A stretch of DNA of 64,000 nt from the NCBI RefSeq assembly GCF_011320225.1, contig NZ_JAAOEN010000014.1, positions 1 to 64,000 on the forward strand. The letters run 5' to 3'. The stretch comes from Phytoactinopolyspora limicola (GTDB lineage: Bacteria > Actinomycetota > Actinomycetes > Jiangellales > Jiangellaceae). Numbering within the stretch: position 1 is the first letter of the stretch; each line of letters starts with the position of its first letter. Of this stretch, positions 1 through 64,000 are shown piece after piece. The notes beneath the pieces were generated by a model. It did not search any database, was not told the origin of the DNA, and worked only from the letters and a program-made list of their open reading frames with translations. The position numbers and the translations under genes were made by a program.

Positions 1-49
1 CCAACGCCGCGGCCATCCTGATATCCATCGCTGCCACTCTCCCCGTCAT
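1..49 (-). CDS. IS481-like transposase, N-terminal fragment (runs off window)
   Basis: On the minus strand an ATG at 47-49 opens a frame reading MTGRVAAMDIRMAAAL that continues past the window edge. A second Met (MDIRMAAAL) lies at 26-28. Actinobacterial IS481-family transposases commonly begin with a similar Met-Asp-x-Arg-(Met/Leu) stretch ahead of a helix-turn-helix. Short repeats resembling an element end lie just upstream at 76-122. Only 16 codons are visible, so the family call is an inference from the start motif and the repeats. Confidence 0.4.
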   Translation of the reverse strand, partial: MTGRVAAMDIRMAAAL

Positions 50-75
50 GAACACACAGTCCACAACAATTCAGG

Positions 76-122
76 TGTCAGCGATGTCCCGAGACATCAA
101 CTGTCAGCGATGTCCCGAAACA
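76..122. repeat. Direct repeats at a probable IS end
   Basis: Two near-identical 21-bp copies (TGTCAGCGATGTCCCGAGACA at 76-96, and the same with AAACA at 102-122) lie 5 bp apart, upstream of the transposase fragment. A third partial copy (GCGATGTCCCGACAC) occurs at 373-387. TGT...ACA ends fit IS481-type terminal repeats, so this may be the element boundary. Confidence 0.45.
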
Positions 123-302
123 GGACAACGTGTGCGGTAGCGAGGCATGCATCTGATCGTCAGAGCATCCACTGTTGTTGTCGCGCTGGCGATAGTAAGC
201 GTCCTTGTGCCCAGTGCGAAGGCCGCAGTAAGCCTCCTTGCCGTTGCCCGGACAATTACCACGTTTCCCTTTGCGGTGCGGAACCGTGCTGCTCTGTTCC
301 GG

Positions 303-370
303 ACTGCGCTACCGCCAGATGGGGTTAAGGGCCGGATTCGGGCTTTAACGCCATCTGGCGGTAGCGCAGT
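303..370. repeat. 20-bp perfect inverted repeat
   Basis: Positions 303-322 (ACTGCGCTACCGCCAGATGG) and 351-370 are exact reverse complements separated by 28 bp; the pairing can extend inward through GTTAA/TTAAC. It lies in the gene-free stretch 50-506, between the IS end and the 3' end of nadA. It could be a remnant of a small mobile element or a strong hairpin; nothing else gene-like is visible in this stretch. Confidence 0.7.
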
Positions 371-440
371 GCGCGATGTCCCGACACGCCGGTGTCAACA
401 ATCACCTGACATACGAGAGTCGGCCAACGCGTCGGTCAGC

Positions 441-500
441 GCACCTGATCGCCTCCGTGGAAATGATCAGGTGACAAAACGACGATCAGGTGCGCAAACG
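441..500. repeat. Dispersed GATCAGGTG repeats 3' of nadA
   Basis: CACCTGATC at 442-450 is followed by two direct copies of GATCAGGTG (465-473 and 484-492), each followed by a CAAA(A)CG-type tail. The inverted pair can fold into a hairpin just past the nadA stop, so it may help terminate transcription. The same unit occurs four times in tandem at 22232-22307, which makes this a dispersed repeat family. Confidence 0.6.
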
Positions 501-506
501 GGGTGG

Positions 507-1715
507 CTAGTCTTGAGCGGGCGCGGTGCCGGGCAGCGCCAGCATGCGATCGAGTGCGACGCCGGCCCAGTGGGTGGTGTCGGCGTCGACCTGGATGCGA
601 TTGACCACCCGCCCCTCGACCAGGCTTTCCATCGCCCATACGAGGTGCGGCAGATCGATGCGGTTCATCGTCGAACAGAAGCAGACGTTGCGGTCCAGGA
701 AGACCACCTGCTTGTCCTGATGCCGTTCGGCCAGCCGCTTGACCAGGTTCAGTTCGGTGCCGACAGCCCATGCCGACCCGGCCGGAGCGTCGTCGATCAT
801 CTTGATGATGTACTCGGTGGAGCCGATGTAGTCGGCGGCGGTGACCACCTCGTATTTGCACTCGGGGTGGACGAGCACGTTGACGCCCGGGATACGTTCG
901 CGCACCTCGCGTACCGCGTCCACGGTGAACCGGCCGTGCACGGAACAGTGCCCTTTCCACAGCAGCATCGTCGCCTGGCGCAGTTCGTCGTCGGTGACGC
1001 CGAAGTCCGGTTTGTGGGGGTCGATGACGACGCAGTCCTCGAGCGTCAGCCCCATTTGCAGCACGGCGGTGTTGCGGCCCAGATGCTGATCGGGGAAGAA
1101 CAGCACCTTCTCGCCGTGCTCGAAGGCCCATTCCAAAGCGCGGCGCGCGTTCGACGAGGTGCACACCGCTCCACCGTTGCGTCCGACGAAGGCCTTGATG
1201 TCGGCGGAGGAGTTCATGTAGGTGATCGGGACGGTCGACGACGCGACTCCGGCGTCGGCCAACCGTGCCCAGGCGTCCTCGACCTGCACGATCCGGGCCA
1301 TGTCGGCCATGGAACAGCCGGCTGCCAGGTCTGGGAGGATCACCTGCTGGTGGTCGCCGGTGAGGATGTCGGCGGATTCGGCCATGAAGTGCACGCCGCA
1401 GAAGATGATGAACTCCGCGTCCGGGCGGGCGGCGGCGTCACGGGCGAGTTTGAACGAGTCGCCGGTGACGTCGGCGAACTGGATGACCTCGTCGCGCTGG
1501 TAGTGGTGCCCGAGGAGGAATGCTCGCTCGCCCAGTGCGTCGCGCGCCCGCCGTGCGCGGTCGACCAGGTCGGGGTCACTTGCCGCCGGTAGGTCCCCTG
1601 GACACTCGACGCCGCGCTCGGTTGCCGGGTCGGCGCCGCGGCCGAGGATGAGTAGCGGCAGGGGAGTAGCGGGCTCTGGGTCGGTGACGGTCACGTGACG
1701 ACGCCTCACTTTCAC
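507..1715 (-). CDS. nadA: Quinolinate synthase A
   Basis: NadA condenses iminoaspartate with dihydroxyacetone phosphate to give quinolinate, the precursor for de novo NAD synthesis, using a [4Fe-4S] cluster in the cytoplasm. The 402-aa product shows GHHYQRDEV near the N terminus, the cluster cysteine regions (CGVHFM, HPEC and CFCSTM), and TELNLVKRLA near the C terminus, with normal family length. Two GTG starts (1715 and 1694) each have a GAGG-type ribosome site about 9 nt upstream, so the exact start is uncertain by seven codons. nadB and nadC are not adjacent in this window. Confidence 0.95.
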   Translation of the reverse strand: MKVRRRHVTVTDPEPATPLPLLILGRGADPATERGVECPGDLPAASDPDLVDRARRARDALGERAFLLGHHYQRDEVIQFADVTGDSFKLARDAAARPDAEFIIFCGVHFMAESADILTGDHQQVILPDLAAGCSMADMARIVQVEDAWARLADAGVASSTVPITYMNSSADIKAFVGRNGGAVCTSSNARRALEWAFEHGEKVLFFPDQHLGRNTAVLQMGLTLEDCVVIDPHKPDFGVTDDELRQATMLLWKGHCSVHGRFTVDAVREVRERIPGVNVLVHPECKYEVVTAADYIGSTEYIIKMIDDAPAGSAWAVGTELNLVKRLAERHQDKQVVFLDRNVCFCSTMNRIDLPHLVWAMESLVEGRVVNRIQVDADTTHWAGVALDRMLALPGTAPAQD

Positions 1716-1777
1716 GGGCAGCTGCCTCTACATAGGACGATAGTGGCAACCGCCTGATAGATGGCACACTTCCCAGT

Positions 1778-2059
1778 GTGATGACCGCCATGCTGGCCGC
1801 CCTCGTGCTCGTGGCCGTGGTGGCTGCCTTCGGGTTCGCGTCGTCGGCTCAGCGCCGTGCTGACGAGGCGCAACGCCGGGCTGAGGTGCTGGCCGAACAG
1901 AATCACCGACTTGAGCGTGCCGTCGGAGTGGCAGAGCAGGCGCTGCGGTCGTTGGCACACGACACCCGGATCGATACCGGGGTGGCCGTGCAGATCGATT
2001 CCGCCGTGGAAGACATCCGGCGCGCCGCTCGCGGCGATGACCCTGGTCTGGGCCGCTGA
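1778..2059 (+). CDS. Small membrane-anchored coiled-coil protein
   Basis: The 93-aa product begins with one hydrophobic helix (about residues 3-22, rich in Ala/Leu/Val) followed by an Arg/Glu/Ala-rich stretch with heptad character (residues 25-65) and a polar tail. This suggests a single-pass protein with a cytoplasmic coiled coil. The start is GTG at 1778 or ATG at 1781. It is divergent from nadA, with only about 60 bp between the two. I do not recognise a named family; the function is unknown. Confidence 0.6.
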   Translation: MMTAMLAALVLVAVVAAFGFASSAQRRADEAQRRAEVLAEQNHRLERAVGVAEQALRSLAHDTRIDTGVAVQIDSAVEDIRRAARGDDPGLGR

Positions 2060-2147
2060 ACCTGCCGCCGCTGGTGTTCGAGTCGTCCGGCCGGGCAACT
2101 CGAAAAGCCGGGTGGAACTCTCGACGACCTGGCCGAGGCGGATCCCG

Positions 2148-3035
2148 TCAGCCGAACGGGACGGACGGGACGTAAGGCGTCGGCGGTCGCATGTGCCGCA
2201 GCGCCAGGAAGCCCTCGGCTTCGATCCGCAACCCGGCCGCGAGCCCGACGTCCACCGCCCATTCCTGGTCGGCGGTGAGGTAGCGGATGATGACCTCCGT
2301 ACCGGGCGGCTGTTGCGCCAATGCCGCCCACAACAGCCGCTGGGCGACACCTCGCCGAGTGGCGGCCAGCAGACCCACCCCGGACCGGTCGAGGTAGGTG
2401 TATCCACTGCCGGTCAGCGTGTCGCAGACGAGGAGCGGGCCGTAGCCAGCCATGATGCCGTGGTCGGGCCGGTGGGTGGCGCCGCGGATCTGGCGGTCGA
2501 CCGAGTCGACGAGTTCGAGATCCGCCTGCGAGCCCACCCGTACGCCATTAATGTCGGGCACGACGTCGTGATCGACGACGCCGACGAGGCGCATCGTCGG
2601 GTGCAGGGTGAAGCCGGCCTGCCGGTATCGGCGCAGCGCCCGTGGATCCGGCAGCGCACATACCGCGCCTCGTAGGCAGCCGGCGCCGTAGGCAAGGGCG
2701 GCATCGAGGAGTGCTTTGCCGATGCCGCGGCCCTGGTGACCTGGGGCGACGGCATAACTGGACAGGATCCAGAGCAGATCGCGGCGGACGGCGACGGCGA
2801 TGCCGACGATGTCGTCGCCGGCGTCGGCAACCCATGCTCCGTCGGGGTCGGTGCTGAGGAAGTGGGCGAGCCGGGCGGTCCATCGTTGCCGGGCGAGCGG
2901 CGGACGCTGGCCGGGTGCCGCCGCGGTGTCGTCGAGGCTACCGGTGTGTTCTCGTGGCGGGCTGGGAGCGAACGCCTGGGCCGTGACCCGTTCGGCCGCG
3001 TCGATGTCGGCGGTGCGCATCGGTCTGATCCGCAT
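2148..3035 (-). CDS. GNAT-family N-acetyltransferase
   Basis: This 295-aa protein is a probable acetyl-CoA-dependent N-acetyltransferase. The acetyl-CoA loop is visible as PGHQGRGIGKALLDAAL, after a strand reading WILSSYAVAPG. The length suggests a second, degenerate GNAT-like half in the C-terminal 130 residues. I chose the ATG at 3035 because AGGAG lies 5 nt upstream; an in-frame extension to 3074 is possible. The substrate is unknown. It is divergent from the glycerate kinase gene. Confidence 0.8.
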   Translation of the reverse strand: MRIRPMRTADIDAAERVTAQAFAPSPPREHTGSLDDTAAAPGQRPPLARQRWTARLAHFLSTDPDGAWVADAGDDIVGIAVAVRRDLLWILSSYAVAPGHQGRGIGKALLDAALAYGAGCLRGAVCALPDPRALRRYRQAGFTLHPTMRLVGVVDHDVVPDINGVRVGSQADLELVDSVDRQIRGATHRPDHGIMAGYGPLLVCDTLTGSGYTYLDRSGVGLLAATRRGVAQRLLWAALAQQPPGTEVIIRYLTADQEWAVDVGLAAGLRIEAEGFLALRHMRPPTPYVPSVPFG

Positions 3036-3135
3036 GATGCTCCTGGGCTGCTCGTCGTCGCTCGATGGTGCCACAGGGCCACCACATTCGGACGCACGGA
3101 ATTCCGGTGCACGGCACTAGGGCACACTCTGCGGT

Positions 3136-4260
3136 ATGCGCATCCTCATGGCACCGGACAAGTTTGCAGGGACGTTGACGGCGGTCGAGGCGGCCCAGGC
3201 GATGGCGGAGGGATGGTCGCGTACCGCACCGGACGCGGAGGTCGTCACCGCACCGATGGCCGACGGGGGCCCGGGGTTCGTGGACGTTCTGCACGCCAGC
3301 GTGGGCGGGCAGATTCTGGCGGTCACGGTCCGGGGGCCCATCGGCGTGCCGGTCCCGGCAACTCTCCTGGTCGCAGGGGAGACGGCCTACATCGAATCGG
3401 CCCAGGCCTGCGGGTTGGCGCTGCTGCCCACCGAAGACGACGGCCGAACGCCATTACCTGGCGTCTCGAGCCGGGCATCCACCTATGGCGTGGGTGAGTT
3501 GATCTCCGCGGCCATTGACGCCGGCGCCACCAGGGTGGTCGTCGGTCTGGGCGGATCGGGAACCAACGACGGCGGGGCAGGCCTGTTGGCCGCGCTAGGT
3601 GCGACGTCGGAGCCCGCTGGGGTGTTGGCCGGTGGCCCGGAGAGGCTGGCCGACGTGCGGTCGGTTAATCTCGACGCCGCGCGGGCCCGCCTGGCCGGCG
3701 TGGAACTCGTCGCCGCGTCGGACGTGGACAACCCGTTGCTTGGGTTGCGCGGAGCCACCAACGTCTTCGGCGAACAGAAAGGGATCGTCGGTGACGAAGC
3801 CAAGCTGGCTGCCGACGCCGCGCTGACGGCGTTCGCCGATGTCGCCGGCCGGGACGTCGCCAACTGGAAAGGTGCGGGGGCCGCGGGTGGACTCGGGTAC
3901 GCGTTGTTGTTGCTCGGTGGCCGGCGCGAGCCGGGGTTCACGACGGTTGCGCAAGCCGTGGAGCTGCCCGACCTGGTGGCGGCCTCCGATGTCATCGTGA
4001 CAGGTGAGGGCAAGCTCGACTGGCAGTCGATGGATGGCAAGGTGCCGGTCGGGGTGGCCGAGCTGGCGGGGGCGGCGATGCGCCCGTGTATCGTTCTGGC
4101 CGGTGTGGTTGAGGTGGGCAACCGAGAGCTGCGCGCCAACGGCATCGAGGCAGCGTATTCGCTGGTGGACGTGGTCGGGGAGGAAGAAGCGTTCGCCCGG
4201 CCGGCACAGAGTTTGGCAGCCCTGGCCGAGCGGGTGGCGAAGACCTGGAGCCGGCGTTGA
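3136..4260 (+). CDS. Glycerate kinase
   Basis: Glycerate kinase of the GarK/GlxK fold phosphorylates D-glycerate to 2- or 3-phosphoglycerate. The 374-aa product begins with MRILMAPDKFAGTLTA, the family's nucleotide-binding start, and has MADGGPGFVD, GLGGSGTNDGGAG and VTGEGKLDWQS, all typical of the family. Length is normal. It stands alone, divergent from the GNAT gene. Confidence 0.93.
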   Translation: MRILMAPDKFAGTLTAVEAAQAMAEGWSRTAPDAEVVTAPMADGGPGFVDVLHASVGGQILAVTVRGPIGVPVPATLLVAGETAYIESAQACGLALLPTEDDGRTPLPGVSSRASTYGVGELISAAIDAGATRVVVGLGGSGTNDGGAGLLAALGATSEPAGVLAGGPERLADVRSVNLDAARARLAGVELVAASDVDNPLLGLRGATNVFGEQKGIVGDEAKLAADAALTAFADVAGRDVANWKGAGAAGGLGYALLLLGGRREPGFTTVAQAVELPDLVAASDVIVTGEGKLDWQSMDGKVPVGVAELAGAAMRPCIVLAGVVEVGNRELRANGIEAAYSLVDVVGEEEAFARPAQSLAALAERVAKTWSRR

Positions 4261-4428
4261 CGGGGGTCCGGCGCCAACCCGTCGCGTCGTCGACGGCCAG
4301 GGCGTCGTACGGATCTCCACACCGCACCATGTGACCTCGTAGACTGGCTCCCACGGTAAGGAATGTCCGTGCGTCCGCGCACGTTGGACGATAAAGACGT
4401 AGTCCCATATTCGTCAGGAGAAGCAACG

Positions 4429-4776
4429 ATGACGGTTCAGGAACAGACTGCCAGCGACGTCGTGCTGACCGAGCAGGCGTCCAGCAAGGTCAAGGCCCTG
4501 CTCGATCAGGAAGGGCGCGACGACCTCCAGCTGCGCATCGCTGTTCAGCCGGGGGGTTGTTCCGGCCTGCGCTACCAGCTCTTCTTCGACGAGCGATCCC
4601 TCGACGGGGACGTCGTACAGGAGTTCAGCGGCGTGAATCTGGTGGTAGACCGGATGAGTGCGCCGTACCTGACCGGCGCCACGATCGACTTCGTCGACAC
4701 CATCGAGAAGCAGGGGTTCACCATCGACAACCCCAACGCCACGGGTTCGTGTGCCTGCGGCGACTCGTTCCACTGA
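4429..4776 (+). CDS. erpA: Iron-sulfur cluster insertion protein (ErpA/HesB type)
   Basis: This 115-aa A-type carrier delivers Fe-S clusters to apo-enzymes. The three ligands are visible: the Cys in PGGCSGLRY and the paired Cys in SCACGDSF at the C terminus. ATG at 4429 is preceded by AGGAG at a good distance, so the longer open frame from 4363 is not used. Known A-type carriers serve targets such as NadA and respiratory complexes; here it lies near a cysteine desulfurase. Confidence 0.93.
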   Translation: MTVQEQTASDVVLTEQASSKVKALLDQEGRDDLQLRIAVQPGGCSGLRYQLFFDERSLDGDVVQEFSGVNLVVDRMSAPYLTGATIDFVDTIEKQGFTIDNPNATGSCACGDSFH

Positions 4777-4830
4777 GTCGACCCCGTTCCACCGCGCCGA
4801 CGCGTTCCACCGTGGCGCCCCTCAACCCCG

Positions 4831-4953
4831 GTGATCGTCGCCGGATTCGCGTCGCTACCCACCGGTGATCGAAGCCCAGATCGGGTCGCTATGACGACCA
4901 GAAACCGGCAACGATCACGGTGGTGGTGGGCGGAAAGCCGGCAACGATCACCG
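4831..4953. repeat. Dispersed GTGATCGTTGCCGG-type repeats
   Basis: The gap after erpA carries GTGATCGTCGCCGG at 4831, GGTGATCGAAG near 4863, and two inverted copies of the type CCGGCAACGATCAC (near 4906-4919 and 4938-4952). The same words recur at 16456-16681, 51894-51977 and 58028-58114. They resemble REP-like intergenic elements. Opposite orientations of the unit allow hairpins between the convergent erpA and tusA-like genes. Confidence 0.65.
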
Positions 4954-4988
4954 GAAATGGCGGGTGATCAACGGCGGGCCGAGCGCCC

Positions 4989-5300
4989 TCATTGCATACG
5001 ACGGACGAGGTAAGCAGGCCACAGAGCCCGGCCCGGCCGGGAGGCATCGTTGGTGCCAACCGCCGGGCCCGCCGGACCAGCGGAGTCACCGTCGGCTACG
5101 GGCACGGCCTCCTGGCCGACGTAGTGGTGGTGGCGCATCCGGCACCAGGCCGGGATGTCGCTGGCCGCCGCTGGATCGTCGGCGATCACCTGTACTACGC
5201 CGCCGACAGGTACGTCGCCGATCCGCTTGGCCAGCTGGATCACCGGCAGCGGACAGCGCATCCCCCGACAGTCGAGCACCAAGTGCGGCGCATCAGACAT
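4989..5300 (-). CDS. TusA-like sulfur carrier protein
   Basis: The N-terminal 75 residues match the TusA/SirA fold: LDCRGMRCPLPVIQLAK carries the conserved CPxP motif with Cys16 as the likely persulfide carrier. The C-terminal 30 residues are a Pro/Gly/Ala-rich tail not needed for the fold. It lies about 55 bp downstream of the cysteine desulfurase gene on the same strand, so it probably receives sulfur from that enzyme. The final acceptor pathway is not shown by the sequence. Confidence 0.85.
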   Translation of the reverse strand: MSDAPHLVLDCRGMRCPLPVIQLAKRIGDVPVGGVVQVIADDPAAASDIPAWCRMRHHHYVGQEAVPVADGDSAGPAGPAVGTNDASRPGRALWPAYLVRRMQ

Positions 5301-5355
5301 TCCGGCCTCCCGCTGGATCGATCGTGGCCCCCGCGCGGGTGAAAATGGTCATTTC

Positions 5356-6507
5356 TCACATTCCCGCATCCGCGCGTAGCCGGGCGACGACGCCGGGCAC
5401 GACGTCGAGAAATCGCCCGACGTCGTCGGCGGTGGTGTTTCTGGTCAGCGACACCCGGACGTTGCCATGAGTCAGCACCCCCATGGCCTCGAGAACATGG
5501 CTGGGCCGCAAGGTACTGGCCGTACACGACGAACCGCTGGAGACCGCGAACCCGGCGCGGTCGAGTTCGGTCACCAGGGCCTCCCCGTTGACGTACAAGC
5601 AGGAAAACGTGACGAGGTGAGGGAGCCGCTCGTCGGGATGGCCGACCACCTCGACGTCGGGAATGCGCTCGGGGATCTCGTGGCGGATCTTCTCGACCAG
5701 CGTCCACTGCTGGCTGGCGAGGTGGTCGGCCTCTTCGGTCCGGGCGCGTAACGCCGCCGCGGCAGCGAGGACTCCCGGCACGTTCTCGAAGCCCGGCACC
5801 CGGCCACCTTCGCGCTCGTCCTCGGGCAGAGGAGGGGTCCATCGGGAATCCCGGCGAACGGCGAGTACCCCGACACCCGGCGGCCCGCCCCATTTGTGTG
5901 CGCTGGCGGTCAGGACGGACCATCCGCCCGGCAGTGGAGCACGACCTGCCGTCTGCGCGGCATCCACGAGCAACGGGACGCCATGCAGGTGGCATGCCGC
6001 GGCGACGGCCTCCACCGGCTGGACCGTCCCTACCTCGTGGTTGGCTGATTGCAGACAGGCTAGGGCGGTCTCCGAATCCAGCATGGACGCAAACCGTTCG
6101 GGATCGACGCGACCAGTGTTGTCGACGCCCACCAAACGAGCCGTCGCCCCGCTCGCTGCATGGAGAACGGACGAGTGCTCCACCGCCGACGCCACCACCT
6201 GGGTGCCGACCCGCCGCCGCGCCTGGAGCGTCCCCAGCACACCGAGGTGCACCGCCTGGGTGCCATTGGTGGTGAACGAGATCTCATCCGGCCGGGCCCG
6301 GAATACAGCGGCGATCACCTCGCGGGCGTTGTCCAGTAACACCCGGGCGCGGCGCGCCGAACCGTACAGCCGAGCCGGATCGGCCCAGCCTTCATCCACC
6401 GCGGTGAGCCAGACCTCCCGCGCAGCAGGGTGTAACGGCTCGGTCGACGCTGCGTCGAGATGGGTGGCGCTGGTCGGGGTGGTGGCTTCCGTACGTACCG
6501 TACTCAC
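5356..6507 (-). CDS. Cysteine desulfurase (class V aminotransferase fold)
   Basis: This PLP enzyme moves sulfur from cysteine to its own active-site cysteine. Visible features are THLDAAST at the N terminus, VEHSSVLHA, the Asp in LLVDAAQTAG, the PLP-lysine in ASAHKWGGPPGVG, and the flexible loop SSGSSCTASTLRPSHVL holding the catalytic Cys. The frame extends to a TTG at 6576, but homology begins near the GTG at 6507, which I chose; its AGGAGG is unusually far (about 20 nt), so the start is uncertain. The neighbouring TusA-like gene is the likely sulfur acceptor. Confidence 0.88.
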   Translation of the reverse strand: MSTVRTEATTPTSATHLDAASTEPLHPAAREVWLTAVDEGWADPARLYGSARRARVLLDNAREVIAAVFRARPDEISFTTNGTQAVHLGVLGTLQARRRVGTQVVASAVEHSSVLHAASGATARLVGVDNTGRVDPERFASMLDSETALACLQSANHEVGTVQPVEAVAAACHLHGVPLLVDAAQTAGRAPLPGGWSVLTASAHKWGGPPGVGVLAVRRDSRWTPPLPEDEREGGRVPGFENVPGVLAAAAALRARTEEADHLASQQWTLVEKIRHEIPERIPDVEVVGHPDERLPHLVTFSCLYVNGEALVTELDRAGFAVSSGSSCTASTLRPSHVLEAMGVLTHGNVRVSLTRNTTADDVGRFLDVVPGVVARLRADAGM

Positions 6508-6660
6508 GACACATACCGTAACCAGGGACCTCCTGCCTGATCGTGAGTGCACAACCGTTAGGGTGGGCGTCGACAACAGAAGCGTGCCTGGGCCCCTTCC
6601 ATGCCTATTTCGGGTTGGACGGCGGTAACCGGGGCGGGTCTATGCGTGGAAGGGCGCCTC

Positions 6661-7503
6661 GTGGGTCAGGATGAAAGAGTTCGCCCGGTGCGTCGCAGAG
6701 TTATGGCTGCGTCCGCCGCGGTGGGCGCGGTATTGGCACTAAGCGGCTGCGCTGCGGACGCCTCCGGGCAGTGGCAACGCTGGGGGCTACCCGAGGGTGT
6801 CACCGAGCAAGCACCGCTGATCGGCGACCTCTGGGTTGGGTCGTGGGTGGCTGCGCTGGTCGTCGGAGTGCTGGTCTGGGGGCTGATCCTCTGGGCGGCC
6901 ATCGCCTACCGAAAGCGCAATGACGAGCTACCGCGGCAGACGCGGTTCAACATGCCGATCGAGTTCCTCTACACGGTCACTCCGTTGATCGTCATCGGTG
7001 TCCTCTTCTTCTTCACGGTTCGGCACCAGGACGACATCCTGGACGAGTCGGCACCGGCGGACGTGACGGTCGGGGTGATCGGGCAACAGTGGTCGTGGAC
7101 GTTCAACTACGTCGACGAAGACGTGTACGACATCGGCACCACCACGGAGATCCCGACGCTGTACCTCCCGGTCGACCAGACGGTCCGGTTCGAGCTCGAC
7201 TCGCCGGACGTCATCCACTCTTTCTGGGTGCCGCAGTTCTACATGAAGCAGGACGTCGTCCCGGGACGCACCAACAGCTTCCAGGTGACGCCCAACAAGG
7301 AAGGCACCTACGCCGGTAAGTGCGCGGAGCTATGCGGTGTGTACCACTCCCGCATGCTCTTCAACGTCGAAGTGGTCTCGGCGGAAGAGTTCGAGGCACA
7401 GATGGAGGCTCTGCGGCAGGCTGGCCAGTCTGGCCAGATCGACGCTCCGTTGCGGGGCGCGTACTCGGAGACGCCGCTCAACGAGGCCGGGAGTGACCAG
7501 TGA
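6661..7503 (+). CDS. ctaC: Cytochrome c oxidase subunit II (aa3)
   Basis: CtaC carries the CuA centre that accepts electrons from the bc1 complex. The product has an Arg-rich N terminus and a lipobox (LSGC), so it is probably a lipoprotein, then two membrane helices ([18 protein letters not shown] and [13 protein letters not shown]) and an outer CuA domain with [13 protein letters not shown] and [15 protein letters not shown] at 6661 is preferred because GGAAGG lies 7 nt upstream; an ATG at 6601 is also in frame. It starts the ctaC-ctaD-ctaF operon. Confidence 0.95.
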
Positions 7504-9314
7504 CCACATTCGTCGAGCGCGCTGACTCCGCTGGCGCGCCGCAGCCCAAACCCTCCCAGCACCGCAAGGGCAGCATGGGAGTGCGCTGGCTGTCATCCAC
7601 CGATCACAAGGTGATCGGCTACATGTACCTCATCGCGTCGTTCGGGTTCTTCTTGATCGGCGGCGTGTTGGCCCTGGTGATCCGGCTGGAGCTGTTCTCG
7701 CCGGGCCGCGACGTGGTCAGCGACGGCTTCTTCAACCAGCTGTTCACCATGCATGGCACCATCATGCTGCTGTTGTTCGCCACGCCGCTGTTCATCGGGT
7801 TCGGCAACATCATCGTGCCGCTGCAGATAGGTGCGCCTGACGTCGCATTCCCACGGCTGAATCTGTTCAGCTTCTATCTGTTCGTGTTCGGTGGTCTGAT
7901 CGTCGTCGCCGGTTTCATCACCCCCGGCGGCGCGGCAGACTTCGGGTGGTTCGCTTATACGCCGCTGTCCAACTCGGTCTATACCGCACATGTCGGCGGT
8001 GACCTCTGGGTGGCGGGCCTTGCTATGAGCGGCTTCGGCACCATTTTCGGCGCGGTCAACTTCATCACCACCGTCGTGTGTATGCGTGCGCCGGGTATGA
8101 CGATGTTCCGGATGCCGATCTTCACGTGGAACATCCTGGTCACCAGCATTCTGGTGATCATCGCGTTCCCGCTGCTGGCGGCGGCGTTGTTCGCGCTGTT
8201 CGCGGACCGCAACTTCGGCACCCACATCTTCGATCCGTCGGCCGGTGGTGCGGTCCTCTGGCAACACCTGTTCTGGTTCTTCGGCCATCCCGAGGTCTAT
8301 ATCATCGCGTTGCCGTTCTTCGGGATCATCACCGAGGTCATCCCGGTGTTCAGCCGAAAACCGATCTTCGGATACAAAGGCCTGGTCCTGGCCACGTTGT
8401 CCATCGCGGCGCTGTCCGTGACGGTGTGGGCACACCATATGTATGTCACCGGGGCGGTCAATCTACCGTTCTTCGCGGCGATGACCATGCTGATCGCGGT
8501 GCCTACTGGGTTGAAGTTCTTCGCCTGGATCGGCACCATGTGGCGCGGTTCGGTGACGTTCGAGACACCGATGCTGTTCGCGCTCGGGTTCATGGTGACG
8601 TTCTTGCTCGGTGGGCTGACCGGCGTCATCCTCGCCTCGCCACCACTTGACTTCCACGTGTCCGACTCGTACTTCGTCGTCGCGCACTTCCACTACGTGG
8701 TGTTCGGCACTGTGGTATTCGCGATGTTCGCCGGCTTCTACTTCTGGTGGCCGAAGTGGACCGGACGCATGCTCGACGAGCGGCTCGGCAAGATCCACTT
8801 CTGGTTGTTGTTCGTCGGGTTCCACCTCACCTTCCTCGTCCAGCACTGGCTGGGTGTCGACGGTATGCCGCGCCGGTACGCGGACTACCTACCAGAGGAT
8901 GGATTCACCGGGCTGAACCAGGTGTCAACCATTGGCGCCTTCGTGCTAGGTGTATCCACCCTGCCCTTCCTATGGAACGTGTGGAAGTCTCGGCTGTCGC
9001 CCAAGGTGGCCGCGGACGACCCATGGGGCTGGGGCCAGTCCCTCGAGTGGGCCACGTCATCGCCACCGCCACGGCACAACTTCACGTCTTTGCCGCGCAT
9101 CCGAAGCGAGCGGCCGGCATTCGACCTCAAATACCCCGAGGTGGCTGCGGAGTCGCAGTTGAAACCCACCACCGCGGGAGTCATGGTCGAAGTCCTCGGC
9201 CCGGCCGACGTGCAGCTGGTCGGTGAGGCTGGTGCCCCGGATGACGTGGCCGATGACGACGGCGACACCCACCAGCAGAGTCGTGAGGACAACAAGCGGG
9301 AGGACGAGCAGTGA
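7500..9314 (+). CDS. ctaD: Cytochrome c oxidase subunit I (aa3)
   Basis: CtaD holds haem a, haem a3 and CuB and reduces oxygen while pumping protons. The 604-aa product has twelve expected hydrophobic helices, with [11 protein letters not shown], the CuB/tyrosine signature [18 protein letters not shown] and the two-histidine helix [15 protein letters not shown] charged Asp/Glu-rich tail of about 40 residues follows the last helix. GTG at 7500 overlaps the ctaC stop, indicating translational coupling. Confidence 0.97.
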
Positions 9315-9706
9315 AGATCGAAGCGTTCATCTTCGTCGTCGTCGCCGTCTTCCTGGCGGTGGTCACGCCGATCTACTGGTTCATGTCCAAAGACCCCACG
9401 GGGACGACGGCGCTGACCCTGACGTTCGGGCTCGGGGCCATGATCGCGTTCTATTTCATGTTGCTGGCCCGCCGGCTCGGACCACGCCCCGAAGACCGGC
9501 AGGATGGCGAGATCGAAGAACTCGCCGGCGAGTACGGCTTCTTCAGCCCGCACTCGTGGTGGCCGCTGATGGCCGGTGCCGCAACCACCGTGGTCTTCGT
9601 CGGACTGGTGTTTGCCTGGTTCATCCTCATCATCGGTCTGGCTTTGTCGGTTATCGCGGTTATCGGCTGGGTCTTCGAGTACTACCGGGGCGACTTCGCC
9701 CACTGA
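9311..9706 (+). CDS. ctaF: Cytochrome c oxidase subunit IV, actinobacterial type
   Basis: This 131-aa protein has four hydrophobic helices, and the motif [25 protein letters not shown] is characteristic of the actinobacterial subunit IV. GTG overlaps the ctaD stop by 4 bp. It is a structural subunit of the aa3 oxidase that joins the bcc complex in a supercomplex. A strong hairpin follows at 9742-9786, so this is the last gene of the operon. Confidence 0.94.
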
Positions 9707-9741
9707 CGAGCACCGACGCCGAGCCCGCGACGGGAGAGCGT

Positions 9742-9786
9742 CAACGGCGCCTGGCCGAGGCATTACGCCTCGGCCAGGCGCCGTTG
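9742..9786. terminator. Strong hairpin after ctaC-D-F
   Basis: A perfect 20-bp stem (CAACGGCGCCTGGCCGAGGC at 9742-9761, complement at 9767-9786) encloses a 5-nt loop, ATTAC. There is no long T run, as is common for actinobacterial terminators. It lies 36 bp past the ctaF stop. Confidence 0.85.
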
Positions 9787-9895
9787 TGTCGTGTGGTGCG
9801 AGCTCCGCGGCCACTGTTGGCGAGGGACCGAGTCGGCGTTGGTTCACCGGGCGGGCTTCACCGGCTGTGTGGCGGGCCGTATAGTCTCATGGTCC

Positions 9896-10369
9896 ATGAT
9901 GGGGCGTCGTTACACGTTCGGGTCCGTGTGGCACATCCAGGCGCCGCTGAGCCGTTGCTGGGAGTTCCTGGCGGCGCCGAGCCAGCAGTGGCTTGACTGG
10001 TGGCCCCGGCTGCGCGATATCGACGTACGGCGCACCGACGGGCTCGTGGGGAGCCTCGCCCGTTGCACGTGGCAGAGCCCGGTGGGGTATCGCCTACACA
10101 CCGAGCTGCTCGTCACCGACGTCCGTGCACGCCACGGAGTGGAGATGACCACCCGTGGCGATCTCGCGGGGGTGGCGTTCGTCGGCTTCGCCGAGCTGCC
10201 TGATCGGAATGGTACCCGCGGTACGCGTATCGAAGTGACGTGGCGCGTGATGACCACCCGTCGTTGGATGAACCTGTCGGCGCCCCTGCTGCGGCCCCTG
10301 TTCACCTGGGGACACGCCGCGGTGATGCGGGGAGGGGAGCGAGGCCTGAACGCTACGCTGAGCGCCTGA
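9896..10369 (+). CDS. SRPBCC (START-like) family protein
   Basis: The product of about 157 aa opens with YTFGSVWHIQAPLSRCWEFL, the typical first strand and helix of the polyketide cyclase/START-like fold, and keeps WPRLRDIDV and a final amphipathic helix. Members bind hydrophobic ligands; the ligand here is unknown. Two adjacent ATGs (9896, 9899) are candidates and no clear ribosome site is visible. The stop codon lies inside a 19-bp tandem repeat. Confidence 0.72.
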   Translation: MMGRRYTFGSVWHIQAPLSRCWEFLAAPSQQWLDWWPRLRDIDVRRTDGLVGSLARCTWQSPVGYRLHTELLVTDVRARHGVEMTTRGDLAGVAFVGFAELPDRNGTRGTRIEVTWRVMTTRRWMNLSAPLLRPLFTWGHAAVMRGGERGLNATLSA

Positions 10370-10415
10370 TCCAGAGCTGAGCGCCTGATCCAGAGCTGAG
10401 CGCCTGATTCGGAGC
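10359..10415. repeat. Three-copy 19-bp tandem repeat
   Basis: The unit TGAGCGCCTGATCCAGAGC occurs at 10359-10377 and 10378-10396, with a third copy differing at two bases at 10397-10415. The stop of the SRPBCC gene (10367-10369) is in the first unit. It precedes a hairpin at 10468. Confidence 0.9.
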
Positions 10416-10467
10416 TGAACGCGCGGGGCGCGGCGCGTGACGGGCTTACCCGGATGCCGGTGTATAA

Positions 10468-10513
10468 GCGAGAGGGCCGCATCCGTCGCCCTTGACGGAT
10501 GCGGCCCTCTCGC
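10468..10513. terminator. Bidirectional hairpin between convergent genes
   Basis: A perfect 20-bp stem (10468-10487 and 10494-10513, beginning GCGAGAGGGCCGCATCCGTC) with a 6-nt loop sits between the SRPBCC gene and the 3' end of qcrB. It probably ends transcription from both sides. Confidence 0.85.
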
Positions 10514-10530
10514 CGCTCTGCGCGTGCCGG

Positions 10531-12216
10531 CTAGTGCTGATCGCTGGTGGCGTCGCTGCCGGAATGTGCTTCGAGCTCCGCGTGACCGTGGTGGCCGTGC
10601 TCGAGCTCTTCCCTGGTGGGTTTGGGGATCACATCTCCGAAGTAGAACCGGGAGATGCGCGCACGCCGACGGTCGTGTTTGTAGTTCGGGTTGGGGATGC
10701 CGTTGGCGTCGGTCGGTGCGCCCGCTTCGTGCACCTGTGGCCGCTCATGTGCCGTGAGTGCGTAGGCCTGCGCCGCCGAGAGCGGACTGTGGCGCTCGGT
10801 GAACTCACCCTCGGGGCTGACCATGATGACGCCGGACTCCATGCCGTGCAGCACCTTGTCACGGTCGCGGCGTTGCAAGCCGAGACAGATGCGCTTAGTG
10901 ATCCAGAACGCCAGCGGCGGCATCACTATCAAGCTGACCTGCAAGAACCGAGAGACCCAGTTGACTGGGATATGCAGGGTGGTGGCGAAGAAGTCGTTAC
11001 CACCGGCGATCCACAGCAAGATGTAGAACACGATGAACGCGACACCGAGGCCGGTACGCACCGGGACGTTGCGCGGGCGTTCCAGGATGTGGTGCTCGCG
11101 CCGGTCGCCCGTGATGCGCTGCTCGATCCAGGGGTAGAGGGCCAGGAGGGTCAGTAGGACCCCGGGCAAGATGACGGCCGGCAACAGCACGCTGGGCGTG
11201 ACGTGATAGCCGAAGATGGTGAACTCCCAGGGCGGCATCACTCGCAATGCGCCGTCGAGGAAGCCGACATACCAGTCGGGTTGGACACCTGCCGTGACTT
11301 GTGACGGATCGTATGGTCCGTAGAACCACAAGGGATTGACCTGGATCAACGCCGACATCAGGACGATGAAGCCGAACACGATGAACGTGAACCCGCCGGC
11401 CTTGGCGACGTAGATGGGGAAGAACGGGTAACCGACGACGTTCTTCTCCGTCTTGCCGGCACCGGCCCACTGGGTGTGCTTCTGGTACCACACCAGCATC
11501 AAGTGCACGGTGACCAAGGCGATGATCAAGCCGGGTACGAGCAGGATATGGATGGCATAGAAGCGGGAAATGATGTCTTCGCCCGGATACTCGCCACCAA
11601 AGAGGAAGTACGAGACATAGGTACCAACAACTGGAATCGCCAGGATGCCGGCCTCGATGATCCGCAATCCGGTGCCGGAGAGCAGATCGTCCGGAAGGGA
11701 GTATCCGGTGAACCCGTTGGTGATGCCGAGGGTGAGCAGCAACAGGCCGATGACCCAGTTGAGTTCCCGTGGCTTGCGGTAGGCACCAGTGAAGAAGATC
11801 CGCAGCATGTGCACCGACATAGCTGCGATGAAGATCAGCGTGCCCCAGTGGTGGATCTGGCGCATCAGCAACCCACCGCGGACCTCGAACGAGATCTGAA
11901 GGGTGGACGCGTACGCCTCGGACATCCCGATGCCGCGCATAGGCACGTAGGCGCCGTCGTAGATGATGTGTGCCATCGACGGCTTGAACCAGAGGGTGAG
12001 GAACACACCCGACAGGAGGACCAAGATGAGGCTGTAGAGCGCGATCTCACCCAAGAGGAATGACCAGTGGTCCGGGAAGATCTTCCGCAGGTTGCGCTTG
12101 AGCCAGTTGTTGGCGGCAATCCGCTGATCGACGAAGCCGACGACCTTGCCGGCGCCTTGGAGCACCGCGTTGTTGCTAGTACTGACGTCGCTGCCGGTTC
12201 TGGTGGTCGTGCTCAT
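10531..12216 (-). CDS. qcrB: Cytochrome bc1 complex cytochrome b subunit
   Basis: QcrB is the membrane subunit that oxidises menaquinol and holds two b haems. The 561-aa product has an N-terminal amphipathic region (WLKRNLRKIFPDHWSFLLGE), haem-ligand regions (QIHHWGTLIFIAAMSVHMLRIFFTGAYRKPRE and HILLVPGLIIALVTVHLMLVW, shown here as two segments), and a C-terminal actinobacterial extension rich in charge. ATG at 12216 overlaps the qcrA stop as ATGA; the open frame further upstream is inside qcrA. Last gene of the ctaE-qcrCAB operon. Confidence 0.96.
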   Translation of the reverse strand: MSTTTRTGSDVSTSNNAVLQGAGKVVGFVDQRIAANNWLKRNLRKIFPDHWSFLLGEIALYSLILVLLSGVFLTLWFKPSMAHIIYDGAYVPMRGIGMSEAYASTLQISFEVRGGLLMRQIHHWGTLIFIAAMSVHMLRIFFTGAYRKPRELNWVIGLLLLTLGITNGFTGYSLPDDLLSGTGLRIIEAGILAIPVVGTYVSYFLFGGEYPGEDIISRFYAIHILLVPGLIIALVTVHLMLVWYQKHTQWAGAGKTEKNVVGYPFFPIYVAKAGGFTFIVFGFIVLMSALIQVNPLWFYGPYDPSQVTAGVQPDWYVGFLDGALRVMPPWEFTIFGYHVTPSVLLPAVILPGVLLTLLALYPWIEQRITGDRREHHILERPRNVPVRTGLGVAFIVFYILLWIAGGNDFFATTLHIPVNWVSRFLQVSLIVMPPLAFWITKRICLGLQRRDRDKVLHGMESGVIMVSPEGEFTERHSPLSAAQAYALTAHERPQVHEAGAPTDANGIPNPNYKHDRRRARISRFYFGDVIPKPTREELEHGHHGHAELEAHSGSDATSDQH

Positions 12217-13292
12217 CGTGTTCCGCGCTCCCAATAGCTCGGCCCGACCGGCTCGGTGAAGTCGCTCTGCGCGACCAAATACCCCTCGTTGTCGACTGCC
12301 AACGGGAGTTGCGGCAGAGGCCGGGTGGCGGGGCCGAAGACGACCTTGCCGTTGTCGGCGAGGTCGAACGTCGACTGATGACAAGGACAGAGCATGTGAT
12401 GGGTGGTCCGCTCATACAGGCTGATCGGGCAGCCGGCATGGGTGCAGATCTTGGAGTAGGCGATGATGCCGTCGACGTGCCAATTCTCCCGGTCGTCGAA
12501 CGGTGAGAGCTCCTCGGGGAGCATCCTGATGAGCATGACCGGCGACTTCGCCCGCTCGTTGATCTTCGCCGGGCCGTGGTCGGGCAGGTCCCGGTAGGTG
12601 GCCGGCATGACGTTGACGAGCTGTCCGAGCTCGAGCTGGGCCGGACGGATGGGCTGGTAGGTCACGTCGGTCAGCAGCCGCACCCCCTCGGCCCAGACCG
12701 TGTTCTCCTTGGTGTCGCCGGGCAGCGGCCCGAGATCACGCAGCAAGACGATGGCGGGCAGCGGGAGCAGCGCCATGGCGCCGAGCAGCGAGTTGCGGAT
12801 GAGTTTGCGGCGCCCGAACTGGGTTTCCTCGGCGCCGGTGTTGAAACTCTCCAACGTGGCTTGGCGTACCTCGTCGCTGCTGACCAGCGGCTTGCGGTTC
12901 TCGGCGAACTCGGGGCTGGTCATCAATGTGCGCGCCCATTGCACGGCGCCGAGGCCGATCAGCAGCAGCGCCAGGCCGAGGGTCATACCCAGCGCGAAGT
13001 TGCTCACCTGGACTTCGCCGACGTTCGGAACACCCTCGGGTGTCTCGATCTCGAAGGCGACGTACGCCACGATGGACGCGATGATGAGGATCGACGCGAG
13101 GCCGAACATGCCCGCCACTTGACGGTCGGCACGCTTCTGAGCTTGCGGGTTGACGTCGGTGTACCGGGGCCCGGGATCGTGCAAGCCAGGATCCGGAATA
13201 GGATCGCCGGCCGGCGCGCGGTGTTCCAGCTCGCCGGCGTGTTCAGGATGGTCGACCGGGTAACTCATTTCCTCGCTCTTCGAAGTAGTCAC
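12213..13292 (-). CDS. qcrA: Cytochrome bc1 complex Rieske iron-sulfur subunit
   Basis: QcrA passes electrons from menaquinol to the cytochrome c subunit. The 359-aa product has the three N-terminal membrane helices typical of the actinobacterial form (around VAGMFGLASILIIASIVAYV, LGMTLGLALLLIGLGAV and SLLGAMALLPLPAIVLL) and the 2Fe-2S ligands CTHAGCP and CPCHQSTFD near the C terminus. GTG at 13292 overlaps the qcrC stop; an internal ATG at 13268 has a GAGG-like site too. Confidence 0.96.
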   Translation of the reverse strand: MTTSKSEEMSYPVDHPEHAGELEHRAPAGDPIPDPGLHDPGPRYTDVNPQAQKRADRQVAGMFGLASILIIASIVAYVAFEIETPEGVPNVGEVQVSNFALGMTLGLALLLIGLGAVQWARTLMTSPEFAENRKPLVSSDEVRQATLESFNTGAEETQFGRRKLIRNSLLGAMALLPLPAIVLLRDLGPLPGDTKENTVWAEGVRLLTDVTYQPIRPAQLELGQLVNVMPATYRDLPDHGPAKINERAKSPVMLIRMLPEELSPFDDRENWHVDGIIAYSKICTHAGCPISLYERTTHHMLCPCHQSTFDLADNGKVVFGPATRPLPQLPLAVDNEGYLVAQSDFTEPVGPSYWERGTR

Positions 13293-14194
13293 GACGAGGA
13301 CCTCTCAGCCGAACGAGCCGCGGCCGACCGGGTGACGACCCAGGCGGCGAACGCGATGAGCCCGCCGATCCCGACCAGCCATGCCCAGAGGCCCTCGGAC
13401 ACCGGGCCAACTCGACCGATGCCGAGACCACCTGGATCGGGCTGCTCGTTGATCGCCGTGAGGAACGCGATGATGTCGCGTTTGTCGTCCTCGTCGAGGA
13501 GCTCGTCGTTGAACACCGGCATCGCCTGCGGGCCGGTGAGCATCGCCTCGTAGATGTGTTTGGGTTCGACGCCGGTGAGCCGTGGTGCCTCTTGGCCATA
13601 GGTGAGCGCGCCGCCCTGGCCGGACGTGTTGTGGCACTGGGCGCAGTTGGTGCGGAACAGCAGCCCGCCTCGGGCGATGTCGACCCCTTCAGCTTCGGTG
13701 TCGAGCATGTCGTCGGTGGGGATCTCCGGGCCCGGCGCCAGCGACGCGACGAAGGCCGCCATCGCGGCGATCTGCTCGTCGCTGTAGGCGACCGGTTTAA
13801 CCGGAGCCTGGGCACCTGGGGCGGCCATCGGCATCCGGCCGGTGCCGACCTGGAAGTCCACCGATGCGGCGCCGACACCTACCAGCGACGGCCCGAGCAC
13901 GGTGCCGTCGTCGCGGATCTCACCTTCACCGTTGAGCCCGTGGCAGGAGGCGCAACCGATGGCGAACAGCTGCCTGCCCTCTTCGATCTGCGTCGACTGG
14001 GAGACAGTCGCTTGGCCGAGCGGGGACTGCGTAGAGGGCGTGAACGCGGCGTAGGCGGTGCCACAGGTGAGGAGGACGACGAGCAGCACTGTCACCGCTG
14101 CCAGCGGATGCCGGCGCCGCCTCGTCAACACCCGGCCGAACCACCCGCCGGTACGACGACCCGAAGAAGATCGAGACACGTTTCTCCTCATCAC
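13289..14194 (-). CDS. qcrC: Cytochrome bc1 complex dihaem cytochrome c subunit
   Basis: QcrC links the bc1 complex to the aa3 oxidase in place of a soluble cytochrome c. It has an N-terminal anchor helix ([20 protein letters not shown]), two haem c motifs (CASCH and CAQCH), and a C-terminal membrane helix ([19 protein letters not shown]). The start is GTG at 14194 or the next codon ATG; both touch the ctaE stop, so translation is coupled. Confidence 0.96.
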
Positions 14195-14829
14195 TGGATG
14201 ACGTAGATGGTGAGGAACAGGGCGATCCAGACGACGTCAACGAAGTGCCAGTAGTAGGACACGACGATGGCGCTGGTGGCCTGCTCGTGAGTGAACCGGC
14301 TGGTCATGTACGTACGGCCGAGGACCAGGAGGAACGCGAACAGACCAAGCGTGACGTGAATGCCGTGGAAGCCGGTGGCCAGGTAGAAGATGGAGCCGTA
14401 TGGGTCGCTGGACAGGGTCAAGCCCTCGTGCAGTACCAGTTCGGCGTACTCATAGCTCTGGCCGGCGATGAAGAACGCGCCCATGAGGAACGTGAGGATG
14501 AACCACTCACGCATTCCCCACTTGCTCACCTGGAAAAGACGGCCCGTACGCCCGACCTGCCCGCGTTCCGCGGCCAGCACCCCGATCTGGCAGGTGACCG
14601 ACGACAACACCAGCACGGTGGTGATGGTCAGAGCGAATGGCACGTTCAGCAGCTGAGTCTGCTCGTCCCACACACCCGGCGCGTTCGACCGGAGCGTGAA
14701 GTAGATGGCGAACAGTGCCGCGAAGAACATGAGCTCACTGGACAGCCAGACGATGGTGCCGACCGACGTCAGATTCGGTCGCACCGGCGACTGTGGGAGG
14801 GCAGAATCAACTGCAGTCGTGGAAGCCAC
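14191..14829 (-). CDS. ctaE: Cytochrome c oxidase subunit III
   Basis: The 212-aa product has five hydrophobic helices and the subunit III signatures [28 protein letters not shown] and [11 protein letters not shown]. It is a structural subunit of the aa3 oxidase. GTG at 14829 begins the minus-strand ctaE-qcrC-qcrA-qcrB operon; the promoter should lie in 14830-15010, shared with the divergent receiver-like gene. Confidence 0.95.
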
Positions 14830-15010
14830 GCTGCCATTATGTCGCTAGCTCTTCGCGGACGTGACCCCGCCCCGCCGACACGCCGTTGGGCGAGCCAGTA
14901 CCATCGAGGATGACACCCCGCCGGCGCAGGACACAGCATACGCTTCCGATGCCTTCCGCGGCATTCGCGCTCCTCGCCGGCCCCAGACCGAGCCCAGCGA
15001 GGACCACTCG

Positions 15011-15427
15011 ATGACCAGCACCGAGCCGACGATGAAGATCCTCGTCTACAGCGACGACCGCGCTACGCGCGACACAGTTCGGCTCGCGCTCGGTCGTCGC
15101 CCGGCGGCGGATCTACCGAAGGTGGAAGTCGCGGAGGTAGCCACCCACGCTGCGGTGATCGATGCGCTCGAAGTCGGAGACGTCGACGTCGCGGTACTCG
15201 ACGGCGAGGCCACCCCGATCGGCGGTATGGGCGTGGCCAGGCAGGCCAAGGAGGAGATCTTCCAGGCCCCGCCCATCGTGCTCCTCATCGGGCGGCGGGA
15301 CGACGCATGGCTGGCGGCGTGGTCGAAGGCGGAGGCCGTCGTGCCGCATCCCCTCGACCCGCTGGCGGTGGCGTCGGCCGTGGGCGAGCTCATGCGTCGC
15401 CGGCTGGAACTGCGGACCGTGTCATGA
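15011..15427 (+). CDS. Response-regulator receiver-like protein
   Basis: The 138-aa product begins [20 protein letters not shown], like a receiver domain, and has a central Asp in [15 protein letters not shown] at the position of the phospho-acceptor. There is no output domain. ATG at 15011 follows GAGGA at 8 nt. Its stop overlaps the trpD start. Similar genes lie between ctaE and trpD in other actinomycetes; the role is not established here. Confidence 0.75.
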
Positions 15428-16458
15428 CCACGGCACATCTTGGGTGGCCCGAAGTTCTGTCCACGTTGCTGAACCGGCAGGATCTTCCCGCCGCGTCGAC
15501 GACGTGGGCCATGAACGAGATCATGCGGGGTGAGGCCACGGCTGCGCAGGTCGCAGGTTTCGCGGTCGCCTTGCGGGCCAAAGGAGAGACCGCCGAAGAG
15601 CTGGACGGCTTGGTCGAGGCGATGTACGCCAATGCCACGCCCTTCGACAACCCCCAGCCGTCCCTGGACATCGTGGGTACTGGGGGCGACCGCGCCAACA
15701 CGGTCAACATCTCGACCATGGCGGCCATCGTGGCGGCCGGCGCTGGGGTGCGGGTCGTCAAACACGGCAACCGGGCAGCGTCGTCGGCCTGCGGGGCCGC
15801 GGACGTTCTGGAAGAGCTGGGCATCCGTCTCGACCTGCCACCGGAACGGGTGGCGGCCGTCGCCGACGAGGTCGGCATCACGTTCTGCTTCGCGCCGGCC
15901 TTCCATCCGGCGATGCGGCATACCGGTCCGATCCGCCGGGAGCTTGGTGTGCCGACGCCGTTCAACCTTCTGGGGCCGTTGGCCAACCCTGGGCGCCCAA
16001 CTGCCCAGGCCGTCGGCGTGTCAGACCCCCGCATGGCCGCCGTGGTGGCGGGAGTACTGGCTCGGCGCGGCGTTTCGGCTCTCGTCTTCCGCGGCGACGA
16101 CGGTCTCGACGAACTCACGACCACGACGACGTCGGACGTCTGGCTCGTCAACGACGGACAGGTCACGGCCGAGCGGTTCGACCCCGGCGATCTCGGCATC
16201 CCGCCGGGCCGGGCCGAGGCCCTGCGCGGCAAAGACGCGGCGTACAACGCGGACGTGGCGCGGCAGCTGTTGGCCGGCGAATCTGGACCAGTGCGCGACG
16301 CAGTGTTGCTGAACGCCGCTGCCGGACTGGCCGCGTTCGGCGCCTCGGGGGCGCCGCTGGTCGAGCGGCTGCGGGTTGGCTTGGACACAGCTCGGACGGC
16401 GGTCGACTCGGGTGCGGCAGCCGCAGTGCTCGAACGCTGGGTGGCAGCCGCCCGGTGA
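15424..16458 (+). CDS. trpD: Anthranilate phosphoribosyltransferase
   Basis: TrpD joins anthranilate to PRPP in tryptophan synthesis. The 344-aa product carries [14 protein letters not shown] (PRPP-binding loop), [21 protein letters not shown], and [18 protein letters not shown], all family hallmarks. ATG at 15424 overlaps the preceding stop by 4 bp. Other trp genes are not in the window. Confidence 0.95.
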
Positions 16459-16681
16459 TCGTTGCCGGTTCGCGGCGCCACCCCCGGTGATCGAAGTCAA
16501 GATCCGGTCGCTATGGCGACACGAAACCGGCAACGATCACCGGCGAGGAACGACACGAAACCGGCGACGATCACCGGCGAGGAACGACACGAAACCGGCG
16601 ACGATCACCGGCGAGGAACGACACGAAACCGGCGACGATCACCGGCGAGGAGCGACACGAAACCGGCAACGATCACCGGGG
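16456..16681. repeat. 34-bp tandem repeat array of the GTGATCGTTGCCGG family
   Basis: After one forward word (TGATCGTTGCCGG at 16457) come about 4.8 tandem units of 34 bp at 16518-16551, 16552-16585, 16586-16619, 16620-16653 and 16654-16681. Each begins GACACGAAACCGGC and contains ACGATCACCGG. There are no variable spacers, so it is not CRISPR. The region lies between convergent trpD and the Lrp-like gene. Confidence 0.9.
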
Positions 16682-16710
16682 CGTGAGTCCGTGGCGGCGC
16701 CGGATATCGG

Positions 16711-16995
16711 TCAGTCGCCGTCGGCGCCGAGCGCGAATGCCGCCTCGAGGTCGTGTTGGGAGTACGTGCGGAACGCGATGTGCGTCTCGGTGTTCAGGAC
16801 ACCGTCGATCTTGTTCAGCCGGTCGGCCACGACGTCGGCGATGGCCTCGTGGGTGCGCACGCGCACCAGCGCGACGAGATCGATCTCTCCGGTCACCGAG
16901 TAGACCTCGCTGACGCCGTCGAGCGCGGCGATGTGTTCGCCGACCTCGGGGATGCGCGCGACGTCGGCCTGGATGAACACGATGGCGGTGATCAC
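16711..16995 (-). CDS. Stand-alone Lrp/AsnC-type RAM domain protein
   Basis: The 94-aa product is only the ligand-binding (RAM) domain of Lrp/AsnC regulators: MITAIVFIQADVARIPEVGE opens the beta-alpha-beta fold, and VYSVTGEIDLVALVRV is the conserved dimer strand. The DNA-binding half is absent. GTG at 16995 has GAGGAG 8 nt upstream. Such proteins may bind amino acids or partner with full Lrp proteins; the ligand is unknown. Confidence 0.87.
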   Translation of the reverse strand: MITAIVFIQADVARIPEVGEHIAALDGVSEVYSVTGEIDLVALVRVRTHEAIADVVADRLNKIDGVLNTETHIAFRTYSQHDLEAAFALGADGD

Positions 16996-17205
16996 GAGCT
17001 GTCTCCTCTTCAGGGGTCAGAGCTGGGTGCGCTCGGTACAGACACTACCGGAGCGGGTGGATGCCCGTGGGCCGCGCATGGGGGAGTACCCGGCACGTCC
17101 GGTGAGCGCCCCTGGGCGCCGTACGTCGAACCCATTTGATCCACCGGGTGGGCGACGGGTCGACGACGACGACGAACAAGGCATGACCGGACAGACGCCG
17201 AGGGG

Positions 17206-18990
17206 TCAGCCGGCCGGGCGCAGCCCACGGCGGTCGGCGAACGGCCGGGCGCCGAGTGCGTCAGCGTCGGCCGCGGCCACGACGTCGGCGTAGGTGGCCG
17301 CGCTGCGAGCCGGGAACGACCAGCAGCCGTCCACCTCGACCAGGCGGACCCCGGACGAATCCAGCCAGCGCAGGATGCACTCGGCCTCTTCCGCCGTACC
17401 GGCGGGCTGCGGTGGCGGTGGAGGAGCCACGGTCTCCGCCGTGGCCACCAGGCTGTCCACGTACGGACGTGGATCGGCGCCCGGGGGTGACGTTCCGGCG
17501 GCAGCGAGCCGGGCATGCCTGATGACGTGCAACTCCCAGCCGCCGGCCTCGAGCCGCCGGGCGGCGACCAGTTGGGGTACCGCGGCCAGCGCGCCCATAC
17601 GCTGGCAACGCATCGCCGCTCGGACGAACGCGGTCAGCCGGTCTCGGTGTGAGGCAGCGTCTTCATAACGCTGCCGGTCCGCGAGTGCGTCGATACGGGC
17701 CCGCAGCCGGCGCACCACGGTCTCCGGGTCGCCGGTGAACGCGGTGCGCACTGCCTCGGCATGCACCGCGTACTGGTCCGTGCTCTCGGCACCGGAGCAG
17801 GGCGCTCCGCACCGGCCCATGTCCGCCAAGATGCACGCGGATACCGGGCGATGTGGGGACAGGCGCTGCGTGCATTGTCGGATCGGGATGGCCTCGTGTA
17901 CGGCGGTCATGGCGGCCTCGGCGTTGCGCTTGGAGCCGAACGGTCCGAGGTACACCGCGCCGTCGTCGCGAACCTGGCGAACGAGCGAGAGCCGCGGGAA
18001 CGCCTCGACGGTGAGTTTGAGCCAACTTCCGCGCTCTGGATGTCGGGAGCGGCGGTTGTACCGCGGCTTGCGCTCGCCGATGAGCCGCAGCTCGCGAACC
18101 TCGGCCTCGAGATTGGTGGCGCACTCGATGCCGGTGACCGATGACGCGATGGCGATCATCTCGGTCATCCGGGTTCTGGTCTCGGAGGCGGTGAAGTAGG
18201 TGCGGACCCTGGTCCGCATGTTCTTGCTCTTGCCGACGTATAACGCCCGGCCGCCGTCGTCGGCGAACACGTACACCCCCGGTGCGGCGGGCACCTGCTC
18301 GGCAAGGTGTCGCTTCGACCGTTGTGCCGGGGTGACGGTGCTCTGCCAGAGGCTGAGTTCCTCTACCGTGTGCACGCCGACGTTGCCCAGCCGCTCGAGC
18401 AGGCCGTGCAGGACATCGACCGTCGCCTTGGCATCGTCCAGGGCCCGGTGCGTGGGCATCGTCGTGGCCCGGAACAGCTGTGCGAGTGTGGAGAGCTTGC
18501 AGTTGTGTGCTTCGTCGCGGGCGAGGACGCGGCGCGCCAGCCGTGCGGTGTCCAGCACCTGGAACCGTGGCCACGCCATGCCGAGCTGCTCACAGCCGGC
18601 GCGTAGGAAGCCGATGTCGAACGGGGCGTTGTGCGCAACCAGCACCGACCCGCGGGCGAACTCCATGAACGCTGGCAAGGCTGCCGAGATGGGCGGCGCG
18701 TCTACGAGCATGGCGTCGGTGATGCCGGTCAGCACGGCGATGAACGGCGGCACCGGGACGGTGGGGCGCACCAGGGTGGCGAAGGTGCCGACGACGGCGC
18801 CCCCACGTACCTTGACCGCGCCGATCTCGGTGATCTCCGAGGTGTTGGGTGATCCGCCGGTGGTCTCCAAATCGACGACGACGAATGTCGTGGACGCCAG
18901 CGGTAGCCCGATCTCGTCGATGGTTCCCTGCACGCCATACAAGGCTGAGCCACCGCCCGTTCTGGTCTGCCCGACCCGTCGCCGCTCCAT
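17206..18990 (-). CDS. DEDDh exonuclease fused to UvrC-like GIY-YIG nuclease
   Basis: This 594-aa protein has two nuclease parts. The first 200 residues are a DnaQ-type 3'-5' exonuclease (FVVVDLETTGG, VAHNAPFDIGFL, HRALDDAKATVDVL). Then comes a GIY-YIG domain resembling the UvrC N terminus (PAAPGVYVFADDGGRALYVG, KPRYNRRS), a Cys-rich segment (CTQRLS, CGAPCSG) and a UvrBC-like region. It lacks the UvrC C-terminal RNase H half. This fusion is common in actinobacteria and is thought to act in DNA repair. I chose ATG at 18990; the ribosome site is weak. Confidence 0.9.
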   Translation of the reverse strand: MERRRVGQTRTGGGSALYGVQGTIDEIGLPLASTTFVVVDLETTGGSPNTSEITEIGAVKVRGGAVVGTFATLVRPTVPVPPFIAVLTGITDAMLVDAPPISAALPAFMEFARGSVLVAHNAPFDIGFLRAGCEQLGMAWPRFQVLDTARLARRVLARDEAHNCKLSTLAQLFRATTMPTHRALDDAKATVDVLHGLLERLGNVGVHTVEELSLWQSTVTPAQRSKRHLAEQVPAAPGVYVFADDGGRALYVGKSKNMRTRVRTYFTASETRTRMTEMIAIASSVTGIECATNLEAEVRELRLIGERKPRYNRRSRHPERGSWLKLTVEAFPRLSLVRQVRDDGAVYLGPFGSKRNAEAAMTAVHEAIPIRQCTQRLSPHRPVSACILADMGRCGAPCSGAESTDQYAVHAEAVRTAFTGDPETVVRRLRARIDALADRQRYEDAASHRDRLTAFVRAAMRCQRMGALAAVPQLVAARRLEAGGWELHVIRHARLAAAGTSPPGADPRPYVDSLVATAETVAPPPPPQPAGTAEEAECILRWLDSSGVRLVEVDGCWSFPARSAATYADVVAAADADALGARPFADRRGLRPAG

Positions 18991-19190
18991 GAAACGCACC
19001 GTAAGGGCCGGCACCGACAACCTCGGCGCGCCACGCCCTGGACGGCGGTATCCGCTCCTCGGTGGAGAGCGCCGGGGGCTACCGCGCCGACGTGCGGCCG
19101 CGACCCTGTCGGTGGCGGGCCGTACCGTCATCGGACATGGAGATCGCGGCCGCCGGGCCGGGACACCCATCGACGCCAGGAGGTAAGAAC

Positions 19191-19451
19191 GTGCTCATCG
19201 ATTGCGATCGTTGCGAGGTGCGCGGCCTGTCGTGTTCGGACTGTGTGGTGAATGTCCTACTCGGCGGCCAGATGCCTGATCTCGACGCAGCCGAGCAGAA
19301 GGCCATCGGTGTTCTCGCAGATGCGGGCATGATTCCACCGCTGCGGCTCCGGCTCGTTGAGGCCGAAGAAGCGTCAAACGACAAATCGGACAGGAAAAAG
19401 TTTGTAGAAACTTGGCCGAGGGGTTTGCCTGACGTGCGCTCGGCTGGCTAG
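19191..19451 (+). CDS. Conserved small Cys-rich protein
   Basis: The 86-aa product has four cysteines near the N terminus in CDRCEVRGLSCSDCVVNVLL, suggesting a metal or zinc site, followed by an Asp/Glu/Ala helix and LADAGMIPPLRLRL. GTG at 19191 has a perfect AGGAGG 7 nt upstream, so the longer open frame is not used. A small protein of this kind often precedes an NlpC/P60 gene in actinomycetes, as here. The function is unknown. Confidence 0.8.
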   Translation: MLIDCDRCEVRGLSCSDCVVNVLLGGQMPDLDAAEQKAIGVLADAGMIPPLRLRLVEAEEASNDKSDRKKFVETWPRGLPDVRSAG

Positions 19452-19500
19452 GCTCCCGCATCAGGTGCCCGCTGCCAGCCACATGAACGGAAGGATCAGC

Positions 19501-20622
19501 GTGCCTGAGCACAAAAGTCGGTCAGGTAAGTTCCCGCGAAGCCTTATAGCCCTGTGTGCGGCCGCAGCAGCCGTCGTTGCGGGGGTCGGGTTGGTCCAAG
19601 TGGGGCACGCGGATCCAAGACCAACGCTGGAAGAAGCCGCCCAACGGGTGGATGAGCTTGGCAAAGAGGTCACCAAGGCCACCGAGCGCTATCACCAAGC
19701 GGGTGAACAGCTCGAAGAGGTGGAGCGGCGGCTCGAGCGGGCCGACAACGCCATCACCAAGCAGGAGGAGCGGGTCGCGGCCGCATCGGCCGAGATGGCC
19801 GGGTATGCCGCAGCCACCTACCAGACCGGTGGCATCGACCCCACCATCCGTACCCTGCTCGCGGACGACCCCGTCGGTTACCTCGCACACGCGTCGATTC
19901 TTGACGCTTATGCGCGGCAGCAAGCGCAACAAATCGAGAACGTCACACATGAGTCGCGCGAACTCGAGCAGATCAAGCTGACGGCTGACGAGGAACTTGC
20001 CCGCCGCACCGCGATCGAAGAAGAGATCGAGGAAGAACGCGCGGCGATCGAGAAGGCTCTCGCCGAAGCCGAGGAGATCCTCGACGAGCTCGAGGAAGAA
20101 GAACGCCAACGCCTGGAAGAGGAGCGTCGGCAGCGCGAGCTCGAGCGGGAACGTGAGCTGGAACGCGAGCGCGAAGAGCGCGCCGACGACCCCAGCCGCG
20201 GCGACAACGACCGCGGCAACGACGGTCAAGACGACTCCGACGACGATCCCGGCGGAGACGACCCTCCGCCGTCCGGCAACGCTCAGGCGGTTGTTGACTT
20301 CGCCATGGCTCAGCGTGGAGACCCCTACAAGTGGGGCGCCTCCGGTCCGAGCGCATGGGACTGCTCCGGGCTGACCATGATGGCGTGGCGTCAGGCGGGT
20401 GTGTCATTGCCGCGCTCATCGTCGTCGCAGATCAATGTGGGCACTCGGGTGTCGCGCAGTCAGCTACAACCCGGTGATCTCGTTTTCTACTACAGCCCGA
20501 TCAGCCACGTTGGCATCTACATCGGCAACGGCCAGATCGTGCATGCCACCAGGCCGGGTGACGTCGTGCGCACCGGACCAGTGGACTCGATGCCGTTCGC
20601 CGGCGCGAGCCGGCCAGGCTGA
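19501..20622 (+). CDS. Secreted NlpC/P60 peptidoglycan hydrolase
   Basis: The 373-aa product has a signal sequence (SLIALCAAAAAVVAGVGLV), a long coiled-coil region (about residues 38-215) of the type found in actinobacterial RipA-like hydrolases, a Glu/Arg then Asp/Gly-rich linker, and a C-terminal NlpC/P60 domain. The catalytic Cys is in WDCSGL and the His is in SHVGIYIG. It probably cleaves stem peptides during cell separation. GTG at 19501 has GGAAGG 6 nt upstream. Lies 49 bp after the Cys-rich gene. Confidence 0.92.
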   Translation: MPEHKSRSGKFPRSLIALCAAAAAVVAGVGLVQVGHADPRPTLEEAAQRVDELGKEVTKATERYHQAGEQLEEVERRLERADNAITKQEERVAAASAEMAGYAAATYQTGGIDPTIRTLLADDPVGYLAHASILDAYARQQAQQIENVTHESRELEQIKLTADEELARRTAIEEEIEEERAAIEKALAEAEEILDELEEEERQRLEEERRQRELERERELEREREERADDPSRGDNDRGNDGQDDSDDDPGGDDPPPSGNAQAVVDFAMAQRGDPYKWGASGPSAWDCSGLTMMAWRQAGVSLPRSSSSQINVGTRVSRSQLQPGDLVFYYSPISHVGIYIGNGQIVHATRPGDVVRTGPVDSMPFAGASRPG

Positions 20623-20809
20623 TTCCACCCGCAGCTGTCCGCGGATCCGGCGCACCGGACTATGTAGCCCGCCGCGTAGTGCGCCGTTTCCGCCAAGCTG
20701 GCATGGGTATAGCACCTGGTATGCCGCCGCTGCTCGCCGCCCAAGACATGATCAGCCAGTTCAGGCAAAGAGCCGTGCCTTGCGTCATCCGTGTGGCAGG
20801 CTCACATTA

Positions 20810-21940
20810 ATGGGCCGCACACTCGTCGTCACCAACGACTTTCCTACTCGCAACGGCGGCATCGAGTCGTTCGTCTATGCGCTGTGTCAGCGGCTCCCAC
20901 CAGACGAGGTGATCGTCTACACCGCGTCGATGCCCGACGATGCCATGTTCGACCAACGTTTGCGGTATCCGGTGTTACGAGACAAGTCGTCGACGCTGCT
21001 GCCGACGCGCGGGGTGGCGAAGCGCACGGCTGCTGTCGTGCGTGAGTTTGGATGCACATCGGTGCTGTTCGGTGCGGCGGCACCACTCGGGCTGCTCGCT
21101 GCCAGGTTGCGCCAGGCTGGTGCGGATCGGATCGTGGGCTTAACCCACGGCCATGAGACGTGGTGGGCGCGGGTGCCAGCGGCGCGCCGGGCGCTCCGAC
21201 GGGTCGGCGACACTTGCGACGTCCTGACGTACGTGTCCGAGTTCTGTCGACGGCGGATCATGAACGCACTTTCCACGGAGGCCGCGGACCGAATGGTGCG
21301 CCTGGCGCCGGGTGTTGATGTTGACGTCTTCCGACCAGGCGCCGGAGGTGATCACCTGCGTGAACGGCTCGGTATCGGTGCTCAGCGCCCCGTACTGCTG
21401 TCGGTGTCACGATTTGTGGCCCGGAAGGGGCAGGACACGCTGATCCGGGCGATGCCGCACATCCTCTCCACAGTGCCGGACGCGTTGTTGGTGCTGGTGG
21501 GGGACGGCCCGAACCGGATGAGACTACAGCGGCTGGCTCGTGACTACCACGTCACCGACAACGTTCTCTTCGCTGGTGCGGTCCCGTGGTCGCAGGCGCC
21601 CGAGTGGTTCGACGCCGCGGACGTGTTCGCGATGCCCTGCCGGACCCGGTTGGGCGGGTTGGAGCCGGAGGCGCTCGGCATCGTGTTCCTTGAGGCCCAG
21701 GCCGCCGGCCTGCCTGTGCTGGTGGGCGACAGCGGCGGCGCTCCGGAGACGGTCCGGCACGGCGAGACGGGCTACGTGGTCGACCCACTCGATCCGGTAG
21801 CGGTAGCCGAGCATGCCGCCCCACTGCTGGCCGATCGTCAGCACGCGCGAGACCTGGGGATGAAGGGCCGGGAGTGGGTGCAGCGCGACTGGAGTTGGGA
21901 GGCGTCCGTCGAAACCCTCCACACCGTCCTCACTCGGTGA
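20810..21940 (+). CDS. pimB: GT4 glycosyltransferase, PimB-type mannosyltransferase
   Basis: This 376-aa GT-B enzyme resembles PimB', which adds the second mannose to phosphatidylinositol mannosides in the actinobacterial envelope. The start MGRTLVVTNDFPTRNGGIESF, VSRFVARKGQDTLI and the GT4 E-x7-E region (PEALGIVFLEAQAAGLPVLV) are visible. ATG at 20810 is used; the frame upstream overlaps the NlpC gene and has no function. The specific acceptor is inferred from family resemblance. Confidence 0.85.
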   Translation: MGRTLVVTNDFPTRNGGIESFVYALCQRLPPDEVIVYTASMPDDAMFDQRLRYPVLRDKSSTLLPTRGVAKRTAAVVREFGCTSVLFGAAAPLGLLAARLRQAGADRIVGLTHGHETWWARVPAARRALRRVGDTCDVLTYVSEFCRRRIMNALSTEAADRMVRLAPGVDVDVFRPGAGGDHLRERLGIGAQRPVLLSVSRFVARKGQDTLIRAMPHILSTVPDALLVLVGDGPNRMRLQRLARDYHVTDNVLFAGAVPWSQAPEWFDAADVFAMPCRTRLGGLEPEALGIVFLEAQAAGLPVLVGDSGGAPETVRHGETGYVVDPLDPVAVAEHAAPLLADRQHARDLGMKGREWVQRDWSWEASVETLHTVLTR

Positions 21941-22075
21941 TCAGGGGCCTGCGTGTGCCGCCCACCTCCCCGCGCGTGTCGCGTCGTGGGGCGCCACGTT
22001 CTCGACGCCAGCGGCGCACGCGACGCCATCCTTCCGCGTGTGTCGCGGCGCGGGCTATTCGTGGCTAGTGCGGGA

Positions 22076-22307
22076 TGCTGATGGACGATCAGATGCGCTA
22101 ATGACCGTTTCCATGTCGGTTGTGGCACCTGATCGTCCGCCGTTCGGATGGTGAGACGTGATCAGATGCACCACGGCGCCGTCGGCCAGCGTCGTCCACC
22201 ACGTCTGCGCACCTGATCACTACCGCGGTGGCGATCAGGTGCCAAAACGGCGATCAGGTGCCAAAACGACGATCAGGTGCTAAAACGACGATCAGGTGCG
22301 CAACGGG
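22076..22307. repeat. Dispersed and tandem GATCAGGTGC repeats
   Basis: The gap 21941-22311 has no gene. It holds GATCAGATGC-type words in both orientations, then four tandem 19-bp units (22232-22250, 22251-22269, 22270-22288, 22289-22307), the first reading CGATCAGGTGCCAAAACGG. The same word flanks nadA at 441-500. The array lies between the convergent pimB and the response regulator gene, where it may fold and end transcription. Confidence 0.88.
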
Positions 22308-22311
22308 GGAG

Positions 22312-22950
22312 CTAGGGCTCGGTGGAGCTGTCGAGCAGTCCGGCGCGCACGGCGGCCATGATCGCCTGTGCACGGTTCCCGGCGCCGAGCTTGTCGTACA
22401 ACTTCGACACGTGTGTTTTGGTGGTCGACTCGCTGATGTACAGCTTGCGCGCGATGCTCGACACCCCGAGCCCTTCGGCCAACAGGCCGAGCACCTCGCG
22501 TTCGCGGCGGGTGAGCTGCGGTCCGGTGGGGTTGAGTTTGCGGTGCATCGCCTCGGCGAGATCGGCGGCGATGAACGATGATGGTTTCGCGGCGGCATGC
22601 CGGGCGGCGGCCACCACATCGTCGCTCGGAGCACTCTTGGGCACGAAGGCCGACGCTCCGGCGTCGAGCGCGGCGAACAGTTGGTCGTCGCCGGCGTACA
22701 TGGTGAGAACCACCAGGCCGATCTCGGGGCGGGCGGAGCGGAGGACTTGAGCCAGATCAAGGCCGCTGCCGTCGGGCAGCCGGACATCCAGGACGGCGAC
22801 GTCTGGCTGTGCGGTCTCGGCGAGGCGGCGCGCCTCGGCTACCGAGCCGGCTTCGCCGACGACTTGGAACTCGGCGTCGCGCTCGAACGCACGCCGTAGC
22901 CCTTGTCGGATGAGCTCGTGATCATCGACGAGCATGACCGTCACTGGCAC
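22312..22950 (-). CDS. NarL/LuxR-family response regulator
   Basis: The 212-aa product has a receiver domain (LVDDHELIRQGLRRAF; phospho-acceptor Asp55 in VAVLDVRLPDGSG; Lys in FVPKSA) and a LuxR helix-turn-helix (LTRREREVLGLLAEGLGVSS and ESTTKTHVSKLYDKLG). It is 4 bp downstream of the histidine kinase gene and is its cognate regulator. The target genes are unknown. Confidence 0.93.
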   Translation of the reverse strand: MPVTVMLVDDHELIRQGLRRAFERDAEFQVVGEAGSVAEARRLAETAQPDVAVLDVRLPDGSGLDLAQVLRSARPEIGLVVLTMYAGDDQLFAALDAGASAFVPKSAPSDDVVAAARHAAAKPSSFIAADLAEAMHRKLNPTGPQLTRREREVLGLLAEGLGVSSIARKLYISESTTKTHVSKLYDKLGAGNRAQAIMAAVRAGLLDSSTEP

Positions 22951-22953
22951 GGA

Positions 22954-24531
22954 TTACCCCTCTTCGCTATCGGGCCCGAGGGATACGCCCACGACCGTAC
23001 CCCCTTCGGGTGCATCTTCGATCACTAACGTCGCTCCGATACGCCTGGCGCGTTCAGCCATGATGTCCAGCCCGTAGCGGTCGCTCGGGCGGTCACGCAT
23101 TCCCTGGCCGTCGTCTGCCACGCGAATGTGTGCTGATGGCGGGTTAACACTGACGGTGACCCACAGATTACGTGCTTTTGCGTGCTTCCGCACGTTGGTG
23201 ATGGCCTCCTGCCCAATTCGCAACAACTCCGCCTCGACCTCGGGTCTAAGCCGCTCCTGTCCCTCCTGGTTGACCAGGTGGACGTTGAGTCTGGCCTGGG
23301 CACCGATCTGGCGCGCGTACCCGGACAGAGTCTCACCGAGGCCGGCCTCCCGGTCGAGGTCGCTGCGCAGGTCGAAGACGGAATGGCGTAGTTCGGTGAC
23401 GATCCGGGTCAACTCCCGGCGCAGGGTGGTCGCCAGCGATGCGGTGTCCGCACTGGTGGTCCGGGCGAGGAGATCGTCGACGAGGTAACCGAGCGACGCC
23501 AGCTCTTGTACGATGCCGTCGTGGATCTCCCGAGCCAGCCGCTGGCGTTCCTCTCGGGTGGCGAGTTCGCGTACTTCGTCGAACAGGAGCGCGGTCTCCA
23601 GACGCACGGCGCCCTCGTCGGTGGCCCGGGCCAGCTCGGTGAGCTCGTCGGTGGAGGCCTGCTCGGCGACGTCGGCCACGACGGCACCGATGGTGCGGGA
23701 GCCAACCCGCAGCGGCAGCACAACCCGGTACCCACGACGGCCGGCCGGTGCCGACGCCGGGACCTCGTTGGTCCATGCGTCGAGGACGACGGGGTCACGT
23801 TCCGCGCCGACCAGCCAGCCGTCGTCGTCGCCCCGCCGGGCCAGGGGGAACAGCACGCCGCCCTCCCGCCGGACCAGCAGGGCGGAGCGGCGGACCTCCA
23901 AGCTGGCGGCGAAGTTGTCCAGGATGCCTTCGGCGAGAGTCATCGGGTCGAGCCCGCCGGAGAGCCGACGTGACACGACCCGCAGTTCGGAGAGCAACCG
24001 GTAGGCGGCGGCGTAGCGCTCGCCGTCGGCGACGTGGACGTTCTCCTGCCGCAGCAGCCAGGCGCCGATAGCCCCGGTGATGAACACGATGGCCAGCCAC
24101 GCCGCGAGGCTGCTGGCCGACCCGAGGTCGAGCAGCGCGTTGCGGGCGAGGATGTCACCGGCGGCCATGCCGAGGGCGGCGATGATGGTGGCCAGGATCG
24201 CTCCGGCCGCACCCCAGGTGAGACCCCCGGCGAAAGCGGGAAGGAGCAGGTACGGCAGGGCGAGGTAGGCCTCCGGGAAACCCAAGCCGATGACGATCGA
24301 TGCGAGCGCCATCTCGCCGGCGGCGCGCAGCCGGGAGGGCGGCATCGCCCGCTCGGCGATGGCGGCGGCCAGAGCCACGAGTGCCAGCGCGCTGAGCCAC
24401 CACCATGCGTCGGCTAGATTGCTCGCCGACCCCGTCAATGCGACAACCAGCGCCAGCATGCCGGGACGAGCGACCGCGAGCGCTCGCCAGTGGCGCTGGG
24501 CGACAGCCGGATCCGACGTAAGAACGCTCAC
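22954..24531 (-). CDS. Membrane sensor histidine kinase (NarX/DegS-type)
   Basis: The 525-aa protein has about five to six membrane helices in residues 22-160, a GAF-like segment (about 190-315), the HisKA_3 dimer domain with His337 in REIHDGIVQELASLGY, and a HATPase domain (QEAITNVRKHAKA, VADDGQGM, GTVVGVSLG). It phosphorylates the regulator encoded next to it. Signal unknown; the GTG start at 24531 fits the expected N terminus. Confidence 0.92.
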   Translation of the reverse strand: MSVLTSDPAVAQRHWRALAVARPGMLALVVALTGSASNLADAWWWLSALALVALAAAIAERAMPPSRLRAAGEMALASIVIGLGFPEAYLALPYLLLPAFAGGLTWGAAGAILATIIAALGMAAGDILARNALLDLGSASSLAAWLAIVFITGAIGAWLLRQENVHVADGERYAAAYRLLSELRVVSRRLSGGLDPMTLAEGILDNFAASLEVRRSALLVRREGGVLFPLARRGDDDGWLVGAERDPVVLDAWTNEVPASAPAGRRGYRVVLPLRVGSRTIGAVVADVAEQASTDELTELARATDEGAVRLETALLFDEVRELATREERQRLAREIHDGIVQELASLGYLVDDLLARTTSADTASLATTLRRELTRIVTELRHSVFDLRSDLDREAGLGETLSGYARQIGAQARLNVHLVNQEGQERLRPEVEAELLRIGQEAITNVRKHAKARNLWVTVSVNPPSAHIRVADDGQGMRDRPSDRYGLDIMAERARRIGATLVIEDAPEGGTVVGVSLGPDSEEG

Positions 24532-24704
24532 AGCGGATAAGTGTGCCTTATGTAGCCCTAACGTGGCGTGCGCAGAGCCGGTTCACTCTCGGTCGGTCGC
24601 GCCGGGCTGGGTCTGGGGCGCCGGGCCGCTGCCGGACCGGTAGGCTGGCGGCGCCGATCACCCTGGTGGGAGACAGTGTCGGCCGGGTGTGGAAGAGGCT
24701 GGTC

Positions 24705-25757
24705 ATGGCACGTGAGAAGCATCGCGACGAGCCGACGGACGGCGTCGTGGCGGCGCCGGCTGTCGACATCATGGACGAGTCGTTCATCGTGGCCGATCCG
24801 GCGGCGTTGGCCGCGATCATCGCCGACCCGGAGAGATGGCACCGGTGGTGGCCACGGTTGGAGCTGGTGGTCGTCGAAGACCGAGGCAGTCTCGGCCTGC
24901 GCTGGCGGGTGGCCGGTGAGTTGGTCGGCACCGCCGAGATCTGGCTGGAACGGTGGCGAGACGGCGTCGTCGTGCACTGGTTCCTGCGCGCCGAACCAAC
25001 CGCCGACGCGGGGAGAAACTCTCGGCGCTGGCGGCCGTGGCGTCGGCGACGGGTGGACGTCGAGCGGATCCGGCGCCGATACGTCACCACGTTCAAACGG
25101 CACGTTCATGAACTCAAAGACGAGGTCGAGGCGGGCCGCGTGGTCGGCACTCCGCGGCGGGTCGCGAGACGTGGCGGGCCTGGTTCCGCCGCGTCCGCAG
25201 CACATGCCGCCCCGGAATCCACCGGCGGGCGACCGCAAGCACACCGGCCGGAGGCCGACGCCGGCGCCCCAGGTATCCCTATAACGGCTGTGCGCTCTAA
25301 GGTTGGGCCCATGGCAGCGCAGACCACGTCGAGTATCACCATCGCCGCCCCACCTGCGGACGTGATGGCGGTGATCGCCGATCTCGAGGCGTATCCGGAG
25401 TGGACCGCCTCGGTCCGCGAGGTCGAGGTGCTCACCGTCTACGAGGACGACGGCCGGCCCGGGGAGGCGCGCTTCGTCCTCGACGCCGGACCGGTCAAGG
25501 ACACGTACACGCTGACCTACGAGTGGGACGATGATCACGAGGTCCGCTGGTCTCTCGTCGAAGGTTCGTTGATCAGACAGCTCGAAGGGTCATATCGGCT
25601 CGTCGAGTCGGCTGCGGGCACCGACGTCACGTACCAGCTCACCGTCGACGTCGCTATCCCGCTTCTCGGCCTGATGAAGCGCAAGGCCGAGAAGGTGATC
25701 ATCGACACTGCGCTGAAAGAGCTCAAGAAGCGGGTCGAAGGTGGGTCTGGGGCGTGA
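24705..25757 (+). CDS. Two SRPBCC domains in one frame
   Basis: The frame encodes about 350 aa with two START-like units. Unit 1 (about residues 20-145) reads ESFIVADPAALAAIIADPER and ends in a helix with VTTFKRHVHELKDEVEAG. Unit 2 (from residue 203) reads SSITIAAPPADVMAVIADLE and ends with KAEKVIIDTALKELKKRVEG. An Ala/Pro-rich linker joins them. An internal ATG at 25311 has AAGG upstream, so unit 2 might also be made alone. ATG at 24705 follows a GAAGAGG site. Ligands unknown. The stop overlaps the glucokinase start. Confidence 0.75.
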   Translation: MAREKHRDEPTDGVVAAPAVDIMDESFIVADPAALAAIIADPERWHRWWPRLELVVVEDRGSLGLRWRVAGELVGTAEIWLERWRDGVVVHWFLRAEPTADAGRNSRRWRPWRRRRVDVERIRRRYVTTFKRHVHELKDEVEAGRVVGTPRRVARRGGPGSAASAAHAAPESTGGRPQAHRPEADAGAPGIPITAVRSKVGPMAAQTTSSITIAAPPADVMAVIADLEAYPEWTASVREVEVLTVYEDDGRPGEARFVLDAGPVKDTYTLTYEWDDDHEVRWSLVEGSLIRQLEGSYRLVESAAGTDVTYQLTVDVAIPLLGLMKRKAEKVIIDTALKELKKRVEGGSGA

Positions 25758-26707
25758 CGCACAGTATTGGGGTCGACGTCGGCGGTACCAAGATCGCGGC
25801 AGGCGTTGTCGACGAGAAGGGCGAAATCCTCGCGAGCACCCGGCGTGACACCCCTTCGCAGGATGCGGCGTCGATCATCGCCGCGATCGTCGGTGCTATC
25901 GACGAGTTGCGCGCCGACCACGCGGCGGACGTCGTCGGCATCGGCGCGGCGGGTTTCGTCGATGCCGGCCGGTCCAGAGTGGTCTTCGCACCCAACTTGG
26001 TGTGGCAGGACGTGGATCTGCGAGACGAGGTCTCCGCGGCCACCGGGCTGCCCGTTGTGGTCGAGAACGACGCGAACGCCGCCGCCTGGGCCGAGTTCAG
26101 GTTCGGAGCGGCCGTCGACGTCGACGACATGATGATGCTCACCATCGGTACGGGTGTGGGTGGTGCACTCGTGCTCAACGGCGCGCTGTACCGGGGATCG
26201 CACGGCATGTCCGGGGAAGTGGGCCACGTCCGGCTGGTTCCGGACGGCCAGCTGTGTGCGTGTGGGTTGCGAGGCTGTCTGGAGGCTTACGCCAGCGGGC
26301 GAGCGCTGGTCCGCAACGCACGATCGGCCGCTACTAAGGCCGCCGCGGCGTTGCCCGGATCGGCGGATCGGCTGCTGGAGCTGGCCGGGGGAGACCCGCA
26401 CGCCATCACCGGACCGATGGTCACCGCCGCAGCTAAGGAAGGCGACGTGCTGGCGGCGTATCTCATCGCCGAGGTTGGCACCTGGCTCGGCGCCGCGATG
26501 GGATCGTTCACCGCCATCTTCGACCCCGCCGCTTTCGTCATCGGCGGTGGTGTCGCCGACGCCGGAGAGTTGCTGCTGAAACCGGCCGAAGATGCCATGC
26601 GGCGCTCGGTGACCGGCGGCAACTACCGTCCACAGGCCACTATCCGGCTGGCGACGCTAGGAAACGAGGCGGGCATCGTTGGCGCGGCGGATCTCGGACG
26701 TGTCTGA
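25754..26707 (+). CDS. glk: ROK-family glucokinase
   Basis: Phosphorylates glucose with ATP. The 317-aa product shows the phosphate loop GVDVGGTKIAAGVVD, the sugar-binding ENDANAAAWAE, the second loop LTIGTGVGGALVLNG, and the ROK zinc motif in CACGLRGCLEAYASG. GTG at 25754 overlaps the preceding SRPBCC stop by 4 bp. In actinomycetes this enzyme also has a role in carbon regulation; that is family knowledge only. Confidence 0.93.
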   Translation: MTHSIGVDVGGTKIAAGVVDEKGEILASTRRDTPSQDAASIIAAIVGAIDELRADHAADVVGIGAAGFVDAGRSRVVFAPNLVWQDVDLRDEVSAATGLPVVVENDANAAAWAEFRFGAAVDVDDMMMLTIGTGVGGALVLNGALYRGSHGMSGEVGHVRLVPDGQLCACGLRGCLEAYASGRALVRNARSAATKAAAALPGSADRLLELAGGDPHAITGPMVTAAAKEGDVLAAYLIAEVGTWLGAAMGSFTAIFDPAAFVIGGGVADAGELLLKPAEDAMRRSVTGGNYRPQATIRLATLGNEAGIVGAADLGRV

Positions 26708-27464
26708 GCACCCGGCGCCCGGCCACGGACCGGCCGACATCACCCGCACCAAACTCCGGCTGGTCAGTTATAACGTCCAAGGGTTGCGGGCCGGCCTGGC
26801 GCCGGTCGCACAGGTGCTGCGTGAGCTGGACCCCGACGTCGTCTGTCTGCAAGAGGCACCACGCCGGTTGGCGTGGCGAGGGCGGTCCGCGGCGCTGGCC
26901 CGGCGCGCCCACCTGCTCTATGTGGGTGGCGGCGGGAACACCGGCGGCACGGCGCTGCTGACAGCCGTCCGGGTCGACGTGCACGATGTCGCCGAACGCC
27001 GGTTACGCCCCACGCCGGGGCTGACCCGGCGCGGTGTCGTGGTGGCCCGCATGGGCAAAGGTGCCGCGCGGTTCGGGGTGGCGTCGATCCACCTCGGGCT
27101 GGACGCAGCCGAGCGGGCGCGGCATTTCACCGACATCAGTGGCTTGATGCGGGCCAGCGTGCTGTCCGATGGCGGCGAGGTGCCGGTGGTCCTCGTCGCC
27201 GGTGATCTCAACGAATCACCTGGTGCGTTGACGTGGTCGCGGATGGCGGCGCAGTACGTCGATGCCGGCGCCGACGACGATACTCCGACGTTCTCCACGT
27301 CGCGGCCCCAGCGACGTATCGACGGTGTGTTCGTCCGCGGCCCGGCCGAGATCACGTCGTACCAGGTGCTGGATACGCCGCTCGTGGCGAAGGCGAGCGA
27401 TCACCGGCCGGTTGTGGTCGAGTTGTCCATTCCGGCCGACGTGGCCCCGGCACCACACTCCTGA
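26700..27464 (+). CDS. Endonuclease/exonuclease/phosphatase (EEP) family protein
   Basis: The 254-aa product has the EEP fold signatures VSYNVQGLRAG, DVVCLQEAPRR, VASIHLGLD, LVAGDLNESPG and the C-terminal KASDHRPVVVEL, holding the metal and catalytic residues. Members cleave phosphodiesters in nucleic acids or lipids; the substrate is unknown and no signal peptide is seen. GTG at 26700 overlaps the end of glk by 8 bp; a TTG at 26679 is also in frame. Confidence 0.85.
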   Translation: MSEHPAPGHGPADITRTKLRLVSYNVQGLRAGLAPVAQVLRELDPDVVCLQEAPRRLAWRGRSAALARRAHLLYVGGGGNTGGTALLTAVRVDVHDVAERRLRPTPGLTRRGVVVARMGKGAARFGVASIHLGLDAAERARHFTDISGLMRASVLSDGGEVPVVLVAGDLNESPGALTWSRMAAQYVDAGADDDTPTFSTSRPQRRIDGVFVRGPAEITSYQVLDTPLVAKASDHRPVVVELSIPADVAPAPHS

Positions 27465-27499
27465 CCGGGGCCGGTGACCGGGCCGGGTCAGGCAGCCGG

Positions 27500-28126
27500 T
27501 CAGACGACGGCGCCGTCGTCGGGATCGTGGGGATTGCGCCCCCGCATCCGGCTGATCAGGGTGACGAAACCGGCGACGAAACCACCCGCCATGACGAACA
27601 TCACCTCGCTGGACGGCGTCCAGCCCATAACAGTGGCCAGCAACAGCAGCGCCGGCGCACCGATGAGTCCGGTCCATGCCCACCTGGTCACCCGATCTCC
27701 GCGGGGCAGCGGAGGCGGATCCGGCGGGACGAAGTGGTCGCCGTCGGAGAGATAGGCGTCGCCGGGGTCCGGCTGGTGGGTGCGCGCTGGCTGTTCCGGC
27801 TCGGCCGGCCCGGCAGCCGGATAGGTGCTGAACGGCCGCACGCCGGCGAAAGGATCTGGTTGTGGGGTGTCGGTGTCATCCTCGTCGAGGAGGTCACCGT
27901 CGGGCCGGAGGTCACCGTCGGGTTGAAGGTCGCCGCCGTCGAGGAGGTCGTCGTCGGGGCGGCGTCCGACGGGGGCAGCAGTGTCGGACGGCGAATCCAG
28001 CTGCTCGTCCACGTCGATGTTCTCCGCCGCCGGCCAGCGCTGCGTGCCCTCACGCGGCTCGGGATCGCTGTGGAACGCGTCGACCAGGTCGGCCCACGCT
28101 TTGTCTTCGTCACGTTCGCCACTCAC
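27500..28126 (-). CDS. Membrane protein with acidic disordered N terminus
   Basis: The 208-aa product has a Pro/Asp-rich, probably disordered N-terminal region of about 145 residues, with repeats of the type DGDL, and two C-terminal membrane helices (WTGLIGAPALLLLATVMGW and VMFVMAGGFVAGFVTLISR). Family not recognised; similar two-helix membrane proteins occur next to glucokinase clusters in actinomycetes. Function unknown. Confidence 0.7.
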   Translation of the reverse strand: MSGERDEDKAWADLVDAFHSDPEPREGTQRWPAAENIDVDEQLDSPSDTAAPVGRRPDDDLLDGGDLQPDGDLRPDGDLLDEDDTDTPQPDPFAGVRPFSTYPAAGPAEPEQPARTHQPDPGDAYLSDGDHFVPPDPPPLPRGDRVTRWAWTGLIGAPALLLLATVMGWTPSSEVMFVMAGGFVAGFVTLISRMRGRNPHDPDDGAVV

Positions 28127-28425
28127 AGGTGCTGGTCACCCCTTTCCCTCGGGTGCAACGTCGCTGGTGGCGTGGATCTTCCACGTGACGGCGGCGCGAA
28201 CGCGGGCGGCGCAGCCCACACCCGGCCGGGCCAGCGTCAAGACAGCCCTCGGATCCGGCATAAGGAACAGGCCGACGGCGGCCCGACGTGGCTGCATAAC
28301 CCCATCGTCGCACGAAGTTGGCGACCCATGCGCATACCGGTCGGCCCAGCCGGATCGCCGCTGCTGGGGCGCGCCGGTCGGCCCAACCCGCGCGGATCGG
28401 ACACTTCTCGTTGTAGTGTTCCGAC
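28127..28425. other. Gene-free gap upstream of plsC
   Basis: About 300 bp between two divergent genes. I see only short overlapping open frames without family resemblance or ribosome sites and no clear hairpin. It should contain the promoters for both neighbours. Confidence 0.5.
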
Positions 28426-29127
28426 GTGCTCTATTGGCTGCTCAAGAAGGTGTTCCTGGGTCCGCTGCTCCGCCTGTACTACCGGCCATGGGCGGAAGGA
28501 GCGGACAACGTGCCTGCTCAGGGGCCGGCTATCCTGGCAGGTAACCACCTGACGGTCGTGGACTCGTTCTTCATGCCGCTGGTCCTGACCCGGAAGGTGA
28601 CCTTCTGGGCCAAGAGCGACTACTTCACCGAGCGCGGGCTAAAAGGACGGCTCAAACGTTTCTTCTTCTCGCGCACCGGCAACCTTCCGGTCGACCGCTC
28701 AGGTGGGCGGGCCAGCGAGCTGGCGATGCGCAGCGCGCTGAAAGTCTTGGAGGAGGGGGAGCTGCTGGGTCTGTACCCGGAGGGCACACGGTCGCCGGAC
28801 GGGCGGCTCTACCGTGGCAAGACCGGGGCGGCTCGGCTGGCGCTCGAGGCGAAGGTGCCGGTCATCCCGGTGGCCATGATCGGGACCGCCGAGATGCAGC
28901 CCGCAGGTCAGCTCATCCCCAAGCGGATGCGTCCGGGTATCCGTTTCGGTGAACCTCTCGACTTCAGCCGGTACGAAGGTTTGGCCACCGACCGATACGT
29001 CCTGCGCGCCGTCACCGACGAGATCATGTACGCGCTGATGGAGCTGTCGGGGCAGGAGTACGTCGACGCCTACGCGGCCAGCGTCAAAGCCAAACTCACG
29101 GCCGAGCGCAAGGACAACGAGGGCTAG
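28426..29127 (+). CDS. plsC: 1-acylglycerol-3-phosphate O-acyltransferase family
   Basis: The 233-aa product makes phosphatidic acid or transfers acyl chains to a related acceptor at the membrane. Motif I is the variant NHLTVVD in place of the usual NHxxxxD; motif III appears as LYPEGTRSPDG; VPVIPVAMIG forms motif IV. GTG at 28426 gives MLYWLLKKVF, a typical hydrophobic start. It is the last core gene before the CRISPR island. Confidence 0.88.
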   Translation: MLYWLLKKVFLGPLLRLYYRPWAEGADNVPAQGPAILAGNHLTVVDSFFMPLVLTRKVTFWAKSDYFTERGLKGRLKRFFFSRTGNLPVDRSGGRASELAMRSALKVLEEGELLGLYPEGTRSPDGRLYRGKTGAARLALEAKVPVIPVAMIGTAEMQPAGQLIPKRMRPGIRFGEPLDFSRYEGLATDRYVLRAVTDEIMYALMELSGQEYVDAYAASVKAKLTAERKDNEG

Positions 29128-29203
29128 GGCAGCGACCACCGGGCATGCTGCGGGAGTATCTGGTTTCGTGTCAGCCGGTTGCCTGTCCGGCGCGAAGATA
29201 CGC

Positions 29204-30415
29204 CTACTGATGATTCCAGTAGCGAGTTGCCGAACGTCCGAGGTCGAGATCTGGGATCACCATGGGCCCGCCGTGGCCGTTCCACATAACCGGCCACAGG
29301 TGCTCAGGCCAGCTCTCGCCCATCTGGGTGGCGAGAATGCCTATCCCGGCGACAGCCTCGGGCATGGCCACCATGCCGAGAAGAACCACACCTCCGCGCT
29401 CTCGCCATACTGCGCTGATCCATCTCGCAGCTGATTGTGCCAGCGGCTCGTAGTTCTCCCACGCATGGTGTCGGGTATCGGGAAAGGCTCGCCATTCCCG
29501 AAATTCGAGGTCGACTGTACCTGTCAGTCCGGTGTTTCCTCCTGCGTCGCGGAGTGTGAGATGGATCGGTTGTGCGGGTGTTTCGTCACCGGGTGGAATT
29601 GGACCCCATGCCCCAGGGCTCATCCGGACGAGTAATAACGTCGCAGGTTTGGGGGAAGCCGCATTCTTGGCCGTAGGATCGTCGGATCCAAAGTTCGCCG
29701 TTGCCTTCCAAATAGCGCCGGGCGCTCCTACATCCGGTAGTGATGGATCTATAGTGAAAGACTTGGGTGGCTCGCGCCATGCCTCGGGGTCCAGCCGGCC
29801 GGCTCGTCCTTCGCTTGGGCGTCGCCGTATTCCGAGCACTAATCCACGGCGGCCGGATATTGCCCTTAACGTAAATGCCAACGATACCGACCACCATGCC
29901 CAGATGAATAAGCTGTTGCGTGTTCTCTGGTTGTCGTTGTACTGGACAGCCCAGAAGGCGTAGACGAGTTCGTCCACCTTGCCACTCCATTTGTGGGCAT
30001 TCTCGTCCAGCGGCCACTTCCAGTTGCTCCCGAGTTCGTCTGGGCCAGGTACTCGTATAATGTGAGCGAATTCCGTTTGGATTCTAGTGGAGAAGTTTCG
30101 TTTCTCTTCATAGGTCCAGGTTTTTGCCGACTCATTCACAATGTATGCCGTGCCGCGACTGTCAAGTAGCCGCCTCCGGCGGAACCACAGGCGGACTCCG
30201 ACGAAGATGGCTGATACGGCCAGCGCCAAAAGGGCAGAACCAACACCCACTTCCACCAGGAAGTTATGAGAGCTGGCGTCGCTCGTGATGATGCCCGGGA
30301 GGAAACTGATGGCGCCACCAAGCGATATGGTTCCCGTCGTGAACGCAACGGCGATAGCGGGTGCCATCCGGGACACATCTTGGTCCAGTTCCTGCCACCA
30401 ACGGGGTACCCTCAC
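29204..30415 (-). CDS. Two-TM protein with SAVED-like sensor domain (Cap14-like), type III operon
   Basis: The 403-aa product has two membrane helices near the N terminus (about residues 17-43 and 52-78), then an RRRR stop-transfer, a linker, and a cytoplasmic domain. Within it, SLFIWAWWSVSLAFTLRAIS and the C-terminal VVLLGMVAMPEAVAGIGIL resemble SAVED domains, which bind cyclic oligonucleotides; two-TM plus SAVED is the layout of the CBASS effector Cap14. GTG at 30415 overlaps the previous stop by 4 bp, so it belongs to the Cas10 operon. I infer that it is a membrane effector activated by the Cas10 product. The gene is visibly more AT-rich than its neighbours. The SAVED call is by eye only. 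Confidence 0.5.
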   Translation of the reverse strand: MRVPRWWQELDQDVSRMAPAIAVAFTTGTISLGGAISFLPGIITSDASSHNFLVEVGVGSALLALAVSAIFVGVRLWFRRRRLLDSRGTAYIVNESAKTWTYEEKRNFSTRIQTEFAHIIRVPGPDELGSNWKWPLDENAHKWSGKVDELVYAFWAVQYNDNQRTRNSLFIWAWWSVSLAFTLRAISGRRGLVLGIRRRPSEGRAGRLDPEAWREPPKSFTIDPSLPDVGAPGAIWKATANFGSDDPTAKNAASPKPATLLLVRMSPGAWGPIPPGDETPAQPIHLTLRDAGGNTGLTGTVDLEFREWRAFPDTRHHAWENYEPLAQSAARWISAVWRERGGVVLLGMVAMPEAVAGIGILATQMGESWPEHLWPVMWNGHGGPMVIPDLDLGRSATRYWNHQ

Positions 30416-30924
30416 GCTGGTGTCCCAGCTGCGGCTTGTGCACGACGGTCAGAGTTGGTCGACGCCGAGACGAGTGTTACCGGCATGCCGCCGAGTACGT
30501 CGTAGATGCGCCAGCGTTGTGCCCCCCACGCTTGTGTGCCCCACCTGATCTTGACGCGAGAGGTGTCGCCGCCGCTCGGTCCTGGCCACTCAATACCGGT
30601 CTGGACCCGAACCTCCAGCTCACCGTCGTCGCGCCAGCCCGCCGGCACAGAGGCCGCGGGATCGGTGGACAGCCAGGCCATTACGACGGTGGCTTCGTCG
30701 TTGTCTACGTCTCGATTGACGCGCGCCCGGATCATGATCGTCTCGTCGGGTGTCCACGCCCACAACGTGCTCGTCCATGGACACGCTCGAGGTAGGTGGG
30801 TTGCCTGGTGCCAGCCGTCGAGGTCGGCCCAGCAGGCCCTCCACCCGGCGGTCACGGACACGAGTTCGCTCCATGCCCGCCATCCCGACGCCATGAGCCG
30901 CCCAGGGACGAACGTCGTACTCAC
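30412..30924 (-). CDS. Unknown small protein of type III-like operon
   Basis: The 170-aa product is Trp-rich (WRAWSEL, WRACWADLDGW, WTSTLWAWTPDE) with alternating strands, but I recognise no family. Its place after Csx10 and the tandem RAMP is like that of Csx19 in type III-D loci, though resemblance is not evident. GTG at 30924 directly follows the TAG of the previous gene and has GGAGG upstream within it. Its stop overlaps the start of the SAVED-like gene. A subunit or regulator role is only inferred from position. Confidence 0.7.
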   Translation of the reverse strand: MSTTFVPGRLMASGWRAWSELVSVTAGWRACWADLDGWHQATHLPRACPWTSTLWAWTPDETIMIRARVNRDVDNDEATVVMAWLSTDPAASVPAGWRDDGELEVRVQTGIEWPGPSGGDTSRVKIRWGTQAWGAQRWRIYDVLGGMPVTLVSASTNSDRRAQAAAGTPA

Positions 30925-32289
30925 CTAGCTCACCTCCGCCACGCTGGTTCTAAGACTCCGTCTGATCGTGTCCCAGCTGCCGACGTTGGTTTCATCGGTC
31001 AGTCTCAGGCTTCCGAGCCCGCGGGTTGTGCCATGGCCAAGCCCGACGAGCCCTGCGTCGATGTCGCGAATGACGGCGTCGAGAAGCGCCGTGACACCCG
31101 GCGCGGGGGCATGGGGTGCCGTGATGGTTAACGCGAGCCGGCCTTCGGTGACGATCCGTTTGGTGAAGAGGCGACGGTCGTGGCCGCCTCCGCTGAACCG
31201 GTCGATGGCGACATGAGTAACGCAGGTGTCCTTAGCGGCATCGATGACGGAGTCGGAGAAGCGCAGCAACCCCCGCCTCCCAACGACGCTCGGCACCTCT
31301 GGCCGCAGCTGCACCGGCTCGGTGTAGGTGACCCCGAAAGCCAGGCAGAACTCACACGGTGTTGTAGGTGAGCAGCCCGCATCTTTGGCGGGTGCTGGTT
31401 CGGCGTCTATGAACCGGCGGCATCCGGCTCCCAGACGGCCTAGGATCTCCGCCATCCGGGATCGGAAGATACCTTTCCAGGTGCTCCCCGGAATGACGAA
31501 CTGGTCGGTGTTGTGGTCAACACGCATCGGCTCGGCCGGGGTTCTCCCGCTGTCGCCCTCCTTGTGCTGCCCGCTCCCGATATGCAGGCCCGAGGCGAGG
31601 CTGAAGGTGGCGGTCTTTCGCCATGTCGCCACGGCGCTGTGCCCGGAGAGCGGACTGGTGGTGAGTTCGACATCGCTGACGACGTGGTCGACGAGGCTGG
31701 TGCCGCCGTAGGTGAGCCAGATCAGTAGATCTTCGTCACGGGTGAGATCCAGTGTGCCGGTCTGGACGGCTTCGACCGTGGTTGCGCCCCAACCTCGCGA
31801 CGCTCCGCCGCCTAAGGACGGGGACCAGGTGTGGAGCTTGCCGTAGAGAACGTTCCAGTCTTGCTCATCCGCCTGCCTGTTGTTGCTGTCTATGCGTAGA
31901 TAGACGGCCAGCGTGGTTCCCGGCGGGAGCAATTCGTTGGTACGCAACGTGCGTGACCGAGCAGCACCGCTGGCGGGGTCGACGGCCGTGCTCGTCCTCT
32001 TGATGACCGTGCCAGCGTCGGCTCGGCAGCCCATGATGCGCACTCGTGAGGACACGGCCACGGTCCGGCCGGCGTTGTTGGTATCGCCGCTCCGCTCGAC
32101 GTAGCCCATCAGCCGCCGCGCGTCGTCGGCAAGATGTGATCGCAGCGACCCGGCGATGGATGTCTCGGGAATGATCACCCGGCCGCCGTTGTCGCGGGGC
32201 AGCTCCAGCGTGCCCTCGATGCCCACGACTGGGCTGATTGCGGCCGGTTCTTGCAGCCGCAGGTGTACCGTTGCCAGGCGTATGATCAC
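30925..32289 (-). CDS. Tandem Cas7-Cas7 RAMP protein (Csm3-like)
   Basis: The 454-aa product contains two RAMP units. Unit 1 shows VIIPETSIAGSLRSHL (about 38-53) and a Gly-rich loop GGGASRGWGA (160-169). Unit 2 shows the Csm3-like LASGLHIGSG (231-240), FVIPGSTWKGIFRSR (264-278), a cysteine cluster around CEFCLAFG, and the loop GHGTTRGLGSLRL. Asp246 in HKEGDSGRT is a candidate for the RNA-cleaving Asp of Csm3; unit 1 lacks a clear counterpart. It should form part of the backbone along crRNA. GTG directly follows the stop of csx10. Confidence 0.8.
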   Translation of the reverse strand: MIIRLATVHLRLQEPAAISPVVGIEGTLELPRDNGGRVIIPETSIAGSLRSHLADDARRLMGYVERSGDTNNAGRTVAVSSRVRIMGCRADAGTVIKRTSTAVDPASGAARSRTLRTNELLPPGTTLAVYLRIDSNNRQADEQDWNVLYGKLHTWSPSLGGGASRGWGATTVEAVQTGTLDLTRDEDLLIWLTYGGTSLVDHVVSDVELTTSPLSGHSAVATWRKTATFSLASGLHIGSGQHKEGDSGRTPAEPMRVDHNTDQFVIPGSTWKGIFRSRMAEILGRLGAGCRRFIDAEPAPAKDAGCSPTTPCEFCLAFGVTYTEPVQLRPEVPSVVGRRGLLRFSDSVIDAAKDTCVTHVAIDRFSGGGHDRRLFTKRIVTEGRLALTITAPHAPAPGVTALLDAVIRDIDAGLVGLGHGTTRGLGSLRLTDETNVGSWDTIRRSLRTSVAEVS

Positions 32290-33291
32290 TTACGATCCCT
32301 GCCTCTCTCGGCCCTGGCGGGGTGCTGGGCTCAGCCAGCCGAAGCCTTCATTACGCCGTAGGCCGATGCCGTGCCGAAGCAGCCGCTCCAGCCCTTGCTC
32401 AGAAGGCTCGGTGGCGAAGCGTGCGGTGAACGAGGAACCAATGTCGACCGCCCATTCGGCTGGTTTGGGTAACCCGCTTGCGTTGTGCCATCCGCCGACC
32501 CGTAACCATCGGGCCGCCACGTCTCTGATCTCTTCACAGGGTGACTGAACGATCTCGGCGATCTCGTTCCGGGATGGCGTGCTGGCCGGGCGCCCCGCTG
32601 AGTCGACGAAGATGCCTGGTGAGCCCAGAAGCAACGTCACGTCGCGACCCGTCGCCTTCAGGCGGGGCGCGGCTTCCGGTGGCTCATCCACGATCTTGAG
32701 CTGGACCTCTCCGGACACGCTGGCCGCACCACCGACGCGGATGGTGCACTGCTCGCCTAGCCATTCTCGCGCCGGGCCGGTGACAAAGGCGTGGCCGGAC
32801 AGGGGTGTCCCGGACCGTAGGCCGGTTCGTTCGAAGAGTTGTCCTTCTTTGCTGGTTTCCTGGTCGGTGAGTTCGACCCGTGGCCGGCTCGTCATCAGGG
32901 ATGTCGGATCATGGGCGGGTGGTTTGAGTGCTTGTTTGACGGGGACGAGCTGCTGGCCGCAAAGTGGACATCGGCTGTTGGGCTCGCCCCAGGGGTCCGG
33001 GCGATGGAGCGGAACGCAGCCGTCGGGTGCGCCGTACTTGTGCTCCCGATACGACCGGGGAACCAGTTGGCCACCGGCGGGAAGCAACGGGCCGAACCGA
33101 CTGCGCTCGAAGACGTCGATGAACTCGGCCCGCCGGCGTTCCTGATCATGCTCACGTAACCAGCGCGCCGCCAGCGCGCCCCGCAACGTCGATCCCGGGA
33201 TGTACGGCAATCCTTCGGTCACCGCCAGGGCGCCTTTGGCGCCCACGGAGACGAATTGCTTGGTGGTCGCCACAATCCGGACAGCAGTCAC
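32290..33291 (-). CDS. csx10: Csx10-like RAMP (Cas5 group)
   Basis: The 333-aa product has LPYIPGSTLRGALAARWL near the N terminus, a single zinc-ribbon half (CPLCGQQL), and the C-terminal Gly-rich loop HGIGLRRNEGFGWL, which together resemble Csx10, the Cas5-group subunit of type III-D complexes. Cas5 proteins bind the 5' handle of crRNA. It is somewhat short for Csx10. GTG at 33291 overlaps the preceding stop. Confidence 0.75.
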   Translation of the reverse strand: MTAVRIVATTKQFVSVGAKGALAVTEGLPYIPGSTLRGALAARWLREHDQERRRAEFIDVFERSRFGPLLPAGGQLVPRSYREHKYGAPDGCVPLHRPDPWGEPNSRCPLCGQQLVPVKQALKPPAHDPTSLMTSRPRVELTDQETSKEGQLFERTGLRSGTPLSGHAFVTGPAREWLGEQCTIRVGGAASVSGEVQLKIVDEPPEAAPRLKATGRDVTLLLGSPGIFVDSAGRPASTPSRNEIAEIVQSPCEEIRDVAARWLRVGGWHNASGLPKPAEWAVDIGSSFTARFATEPSEQGLERLLRHGIGLRRNEGFGWLSPAPRQGRERQGS

Positions 33292-33842
33292 GGCCGAACC
33301 TCCTGCAGTGCACGGAGCTCTCTAACATCATCGATGGTCAGCGGCTGATCCGGGCTGATGTGGACCCACCCAAGGCCGCGGCGGCGCTGATTGCCGAGGG
33401 CATGGACCGACGCGGCGCTAGCGCGGAGGATGAGGGAGTGCCGGGTTCGCTCAGCGTCGGGGATGCGATAGTGGCTCGATATCACAAACGTGGCTGATGA
33501 CGCCCACGCGATCTGGCCGTACTGAAGATGGTCTTCCACGGCGGTGCCGGTTTCCGCGTCGATCTTCACCCGCACCCGGGGGGCGGCATCTACGCTGAAG
33601 CCCTCGCTCATGTCTGCGTCGGACCATGCCCATGGTGACGGCTGTGGGGATCTGCCGAACACCGCGTTGATGGACGGGTTAGCTATAGATAGACCTCGGG
33701 CCGCCGCCCGCATGAACCCTTTGAGAGTTGGCGCCGGTATCGGCGACACTTCGTCCACCATGGTGTCGAAACCCGCGCCGGCCTGGCCGGTAGCCACCCG
33801 GAACGGGCCGTGAAAGGTGATCGTGAATCGGAGATCAGTCAT
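33288..33842 (-). CDS. Small Cas7-like RAMP protein
   Basis: The 184-aa product has FTITFHGPFRVATGQ at the start, PIPAPTLKGFMRAAAR (about 34-49) and a Gly-rich GNQRRRGLGWV loop, the signs of one RAMP unit. Asp26 and Asp30 in GFDTMVDE are placed where Csm3 has its catalytic Asp. It is a likely backbone subunit. ATG at 33842 overlaps the end of cas10 by 8 bp. Confidence 0.75.
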   Translation of the reverse strand: MTDLRFTITFHGPFRVATGQAGAGFDTMVDEVSPIPAPTLKGFMRAAARGLSIANPSINAVFGRSPQPSPWAWSDADMSEGFSVDAAPRVRVKIDAETGTAVEDHLQYGQIAWASSATFVISSHYRIPDAERTRHSLILRASAASVHALGNQRRRGLGWVHISPDQPLTIDDVRELRALQEVRP

Positions 33843-35193
33843 GCCACCAACTCCGGGCTAGCAGCTCAGCTTCGACCGGTGTGAATACACCAGGGTTCGG
33901 CGGGTGGGATAGGGTTTTGAACCTCTCCGGCTCCAGCCCGAGCCGTTCACATTCCTGCTCCCAGGTTTCCCAGTGGTTTGGGTCGCCCGGCTTGTAGCGC
34001 AGCGCGAGATTTCGCCGGGTTGATGCGCCAAGGCGGGCGAAGTCGTTGAGTGCGGTGCGCAGCTCGTCTGTTGAGTCGAGTGACGACTCCCGGAGCACCG
34101 CCCGAGTAGGTGGAACCCTGCGTCCGTCGACGGTGACGTGGACCCATGAGATGCTGGCCTGTTCTCCTTGGACCACGTTCTTCGCGTGCCGCAGGACGTC
34201 ATACGCGAGTTGTGAGGTCGCGGAGAAGGGGTAGTGGGTGTCCGCGAAGACTATTCCGGCGGAGACCGACCCGCTGGAGCTCGTCTGGACGTCGTTCAGG
34301 TGTGTGCTTAGGGCCTGCCGCATGTCCGTGGTAGCTGTCCGGACATATGCCTGCGTGAACGGCCACGCCGCCCGCGCGGGCACGCTGACCAGTACGTCGT
34401 CACCCCCGGTGACGTGGGCGATCACTGGATCCTCAGCGCAGCCAAGGTGTTCTCTAGCAGCTATCCGTCCGGCGTCCAGCGCCGCTGTGACACTCTCTGC
34501 GACGTCTCGGGATAACCGCGCGATGACACGGAAGTCGCCGTTGGCGGTTGATGTCTGGAATACCTCGCCGAGTCGGTTCGCGTCGATATAGATGGTCGCG
34601 AGGTGGTTGCCGCTGCGCTTGTCGAGGGCCGCCAGCTCGTCGAAGGTTCGCCCGGTGCCACCGCTGACCTTGTTGCGCATCGAGCAGTCCGGGCAGACGC
34701 TGAGAACCCGGTTCTCTTCTGCGTCTTTGACGCTGATCGTGGCCGTAGCCGAGTCCAACCGGCACATATCGCACAGTCGAGCGGTGGGCAGCTCGTTCGG
34801 CGACGGCAGTGTTTCGATCCGCCCGGAGTCTCCGATCACGCTCGCCAGGCCGGGTCCTTGGGCCTGGAGGGCAGCGAGCTCACCAAGGGCCAGATCGTCG
34901 TCATCGGCATACACCCAGGACACGTGCATCTCCGCACCTGGAATCCGTTTTCTCAGTGCGACCGCGAGCCTGGAAGCCTCCGCCTCACCTGACCCCTGAC
35001 GGTCAGAGACCACGTCGATGACCCCGTCGACGTTGACGGCGGACGGATGAGCCTGAAACCCGGCGCTCGCTGCCGCCGCCATCAGCTGCTGATGTGTTAA
35101 CGCTGTTGATGCCCCGCGCAGAAGCGACAGCTTCGGGGTGCGCGACACATAGCTTTGGATCCGGGCGACTCCGGCGCGCAAGTACAGCGTCAT
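33835..35193 (-). CDS. cas10: Cas10-like protein with GGDD cyclase motif and no HD domain
   Basis: The 452-aa product is short for Cas10. It lacks an N-terminal HD nuclease; residues 1-110 look like a first palm-type region (ARIQSYVSRTPKLSLL). A zinc finger follows (CDMC at 141-144, CPDC at 167-170). The second palm has IYIDANRLGEVF and HVTGGDDVLVSVPA (GGDD at 263-266), which implies a working oligoadenylate cyclase. So this complex probably signals but does not cut DNA through Cas10. The stop overlaps the small RAMP gene; the start overlaps the TIGR03986-type gene. Confidence 0.85.
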   Translation of the reverse strand: MTLYLRAGVARIQSYVSRTPKLSLLRGASTALTHQQLMAAAASAGFQAHPSAVNVDGVIDVVSDRQGSGEAEASRLAVALRKRIPGAEMHVSWVYADDDDLALGELAALQAQGPGLASVIGDSGRIETLPSPNELPTARLCDMCRLDSATATISVKDAEENRVLSVCPDCSMRNKVSGGTGRTFDELAALDKRSGNHLATIYIDANRLGEVFQTSTANGDFRVIARLSRDVAESVTAALDAGRIAAREHLGCAEDPVIAHVTGGDDVLVSVPARAAWPFTQAYVRTATTDMRQALSTHLNDVQTSSSGSVSAGIVFADTHYPFSATSQLAYDVLRHAKNVVQGEQASISWVHVTVDGRRVPPTRAVLRESSLDSTDELRTALNDFARLGASTRRNLALRYKPGDPNHWETWEQECERLGLEPERFKTLSHPPNPGVFTPVEAELLARSWWHD

Positions 35194-37364
35194 CTCCGAC
35201 CGCCCTTCTTCTGAGGCTTCGGAGGGGGTGTGCGCCCCTTTTTGCGGAGTTCGTCACCGGTGAGCATCGAGGCGTCGTCCTTGTCCGGCGCCGGTAAACT
35301 GCGGAGCTTCGAGTCGACCCGGACGGTTCGACCGTTGATCTTGGACTCCACTGTTGACGGCTGGCCAGAGGTGAACTGCCAAAACTCGTAGTCGGAATCC
35401 TCGCCGCGTCCCGGCACCGGCTTGGCATCGATACCTCGGGCATCGTTCGGATAACGCACCAGAGCATCGTCGACGTGTGCGAATCGCGTCATCGCCGTCA
35501 GGGCTCTCCATCGAGCCGAGTTTGCGTTCCGGTCGACGGCTGCCAGAAAGGCGTCGACGGCCTCGGTAACCGTTGGCGCTGTCTGATCGTCGGCCCCCAG
35601 GTATCTTCCCCGTGCCGTAGCCAGGTCTAGTTTGATCAAAGGGGCGCCGTCTTCCGTCCGGACGGCCACCGATCCGAACCCGAAGGGCTTGCCTCCACCG
35701 ATGCTGAGCACGTAGTCGCTGGGGGAGTCGTCAGGGCCGAGAACGAGTCCGGGGGCGACGCTCGCCAGCAACGCACCAAGCTCGGCACGCGTCACGTCGT
35801 CGACGAACAGGGTGACCGTCATACGGCCCCCGGGCTGGACGATCCGTGCACCGTGTTGGGATGCGGCCATCGATTCGGCCGCCGCTTCGGTGTCAGTCGG
35901 GGCGCTGCGGGCGGTCTGGGACTCGACATCCACGTCGGTCCGCCAGTAGAACTTCCTACCGCGGATCTGCCGTGGCGGGGAGTCATGATGCGACTCTGCC
36001 GACCACCACGCGAGCGGCCGTTCACCATTCGACGTGGTCTTATGTTCCAGCCCATCGTTCACCAGATAGAACTGGCCGGCACCCGGATGTGGAGTGCCCA
36101 TCGGTGCGAGATCCTTGTTATGAACCGGCGAGGGCTGGCCATTCTCGTCAACCAGGAGCGCGTCGGCGACTCTGACCCTGCCTCGGTAGCCGCCGCTGCG
36201 TCCCCTGCGTTCATTGCGTGGCTGGGGGCCCTGACGTCGGGGCTTGTCGAGATCGACATCGTCCTCAACCGCAGAGCCGAACAGCAGGCAACTCGGACAT
36301 AGTCCGCGCATCTCAGGGTTGTTCCACGACTCCGTCGCGGCCGGGTCGAGGCCAAGCGCGATCCGCAGCCGCGGTCCGCTCTCGCACGGGAGTACTGCGG
36401 GCGGCACCCGCTCCTCGACCGGGGTCTCTCCCAGCGCCCGCCAGACCTGGCTGACCTTCAACTCTGTGACGACACGTCGTCCATCGACGGTCTCCACCTT
36501 CCCCCACAGCACCCTGCCGGGCCAAGGGTCACCGATGCTGGGATCGCGAAAGCCAATAACCTCCGTCGTGCTCGGCGCATGAACCTCGACGTGACGCAGC
36601 GGGTTGTCGTCGATACCGGCCGTTCCAGCATTGCGGCGCTGTTGGCTGTCGTCCGAGTTTTCGCTTGCCTTTTTGAAGCTGGTCATCGCTTCCGGGCTGA
36701 CCGAAACCGGTACCGCGTTGTCCATCCGAGCGAATGCAACGTACCAACGTTTGTTGGCCGTCCGGGTGCCGCCGTCGCTGATGAGCACGACCCCGTGGCT
36801 CCCCTCGGCGGATTCCGCCCGATGGAGCGTGCCATCGACGATTCGAGGTGGTCCAGCTTTCGGTCGGTCGATGCCGGTGCGCGGCCAGGCGAAGAGGTCG
36901 CCCGTCCTGGGTGGACCTGCGCCAAAGACACCTTTTTTGCCCTCTTCGGGACTCCACAGCAGTGCCTTGATTACATCGCGTCGCTCGGCCGCCGTTGCGA
37001 GGATTTCTCCATCGTCGCCGAGAGAGTCGATGCGGACAACGGTCCACTCTTTGGGCAAGAGGGCCACGGGTTCTCGGTAAACCGGAACGAAATCGGTATC
37101 CAGAACCCGCATACACGAATCGGTCAAGACCTCGTGCATGTTTCGGATCGATCCATGCAGAGACGAGCCACGCACCACGGGGTAGTCGTCAGTGGTGCCG
37201 GCCGTTTCGGTAGCCGGGAGTTTGAGCGGGCTGCGGAGTTCGAGTTCGATGTCGACGCGCCCAGACCACCGATCCGGCCCGGACGCCGCTGTCCGCGACC
37301 TAGGCTCAGTCCGGGAAACCACGTCGGGTAAGGGCACGAAGTTGTAGGGGTTGACGAATGGCAC
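35190..37364 (-). CDS. TIGR03986-type RAMP protein, first gene of type III-like operon
   Basis: The 724-aa product begins with PFVNPYNFVPLP, the hallmark start of the TIGR03986 CRISPR-associated RAMP family. It has VVRGSSLHGSIRNMHE (RAMP motif), a cysteine pair in LCPSCLLFGSA, and a late Gly-rich segment GGGKPFGFGSV, suggesting two RAMP units. It is probably a large backbone or capping subunit. GTG at 37364 follows AGGGGG at 8 nt; it is the promoter-proximal gene of seven. Confidence 0.8.
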   Translation of the reverse strand: MPFVNPYNFVPLPDVVSRTEPRSRTAASGPDRWSGRVDIELELRSPLKLPATETAGTTDDYPVVRGSSLHGSIRNMHEVLTDSCMRVLDTDFVPVYREPVALLPKEWTVVRIDSLGDDGEILATAAERRDVIKALLWSPEEGKKGVFGAGPPRTGDLFAWPRTGIDRPKAGPPRIVDGTLHRAESAEGSHGVVLISDGGTRTANKRWYVAFARMDNAVPVSVSPEAMTSFKKASENSDDSQQRRNAGTAGIDDNPLRHVEVHAPSTTEVIGFRDPSIGDPWPGRVLWGKVETVDGRRVVTELKVSQVWRALGETPVEERVPPAVLPCESGPRLRIALGLDPAATESWNNPEMRGLCPSCLLFGSAVEDDVDLDKPRRQGPQPRNERRGRSGGYRGRVRVADALLVDENGQPSPVHNKDLAPMGTPHPGAGQFYLVNDGLEHKTTSNGERPLAWWSAESHHDSPPRQIRGRKFYWRTDVDVESQTARSAPTDTEAAAESMAASQHGARIVQPGGRMTVTLFVDDVTRAELGALLASVAPGLVLGPDDSPSDYVLSIGGGKPFGFGSVAVRTEDGAPLIKLDLATARGRYLGADDQTAPTVTEAVDAFLAAVDRNANSARWRALTAMTRFAHVDDALVRYPNDARGIDAKPVPGRGEDSDYEFWQFTSGQPSTVESKINGRTVRVDSKLRSLPAPDKDDASMLTGDELRKKGRTPPPKPQKKGGRR

Positions 37365-37903
37365 CGTGGCGCCCCCTTGTCGTCATCGGATTGGCGATGG
37401 TTCACCGGGACGAGACGCCGCTATGTTTGCCCAGTAGGCAAATTCGCCACGCTTGACCAAGCCGCACGTGACTAACGGCGGAATGGACCTTGAACGTGCC
37501 AACGATTAGTTCGACGAATCACTCCGTTATACGCCTCGTACCCGGAGTGGTAGTCCAGCTAAGTCGCGCACCAACGGTGGCCGTCCCTGGAAGAAGGCAC
37601 CAGGCGGCCGACGGAAAACCTGACCCAATTGCGTGGCCGCAGGCCCTTACCCCCAAGAATTGTTTTCCCCTCAACAGACCACCGAACTTAGCCCGTGACG
37701 ATACCGGTCCCCGCTCATCTGTCAAGACCCCCAGAGCCCCGAACGATTTGAGAATTCGCGAACGACGCGGAGAACTCTCGCCACGAAATTCGGAGTATGG
37801 TCCGTGACTACACGTCGTTCGTGAGGGGTTCTGTCCGACCTGTCTGATTACGTCATGGGGGCCCGGACGGTGACGAGGGGCTAGGCACCAGTGAGGGGTA
37901 GCG
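37365..37903. other. Divergent promoter region between type III-like and I-G operons
   Basis: These 539 bp hold no convincing gene and have lower GC than the surroundings. They separate two divergent operons and should carry both promoters. A small palindrome lies at 37426-37442, and the word GAACGACG near 37758 recurs inverted near 37813. AGTGAGGGG precedes the cas3 start. Confidence 0.6.
37426..37442. promoter_or_regulatory. Candidate operator palindrome
   Basis: TTTGCCCAGTAGGCAAA has 6-bp arms (TTTGCC/GGCAAA) and a 5-bp centre. It lies 62 bp upstream of the first gene of the type III-like operon. No regulator gene is next to it, so the binding protein is unknown. Confidence 0.35.
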
Positions 37904-40303
37904 ATGGGTGGAGTTCGCGTCGGCTGCACTTTTGACGAGTTGGTGCTTGCAGCCGCTGGCCATGAGCCGTACCACTACCAGCGCCGGCTGGCGGTGGATG
38001 GGTTGCCCGAGTTGCTCAACGTGCCTACGGGCGCGGGGAAAACGCTGGCGGCCACGTTGCCGTGGCTCTATCGCCGCCGTTTCCATCCGGACGGCGCGGT
38101 TCGTGCGCCGACGCCGCGGCGGCTCGTCATCGTGTTGCCGCAACGCGCGTTGGTCGAGCAGACCGAACGTGTTGTCCGCGGGTGGTGTGAGAGCGTGAGC
38201 GTCAACATCGGTGTACACGTGCTGTTGGGTGGAGTGTCGAGGGACGACCGCGCCTGGAAGCTCCGGCCCGAGGCTGACGCGATCTTCGTTGGCACGCAGG
38301 ACATGGTGCTGTCGCGGCTGCTGTTGCGGGGCTATGCGGAGGCGCCGGGAGCCCGGCCGATGTCTTTTGGGCTGCTGAACTCGGGCACTCAGTTCGTCTT
38401 CGACGAGGTCCAGTTGATGGGGCCGGGGTTGCCGACGTCGCTCCAGCTCGAGGCCCTCCGTCGGAGTCTCGGGACGGCCGAATCGTGTAGGTCGATGTGG
38501 ATGTCGGCGACGGTCGACCTGGGCACCCTGGCCACGGTCGACTACGTGGGCCCGTCGACGACGGTCGAGATCAGTGAGGCCGACCGGACTGGTCCGTTGG
38601 CCGATCGCCTCGCGGCCACTCGCCTCGTTACCCGTCTGGACGTCAGCAACGATGCCAAGCGTTACCCGAGGGAGCTGGCTGCTGAGGTCATCGCGCGGCA
38701 TAAGCCTGGTGCCCGAACGTTGGTTGTGCTCAACACGGTCGAACGTGCTCAGGCGGTTTACCAATCGCTCGCCGCGTTGTCCGGCGAGACGAGGACGCTC
38801 CTCCTGCATTCGCGATTTCGCCCACCGGACCGGCAGGCCCGTACGGCTGAGTTGGCGGACGTCGAGGACGGCATCGTCGTCGCCACGCAGGTTCTCGAAG
38901 CGGGCCTTGACATCACGTCGATGTTGCTGGTCACCGAGCTGGCGCCATGGTCGTCCATAATCCAGCGGGCGGGACGGTGCAACCGCGACGGCAACGCGCA
39001 CGGCGCGGTGCTGGCGTGGGTCGCGCCGCCTGGCGGCCGGGCCAGCGCGGCGCCCTACGTGAAGGGAGATCTTGCAGCGAGTGAGGCGGCATTGCGGGAT
39101 CTCGAAGGGTCGTCGGTCACCAGCGGGGATCTCATCTCTCGGGACGTCGCTCAGGAGCGATCCGTTTATCCGGTGCTGCGGCGTCGCGACGTGCTCGGTT
39201 TGTTCGATACGACGCCGGACCTTGCGGGCAACGACCTCGACGTCGGGCGCTGGATCCGAGACGCTGACGAGACAACCGTCTACGCCGCGTGGCGCAACGG
39301 CGAGCCGGACACCACCGCTGAGCAGTCGGCGGGCATCCCTTCAAGGGACGAATTGTGCCCCGTTCCAGTCGGTGGCCTGCGCGCCTGGGTGCGGAAGAAG
39401 AAGGCTGTTTGGCGCTATGACCACATGACGGCCGAGTGGGTCAGAGTTCTTGCCGAGCGTGATGTCCGGCCGGGGGCGGTGTATCTGCTCGTCGCCGCCG
39501 AGGGCGGTTACCTCCCTGAACTGGGCTGGTCTCCGAGAGAGCGCCGACCGGTACCTGTTATCGCCGGTGACGCTGTGGTGGACGCGGTCGATGCGGTGGG
39601 CGACGACACCGCGAGCGCCCGGAGTGGGCGTGCGGTCACCCTGGCTCAGCATCTCGATGATGTCGACCGCGAGGTTCATGCCCTGATCGATCAGCTAGGA
39701 CCGCTGCTGGGTCTGGACGCGCATCACGTGGAGGCAGCGGCGCTGGCTGGTCGGTTCCACGACTTGGGCAAGGCGCACCCGGTGTTCCAGGAGTCCTTGC
39801 GCAACGCCGCCGACGGCGCCCTGGGGGACGGCATCTGGGCGAAGTCGGATACGCATCAGCGCTTGCGGCATCGTCGCCGGTACTTCCGGCATGAGCTGGT
39901 CAGCGCATTGATGCTCCTGGATGGCGCCAGCCACCTGCTGAACGGTGTGGACGACCCGGACCTGGTGGCCTATCTCGTCGCGGCACACCACGGCAAGGTC
40001 CGGATGGCCGTACGTTCGATGCCGGGGGAGTCCGAAGACGGGACCGTGCTCGGGGTTGGACATCCTGACGACGCCGCGACGTTGCCGTTGCAGCTCATAA
40101 CCGGTGAAAGTGTGCCAGCTGTTCAGCCGGACCTCGATGCCATCCGGATCGGTTCAGACGGCGAGCCTACCTGGACGGCCCGGACCGCGGCTCTTCGAGA
40201 CCGGCCTGACCTGGGACCGTTTCGGCTGGGTTTCCTCGAGGCCATCGTCCGTGTCGCCGACCAGCGGGTGAGCCGCCGGTACCAGGAGGGAACGGGCGCG
40301 TGA
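37904..40303 (+). CDS. cas3: Type I-G Cas3 helicase-nuclease
   Basis: Cas3 unwinds and degrades target DNA. The 799-aa product has the helicase first: NVPTGAGKTLAATLPWL (Walker A), VFDEVQLMG (box II), and VATQVLEAGLDI plus IIQRAGRCNRDG late in the motor. The HD nuclease is at the C terminus (HHVEAAALAGRFHDLGKAHP, VAAHHGKVR), the domain order typical of type I-G (I-U) rather than of other type I subtypes. ATG at 37904 has GAGGGG upstream. The stop overlaps csx17. Confidence 0.93.
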   Translation: MGGVRVGCTFDELVLAAAGHEPYHYQRRLAVDGLPELLNVPTGAGKTLAATLPWLYRRRFHPDGAVRAPTPRRLVIVLPQRALVEQTERVVRGWCESVSVNIGVHVLLGGVSRDDRAWKLRPEADAIFVGTQDMVLSRLLLRGYAEAPGARPMSFGLLNSGTQFVFDEVQLMGPGLPTSLQLEALRRSLGTAESCRSMWMSATVDLGTLATVDYVGPSTTVEISEADRTGPLADRLAATRLVTRLDVSNDAKRYPRELAAEVIARHKPGARTLVVLNTVERAQAVYQSLAALSGETRTLLLHSRFRPPDRQARTAELADVEDGIVVATQVLEAGLDITSMLLVTELAPWSSIIQRAGRCNRDGNAHGAVLAWVAPPGGRASAAPYVKGDLAASEAALRDLEGSSVTSGDLISRDVAQERSVYPVLRRRDVLGLFDTTPDLAGNDLDVGRWIRDADETTVYAAWRNGEPDTTAEQSAGIPSRDELCPVPVGGLRAWVRKKKAVWRYDHMTAEWVRVLAERDVRPGAVYLLVAAEGGYLPELGWSPRERRPVPVIAGDAVVDAVDAVGDDTASARSGRAVTLAQHLDDVDREVHALIDQLGPLLGLDAHHVEAAALAGRFHDLGKAHPVFQESLRNAADGALGDGIWAKSDTHQRLRHRRRYFRHELVSALMLLDGASHLLNGVDDPDLVAYLVAAHHGKVRMAVRSMPGESEDGTVLGVGHPDDAATLPLQLITGESVPAVQPDLDAIRIGSDGEPTWTARTAALRDRPDLGPFRLGFLEAIVRVADQRVSRRYQEGTGA

Positions 40304-42525
40304 ACAGCATCGTGTTGGTCGGATGCCGAGCCGAGCCGCTCGGTAGCTATCTCACCGGACTGGGCTTGTGGCGCGCAGTGGTCAGATTGCTTGACTCCGA
40401 CGCGAAAGCGCATTGGTCGGCCGGTCAGATGGTGTTGACGACGAGGTTCGCCGACGTCGACGAGCTCACCGCACGGCTGGCCGAGACCTTCGAGCCGTTG
40501 CCGATCGTGTCGCCGTGGAACGCGGGATCGGGTTTCGCCGGCAATGGCAGGAGCCGCTCCGCCGAGGACACGTTGAACCGTATCCGGGTGTCCACCGATG
40601 GTCGACTCGCCGCGGTTCGCCACGCCGTCGCCGCGGCCGATCGGGTCGTCACTGAAGGACGGGACGCCGGCCTGGCCGGCAAAGGCGCCGAGATGTGGGC
40701 CAAGAAGCGCAAGGCCGACGTCGTCATGCTCGCTCGGAACATGTTGCCCGACGACGCGCTCGTGTGGGTGGACTCGACCGTGGTGCTGGGCCAGGACGAC
40801 GAACCGGCGTATAACCGCCTGCTTGGCACTGGTGGCAACTTCGGCCGTCAGGACTTGTCCGCCACCTACCTTGAGCGTGCCGTGGCGCTGGTTGACCGGC
40901 CTGATCTCACCCGGTTGCGGGCGGCCTTGACCGGCGATGAGTCGGTTCGCTACAGCCGGGATGCCGTGGGGCAGTTCGATCCGGGTCGGGCCGGCGGCGT
41001 TCAGTCGTCGCCATGGGAGAAATCCGACGACAGAGGCTTCGTCAATCCATGGTCGTTTGTGCTCGGCCTCGAAGGCGCGGTCTTGTTCGCGGCGGCCGTC
41101 GTCCGGCGGTACGGGGCACAATCGGTCAACGCCGCGGTACCGTTCGTGGTCGCCGCTTCCACGGCCGGTTCTCCAGACGCCGCTGCTGGTGAGCAGGCCA
41201 GGGGTGAGATCTGGACTCCGATGTGGGAGCGGCCGGCCCGGCTGGCCGAAGTGGAGCAGCTCTTGAGCGAAGGCCGGGCTGAGTGGCGAGGTACGGCGGC
41301 GCGCACCGGCTTGGACTTCGTAAGAGCTATCTCGTCACTTGGGGTAGACCGAGGGTTGTCGTCGTTCACCCGGCACGTCGTCGTTGACCGCCTCGGGCAA
41401 AATCCCCTCGCTGTCCCGGTCGATCGAGTCAGCGTCGAACACCGGCCCGAAGTCCGGCTGCTCGGAGACCTGGACACCTGGTTGTCGGGTCTGCGTGGCC
41501 GGAACCTTCCCGCCGCGGTGGCGAGTGAACTGCGGGTACTCGACGCCGCCGTGTACGCGGTCTCGAGCGGCCAGGACCGCCGTGGTCTTCAACGGGTTCT
41601 TATGGCGCTGGGGAGTTTGCACGATGTGGTGGCACGGTCGGGACGGATCCGCGAAGTAGTCCGGCCGCTGGTTCTCAGACGCCCACACGAGTGGCTGGCG
41701 GCGCTGGATGGTGGTTCGCGCGAGGTGCGTTTAGCAGCGGCGCTGGCGTCGGGGCGCGACGGCGGAAAGCAGCCCGGTCCGGCGTTGCGTGAGCTGCTCA
41801 CCCCGATACGGATAGAACGTGGCGTCGTGCGGTGGAGCGATCGGCCGACGCTGGTGCCAAGCGGCGTCGACGTGGCGACGATGCTGGCTATGGCGCATCG
41901 ACGGCGTGCGAGGCCAGGAGTTGTTCCCGAACCGGGGGCGGCAGCGGACAATGATGGGGCAACACGTGACGGTGATGTGCAGCCCGCCGTGCGTGGAGTG
42001 TTCAGCGCGTTCCGACATGGCTCGTGGGCGCCGCTCGAGGACGTCGCCGCCGTAGCGATGGGGTCGATTGACCACCGTCTGTTCGGTGACTTGCTCCGTG
42101 GCTTCATGTTGGCGGACTGGCGGCGTGGAGAACGCGCTGACTGGCCGAAGGCGGAATGGCATCCGATTCCGTCCGCGCTCGCGTTGCTGTTGCCCTTCTA
42201 CGCCGTCCACCCACTCAGAATTCACCAAGACGGCGATGAACAGGAACGAGACATCCTTCTCCGCCCGGGAACCCGCTGGATCACCCAACTGCTGTCCGGG
42301 CATACAGCACAGGTGGCAGCCGTCCTCGATGACGCTCGCCGGCGTCTCGTGATCGCGGGTATCGAGCGTCTCGTCCGACCGGCGGCAGACGTCGATGGTC
42401 CGGAGCTGGCTGCGGCGTTGCTAGTGCCAACGTCGTCGTCGGCCCGGCGTCGCGCGCTGCACGCTGTCGCTGACCTTCCTCAACCCCGCACCGAAAACCA
42501 GGATCTCGAAGGAGCAGAAGTATGA
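40300..42525 (+). CDS. csx17: Csx17, large subunit of type I-G Cascade
   Basis: The 741-aa product opens with IVLVGCRAEPLGSYLTGLGLWR, the hallmark of Csx17 (Cas8 role in type I-G). It includes WNAGSGF and EKSDDRGFVNPWSFVLGLEG, also family-typical. It probably recognises the PAM and holds the crRNA 5' end. GTG at 40300 overlaps the cas3 stop; its own stop overlaps csb1. Confidence 0.9.
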   Translation: MNSIVLVGCRAEPLGSYLTGLGLWRAVVRLLDSDAKAHWSAGQMVLTTRFADVDELTARLAETFEPLPIVSPWNAGSGFAGNGRSRSAEDTLNRIRVSTDGRLAAVRHAVAAADRVVTEGRDAGLAGKGAEMWAKKRKADVVMLARNMLPDDALVWVDSTVVLGQDDEPAYNRLLGTGGNFGRQDLSATYLERAVALVDRPDLTRLRAALTGDESVRYSRDAVGQFDPGRAGGVQSSPWEKSDDRGFVNPWSFVLGLEGAVLFAAAVVRRYGAQSVNAAVPFVVAASTAGSPDAAAGEQARGEIWTPMWERPARLAEVEQLLSEGRAEWRGTAARTGLDFVRAISSLGVDRGLSSFTRHVVVDRLGQNPLAVPVDRVSVEHRPEVRLLGDLDTWLSGLRGRNLPAAVASELRVLDAAVYAVSSGQDRRGLQRVLMALGSLHDVVARSGRIREVVRPLVLRRPHEWLAALDGGSREVRLAAALASGRDGGKQPGPALRELLTPIRIERGVVRWSDRPTLVPSGVDVATMLAMAHRRRARPGVVPEPGAAADNDGATRDGDVQPAVRGVFSAFRHGSWAPLEDVAAVAMGSIDHRLFGDLLRGFMLADWRRGERADWPKAEWHPIPSALALLLPFYAVHPLRIHQDGDEQERDILLRPGTRWITQLLSGHTAQVAAVLDDARRRLVIAGIERLVRPAADVDGPELAAALLVPTSSSARRRALHAVADLPQPRTENQDLEGAEV

Positions 42526-43484
42526 CCGCGACCCGTCACGTCTACGACGCCGAACTCAAGCCGATCCTTGGCAGCACGTTTCAGCCAACCGGGTTCCCTG
42601 ACCTGGGTGCCGCGACTTTCACTCGGCTAGAGGATGGGGAACCCGTCGAGTCTTTGCTGGTCGAGTCGGTGCAGTCGATGGCCAACCGGTTGGAAGCAAC
42701 CGCGTGGAACCCGGGTTCGCAACAACCGGAAGATGTGGTGCAAGGACTCTCATATGTGCGCGTGGATCGTCAGAGCACCGGGGAGTTCCTGACCTCGAGC
42801 CGCCTCGAGGCACACCGACTCGCCTCACCGTTCGTATGGGAATCCGAAGGTGACGACGGCACCACGTTCTTCGACGTCATCACCGCGCGGCTCGGGTTGG
42901 CGAAGGATACGCCGCTGAACTATCCGAAGATGGCCCGCGCGATCCTGGAGCTGGATCCGTTCTGCCTCGTCCATGGGGTGTTCTTCTCTCGTAAGGAATG
43001 GCTCGGCCAGCCCAAGTTCCCTCGCGCGGTCAGCGGCGTCATCGAAGCACACAACGTCAAGCAAGCGCCGTCAGGCGGACGGAAGGCAGACCACGTACGT
43101 CATCAGCTGGACCGCGATGCCGAAGGTGGAGGAACCGCGGAGGGCTACGGCTCGGTGCCGTTCCACCGCATGGAATGGACCGCTGAGCGCATCGTGGCGT
43201 CGTTCGTTGTCGATGTTGATCTGCTGCGGTCGTATGGCCTGCCGGACGGCACCACCGACATGCTGATCACACTCGCCCAGTGGGAGATCCGGTCGCTGCT
43301 GTCCGGTGGCCTACGGCTGCGCACTGCTTGCGATCTGGAGGTTGTCGGCGACGCCGAGACACGCCGCGGCGACCCGTTGCCGAACCTGGACGAGCTGACC
43401 GAGCGGCTAACGACACTCATCGCCGAGAGCCGGGACGTTCTCGGCGATGGCGAACCCACCGTTGTCCGCTGGGCGAAAGGCTGA
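42522..43484 (+). CDS. csb1: Csb1 (Cas7 backbone of type I-G)
   Basis: The 320-aa product belongs to the GSU0053/Csb1 family, a Cas7-group RAMP coating the crRNA spacer. Visible signs are TSSRLEAHRLASPFVW, LVHGVFFSRKEWLGQPKFPR and HNVKQAPSGGRKADHV. It is placed between csx17 and csb2, the usual order. ATG at 42522 overlaps the csx17 stop. Confidence 0.9.
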   Translation: MTATRHVYDAELKPILGSTFQPTGFPDLGAATFTRLEDGEPVESLLVESVQSMANRLEATAWNPGSQQPEDVVQGLSYVRVDRQSTGEFLTSSRLEAHRLASPFVWESEGDDGTTFFDVITARLGLAKDTPLNYPKMARAILELDPFCLVHGVFFSRKEWLGQPKFPRAVSGVIEAHNVKQAPSGGRKADHVRHQLDRDAEGGGTAEGYGSVPFHRMEWTAERIVASFVVDVDLLRSYGLPDGTTDMLITLAQWEIRSLLSGGLRLRTACDLEVVGDAETRRGDPLPNLDELTERLTTLIAESRDVLGDGEPTVVRWAKG

Positions 43485-43489
43485 TCCAC

Positions 43490-44899
43490 ATGGCTACCAC
43501 TCTGGTGGTCTCGTTCGTCATGGGGCGCTATCACGCGACGCCATGGGGACGCCATGTCAACGAAGGGTCGGTCGAGTTGCCGCCGTCGCCATGGCGTCTG
43601 CTTCGCGCGCTGTACGCGGTCTGGAAGACTCGCGCGCCCGACCTCGACGCGCCCACGGTGATCGGGTTGTTCGGACGGCTCGCCGAGCCTCCAACCTACT
43701 TCGTGCCGCCGTTCCGGCTGGCGCACACACGGCACTACTACCCGGACAGCCAGCACCGCACGGGGAGTACCCCAAGCGTCGACCGGACGTTGGACGCCTT
43801 CGCGGTGTTCGCCCACAACGCCGAACTCGGCATCCGGTGGCCGTTCGACCTTGAACCCGAGCAGCACAAGGCGTTCGAGCGGCTCGCCTCGTCGTTGCCG
43901 TACCTCGGTCGGGCGGACAGTGTGTGCGAAGCCCGGGTGGTGGAGAACTGGACGCCGCCGGCCGATGCGGTCGCGTCCGGGCCGGTAGACGTCGGAGAGT
44001 CGGTGCCGTCGTCAACGAGCGTGATCCGGCTCCTGTGTCCGTCGCTGCCGCTGGACGTCGAAGCGTTGACGGATCGACCGGTTGACGTGCGGGCCGGCCG
44101 GCTGCTTTTTCCGTCGGGAACCCGGTTCGTTGGATATCTCAAGCCTGTCGAGCACGCGATCCCGGCGAGAACCGCACGACCGGCTGTCGGTCCGGTTCAG
44201 GCCGTGCGTTTCTCGGTGCTCAACCGGGTGCTCCCCGCCCTGAACGACATGGTGACGTTGACGCACCTACTGCGGCAGACAGTACTGAACAAGTTCTCCG
44301 ATCAGCATCCGGCGTACTGGTGGTTCGCAGGCAAGGACCCGCACGGGCAACCACTGCACGGGCACAACCATCCCCACTACCTCGCGCTTCCCGACGAGCG
44401 GCACAGGGTCGGTGAGCTGGCCGTGTGGCTGCCGAACGCGACCAACGGCAGCGACGACGTTCTCCAACGCCTCTCCGGAGTGCGGCGTTTGTGGCGCCCT
44501 CACGACGGGGGTAGGCCAGAAGCGGCCATCGCGGTCCGTCTCTCCAGTTTCGGGACCGTTCAGCAGGTGCTGCCGGAGTATGCGGGCGAAAGTTCATCGT
44601 GGGTGTCGGCGACGCCATTCGTACCGACCGGACATCGCAAGGGGGAGTGGCAGGAGTTTCTCCGTCGTCGTTTGATCAGGGAGCTGGCCTACCGTGAGCA
44701 TCTCCCCGCAGACGCACAAGTGACGCTCCTTCGGGGACCCGGCGTCAGAGTCGCACCACGGCGGCCGTACGAGCCGGGGACACATGTACCAACCCCGACG
44801 TGGCTGCGGATCGAATTCGCTCAGCCAGTGCCAGGTCCGGTTGTTCTTGGCAGGCTGGCTCATTTCGGGCTGGGATTGTTCAAGGTGGATTCGTCATGA
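43490..44899 (+). CDS. csb2: Csb2 (Cas5-Cas6 fusion of type I-G)
   Basis: The 469-aa product resembles GSU0054/Csb2, which combines the Cas5 cap and Cas6 processing roles. The start VVSFVMGRYHATPWGRHVNE, PPSPWRLLRALYAVW, and the C-terminal SATPFVPTGHRKGEW are family features. It is the only candidate crRNA-processing enzyme in the window, so it must serve the I-G complex and perhaps the type III-like one. ATG at 43490 lies 5 bp after csb1; the longer frame upstream is inside csb1. Confidence 0.88.
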   Translation: MATTLVVSFVMGRYHATPWGRHVNEGSVELPPSPWRLLRALYAVWKTRAPDLDAPTVIGLFGRLAEPPTYFVPPFRLAHTRHYYPDSQHRTGSTPSVDRTLDAFAVFAHNAELGIRWPFDLEPEQHKAFERLASSLPYLGRADSVCEARVVENWTPPADAVASGPVDVGESVPSSTSVIRLLCPSLPLDVEALTDRPVDVRAGRLLFPSGTRFVGYLKPVEHAIPARTARPAVGPVQAVRFSVLNRVLPALNDMVTLTHLLRQTVLNKFSDQHPAYWWFAGKDPHGQPLHGHNHPHYLALPDERHRVGELAVWLPNATNGSDDVLQRLSGVRRLWRPHDGGRPEAAIAVRLSSFGTVQQVLPEYAGESSSWVSATPFVPTGHRKGEWQEFLRRRLIRELAYREHLPADAQVTLLRGPGVRVAPRRPYEPGTHVPTPTWLRIEFAQPVPGPVVLGRLAHFGLGLFKVDSS

Positions 44900-46557
44900 A
44901 CGCGGGCACCGAGGCGATACCTGAGTTGTTGCCAGCGCGCATGCTCAACGAATTCGTCTACTGCCCGCGGCTGTTCTACTTCGAATGGGTGGATACCAGG
45001 TGGGCGGATAACGACGACACCGAGGCCGGCAGGTTCACCCACAGGGTGGTTGATGAACCGGGCGGCCACATGCCGCCTCCCGAAGCTGTTGAGCTGCTGA
45101 AACAGGTGCGGTCGTTTCGCGTCGAAAACCGAGACCTCGGCCTGATCGCCGTCATCGATCGGATTGACGCCGGTGACGCCGGCGTCATCCCGGTCGACTT
45201 CAAGAAAGGGCGGCCCACTCCAGAGGGTGAACCATGGCCCACCGACCGTGCCCAGGTGATGGTGCAAGCGGTGTTGCTGTCCGCCGCTGGATACGACGTC
45301 GATCACGCCATCGTCTACTACGCCGAGACGAATCAGCGCATCGTCGTGCCTGTCACGGACGCCGACTACGACGAAGTCCACGACCTGGTCAGCGCGGCAC
45401 GCGAGGTAGCCAACCAGGTCAAGCCTCCGCTGCCTCTAGTGAGCAGTCCGAAATGCCCACGCTGCTCACTCGTCGGGCTGTGCCTGCCGGACGAGACCAA
45501 CGCACTGTTGGAACGTGCCGAGACACCCCCGCGGCGGATTACCCCCAGGGATCCTGATCACCGCCCGCTTTATGTCACGGAGCAGGGAGCCTTCGTCGGC
45601 GTGAAGGGCGGCCGGTTGGTGGTCACGAAGGCGAAGGAAAAGCTCGCCGACGTTCGCCTCATCGATGTTGCTCAACTGTGCCTGTTCGGTCATGTCCAGG
45701 TGTCCTCCGAGGCTCTGAGCCGACTATGGACACACGGCGTCCCCGTTCTGTGGTTCAGCTATGGAGGCTGGCTGCGTGGCTGGGCACAAGGTGAACCGTC
45801 GCGCTACGTCGAGCTCCGACGTCGGCAGGTGATTGTGCATGGCCAGGGTGGGCTCGGAATCGCTTGCCGAATGATCGCCGGGAAGATCCGCAACTGCCGC
45901 ACCTTGCTCCGACGCAACTCCCGCGGTGACGTGTCATCGGTGGTCGAAGCGTTGGGACGCCTCTACTCGCAGGCTGAACGCGCGACGTCGATACCTGAAC
46001 TTCTCGGCATCGAAGGGACAGCGGCGCGGATCTACTTCGGTGAGCTCACGACGATGGTGGCGCCCGCGCGCAGCCACCTCGCCAGCGGCTTCGACCGCGA
46101 CGGCAGGACCCGCAGACCTCCAACGGACCCGGTGAACTGCCTCCTGAGCTACGCCTACGCGCTGCTACTCAAGGACATCGTCGCAGTATGTCTTGGTGTC
46201 GGGCTCGACCCATTCATCGGCGTGCTGCACCGTCCCCGGTTCGGACGACCGTCGCTGGCCTTGGACCTCGCCGAGGAGTTCCGACCGCTCATCGCGGACT
46301 CGGTCGTGATCGGGCTGTTGAACAACGGCGAGGTCGACTCGCACGACTTCATCATCCGCGGCCGGGGCGTGACGCTGACTCAGAACGGTCGGCGTACCGT
46401 GCTACGGGCCTACGAACGCCGCCTTGACCAGACCGTCACTCACCCGACGTTTGGTTACAAGATCAGCTATCGGCGGGTCATCGACGTGCAGGCCAGGATC
46501 ATGGCCGCGGTCATGATCGGTGAGCTACCCGACTACGTGCCGATGACCACCAGGTGA
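44896..46557 (+). CDS. cas4-cas1: Cas4-Cas1 fusion integrase
   Basis: The 553-aa protein joins two adaptation enzymes. Cas4 part (1-205): MLNEFVYCPRLFYFEWV, VDFKKGRPTPEGEPWPTDRA (RecB-type nuclease core), and CPRCSLVGLC for the Fe-S cluster. Cas1 part (from about 215): LYVTEQGAFVGVKGGRLVV, the catalytic Glu region EGTAARIYFG, and His in GVLHRPRFGRPSLALDLAEE. Such fusions are typical of type I-G and set PAM and orientation of new spacers. ATG overlaps the csb2 stop. Confidence 0.94.
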   Translation: MNAGTEAIPELLPARMLNEFVYCPRLFYFEWVDTRWADNDDTEAGRFTHRVVDEPGGHMPPPEAVELLKQVRSFRVENRDLGLIAVIDRIDAGDAGVIPVDFKKGRPTPEGEPWPTDRAQVMVQAVLLSAAGYDVDHAIVYYAETNQRIVVPVTDADYDEVHDLVSAAREVANQVKPPLPLVSSPKCPRCSLVGLCLPDETNALLERAETPPRRITPRDPDHRPLYVTEQGAFVGVKGGRLVVTKAKEKLADVRLIDVAQLCLFGHVQVSSEALSRLWTHGVPVLWFSYGGWLRGWAQGEPSRYVELRRRQVIVHGQGGLGIACRMIAGKIRNCRTLLRRNSRGDVSSVVEALGRLYSQAERATSIPELLGIEGTAARIYFGELTTMVAPARSHLASGFDRDGRTRRPPTDPVNCLLSYAYALLLKDIVAVCLGVGLDPFIGVLHRPRFGRPSLALDLAEEFRPLIADSVVIGLLNNGEVDSHDFIIRGRGVTLTQNGRRTVLRAYERRLDQTVTHPTFGYKISYRRVIDVQARIMAAVMIGELPDYVPMTTR

Positions 46558-46561
46558 CACC

Positions 46562-46849
46562 GTGAGCCGCCGCCGCTACCTCATCGCCTACGACATCAGC
46601 GACCCGAAACGTCTACGCCGGGTCATCAAAGTCATGGAAGCGTATGGCCAGCGCCTGCAATACTCGGTCTTCCTATGCGACCTGTCCGGCATGGAATTCA
46701 CCCGCTGGAACCGGGATGTGCTGGAGGTCGTTCATCTCGGCGAGGATTCCGTCGTGACAATAGACCTAGGATCGGTCGAAGCGGCAGCCGAGGTGCGAAC
46801 CCTCGGCAGGCCCCGGACCCTGCCATCGACAGGCCCGACAATCGTGTGA
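46562..46849 (+). CDS. cas2: Cas2
   Basis: The 95-aa product has the ferredoxin-like Cas2 start RYLIAYDISDPKRLRRV, and YSVFLCDLSGMEF and DSVVTIDLGSVE strands. Cas2 bridges Cas1 dimers in spacer integration. GTG at 46562 lies 4 bp after the cas4-cas1 stop. The array begins 176 bp downstream. Confidence 0.94.
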   Translation: MSRRRYLIAYDISDPKRLRRVIKVMEAYGQRLQYSVFLCDLSGMEFTRWNRDVLEVVHLGEDSVVTIDLGSVEAAAEVRTLGRPRTLPSTGPTIV

Positions 46850-47025
46850 CACTTCCGTGCGAGCGGTGGGTCGTCGACTCCCTCCCTGGGAGGTGCTCGC
46901 ACGCAGGTCAACAGCAAGGTCCACGCCGAAACCGAGGTCAACCCCGAGCCTCGAAGGCGAGGTCAAACCCGTCGCTCGCGCAGGCTTCCATTCGCCCAGG
47001 TCAGACGGCTAGAATCTCAGGAGCT
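46850..47025 (+). promoter_or_regulatory. Probable CRISPR leader
   Basis: This 176-bp gap lies between cas2 and the first perfect repeat. It contains an inverted pair GTGCGAGC/GCTCGCAC (46857-46864 and 46894-46901), three GAGGTCAA-like words, and a faint repeat-like stretch just before the array. Repeats are perfect here and decay at the far end, so new spacers are probably added on this side. Confidence 0.7.
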
Positions 47026-50000
47026 CCATTCCTGGTCATTACGACCAGGCTCCATTGCGGCGACAGCTCCATTTGAGTCCATCCTAGGCGCGCTAGCCAT
47101 TCCTGGTCATTACGACCAGGCTCCATTGCGGCAAGCTTGGGCCGAGACGGTCCGTAAGTCTGCCGGTATGCCATTCCTGGTCATTACGACCAGGCTCCAT
47201 TGCGGCGCTCGGGGTGATCTCCGACTCCACTTCGCTCGACGGCGCCATTCCTGGTCATTACGACCAGGCTCCATTGCGGCCTGGAAGTGTCTGTCTGGCG
47301 TCAGGAGGCCGAGAACCATTCCTGGTCATTACGACCAGGCTCCATTGCGGCCTAAATAGCTTTCTCGTTCCCTTTGGGCGTTCGACCATTCCTGGTCATT
47401 ACGACCAGGCTCCATTGCGGCAATAACGGCACGGTATGACGCTCGGCGCGTCGGCAGCCATTCCTGGTCATTACGACCAGGCTCCATTGCGGCTAGGCAG
47501 GCTAGAAACGAGACAGTAGGAGAGATCACCATTCCTGGTCATTACGACCAGGCTCCATTGCGGCGGAAAGAACAGTACAGCGTTTAGCAGCTTCCGGAAA
47601 CCATTCCTGGTCATTACGACCAGGCTCCATTGCGGCCGTTCCATCCACCGCTCAGGGTCCTTGATGTCGCCCCCATTCCTGGTCATTACGACCAGGCTCC
47701 ATTGCGGCGGGCGTATGGCACGGCGGTCATGGCTATAGTCGTGGCCCATTCCTGGTCATTACGACCAGGCTCCATTGCGGCTGGATTCCCGAAGCCCTGC
47801 CACTGAGCTACAACCCCCACCATTCCTGGTCATTACGACCAGGCTCCATTGCGGCCACGCCGGTGTCGGCGTGGACACGATGCGGCACCGCCTGGCCATT
47901 CCTGGTCATTACGACCAGGCTCCATTGCGGCACTCGTGAACGCGTAGGACCTCACTACCGGCTGCACGCCATTCCTGGTCATTACGACCAGGCTCCATTG
48001 CGGCCAAAGGGTAGGTAGGTTTTTGCGTAATTGGATTTGTCGACCATTCCTGGTCATTACGACCAGGCTCCATTGCGGCGGAGCCGCCGGCGATGACCGG
48101 GTGCACGCCGGCCGCCCCATTCCTGGTCATTACGACCAGGCTCCATTGCGGCCGGGATCCCGCCGAACGACTGGGTCCCCGAGGCGGCCGCCATTCCTGG
48201 TCATTACGACCAGGCTCCATTGCGGCATCCTGACTGATTCAAGGTTGAACCCGGTGTCTCGCCATTCCTGGTCATTACGACCAGGCTCCATTGCGGCAGC
48301 TTCGGCGGCGGATTGTTTGCTCATGGTGCCCAAGCCCATTCCTGGTCATTACGACCAGGCTCCATTGCGGCGCGATGGGCCAGAGGTGGCAGCATCAGCC
48401 AGCGGGCGCCCATTCCTGGTCAGGCTCCATTGCGGCACATCGATGGTGCACCGGTTGTCATCGACGGTTTTGTGCCATTCCTGGTCATTACGACCAGGCT
48501 CCATTGCGGCCGCCCGTCGATGCGCTACCCGTCATTGAGCCCGCCGCCATTCCTGGTCATTACGACCAGGCTCCATTGCGGCCATTCACAGGGTCGGTTC
48601 CATTGTCCATTTGCTAACACGCCATTCCTGGTCATTACGACCAGGCTCCATTGCGGCGTCGGGAGTCGGTACCAGCAGTTGCGGCAGGCGAGGTGCCATT
48701 CCTGGTCATTACGACCAGGCTCCATTGCGGCCGATCCCAGCTCATGCGGGCTGCCTCACCTTGGCTTCGACCATTCCTGGTCATTACGACCAGGCTCCAT
48801 TGCGGCGGCACGGCAGCCTCCAGGGATGCTTGCAGGGCAGGGTGCCATTCCTGGTCATTACGACCAGGCTCCATTGCGGCGGGCCAAGCGCCATCCACCG
48901 GAACGATGGTCGTACGCCATTCCTGGTCATTACGACCAGGCTCCATTGCGGCACGGCGGTCACCTCCCGGTGAGAAAGAACGGCGCGCCATTCCTGGTCA
49001 TTACGACCAGGCTCCATTGCGGCCAATAGCCGAGTAGCAGAGAAGGTCCAGAAACGAGTCGCCATTCCTGGTCATTACGACCAGGCTCCATTGCGGCACG
49101 CCGCTGGCGTGTGCTGCCTGTGCGGTAGCGCCGATCCATTCCTGGTCATTACGACCAGGCTCCATTGCGGCGGCGCCAGCGCGAAGCAGGTCGGACCGCG
49201 TCGTGCCCCATTCCTGGTCATTACGACCAGGCTCCATTGCGGCCGAAGTCGATCCGGCACCTTGCCTCAGTGGTGGCTGGCCCATTCCTGGTCATTACGA
49301 CCAGGCTCCATTGCGGCATGGAGCGGTCCTCGACCAGGTAGCCGCCGTCCTTCCATTCCTGGTCATTACGACCAGGCTCCATTGCGGCGACATCCGCGAG
49401 ATGGCGAACGCAGCCTCTTCGGCGGCCATTCCTGGTCATTACGACCAGGCTCCATTGCGGCATGCAGCCGTACACGGGGGTGCTCGTCGGATGATCGACC
49501 ATTCCTGGTCATTACGACCAGGCTCCATTGCGGCATCAGGTACGACTCCGTGGTCGGGACGCCGCGGAACCATTCCTGGTCATTACGACCAGGCTCCATT
49601 GCGGCGGGGATGCCGTCGCGGCGGGTGAGGAACGCGTCGATTCCATTCCTGGTCATTACGACCAGGCTCCATTGCGGCAATATGTCAGCCCTGGCGCTGC
49701 TCGCCATCGAGGAGCCATTCCTGGTCATTACGACCAGGCTCCATTGCGGCTCGTCTTCCCTGGGGCGATCAGGTGTATCAACGGCGGGCCATTCCTGGTC
49801 ATTACGACCAGGCTCCATTGCGGCGGGTCTGATCTTGTATCGCACTCGTGCCGGCACGCCGGGCCATTCCTGGTCATTACGACCAGGCTCCATTGCGGCT
49901 GCCAGGACCACGAGCGGATCCGACGGACCAAGACATCCATTCCTGGTCACTACGACCAGGCTCCATTGCGGCGAGCTGGCGGACCGCGAGACGTGGGCGC

Positions 50001-50192
50001 TGTTTCACCGCCATTCCTGGTCATTACGACCAGGCTCCATTGCGGCGGGTCTGATCTTGTATCGCACTCGTGCCGGCACGCCGGGCCATTCCTGGTCATT
50101 GCGACCAGGCTCCATTGTGGCTCTCGCATGCTTGCGCGATTGGCCTTGGCGCCAGGCCATTCCTGGTCATTGCGACCAGGCTCTGTTGCGGC
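47026..50192 (+). CRISPR. Type I-G CRISPR array, 44 repeats and 43 spacers
   Basis: I counted 44 copies of a 36-bp repeat from 47026-47061 to 50157-50192, with spacers of 34-40 bp (mostly 35-39). The repeat starts CCATT, contains the palindrome CCTGGTCATTACGACCAGG (7-bp arms, 5-base loop) and ends CTCCATTGCGGC. Nearly all copies are identical. Exceptions: copy 20 (48410-48436) lacks 9 bp; copy 41 (49937) has one change; copies 43 (50086) and 44 (50157) have two and three. Spacers 39 (49825-49863) and 42 (50047-50085) are identical. Spacer 11 (47782-47819) looks like part of a tRNA gene. Confidence 0.98.
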
Positions 50193-50239
50193 AGGGCCCT
50201 GAATGGGGAGATATTCCTCGCTGCGGCCGTGATGCCGAT

Positions 50240-50327
50240 CGGTGGAGGGTTTTCGGCGCGACGGTGGAGGGGTCTCCTTGCTATAGCGAGTACTACCTTC
50301 CACTGTCACACCGAAAACCCTCCACCG
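50240..50327. repeat. 17-bp inverted repeat after the array
   Basis: CGGTGGAGGGTTTTCGG at 50240-50256 is an exact inverted copy of 50311-50327, with 54 bp between. Shorter GGTGGAGG words lie inside. It is in the 488-bp gene-free gap between the array and the M42 gene and could be a small mobile element inserted in the old array end. Confidence 0.75.
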
Positions 50328-50439
50328 TCACAAGGAACAGTGCCAATTAGGTGCGGTATCCCGCGATGTCACTCGACCTGCCCGAGCCACGATGCCCCAA
50401 AAGAACATCACATTGTCAGACCCCAACTGCACCCCAATT

Positions 50440-50542
50440 GCGAAGGGTCTCTTTACGACCGGGCACCCAATGCGGCTGTGACCCGCGATTGGCGGCCCGA
50501 GATCGCCATTCCTGGTCGCTGCGGGCTAGGAACCATCACGGC
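50440..50542 (+). repeat. Decayed CRISPR repeat relics
   Basis: At about 50440-50476 the stretch with TTACGACCGGGCACCCAATGCGGC-like ending (read in two parts, TTACGACC at 50453 and CCAATGCGGC at 50467) resembles a repeat 3' half. At 50506-50542 CCATTCCTGGTC is followed by a mutated remainder ending CGGC. Their spacing of about 66 bp fits the array period. They are trailing units eroded after acquisition stopped there. Confidence 0.6.
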
Positions 50543-50680
50543 CGTTGTTAACTTGGCCAGCGTCGGTCTCCTCAGAATCTCGGGATGGCCGTCAGCAGGT
50601 ATGCCGGTGCGGCCACCCGCATGCCAAATGGGCAGGCGGGGGCGAGCCCCGCCATGGCCGTGCGGGTGGTGCGGCCGGTC

Positions 50681-51844
50681 TCAGCCGTGTCGGCCGGGGG
50701 TGTGCTCGGGCTCCGGCTCGGCGGGCTGGACACTGTGGCTTGGGAAGTCCTCGAGGCTGCCCGTCGGGCCTTCGTCCCACTCGGAGAAGGTGAGCGGGCT
50801 GGACAGGTAGATGGTGAGCAGTTCGGCGATGCGGCGTACGCCGTCGATGTGGGTGCGCTCGTGGCCGTGGCTGGACTCCACGCCGAAGCCGATCAGGGCG
50901 GTGCGGCACTCCATGCCGGACTCGATGGCGGGTGCGGCGTCGGAGCGGTAGAAGCGGTAGACGTCGCGCCGGTAGGGCAGGCCGTTCTCCTCGCACAGGC
51001 TGATGAGCCGACGGGTGAGGTGGTAGTCGAACGGGCCGGTGGAGTCGAGCATGCCCACGTTGACGGTGTCTTCTCGGGACTCTTGGCCCGCGCTGACGAC
51101 GGCGTTGTCGACGGCGACGAGTTCGGCGACGCGGTCGTCGAGGCCGTGGGTGGCGCCCATGCCGACCTCCTCGCCGATGGTCACGAGCAGGTAGGCGGTG
51201 ACCGGCAAGGCTAGACCGCGATCGGCCAGCGCTTTCACCGCGGCCAAACACGCGGCGACACCGGCTTTGTCGTCCAGGTGCCGCGACTTGATGTACCCGT
51301 TGGGGGTGATCTGCGGTGCGGCGTCGAGGGCGACGAAGTCTCCGACCTCGATGCCCAGTTCGGCGACGTCGGCCCGGCTCTCGACCGGCTCGTCGAGCCT
51401 GATCTCCACCTGGTGCCAACCAACCCCTTGGGTGTCGACGGAGTCGCCGAAGTTGTGCCCGCTGGACTTCAGCGGCAGCACGGTTCCGGTGTAGATGCGG
51501 GTGAGATCGTCGATGAAGACCGTGACGTGAGCGCCTTCGGCGAAGCGCGCGCTGTGGGTGCCGATGGGTACTACTTCGAGACGACCGTTGCTCTTGAGCC
51601 GCTTGACCATGCAGCCGATGGTGTCCGCGTGAACAACAACCGCCCGGCTGGTCTCGTCGGATTCTCCGGCCAGGGTGGCTCGTAGTACCCCGCGGCGGGT
51701 CAGCTGTACGGGAAGCCCGAGTTCGGCGAGGCGGTCGCCGATGATCTGCATGACGGCGTCGGTGCGGCCGGACGGGCTCGGGGTGCGCAGCAGCTCCATG
51801 AGCACGTCGCGCAGGTATTCTTCGTCGATCTCGAAGCGGTCCAT
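50681..51844 (-). CDS. M42-family peptidase of the NAGGN osmoprotectant system
   Basis: The 387-aa product is a glutamyl aminopeptidase-like metalloenzyme: VVHADTIGCMV, SRHLDDKAGVAACL, TIGEEVGMGA and YRSDAAPAIESG hold the metal ligands and catalytic Glu. M42 members of this type occur with genes for N-acetylglutaminylglutamine amide, and those genes lie at 54388-57968. It may trim or recycle the dipeptide; that is inferred. ATG at 51844. Confidence 0.85.
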   Translation of the reverse strand: MDRFEIDEEYLRDVLMELLRTPSPSGRTDAVMQIIGDRLAELGLPVQLTRRGVLRATLAGESDETSRAVVVHADTIGCMVKRLKSNGRLEVVPIGTHSARFAEGAHVTVFIDDLTRIYTGTVLPLKSSGHNFGDSVDTQGVGWHQVEIRLDEPVESRADVAELGIEVGDFVALDAAPQITPNGYIKSRHLDDKAGVAACLAAVKALADRGLALPVTAYLLVTIGEEVGMGATHGLDDRVAELVAVDNAVVSAGQESREDTVNVGMLDSTGPFDYHLTRRLISLCEENGLPYRRDVYRFYRSDAAPAIESGMECRTALIGFGVESSHGHERTHIDGVRRIAELLTIYLSSPLTFSEWDEGPTGSLEDFPSHSVQPAEPEPEHTPGRHG

Positions 51845-51893
51845 ACGCCAAGCTTGACACGGGTCGCGCGTGGACAGCCCGCCAGGATGGACA

Positions 51894-51977
51894 GCCCCCG
51901 CCTGCCCCGGTGATCATTGGCTTTTGACTACCGGATCCGGTAGTCAAAAGCCAATGATCACCGGGGCAGGCGGGGGC
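51894..51977. repeat. Perfect 84-bp palindrome
   Basis: Two 42-bp arms meet without a loop at GGATCC (51933-51938). Each arm contains GGTGATCATTGGCTTTTGAC and a GC-rich outer part. It lies in the divergent gap between the M42 and DHFR-like genes. The core GGTGATC.TTG.C relates it to the dispersed repeats at 4831 and 16456. Confidence 0.95.
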
Positions 51978-52006
51978 CGTTCTCCGGCTGGAAGCAGAGG
52001 TGGCAC

Positions 52007-52582
52007 ATGCGAAAGCTCGTCTACTACGTCGGATCCAGCATCGACGGTTACATCGCCGGTCCGGACGGATCGTTCGATTTCTTCCCGCTCGAAGGTGACC
52101 ACATCGAGGCACTCATAGCGGAGTACCCCGAGACCATACCGGGGCACTTCCGCGACGCGCTCGGAGTGAACGTACCCAACAGGACCATCGATACCGTGCT
52201 GAAAGGACGTAGCACCTACGAGGTAGGCCTCCGGGAAGGCATCACCAACGCCTATCCCCACCTGCGCAATCTCCTGTTCTCACGCACCATGACCAGCAGC
52301 CCGGATCCGACCGTCGAACTCGTGTCCACGGATCCGGTCGACAAGGTTCGAGACCTCAAGCGGCAGGACGGCTTGGACATCTGGCTGTGTGGCGGGGGCC
52401 AGCTCGCAGCGGCCCTTCGATCCGAGATCGATGTTCTGGTGGTCAAGCTCTATCCGGTCGTCGCGGGGAAAGGGATCCCGCTGTTCGATGGAGAATTCGA
52501 GCCTCAGCGGTTCGAGCTGAAGACTAGCCGCACATTCAACAGTGGAATGGCGTTGCTCACGTACCAGGTGGGTGCTGACTGA
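52007..52582 (+). CDS. Dihydrofolate reductase-like (RibD C-terminal) protein
   Basis: The 191-aa product has the RibD_C/DHFR-like fold: RKLVYYVGSSIDGYIAGPDG at the start, LKGRSTYEVGL, and DIWLCGGGQLAAALR near the NADPH site. Proteins of this group reduce pterin- or flavin-like substrates, but many have unknown substrates. It is divergent from the M42 gene and convergent with the M48 gene. Confidence 0.85.
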   Translation: MRKLVYYVGSSIDGYIAGPDGSFDFFPLEGDHIEALIAEYPETIPGHFRDALGVNVPNRTIDTVLKGRSTYEVGLREGITNAYPHLRNLLFSRTMTSSPDPTVELVSTDPVDKVRDLKRQDGLDIWLCGGGQLAAALRSEIDVLVVKLYPVVAGKGIPLFDGEFEPQRFELKTSRTFNSGMALLTYQVGAD

Positions 52583-52623
52583 CCGGGCGCCAAGGCGGAC
52601 GTGCCGCCACCTGTCGGTGGAGG

Positions 52624-52682
52624 GGTTGTCAGGCCGGACACGCACACCGTTGCTGGTGAACGAGTTGTCCGGCCTGACAACC
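52624..52682. terminator. Hairpin between convergent genes
   Basis: GGTTGTCAGGCCGGACA at 52624-52640 pairs exactly with 52666-52682 across 25 bp. It lies between the ends of the DHFR-like and M48 genes and probably stops transcription in both directions. Confidence 0.7.
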
Positions 52683-52709
52683 GGCAAAGAGTGGGGGGAA
52701 CGAGAGGGG

Positions 52710-54233
52710 TTAGGTGGTGGTCTCGGGGACGGGGGCGGACGGCCGGGCCGGGTCCAGCGCGAAGGACGGCACGTAGTCGACCCCGATGCCGCTCCGGGCC
52801 AGCCAGTCGCGCACCGCGGGTATCTGGGAGCCAGGGTCGGCGACGATGGAAGCGGCGAACTCGTCGAGCTTGATCTCGTTGCCGTTGGTGTCGAGCAACC
52901 GCGGCGACGACGACCACGACAGCGCCCAATAGGCCGAACCGTGCTCGATCAACGCTGCCTCGAGTGCGCGGGCGATGAGGTGGTCGAGCAGTCGCGGGTC
53001 GTCCGGCCAGCCTTCAACCTGCACTAGCGCCGTGCGTAGCTCTTCGGCCTGTCCACGCAGCATCACCTCGAACGCGGCGTCCAGGGTCGGCTGAGCCGCG
53101 CCGAGTAGCCGTTGCCCGAGGATCGCGAGGTCGGCCGCGGGGTTGCGGTTGCTCACCACGTACATGCCACGGGCGACGATGTCTTCCCACGACACCGCGG
53201 GCATGGCGAGCGCTTCTTCGCTCAGGAACCAGGTGGTGGCGGTCTGTGTCGCCGTACTTGGGTCGCGGAGCAACATGATGGCGGGGCGCTCGTCCGGGGT
53301 GATCGGCTGATCGGGTTGACGTTCGATGTTCGCCAGCCGGTCGGGCAGCGACGGGTGGGAGTCGTAGGGCGAGTGCCCGCCCTGTTCGGAGATCATCGCG
53401 GCCATTTCTCGCTGCCGCACGGGATCGCTGACCAGCGAGTGGAATCCGCCGAACATGTCGGCTGGGCGGGCGTTTGCGGGGCCGATCAGGCGGGCGTAGT
53501 TCTCGATGAAGTAGTCCCAGGCGGGAGCGAGCCCGTGGACCTTGCGTAGGGCGCTCGACGCTGCCGCACGCCCGGCGATGGTCACCGAATGCTGGTCGGC
53601 TTCGAGTTCCTGGCGACGGGACACCGACTGCGACACCCGGAAGAAGAACTTGGCGTAGCCGACGAAGATCCGCCGGACGAATGGGTGTTTCTCGAGGCCC
53701 TGGACCGTGGCTATCAGCGACGTGCGGCCCCGGTAGACCGGAGCGCCTAGACGGGTGTGCGAACCGCTGTAGTGGCCGAGTTCGTGCCCGAGGATGGAAC
53801 GCATCTCGTCGACGGTCATGGTGGTCAGGAGGGGCATCCCGATGTACATACGCCGCCGGGTCGCCTTCAGCCCGAGGAATTTGGTGTCTTCGCTGACGGC
53901 CGCGTTGACGTCACCGACGATGCGGATCTCGTCCGGTGGTGCGGTTTGAACCTGCTCGGCTAGTTCGTTGACGGTTTGCCAGAGCACGGGCTCGTCGTCC
54001 GGTGTCACTTCGATGCCGGGCGGCTCGCCGGACTGCTGTATGGATACGACGATCAAGGCGCGGATGAGCGCCAGGGCGGCCAGGGTCAGGATGACCGCCG
54101 CCTGGAGCCCGTCACCACCGCGTTGGATGACGGCGATGTCGAGGACGACGGCCCCGACGACGATGAGCGCCACCAGCAGGTAGAAGCCGCCCAGCAGGGC
54201 CACCGCCACGAGCGCTCGGAAGGTTGTCTTCAT
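52710..54233 (-). CDS. M48-family membrane metalloprotease
   Basis: The 507-aa product has two N-terminal helices (about residues 7-32 and 43-64) and the zinc motif HELGH at 150-154, with the third ligand in RRQELEADQHS. A long C-terminal region of about 200 residues has no recognised family. M48 enzymes (HtpX-like) degrade damaged membrane proteins. It lies inside the NAGGN gene group but has no clear part in it. Confidence 0.88.
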   Translation of the reverse strand: MKTTFRALVAVALLGGFYLLVALIVVGAVVLDIAVIQRGGDGLQAAVILTLAALALIRALIVVSIQQSGEPPGIEVTPDDEPVLWQTVNELAEQVQTAPPDEIRIVGDVNAAVSEDTKFLGLKATRRRMYIGMPLLTTMTVDEMRSILGHELGHYSGSHTRLGAPVYRGRTSLIATVQGLEKHPFVRRIFVGYAKFFFRVSQSVSRRQELEADQHSVTIAGRAAASSALRKVHGLAPAWDYFIENYARLIGPANARPADMFGGFHSLVSDPVRQREMAAMISEQGGHSPYDSHPSLPDRLANIERQPDQPITPDERPAIMLLRDPSTATQTATTWFLSEEALAMPAVSWEDIVARGMYVVSNRNPAADLAILGQRLLGAAQPTLDAAFEVMLRGQAEELRTALVQVEGWPDDPRLLDHLIARALEAALIEHGSAYWALSWSSSPRLLDTNGNEIKLDEFAASIVADPGSQIPAVRDWLARSGIGVDYVPSFALDPARPSAPVPETTT

Positions 54234-54387
54234 AGGTATGAACTCCTGAGGTCGATCACGAGGCGGGCGAGTTTAACACCGCCCTCTGTCGACAATTCAG
54301 GTCGGGCCGGGGCATAAGCCACGGTGGCAATGTGCATCGACGAGCGCTCGCGGTCGCCGTTTCTCGCCGGGGTTGCGGAGCCAGCTC

Positions 54388-56172
54388 TCAGTCGGATGTA
54401 CCCGGCGCGGGTGCCGGCTCCCAGGCTCGATGCGCGGAGCGGGTCTCCGGGAACAGCAGGTCCACGAAGCGGGCGGCGGTCGGCTGCGGTTCGTGGTTGG
54501 CCAGGCCGGGCCGTTCATTGGCCTCGACCAAGACGTACTCGGGCTGATCGACGGCCGGAACGAGCATGTCGAGGCCGGTGACCGGGATGTCGATGGCTCG
54601 GCTGGCGGTCACCGCCGCCTCGGCCAGGTGCGGATGCAGTTGCGCAGTGACGTCGTGGATGGTGCCGCCGGTGTGCAGGTTGGCCGTGCGGCGTACCCGC
54701 AGCGACACCCCGTCGGGGAGGACGTCGTCCATGTCATACCCGGCCGCCCGCACGGTGTCGGCGGTGACGTCGTCCATGGGAATGGTGGACTCGCCGCCAG
54801 TGGCGGCCGCCCGGCGCCGGCTATGCCGTTCGACGAGATGGGCGACGGTGTGCCGGCCGTTGCCGACGACGATGGGTGGGCGACGGACCGCCGCGGCGAC
54901 CACCTGGTGTCCAATCACGACGATGCGCAGGTCCTCACCCTCGACACACTCTTCGAGCAACACGTCGGGACAGTAGGTGTGTGCGAGGTCGATGGCTCGG
55001 CTCAGGGCCTCGGGGTCCGTGACGCCCACCGTGATCCCTCGGCCTTGCTCGCCACGGGCGGGTTTGACCACTACCTCGCCGACCTCATCGAGAAATGCGA
55101 CGTTCGCGTGGTCTTCACCAGCAGTGCGACCCCGGGCCACCCGCAGGCCGGCCTCGTCGAAGATCCGCCTGGTCACCCGTTTGTCGTCGCAGCGGCTCAT
55201 CGCGACGGCGGTGGTCAGCTCCGACAGCGACTCCCGGGCGACGATCTTCCGGCCGCCGTGGACCAGGCGCATCTCGCCCCAGCCGGGGTCGAGGACCTCT
55301 ACGAGAATCCCCCGCCGGCGTGCTTCGTCGGCGATGATCGTCGCATAGGGGTTCAGCTCGACGAGGTCAGCCTCGGGTTCTGGGACGAACAGCGGCTCGT
55401 TGATGATGTTCTTGCGTTTGACCGCGAAGACCGGCACCCGTCGAAAACCCAGCTTCTTGTACAGCCGGATGGCCGGATCGTTGTCGTGCATCACCGACAG
55501 GTCGAGATGATCCCGCCCACGGCCGATGTACCGCTCGGCGAGCACCCGGACCAACGCTTCGCCCACGCCTGGGACAGGGGTCTGCGGGTCGACGGCCAGG
55601 CACCACAGGCTGGCCCCGCGGTCGGGGTCGTCGAAGGCGAGTTCGTGGTCGATACCGGTGACCGTGCCGATCACCGCGCCGGTGCGTTCGTCCTTCGCGA
55701 TCAGGTATGTGAAGGTGCGAGTGCGCTGGTTCGACCACATCAGCTCCGGGTCGGCCGGCACCATGTGACGCGCGGCGTAGATGCGGTTGACCTCGTCGGC
55801 ATCACTGGCGTCGGACATCGTGCTGACCACCACACCCGGGATCAGCTCGCGTCGGGGCCGGTACCGGTGCAGCTCCAGTCGGTACGTCATCGATGGATCG
55901 ATGAACAGCTCGTCCGGGGCGCGGGACACCAGCACATGCGGGTCCGGCACGTACATGGCGATGTCGCGGCGGCCTTCCTCCTCCGCCCGGAGCAGGTGGA
56001 TGAGCGCGTCGTCGTCGTCGAAGGTCTGAGCGAACAGCAGCCGTCCCCACCCGCAGTCCATCGCGACGTCGCGGCGCATGTCGCGTACGAGGTGTTCCGG
56101 CGTCTCCTGCCACGGTCGGCTCCACAGCGGCCGGCGTGGCTCGCTGCCTCCTCGGCGCCGGGCGTCGGTCAC
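54388..56172 (-). CDS. ngg: N-acetylglutaminylglutamine synthetase (GNAT plus ATP-grasp)
   Basis: The 594-aa product has a GNAT-like acetyltransferase part (SLWCLAVDPQTPVPGVGEAL, NDPAIRLYKKLGFRRVPVF) followed by an ATP-grasp ligase (VVVKPARGEQGRGITVGV, DLRIVVIGHQVVAAA, LVEANERPGLANH). This pairing is that of the synthetase that acetylates glutamine and joins a second residue to give the precursor of the compatible solute NAGGN. GTG at 56172 overlaps the stop of the amidotransferase gene upstream. Confidence 0.9.
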   Translation of the reverse strand: MTDARRRGGSEPRRPLWSRPWQETPEHLVRDMRRDVAMDCGWGRLLFAQTFDDDDALIHLLRAEEEGRRDIAMYVPDPHVLVSRAPDELFIDPSMTYRLELHRYRPRRELIPGVVVSTMSDASDADEVNRIYAARHMVPADPELMWSNQRTRTFTYLIAKDERTGAVIGTVTGIDHELAFDDPDRGASLWCLAVDPQTPVPGVGEALVRVLAERYIGRGRDHLDLSVMHDNDPAIRLYKKLGFRRVPVFAVKRKNIINEPLFVPEPEADLVELNPYATIIADEARRRGILVEVLDPGWGEMRLVHGGRKIVARESLSELTTAVAMSRCDDKRVTRRIFDEAGLRVARGRTAGEDHANVAFLDEVGEVVVKPARGEQGRGITVGVTDPEALSRAIDLAHTYCPDVLLEECVEGEDLRIVVIGHQVVAAAVRRPPIVVGNGRHTVAHLVERHSRRRAAATGGESTIPMDDVTADTVRAAGYDMDDVLPDGVSLRVRRTANLHTGGTIHDVTAQLHPHLAEAAVTASRAIDIPVTGLDMLVPAVDQPEYVLVEANERPGLANHEPQPTAARFVDLLFPETRSAHRAWEPAPAPGTSD

Positions 56173-57968
56173 CGGGTGGTGCCCGTCTCGCCCAGGTGCG
56201 TTTGTAGCCACATCTCGAGCAGGCCGAGTTGCCACAGCCGGTTGCCGCGCAGCGGCGTCAGCTCGGCGTTGGGATCGGCCAGCAAATGGTCGACGTAGGT
56301 GTCATGGAACAGCCCGCGGGAGCGTGCGGCGGGGGAGTGCAGGGCGTCCCGTACTCGATCGAGGTACGGGCCACGCAGGTATTTGAGCGCCGGTACCGGG
56401 AAGTATCCCTTGGGCCGGTCGATGACCTCATGGGGGAGCACCCGGCGGCCGGCCTCCTTGAGCACACCTTTACCCTCCTGGGCCAGCTTGAGCTCGGGCG
56501 GACACTGTGCGGCCAGCTCCACGAGTTCGTGGTCGAGGAACGGCACCCGGGCTTCCAGGCCCCAGGCCATGGTCATGTTGTCGACCCGTTTGACGGGGTC
56601 GTCGACGAGCATCACCTGGGTGTCGAGGCGAAGCGCGGCGTCGACGGCGGTTTCGGCATTGGGACGACGCATGTGGTCGGTGACGTATTCGAGGCTGACC
56701 GGCGAGCCGGCGAGGTGTTCGGGGCGGACGACGTCACGCATGGCGTCGTGGTCGCGGTCGAAGAACGCCTGCGCGTAGATGTCGACGGCGTCGGCGCGGT
56801 CTACCCCGGCCAGCGGCGGGTACCAGTGGTAGCCGGCGAACACCTCGTCGGCGCCCTGTCCGGACTGCACCACCTTCACGTGTTTGCTGACTTCCTGGCT
56901 GAGGAGGAAGAAGGCGACCGCGTCGTGGCTGACCATCGGCTCACTCATGGCGCGGATCGCGTCGTCCAGCGCCGGCAGCATCCGTTCGGTGCCGATCCGG
57001 ATCTGGTGATGTTCGGTGGCGAACTCGCGGGCGATGACGTCGGAGTATTTGAACTCGTCGCCTTCCTCACCGCCGACGGTCTCGAAGCCGATGCTGAACG
57101 TGTTGAGCCCGGTCTGGCCTTCTTGTGCCAGTAGGCCGACGACGAGGCTGGAGTCGAGGCCTCCGGAGAGCAACACGCCCACGGGGACGTCGGCCACGAG
57201 CCGGCGGCGCACCGCGACCCGCAGCGACTCCAGGACGGCTTCTTCCCAGTCGGTGTCGCTCCACCCGGCCTTGTGGGGGTCGCGGGTGGCGTCGAGGTCC
57301 CAGAACACCCGATCGCGGCTGGTGCCGTCGGACTCGACGACGCGGACCGTGGCGGGTGGCAGCTTCCGGACACCCTTGAGGATGGTGTAGGGCGCGGGGA
57401 CGACGGCGTGCCACGACAGGTAGTGGTGCAGGGCTACGGGATCGATGCTGGTGTCGACGTCGCCGGCGCGCACTAGGGCCGGCAGGCTGCTGGCGAACCG
57501 GATCCGGTCGCCTTGCTCGGTGTAGTACAGCGGCTTGATGCCGAGGCGGTCGCGCGCCAGGACCAGGCGGCCCGAGTCGCGTTCGTGGATGGCCAGGGCG
57601 AACATACCCATGAAGTGTTCGACGAAGTGCTCGCCCCAATGGTGGTAAGCCTTGGCGATGACCTCGGTGTCCGATGTGGAGAAGAACCGGTAGCCGTGGC
57701 CGGTCAGCTCGTCGCGGAGTTCCTTGTAGTTGTAGATGCAGCCGTTGAAGGCGATGGTCAAGCCGAGTTCGGAGTCGACCATGGGCTGGTGCCCGTGGGG
57801 CGAGAGGTCGATGATGGACAGCCGCCGATGGCCGAGGGCAAGTGAGCCGTGGGCGTACGCCCCGTAATCGTCGGGTCCACGCGCCACCATCGCGTCGCAC
57901 ATCTGGGCCACGGCCGCGAGGTCAGCCGGGCGGCCGTCGAACGTGTACTCGCCGGAGAGTCCGCACAT
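56169..57968 (-). CDS. Asparagine synthase-like amidotransferase (NAGGN synthesis)
   Basis: The 599-aa product begins MCGLSGEYTF, with Cys2 as glutaminase nucleophile after Met removal. GHRRLSIIDLS and AFNGCIYNYKELR are in the glutaminase half; VLLSGGLDSSLVVGLL is the PPi loop of the synthetase half, and SGQGADEVFAGYHWY follows. Coupled to ngg, it should amidate the C terminus of the dipeptide. ATG at 57968 is chosen because Cys must be residue 2; the frame continues upstream to 58022. Confidence 0.92.
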   Translation of the reverse strand: MCGLSGEYTFDGRPADLAAVAQMCDAMVARGPDDYGAYAHGSLALGHRRLSIIDLSPHGHQPMVDSELGLTIAFNGCIYNYKELRDELTGHGYRFFSTSDTEVIAKAYHHWGEHFVEHFMGMFALAIHERDSGRLVLARDRLGIKPLYYTEQGDRIRFASSLPALVRAGDVDTSIDPVALHHYLSWHAVVPAPYTILKGVRKLPPATVRVVESDGTSRDRVFWDLDATRDPHKAGWSDTDWEEAVLESLRVAVRRRLVADVPVGVLLSGGLDSSLVVGLLAQEGQTGLNTFSIGFETVGGEEGDEFKYSDVIAREFATEHHQIRIGTERMLPALDDAIRAMSEPMVSHDAVAFFLLSQEVSKHVKVVQSGQGADEVFAGYHWYPPLAGVDRADAVDIYAQAFFDRDHDAMRDVVRPEHLAGSPVSLEYVTDHMRRPNAETAVDAALRLDTQVMLVDDPVKRVDNMTMAWGLEARVPFLDHELVELAAQCPPELKLAQEGKGVLKEAGRRVLPHEVIDRPKGYFPVPALKYLRGPYLDRVRDALHSPAARSRGLFHDTYVDHLLADPNAELTPLRGNRLWQLGLLEMWLQTHLGETGTTR

Positions 57969-58027
57969 GTAATTCGACCCTACACGGCGGCGCTCCGCTG
58001 CGATACGCGGACCTTCCATCACCCTCC

Positions 58028-58114
58028 GTGATCGTTGCCGTGATCCGGTCGCTGCGCCAACCCGCGACCAGGTGTTTTAGGTTGGCGCAGCGACCGGATC
58101 CGGTTAACGATCAC
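58028..58114. repeat. 35-bp imperfect inverted repeat (REP-like)
   Basis: 58028-58062 and 58080-58114 pair with four mismatches. Outer bases read GTGATCGTTGCCG, the word of the dispersed family; the inner arms contain GGTTGGCGCAGCGACCGGATC. The stop of the lipoprotein gene (58111-58113) is inside the right arm, so the hairpin may serve as its terminator. Confidence 0.85.
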
Positions 58115-59001
58115 CAGGTGTGGACTTCGGAGAACGACGCGCCCGCATCGGTCGACCTGAGCAACGAGTCCTCCAACGCCACGTACACGTCGCCGTCGGC
58201 GCTCACCGCTAGGGCTTGCGGGCGGGCACCGAGCCGAGCGCGCTCGTCCCACGTACGGCCGTCGTCACCACCGCTGTACACCGCGCCGTCCGGGCCGACC
58301 CCGTACAGGTCGCCACCGTCCGTCCACTCCACGAACATGATCGACGGAGCCTCGTCGAGCACGTCGAACGTGGCGCCGGCGTCCTCACTGATCATCAAGC
58401 CGGCTTCGGTGGTGATGGCGAGTGTCGACGGGTCGTCCGGACTGATGGCGAGGTCCGCCATCCAGTGTTGCCCGAGATGTTCCCAGAGCTCGCCGTCGTC
58501 GCTGGTCATCAGCTCCCCGGACGTGCTGTCGAACCCGAAGATCACACCGTTGCTGGTGTCCAGCGCATGGAAGTCGACCTCCCCGGACAGAGCGACGTTC
58601 TCCCACGTCCGGCCCCGATCCGGGCTGCGGAGCAGGCCAAGGTTCCCGGGCAGGTCGGTTCGGCTGTTGGGGTGCCCGCTGGCCAGGAAGGTGGTGTCGT
58701 CGACGACGGTGAACCCCATAAAATCGTGGTCGTCGTCGCTGACCCGGGACACCTCACCACCATCGACGGCGAAGAGCCCAAAGTGGGTAGCGACGTACAC
58801 GACGTCGTCGATGACGCCGAGCCCATGGATATGCCCGAAGGCGGGCGCGACCTCGTCAGCGTCCGGTGATTCAGCCGGTGCCCCAGGACCGTGATCGTCG
58901 GCCACGGCCGGGCCATCGTCGTCGCCCCCGCATCCCGCCGCGAGAAGCCCGATGGCCAGCATGGCCGCGATCGCCTTCCCCAACCGCCACCGCGAGGTCA
59001 C
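58111..59001 (-). CDS. BNR/sialidase-like repeat lipoprotein
   Basis: The 296-aa product has a signal sequence with lipobox (LLAAGCGG), then beta-propeller-type repeats such as LLRSPDRGRTWENVAL, LMISEDAGATFDVL and LLRSTDAGASFSEV, i.e. Asp-box units. GHIHGLGVIDDVVYVATHFG is typical of the F510_1955-type exo-protein group. It is probably surface-bound. GTG at 59001 overlaps the DUF305 stop. Function unknown. Confidence 0.83.
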   Translation of the reverse strand: MTSRWRLGKAIAAMLAIGLLAAGCGGDDDGPAVADDHGPGAPAESPDADEVAPAFGHIHGLGVIDDVVYVATHFGLFAVDGGEVSRVSDDDHDFMGFTVVDDTTFLASGHPNSRTDLPGNLGLLRSPDRGRTWENVALSGEVDFHALDTSNGVIFGFDSTSGELMTSDDGELWEHLGQHWMADLAISPDDPSTLAITTEAGLMISEDAGATFDVLDEAPSIMFVEWTDGGDLYGVGPDGAVYSGGDDGRTWDERARLGARPQALAVSADGDVYVALEDSLLRSTDAGASFSEVHTW

Positions 59002-59618
59002 CGTGACACCTTCTCGAGCAGGTCCCTCATCTGGTCGATCTCCGTCTGCTGAACCTCGATGATCTCCTCGGCGAGGTCCGCGACGTCGGGGTCGGCCCCA
59101 TCGGAGAGGACCACGTCCGACATGGTGATGGCGCCCTCATGGTGGTCGATCATCATGGTCAGCCACATCTGATCGAACTCGGTGCCGGAGGAGTCCTCGA
59201 GAGCGGCCATGTCGTCGTCGCTCATCATTCCGGCCATGCCGTCCTCGCTGCCGTGACCAGCATGACCGTCGTCCCCGTCGGCGGCTGGGACGTCCTCGCC
59301 CCAGGCCTCCAGCATCTCCGACATCAGGTCGATCTCAGGCTGCTGGGCGGCTTCGATGTCTTCGGCTAGAGCCTGGACCTCTGGGGTGGTGCTGCGTTCG
59401 GGCACGAGAGCCGACATCTCGATGGCTTGGGCGTGATGGGGAATCATCCCTTGAGCGAACGTGACGTCGGCAGCGTTGAACGCCGCGTCGCCAGCGCCGT
59501 CGTCGGTGTCGTCGCCGCCGCAGGAGACGAGCACAGTAGCGACGAGAAGTGCGCCGGCAACGTGAAGGACGGCTTTCGTGGAGCGGCCGGGCGAACGGTG
59601 ATGTATGGGGTTACGCAT
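58998..59618 (-). CDS. DUF305-family lipoprotein
   Basis: The 206-aa product has a lipobox (VLVSCGGD) and two four-helix halves with FAQGMIPHHAQAIEMSAL and TMMIDHHEGAITMSD, the DUF305 His/Met signature. Met and His-rich segments between (DDGHAGHGSEDGMAGMM) suggest metal binding; DUF305 genes are often found with copper-handling genes. It is cotranscribed with the BNR lipoprotein. Confidence 0.88.
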   Translation of the reverse strand: MRNPIHHRSPGRSTKAVLHVAGALLVATVLVSCGGDDTDDGAGDAAFNAADVTFAQGMIPHHAQAIEMSALVPERSTTPEVQALAEDIEAAQQPEIDLMSEMLEAWGEDVPAADGDDGHAGHGSEDGMAGMMSDDDMAALEDSSGTEFDQMWLTMMIDHHEGAITMSDVVLSDGADPDVADLAEEIIEVQQTEIDQMRDLLEKVSR

Positions 59619-59733
59619 GATGTGTCCTCTAGTTTCTCTGGTGTGGTCTGTCTGGTGACGACTGGGCGGTCGGTGGCGGCGGGCTCGACGTCAGGCACGA
59701 CGCGCTGACGTTGATGGACCGGCCGCGTGACCT

Positions 59734-60225
59734 CTAAACCCGGATCACACAGAGAGACAAGAGAAGGACGAAACCGTGCCTACGACGTGGCGGTGGGCGG
59801 GGAATGCCCTGACGAATAAGCGTCCCGGGCCTTGGTATCGACCACATCCGTACCCGGGCCACCAACAGCCACAGCCCGACGGCCAGTACCGCAGCCGTCA
59901 GTACCGCCAAACACAGGTGCAAGAGGTGATGCGAGGCGTCGTGGTCGGCACCGGAATGGCTGGCGCCCGCGGCGTCCGAACCCTCGATGTCCACCTGATG
60001 TGTCGGCGCGGAATGTTGGCCGGCGGCGTGCCCGGCGTGGGCGAGGGAGTGGTTCGCCGCCGCCACCGTACTGGTGGACGCCTCCGCGCTATCGGACGAC
60101 GCCGGGCCGCCAAGGTGATGCATGGCGACGATGCCCAGCATGAGCAGGCCAAGGACGAATACGCGCACCATCGTGTGGCGCATCCGGTTGGCCCTGCTCC
60201 GCACGTCACCGACAATACCCGTCAC
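59734..60225 (-). CDS. DUF6153-like His-rich membrane protein
   Basis: The 163-aa product has a first helix (VFVLGLLMLGIVAMHHL), a central His/Ser/Ala-rich outer segment (HSLAHAGHAAGQHSAPTHQ and SHSGADHDASHHLLHLC), and a second helix (LAVLTAAVLAVGLWLLVA). This layout resembles DUF6153. His clusters suggest a metal role. ATG at 60225 overlaps the hydrolase stop; internal Mets at residues 15 and 19 could also serve. Confidence 0.7.
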   Translation of the reverse strand: MTGIVGDVRSRANRMRHTMVRVFVLGLLMLGIVAMHHLGGPASSDSAEASTSTVAAANHSLAHAGHAAGQHSAPTHQVDIEGSDAAGASHSGADHDASHHLLHLCLAVLTAAVLAVGLWLLVARVRMWSIPRPGTLIRQGIPRPPPRRRHGFVLLLSLCVIRV

Positions 60226-61109
60226 CGCAGCGACGCCACCGCCAGCCTCGCCGCCTGGGCGATAGCGTCGTCAGCGGCCGGCAAGATCAGTCGAGCCCGA
60301 GCGGACATGGTGAGCACGGCCACGGCATAAGACTCGCCGTTCGGGTATTCGACGACGCCCACCTCGTGCCTGAGGGCGACGAACGTGCCCGTCTTCCCGG
60401 ACACCACGACGTCGTCGAACGGGAACGCCGCGGCCAGCCGCTGGGTCCAGACCTGTTGCGACATCACCGACCGGATGAACGCACACTGCTGAGCGGAGGC
60501 GGCGCGGTCCGTCCAGATGGCGCTGAGCAGCCGGGTCATCTCCCGGCAGGTGCTGACGTTGTTGCGCGGGTCGGCGGCGTCGAACGCCGCTAGTTCGGCG
60601 AGCGAGGTGACGGCTTGCAGCTGGGTGATGGCCTCGTTGACCGACGTACACCCGAACTCCTCGACCAGGGTCGCGTAGAGGTCGCGAGTTCCGCCGGGCA
60701 CCCGGGTGGACGTGAGCCCGAGGTCCCGGAGGGTGGCGGCGACTCGATCCACCCCCACGACGTCGAGGATGGCGTCGGCCGCGGCGTTGTCACTGACCGT
60801 CATCATCGACCGCACGGCGTCCCGCCAGGACATGGTCACCGGATCGGCCATGGCCGCGACGCCCGTCGCACCCGGTGTGCGAATACCAGGGACAAGCTCC
60901 ACGGCGTCGGTTGCGGAGAGCTCGCCGGAGTCGACCATCCGGGCATAAGCCAGGGCGAGGGGCAGTTTGAACACCGATGCCAGCACGACAGGTTCGTCCG
61001 CGCGCACGCCGATCTCACGATGCCGGTCATGCAGAGCTACGGCGTGGACGTGACCGAAGACGCCGGCGTCGTCGAAGCAGCGCAGGATTCTCTGCTCGGT
61101 GTCGGTCAT
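60222..61109 (-). CDS. Class A beta-lactamase-like serine hydrolase
   Basis: The 295-aa product shows the three motifs of the fold: SVFK (Ser45-Lys48), SDN in TVSDNAAADAIL, and KTG in VSGKTGTFVALR. No signal peptide is apparent from this start, which is unusual for a periplasmic or secreted beta-lactamase, so it may be a cytoplasmic hydrolase. ATG at 61109 overlaps the LysR stop; another ATG at 61118 is in frame. Confidence 0.85.
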   Translation of the reverse strand: MTDTEQRILRCFDDAGVFGHVHAVALHDRHREIGVRADEPVVLASVFKLPLALAYARMVDSGELSATDAVELVPGIRTPGATGVAAMADPVTMSWRDAVRSMMTVSDNAAADAILDVVGVDRVAATLRDLGLTSTRVPGGTRDLYATLVEEFGCTSVNEAITQLQAVTSLAELAAFDAADPRNNVSTCREMTRLLSAIWTDRAASAQQCAFIRSVMSQQVWTQRLAAAFPFDDVVVSGKTGTFVALRHEVGVVEYPNGESYAVAVLTMSARARLILPAADDAIAQAARLAVASLR

Positions 61110-62110
61110 TCCTGCCATCCGCGTGGTGTGCCGGGCGGCTGGTATAGGGGAGGCGGCGGTAGCTCAGACGCTGCCGGGAGGCGGTGAGCCGTCGCATCGT
61201 GGCCGGCGGCCGCCACGTCGAGGCCGGTCAACGCGGCGACGATCACCGGTGGGAGACGATCGGTGGGCTGCGGCAGATCTGTCGCCCAGGCCAGGCGTAG
61301 CCCGAGCGTCAATGGCTCGTCGTCGATCGTGACGATGGAGACTCCGCTGGAGTGGCTGGTGGTTCGGCGCGGATCGTCGGTGGTGAAGCCCACGTGTGTG
61401 CCGGAGGCGACCAGGCCGTAGCTCAGCCGATCGTCGGGCACGTGCTGGATGGACTCCGGCAGAAATCCGTGCCGTTCGCAGACGGCGACGATCTCGTCGA
61501 ACGCGGCCGGAGCCTGCACACGCGGCGGGAGCACCAGGTGATAGCCGGCGAGATCGCGTAGTTTGACGCGCCCGGAGGCGGCACCAGGGTGTCCACTCGG
61601 CACCAGGCCGTACAGGGTGACTCGCACGTGAGGTCCGAGCGTGACGTCCCGGGCGACCACGGGTTCGCGCAGGACGCCGAGTTCGGCCCGCCCGGCGAGA
61701 AGATCCTGGACCTGGTCCGCGGACGATTGCTCGGTGATGTCGATCTCGGCATCGGGCACGGCTCGGTGACACGCCGCGACGAGGGTTGCGTAGTGGCTGG
61801 TGCCTAGCCCGGGAGCGACCCGGACCGCGATGCGGGGACGGGACGGCGTCTCCTGGCGGCGAGCCAGCAGACGCAACTGTTCCACCTCGTCGAGCACCCG
61901 GTGTGCGGCCGGCAGCAGCTTGAGGCCCGCCGTCGTCAGACTGACACCCTGGCTGTCTCGGTCGCAGAGCCGGACCCCCAGATGCGCTTCCAGGCGCTTC
62001 AGCCCCTGTGAAAGCGGTGGCTGCCGGATGCCGAGCCGTTGCGCGGCGCGCCCGAAATGTCGCTCATGGGCCACGGCGGCGAAATACTGAAGATGCCTGA
62101 TGAGGTCCAC
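61106..62110 (-). CDS. LysR-family transcriptional regulator
   Basis: The 334-aa product has the LysR helix-turn-helix (LQYFAAVAHERHFGRAAQRL and QPPLSQGLKRLEAHLG), then a two-lobed effector domain. The Pro-rich C-terminal tail (PAASELPPPPLYQPPG) is extra. It is coupled to the class A hydrolase gene downstream, recalling AmpR-type pairs, although those are usually divergent. GTG at 62110 fits family starts; TTG at 62119 is alternative. Confidence 0.88.
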   Translation of the reverse strand: MDLIRHLQYFAAVAHERHFGRAAQRLGIRQPPLSQGLKRLEAHLGVRLCDRDSQGVSLTTAGLKLLPAAHRVLDEVEQLRLLARRQETPSRPRIAVRVAPGLGTSHYATLVAACHRAVPDAEIDITEQSSADQVQDLLAGRAELGVLREPVVARDVTLGPHVRVTLYGLVPSGHPGAASGRVKLRDLAGYHLVLPPRVQAPAAFDEIVAVCERHGFLPESIQHVPDDRLSYGLVASGTHVGFTTDDPRRTTSHSSGVSIVTIDDEPLTLGLRLAWATDLPQPTDRLPPVIVAALTGLDVAAAGHDATAHRLPAASELPPPPLYQPPGTPRGWQE

Positions 62111-62393
62111 AAGCTGCAACGATATCTGAACCCGTCATCTTTAGGGTCGATATTCGTATTGGACATGCTGCCGGGGGGCGTGTTGTCGTCGTGGCCATGA
62201 TGCGCCAAGGGGAACCGACCGAGGGGAGGACGTCCTCGGTCGGTACGAAGCACGCGGTACCGTCGGCATGGGGCGAGGCGACCGACGTCGCACTCGCCGC
62301 GGTGGGCGCTGGCCCGACACGGATCGGCCGTTCACCGGCCGCCGCACCCGGCCCAGCAACAGAACACCAGCAACCAGAGAGGAACAGCGGGTC
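62111..62393. other. Divergent gap between LysR and PBP genes
   Basis: 283 bp with the promoters for two divergent genes. A short frame at 62191-62397 lacks any family resemblance. AGAGAGGAACAGC just upstream of 62394 is a usable ribosome site for the PBP gene. Confidence 0.5.
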
Positions 62394-64000
62394 GTGAACT
62401 CGGATCGCAAAGCCGCGTCGAGGGGGGCGCGAGGAACCCGCGGTCGAGTAGCCGCGGGCATCGTGAGCGCGGGGCTCCTACTGGTGTCGTGTAGTGGTGA
62501 CGACACCCCCGAGCCAGACCCTGCCGCCGAAGCGCTGGCGGAAGCGCTGGCGTCCGGCGAGTTCGGGGCCGTTGCCCTCGCCGACGCGTCGGCCGAGGAC
62601 GTCGAAGCCCAGATCGAGCAGATCGTCGACGGCATGGGCGACACGGCGAGATCAGTTGAGTTGCGTGCCTTGACGCCGGACGACGAGAACGGCGACGGCT
62701 GGGTCGCCACCTACTCCATCACCTGGCAGCTGGCAGGTGGCCCGGGCGGTGGTGGCACGGGTGCCGACGACGACGCGGGTGCCGACGACGATGGCGACGA
62801 CGCGGGTGCCGACGACGACGGTGCCGATGATGGTGCTGACGGGGACGGTAGCGACACCGGCGAATGGTCGTACACAACGACGACTCGATGGACACTGGTC
62901 GGCGATGGCGACGAACAGAGTTGGCAGACCGACTGGTCGCCGGCGCTCCTGCATCCCGATTTGAGCGCTGGTGACCGTTTGCGGCTGCGGAGGCAGACTC
63001 CCGGTCGTGGCGACATCCTCGGTGCCGGCGGCGCCGTGCTGGTCACCGAACGTGATGTCTACCGGATCGGGATCGACAAGACCACGTTTGACGAGGGCGC
63101 CACGGGCGCCGACATGGCCGCGTCCGCCGAAGCGCTCGCCGATGTCGTCGATGTCGACCCCACCGGGCTCAGCGAGCGAGTGGCAGCCGCAGGCGATCGA
63201 GCGTTCGTTGATGCCGTCACGCTCCGGCGGCCCGACGCCGAGCCACTGCTGTCCGACATCGCCGCCATCGACGGTGCCGTCGCGTTGCAGGACACCATGC
63301 ACCTAGCACCCACCCGGGAGTTCGCGCGACCCGTTCTCGGCGCTGCGGGAGAGGCCACCGCCGAGATCATCGAGGAGTCGGACGGCAGAGTCCGGACCGG
63401 TGACATCGTGGGCCTGTCTGGGTTGCAGCGTCACTACGACGAACAGTTGCGCGGCACCCCGGGATTCAAGGTTGAGCTCGTGCCGGAGGACGGGGACCCG
63501 TCGACGATTCATGAGCGCCCGGCCGTCGACGGTGCGGATCTCACGACCACCCTCAGCATGGAACTGCAGGCCCACGCAGAGGCCGTGCTGGCCGACGTAG
63601 CGCCGGCGAGCGCTATCGTCGCTGTTCAGCCGTCGACTGGTCACGTGCTCGCGGCCGCGAGTGGACCCGGCGGCGAAGGTTACTCCACAGCGACGCTCGG
63701 GCAATACGCACCCGGTTCGACCTTCAAGGTGGCCACCGCGCTGGCATTGCTGCGGTCCGGGCTGACGCCGGACACCTCCGTCGAGTGTCCACCGACCACG
63801 AACATCGACGGCCGGGAGTTCGGGAACTACAGTGCCTACCCGGCTAGTGCTCTAGGCACCATCACGTTGGAGACCGCCGTCGCGGAGTCGTGTAATACCG
63901 CGTTCATCGACCTCAACGCCGAAGTACCACAGTCGGCCCTGGCTGAGGCGGCAGCATCGCTGGGACTTGGACTGGGCAACGAGGCCGAGGTGGGGGTGCC
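62394..64000 (+). CDS. Penicillin-binding protein (MecA_N plus transpeptidase), 3' end off window
   Basis: From GTG at 62394 the frame stays open to the window end (535 codons). It begins with a lipobox (LLLVSCSGD), then an NTF2-like MecA_N domain carrying a low-complexity Asp/Gly/Ala insert at about 62740-62855, a dimer-like domain (LSAGDRLRLRRQTPGRGDIL, TERDVYRIGID), and a transpeptidase with Ser-x-x-Lys in PGSTFKVATALALL and SCN in ESCNTAFIDL. Cell-wall cross-linking enzyme of the class B PBP type. The KTG motif is beyond the window. Confidence 0.9.
   Translation, partial: MNSDRKAASRGARGTRGRVAAGIVSAGLLLVSCSGDDTPEPDPAAEALAEALASGEFGAVALADASAEDVEAQIEQIVDGMGDTARSVELRALTPDDENGDGWVATYSITWQLAGGPGGGGTGADDDAGADDDGDDAGADDDGADDGADGDGSDTGEWSYTTTTRWTLVGDGDEQSWQTDWSPALLHPDLSAGDRLRLRRQTPGRGDILGAGGAVLVTERDVYRIGIDKTTFDEGATGADMAASAEALADVVDVDPTGLSERVAAAGDRAFVDAVTLRRPDAEPLLSDIAAIDGAVALQDTMHLAPTREFARPVLGAAGEATAEIIEESDGRVRTGDIVGLSGLQRHYDEQLRGTPGFKVELVPEDGDPSTIHERPAVDGADLTTTLSMELQAHAEAVLADVAPASAIVAVQPSTGHVLAAASGPGGEGYSTATLGQYAPGSTFKVATALALLRSGLTPDTSVECPPTTNIDGREFGNYSAYPASALGTITLETAVAESCNTAFIDLNAEVPQSALAEAAASLGLGLGNEAEVGV

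Follow-up and report, generated by a model that had tools for sequence, protein, structure and literature searches.

Organization of the III-D operon

The window, a 64,000-nucleotide stretch of a Phytoactinopolyspora limicola contig (NZ_JAAOEN010000014.1), carries a seven-gene operon on the minus strand, in the order cas7, cas10, csm3, csx10, cas7x2, a cas11-like gene and a putative membrane gene, together with a divergently oriented type I-G module that has a CRISPR array (Table 1). cas10 stands second, and the six successive intergenic gaps measure -4, -8, -4, 0, 0 and -4 bases.

Table 1. Positions of the operon genes, of the neighbouring I-G module and of the proteins occupying the last slot in related loci (window numbering, or that of the locus named)
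Feature	Record	Coordinates	Strand	Remarks
cas7-type RAMP, 724 aa	window	35190..37364	-	TIGR03986, 177.4 bits (cut-off 161.35)
cas10, 452 aa	window	33835..35193	-	predicted palm1, four-Cys motif, palm2, C-terminal part; no HD domain
csm3-like Cas7, 184 aa	window	33288..33842	-	PDLC01404, E 3.7e-44
csx10-like Cas5, 333 aa	window	32290..33291	-	PADLOC Cas5_IIId, E 6.7e-17; TIGR02674, E 8.9e-16
double Cas7 (cas7x2), 454 aa	window	30925..32289	-	PADLOC Cas7_IIId, E 5.2e-38
Cas11/Csx24-like small subunit, 170 aa	window	30412..30924	-	PADLOC, E 1e-6 and 3.4e-6
403-aa protein, candidate effector	window	29204..30415	-	no known family; hydrophobic stretches; 4-base overlap with cas11-like gene
Cas3g (type I-G)	window	37904..40303	+	HD domain 580-700 (NCBIfam cas3_HD)
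rest of I-G module	window	40300..46557	+	Cas8g1/Csx17, Csb1/Cas7g, Csb2, Cas4g/Cas1g
Cas8g1/Csx17	window	40300..42525	+	
Csb1/Cas7g	window	42522..43484	+	
Csb2 Cas5-Cas6	window	43280..44899	+	
Cas4g/Cas1g	window	44800..46557	+	
CRISPR array	window	47026..50046		40 exact copies of a 36-nt repeat
TM protein	L004	14259..15419		PADLOC CorA-like, E 2e-21; SAVED_TM, 2.4e-6; Pfam SAVED, E 0.019
TM protein	L005	14218..15360		PADLOC CorA-like, E 9.2e-20; Pfam SAVED, E 1.8e-4
TM protein	L015	14241..15383		PADLOC CorA-like, E 1.1e-18; Pfam SAVED, E 0.0013

The type III large-subunit family was recognized in Cas10 by Pfam, by PADLOC and by a profile comparison with the III-D chain 8s9t_C. The best match of Csx10 was PADLOC Cas5_IIId, its TIGR02674 match (58 bits) lying under the curated 177.3, and a passage of PMC11026444 names csx10, the III-D variant of cas5, as a marker. 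Csx19, a frequent but dispensable component of III-D systems, was not among the PADLOC matches listed for the seven operon proteins, of which the 170-aa one is Cas11/Csx24-like. On these family matches, the operon is a type III-D effector module.

Three Streptomyces records carrying III-D loci were used for comparison, namely, NRRL F-5122 (L004), AC558_RSS880 (L005) and the S. anthocyanicus plasmid NZ_CP109573.1 (L015). The first six operon proteins matched all three in identical order, each with E <=5e-10 (tblastn), and the seventh, of 403 aa, had no tblastn match in any of them. Since six of seven proteins match with their order kept, the operon is more than a chance arrangement. As a separate observation, the L015 module is carried by a linear plasmid, with two tyrosine recombinase genes a few kb away.

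The 452-aa open reading frame reported in the first-pass annotation is real, with the correction that its coding strand is the minus strand: the frame is open across 33835-35193, and the plus-strand reading of the same interval contains 13 stops. An in-frame stop 20 codons upstream of the ATG leaves no room for a longer extension, and the cas7 gene ahead of cas10 overlaps it by 4 bases; we therefore rejected a misplaced start concealing an HD domain.

Cas10 lacks an HD domain

The absence of an N-terminal HD motif, proposed from a first reading of the protein, was borne out. The single HD dipeptide of Cas10 occupies residues 451-452, its C-terminal end, and no HD family was detected in the protein with Pfam, NCBIfam or PADLOC up to E 1, while the NCBIfam model cas3_HD served as a positive control by detecting the HD domain of the neighbouring Cas3g. 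The two best Cas10 profiles in PADLOC (370 and 414 positions) covered residues 7-352 (E 9e-29) and 4-352 (E 1.9e-28) and were matched nearly from the model start; judging from their length, profiles of this size are too short to include an HD domain, and the protein would thus begin with palm1. NCBIfam gave only below-cut-off matches to Cmr2 and Csm1, and the Csm1 model (753 positions) matched from its position 490 onward. Palm2 (PF22335) was found at residues 198-340, with 38.3 bits against a Pfam cut-off of 27. The zinc finger described earlier corresponds to four cysteines that are indeed present, C141/C144/C167/C170, forming CxxC motifs at 141-144 and 167-170.

The structure of residues 1-130 was also compared with III-D Cas10, using an AlphaFold2 model built from a three-sequence alignment (mean pLDDT 49.4). 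Foldseek ranked four III-D Cas10 chains first (8s9u, 8s9v, 8s9x and 8s9t; best E 2.2e-9), but TM-scores were near 0.3 and the rmsd was 17-18. In VIA, the top row was the III-B Cas10 9lq5_B (Z 9.9), aligned to model residues 184..362 only, and the III-D chains followed with Z of 8.9, 8.5 and 7.2; the second of these, 8s9t_C, aligned its residues 4..419 with model residues 7..363 (rmsd 6.0, 241 aligned). Where type III-A (Csm1) rows start at model residue 1-17, the chain enters the alignment at its residue 240-279, a region which we take to lie beyond the HD domain. The remaining VIA rows begin at palm2 and are uninformative on the N-terminus. Model residues 1..120 further aligned with the GGDEF domain 3ezu at Z 7.1 (rmsd 4.5, 103 aligned), a middling level for this tool, whose caveat is that Z <8 may reflect merely a common arrangement. 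In profile comparisons, 8s9t_C ranked first of 12 with the three-relative profile (E 4.6e-15, through palm2), and the alignment against three other Cas10s paired palm2 alone, leaving the N-terminus uncovered. Weak as it is (pLDDT about 49), the model thus suggests a palm-like N-terminus with no HD domain in view, in agreement with the first palm domain (palm1) of solved Cas10s.

That residues 1-130 might instead form a strongly diverged HD domain still cutting DNA is exceedingly improbable in our judgment. The sequence is diverged enough (31-35% identity to the nearest named relatives) and the model poor enough in places (pLDDT <50 at residues 9-32 and 100-140) to raise the idea, but neither the profiles nor the model support it: no HD dipeptide precedes residue 451, the short Cas10 profiles begin at residues 4-7, the III-A alignments enter their chains only at 240-279, and the first 120 residues resemble a GGDEF domain at the level given above. 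As far as its sequence tells, Cas10 is HD-less. This is the norm of the subtype: a 2018 review (PMC6013697) states, in the section available, that Cas10 of III-D systems is usually without an HD domain. The protein is thus the usual HD-less III-D form and adds one member, leaving the known picture unchanged.

The palm pocket and signalling output

GGDD was confirmed as intact at residues 263-266. We aligned the pocket with that of two relatives from Streptomyces, 35% and 34% identical, in both of which the palm2 motifs are kept: D204, N206, G263, G264, D265, D266 and the four cysteines are invariant across the three Cas10s, and at position 205 both relatives have Gly in place of the Ala found here. 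GGDD and its partner Asp in palm2, the features of an active Cas10 cyclase/polymerase, are thus both present, and by its residues Cas10 retains the motifs of an active palm.

The proposal that signalling is the main output held in direction and outline. It agrees with published III-D work: passages of PMC11229360 report an HD domain in 3% of III-D Cas10s, taken there to suggest that III-D works primarily through cOA, and PMC11026444 describes, in the parts consulted, a Synechocystis III-Dv Cas10 with a truncated HD that responds to target RNA by synthesizing cOA and so activating Csx1, a palm mutation abolishing both cOA synthesis and Csx1 activation. Yet signalling is already the standard reading for III-D, and the missing HD domain is a subtype norm rather than an event specific to this locus. 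By analogy with such relatives, target RNA is probably cut by the Cas7 subunits as well.

A system acting solely through target RNA cutting, with an inactive Cas10 pocket, is very unlikely. Residue 205 does depart from both compared relatives and the 403-aa protein has no proven sensor, but D204, N206 and GGDD are invariant among the three relatives, a related core elsewhere is accompanied by a CARF-RelE protein, a signal-dependent type of effector (see below), and about 97% of Cas10s are predicted active according to the portion of PMC12669027 available.

The effector slot and the 403-aa protein

The seventh place in L004, L005 and L015 is held by a protein that has two hydrophobic stretches in its N-terminal part. 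The next gene is cas6, which is annotated in L015 and whose copies in L004 and L005 are 68% and 90% identical. Under their CorA-like label these TM proteins are possibly TM-SAVED effectors, their Pfam SAVED matches all lying below the cut-off; a passage of PMC9704534 mentions TM-containing SAVED proteins as a prediction for type III systems. A related core lies at a contig end in another genome of the same phylum (L033, 2399-4967), with part of cas10, csm3, csx10, cas7x2 and, by PADLOC, Cas11 (E 1e-16), followed by the CARF-RelE protein (E 3.8e-27) and Mem_01, a PADLOC six-TM membrane protein (E 5.6e-47). The slot thus contains signal-dependent or membrane proteins in all four related loci under comparison.

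Here the slot is occupied by the 403-aa protein, whose gene overlaps the cas11-like gene by 4 bases. Hydrophobic stretches at residues 20-39 (mean hydropathy at best 1.65, marginal), 51-79 (2.32) and 341-363 (2.11) make membrane insertion likely, with an ambiguous topology because the first stretch is marginal and the third lies near the C-terminus. Pfam gave no match up to E 10, and in neither NCBIfam nor PADLOC did any family rise above noise. Of 396 genomes drawn from the phylum and 393 drawn from the class, only its own gave a match; the two draws may overlap, and few first-look candidates were scored per genome. There was none in 72,556 plasmids, and viral contigs yielded no confirmed relatives of either this protein or Cas10. 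An AF2 model (pLDDT 32) was too poor for a fold test.

A TM-SAVED identity, suggested by the position of the gene and by inspection of the protein by eye, is not claimed here: a profile of only three sequences, the Streptomyces TM proteins, scored the 403-aa protein below shuffled controls (300 of the whole sequence and 300 of its C-terminal part), and hhalign with that profile gave a probability of 0.1%. A tblastn match in L033 (E 8.3e-6, on the opposite strand over csx10, obtained without composition correction) was set aside; it disappeared once composition correction and filtering were on. The gene also stands out in composition, with a third-position GC of 0.63 against 0.73-0.78 in the other six operon genes and of 0.53-0.57 in 80-codon windows starting at codons 161-281; the low value across 29204-30415 may reflect recent acquisition or a disturbed frame.

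The link drawn earlier between the signal and the downstream membrane gene is favoured by operon coupling and by the slot contents elsewhere, but no messenger-binding domain was found in the protein with the family searches above. By its position and hydrophobic segments, the 403-aa protein is probably a signal-activated effector; as the target of the messenger itself it can be named only weakly. Another protein elsewhere in the genome could be the real target, the 403-aa gene then having a different role or being a decayed or recent insert, an account that we hold to be doubtful. The failure to find homologues in the phylum, class and plasmid searches and the deviating third-position GC fit that account, but the 4-base overlap with the cas11-like gene and a slot shared with the two-stretch proteins of L004, L005 and L015 do not. 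An effector role stays our preferred reading, and the presence in this slot of an orphan protein that is probably bound to the membrane is a point of modest interest.

Guide supply and the neighbouring I-G array

Between positions 27000 and 37900, the III-D operon shows neither cas6 nor cas1 nor an array belonging to it, and no array-like repeat was found there. Cas6 was the best family for 0 of the 7 operon proteins. PF10040 (Cas6) found nothing in the one genome searched, its own, in a search that is insensitive (5 of 14 controls detected, only 2 over the cut-off, the I-G Csb2 missed), and a Streptomyces Cas6 query, run without a positive control, returned nothing in the genome and noise only in the window. 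Exact copies of the 36-nt I-G repeat in the genome are confined to the I-G array. Because the III-D operon shows neither cas6 nor an array, we propose the I-G array as a possible source of its guide RNAs.

The array itself gave no phage match. An identical 39-nt spacer occurs at 49825-49863 and 50047-50085, near the distal array end, and is followed by degenerate repeats. Another spacer (47782-47819) resembles by eye the complement of a tRNA gene; 30 of its bases had no other copy within 3 mismatches in the genome.

A III-D module that shows no Cas6 or array belonging to it, placed beside a I-G module, could serve as a test of guide sharing between a DNA-targeting and an RNA-sensing complex. 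In a bolder version, which we regard as unlikely, the 403-aa protein would represent a new family of membrane effectors gated by the messenger, its soluble sensor resembling neither CARF nor SAVED in sequence, and would act as sole executioner of an HD-less III-D complex borrowing the guides of the adjacent I-G array. If this were true, DNA attack by I-G and membrane attack by III-D would share one spacer memory.

Proposed mechanism

Gene content, order, coupling, the absence of HD and the intact GGDD can all be read directly from the DNA; messenger synthesis and RNA cleavage are predicted from studied relatives. With these elements, the locus very probably encodes an actinobacterial III-D system with a Cas10 of the usual HD-less kind, in which palm2 would make a messenger, Cas7 would cut RNA, Cas10 would cut no DNA and the signal would act on a putative membrane protein. 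A crRNA-guided complex of Cas10, Csx10, several Cas7 domains and the Cas11-like subunit, its guides possibly supplied by the I-G array, would bind invader RNA. Palm2 of Cas10 (D204, GGDD) would then produce a nucleotide messenger, most likely a cyclic oligoadenylate, as the Cas7 subunits would cut the target RNA, and Cas10 itself would leave DNA uncut. The messenger would most likely activate the product of the last operon gene, the putative membrane protein, and the membrane would be disturbed.

Distribution and comparison with known systems

Relatives of Cas10 are sparse. A search of genome_contigs, which finds close relatives only, confirmed 2 of 33 pattern matches (L004 and L005). Plasmids contributed 3 matching records of 72,556, in two of which the match spanned 92% of the query, and 2 of 99 close genomes matched, one being the genome itself. 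Including that genome, 7 of 396 genomes matched in the phylum draw with the L005 Cas10 as query and 13 of 393 in the class draw with the alignment as query; the other rows listed in the class draw all fall within profile positions 211-382, the palm2 region.

The closest likeness is to the Streptomyces loci L004, L005 and L015, which share the order cas7-cas10-csm3-csx10-cas7x2-cas11, then a protein with two hydrophobic stretches, at a Cas10 identity of 31-35%. They differ in having cas6 after the TM gene and, in L004 and L005, their own repeats downstream. Their TM proteins match CorA-like and, weakly, SAVED (PADLOC), whereas the 403-aa protein matches neither.

The Synechocystis III-Dv complex (PDB 8s9t/u/v/x), as far as excerpts of PMC11026444 describe it, likewise has a Cas10 without a working HD domain, a GGDD palm and cas7 fusions. 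cOA production on target RNA binding was shown for that complex. A Cas7-Cas5-Cas11 fusion, Csx19, a downstream Cas6-2a and an upstream Csm6/Csx1 belong to Synechocystis only; here Cas5 and Cas11 are separate genes, Csx19 is missing from the matches listed, Cas6 is never the best family for any of the seven proteins, and a putative membrane protein comes last. Finally, type III membrane effectors such as Cam1, Csx23, CorA, Cap1 and the predicted TM-SAVED proteins, in the descriptions available in part, resemble the 403-aa protein in combining a hydrophobic N-terminal part with a soluble remainder beside cas10; in the 403-aa protein, by contrast, no sensor domain could be identified, and its matches in Pfam, NCBIfam and PADLOC stayed at the level of noise.
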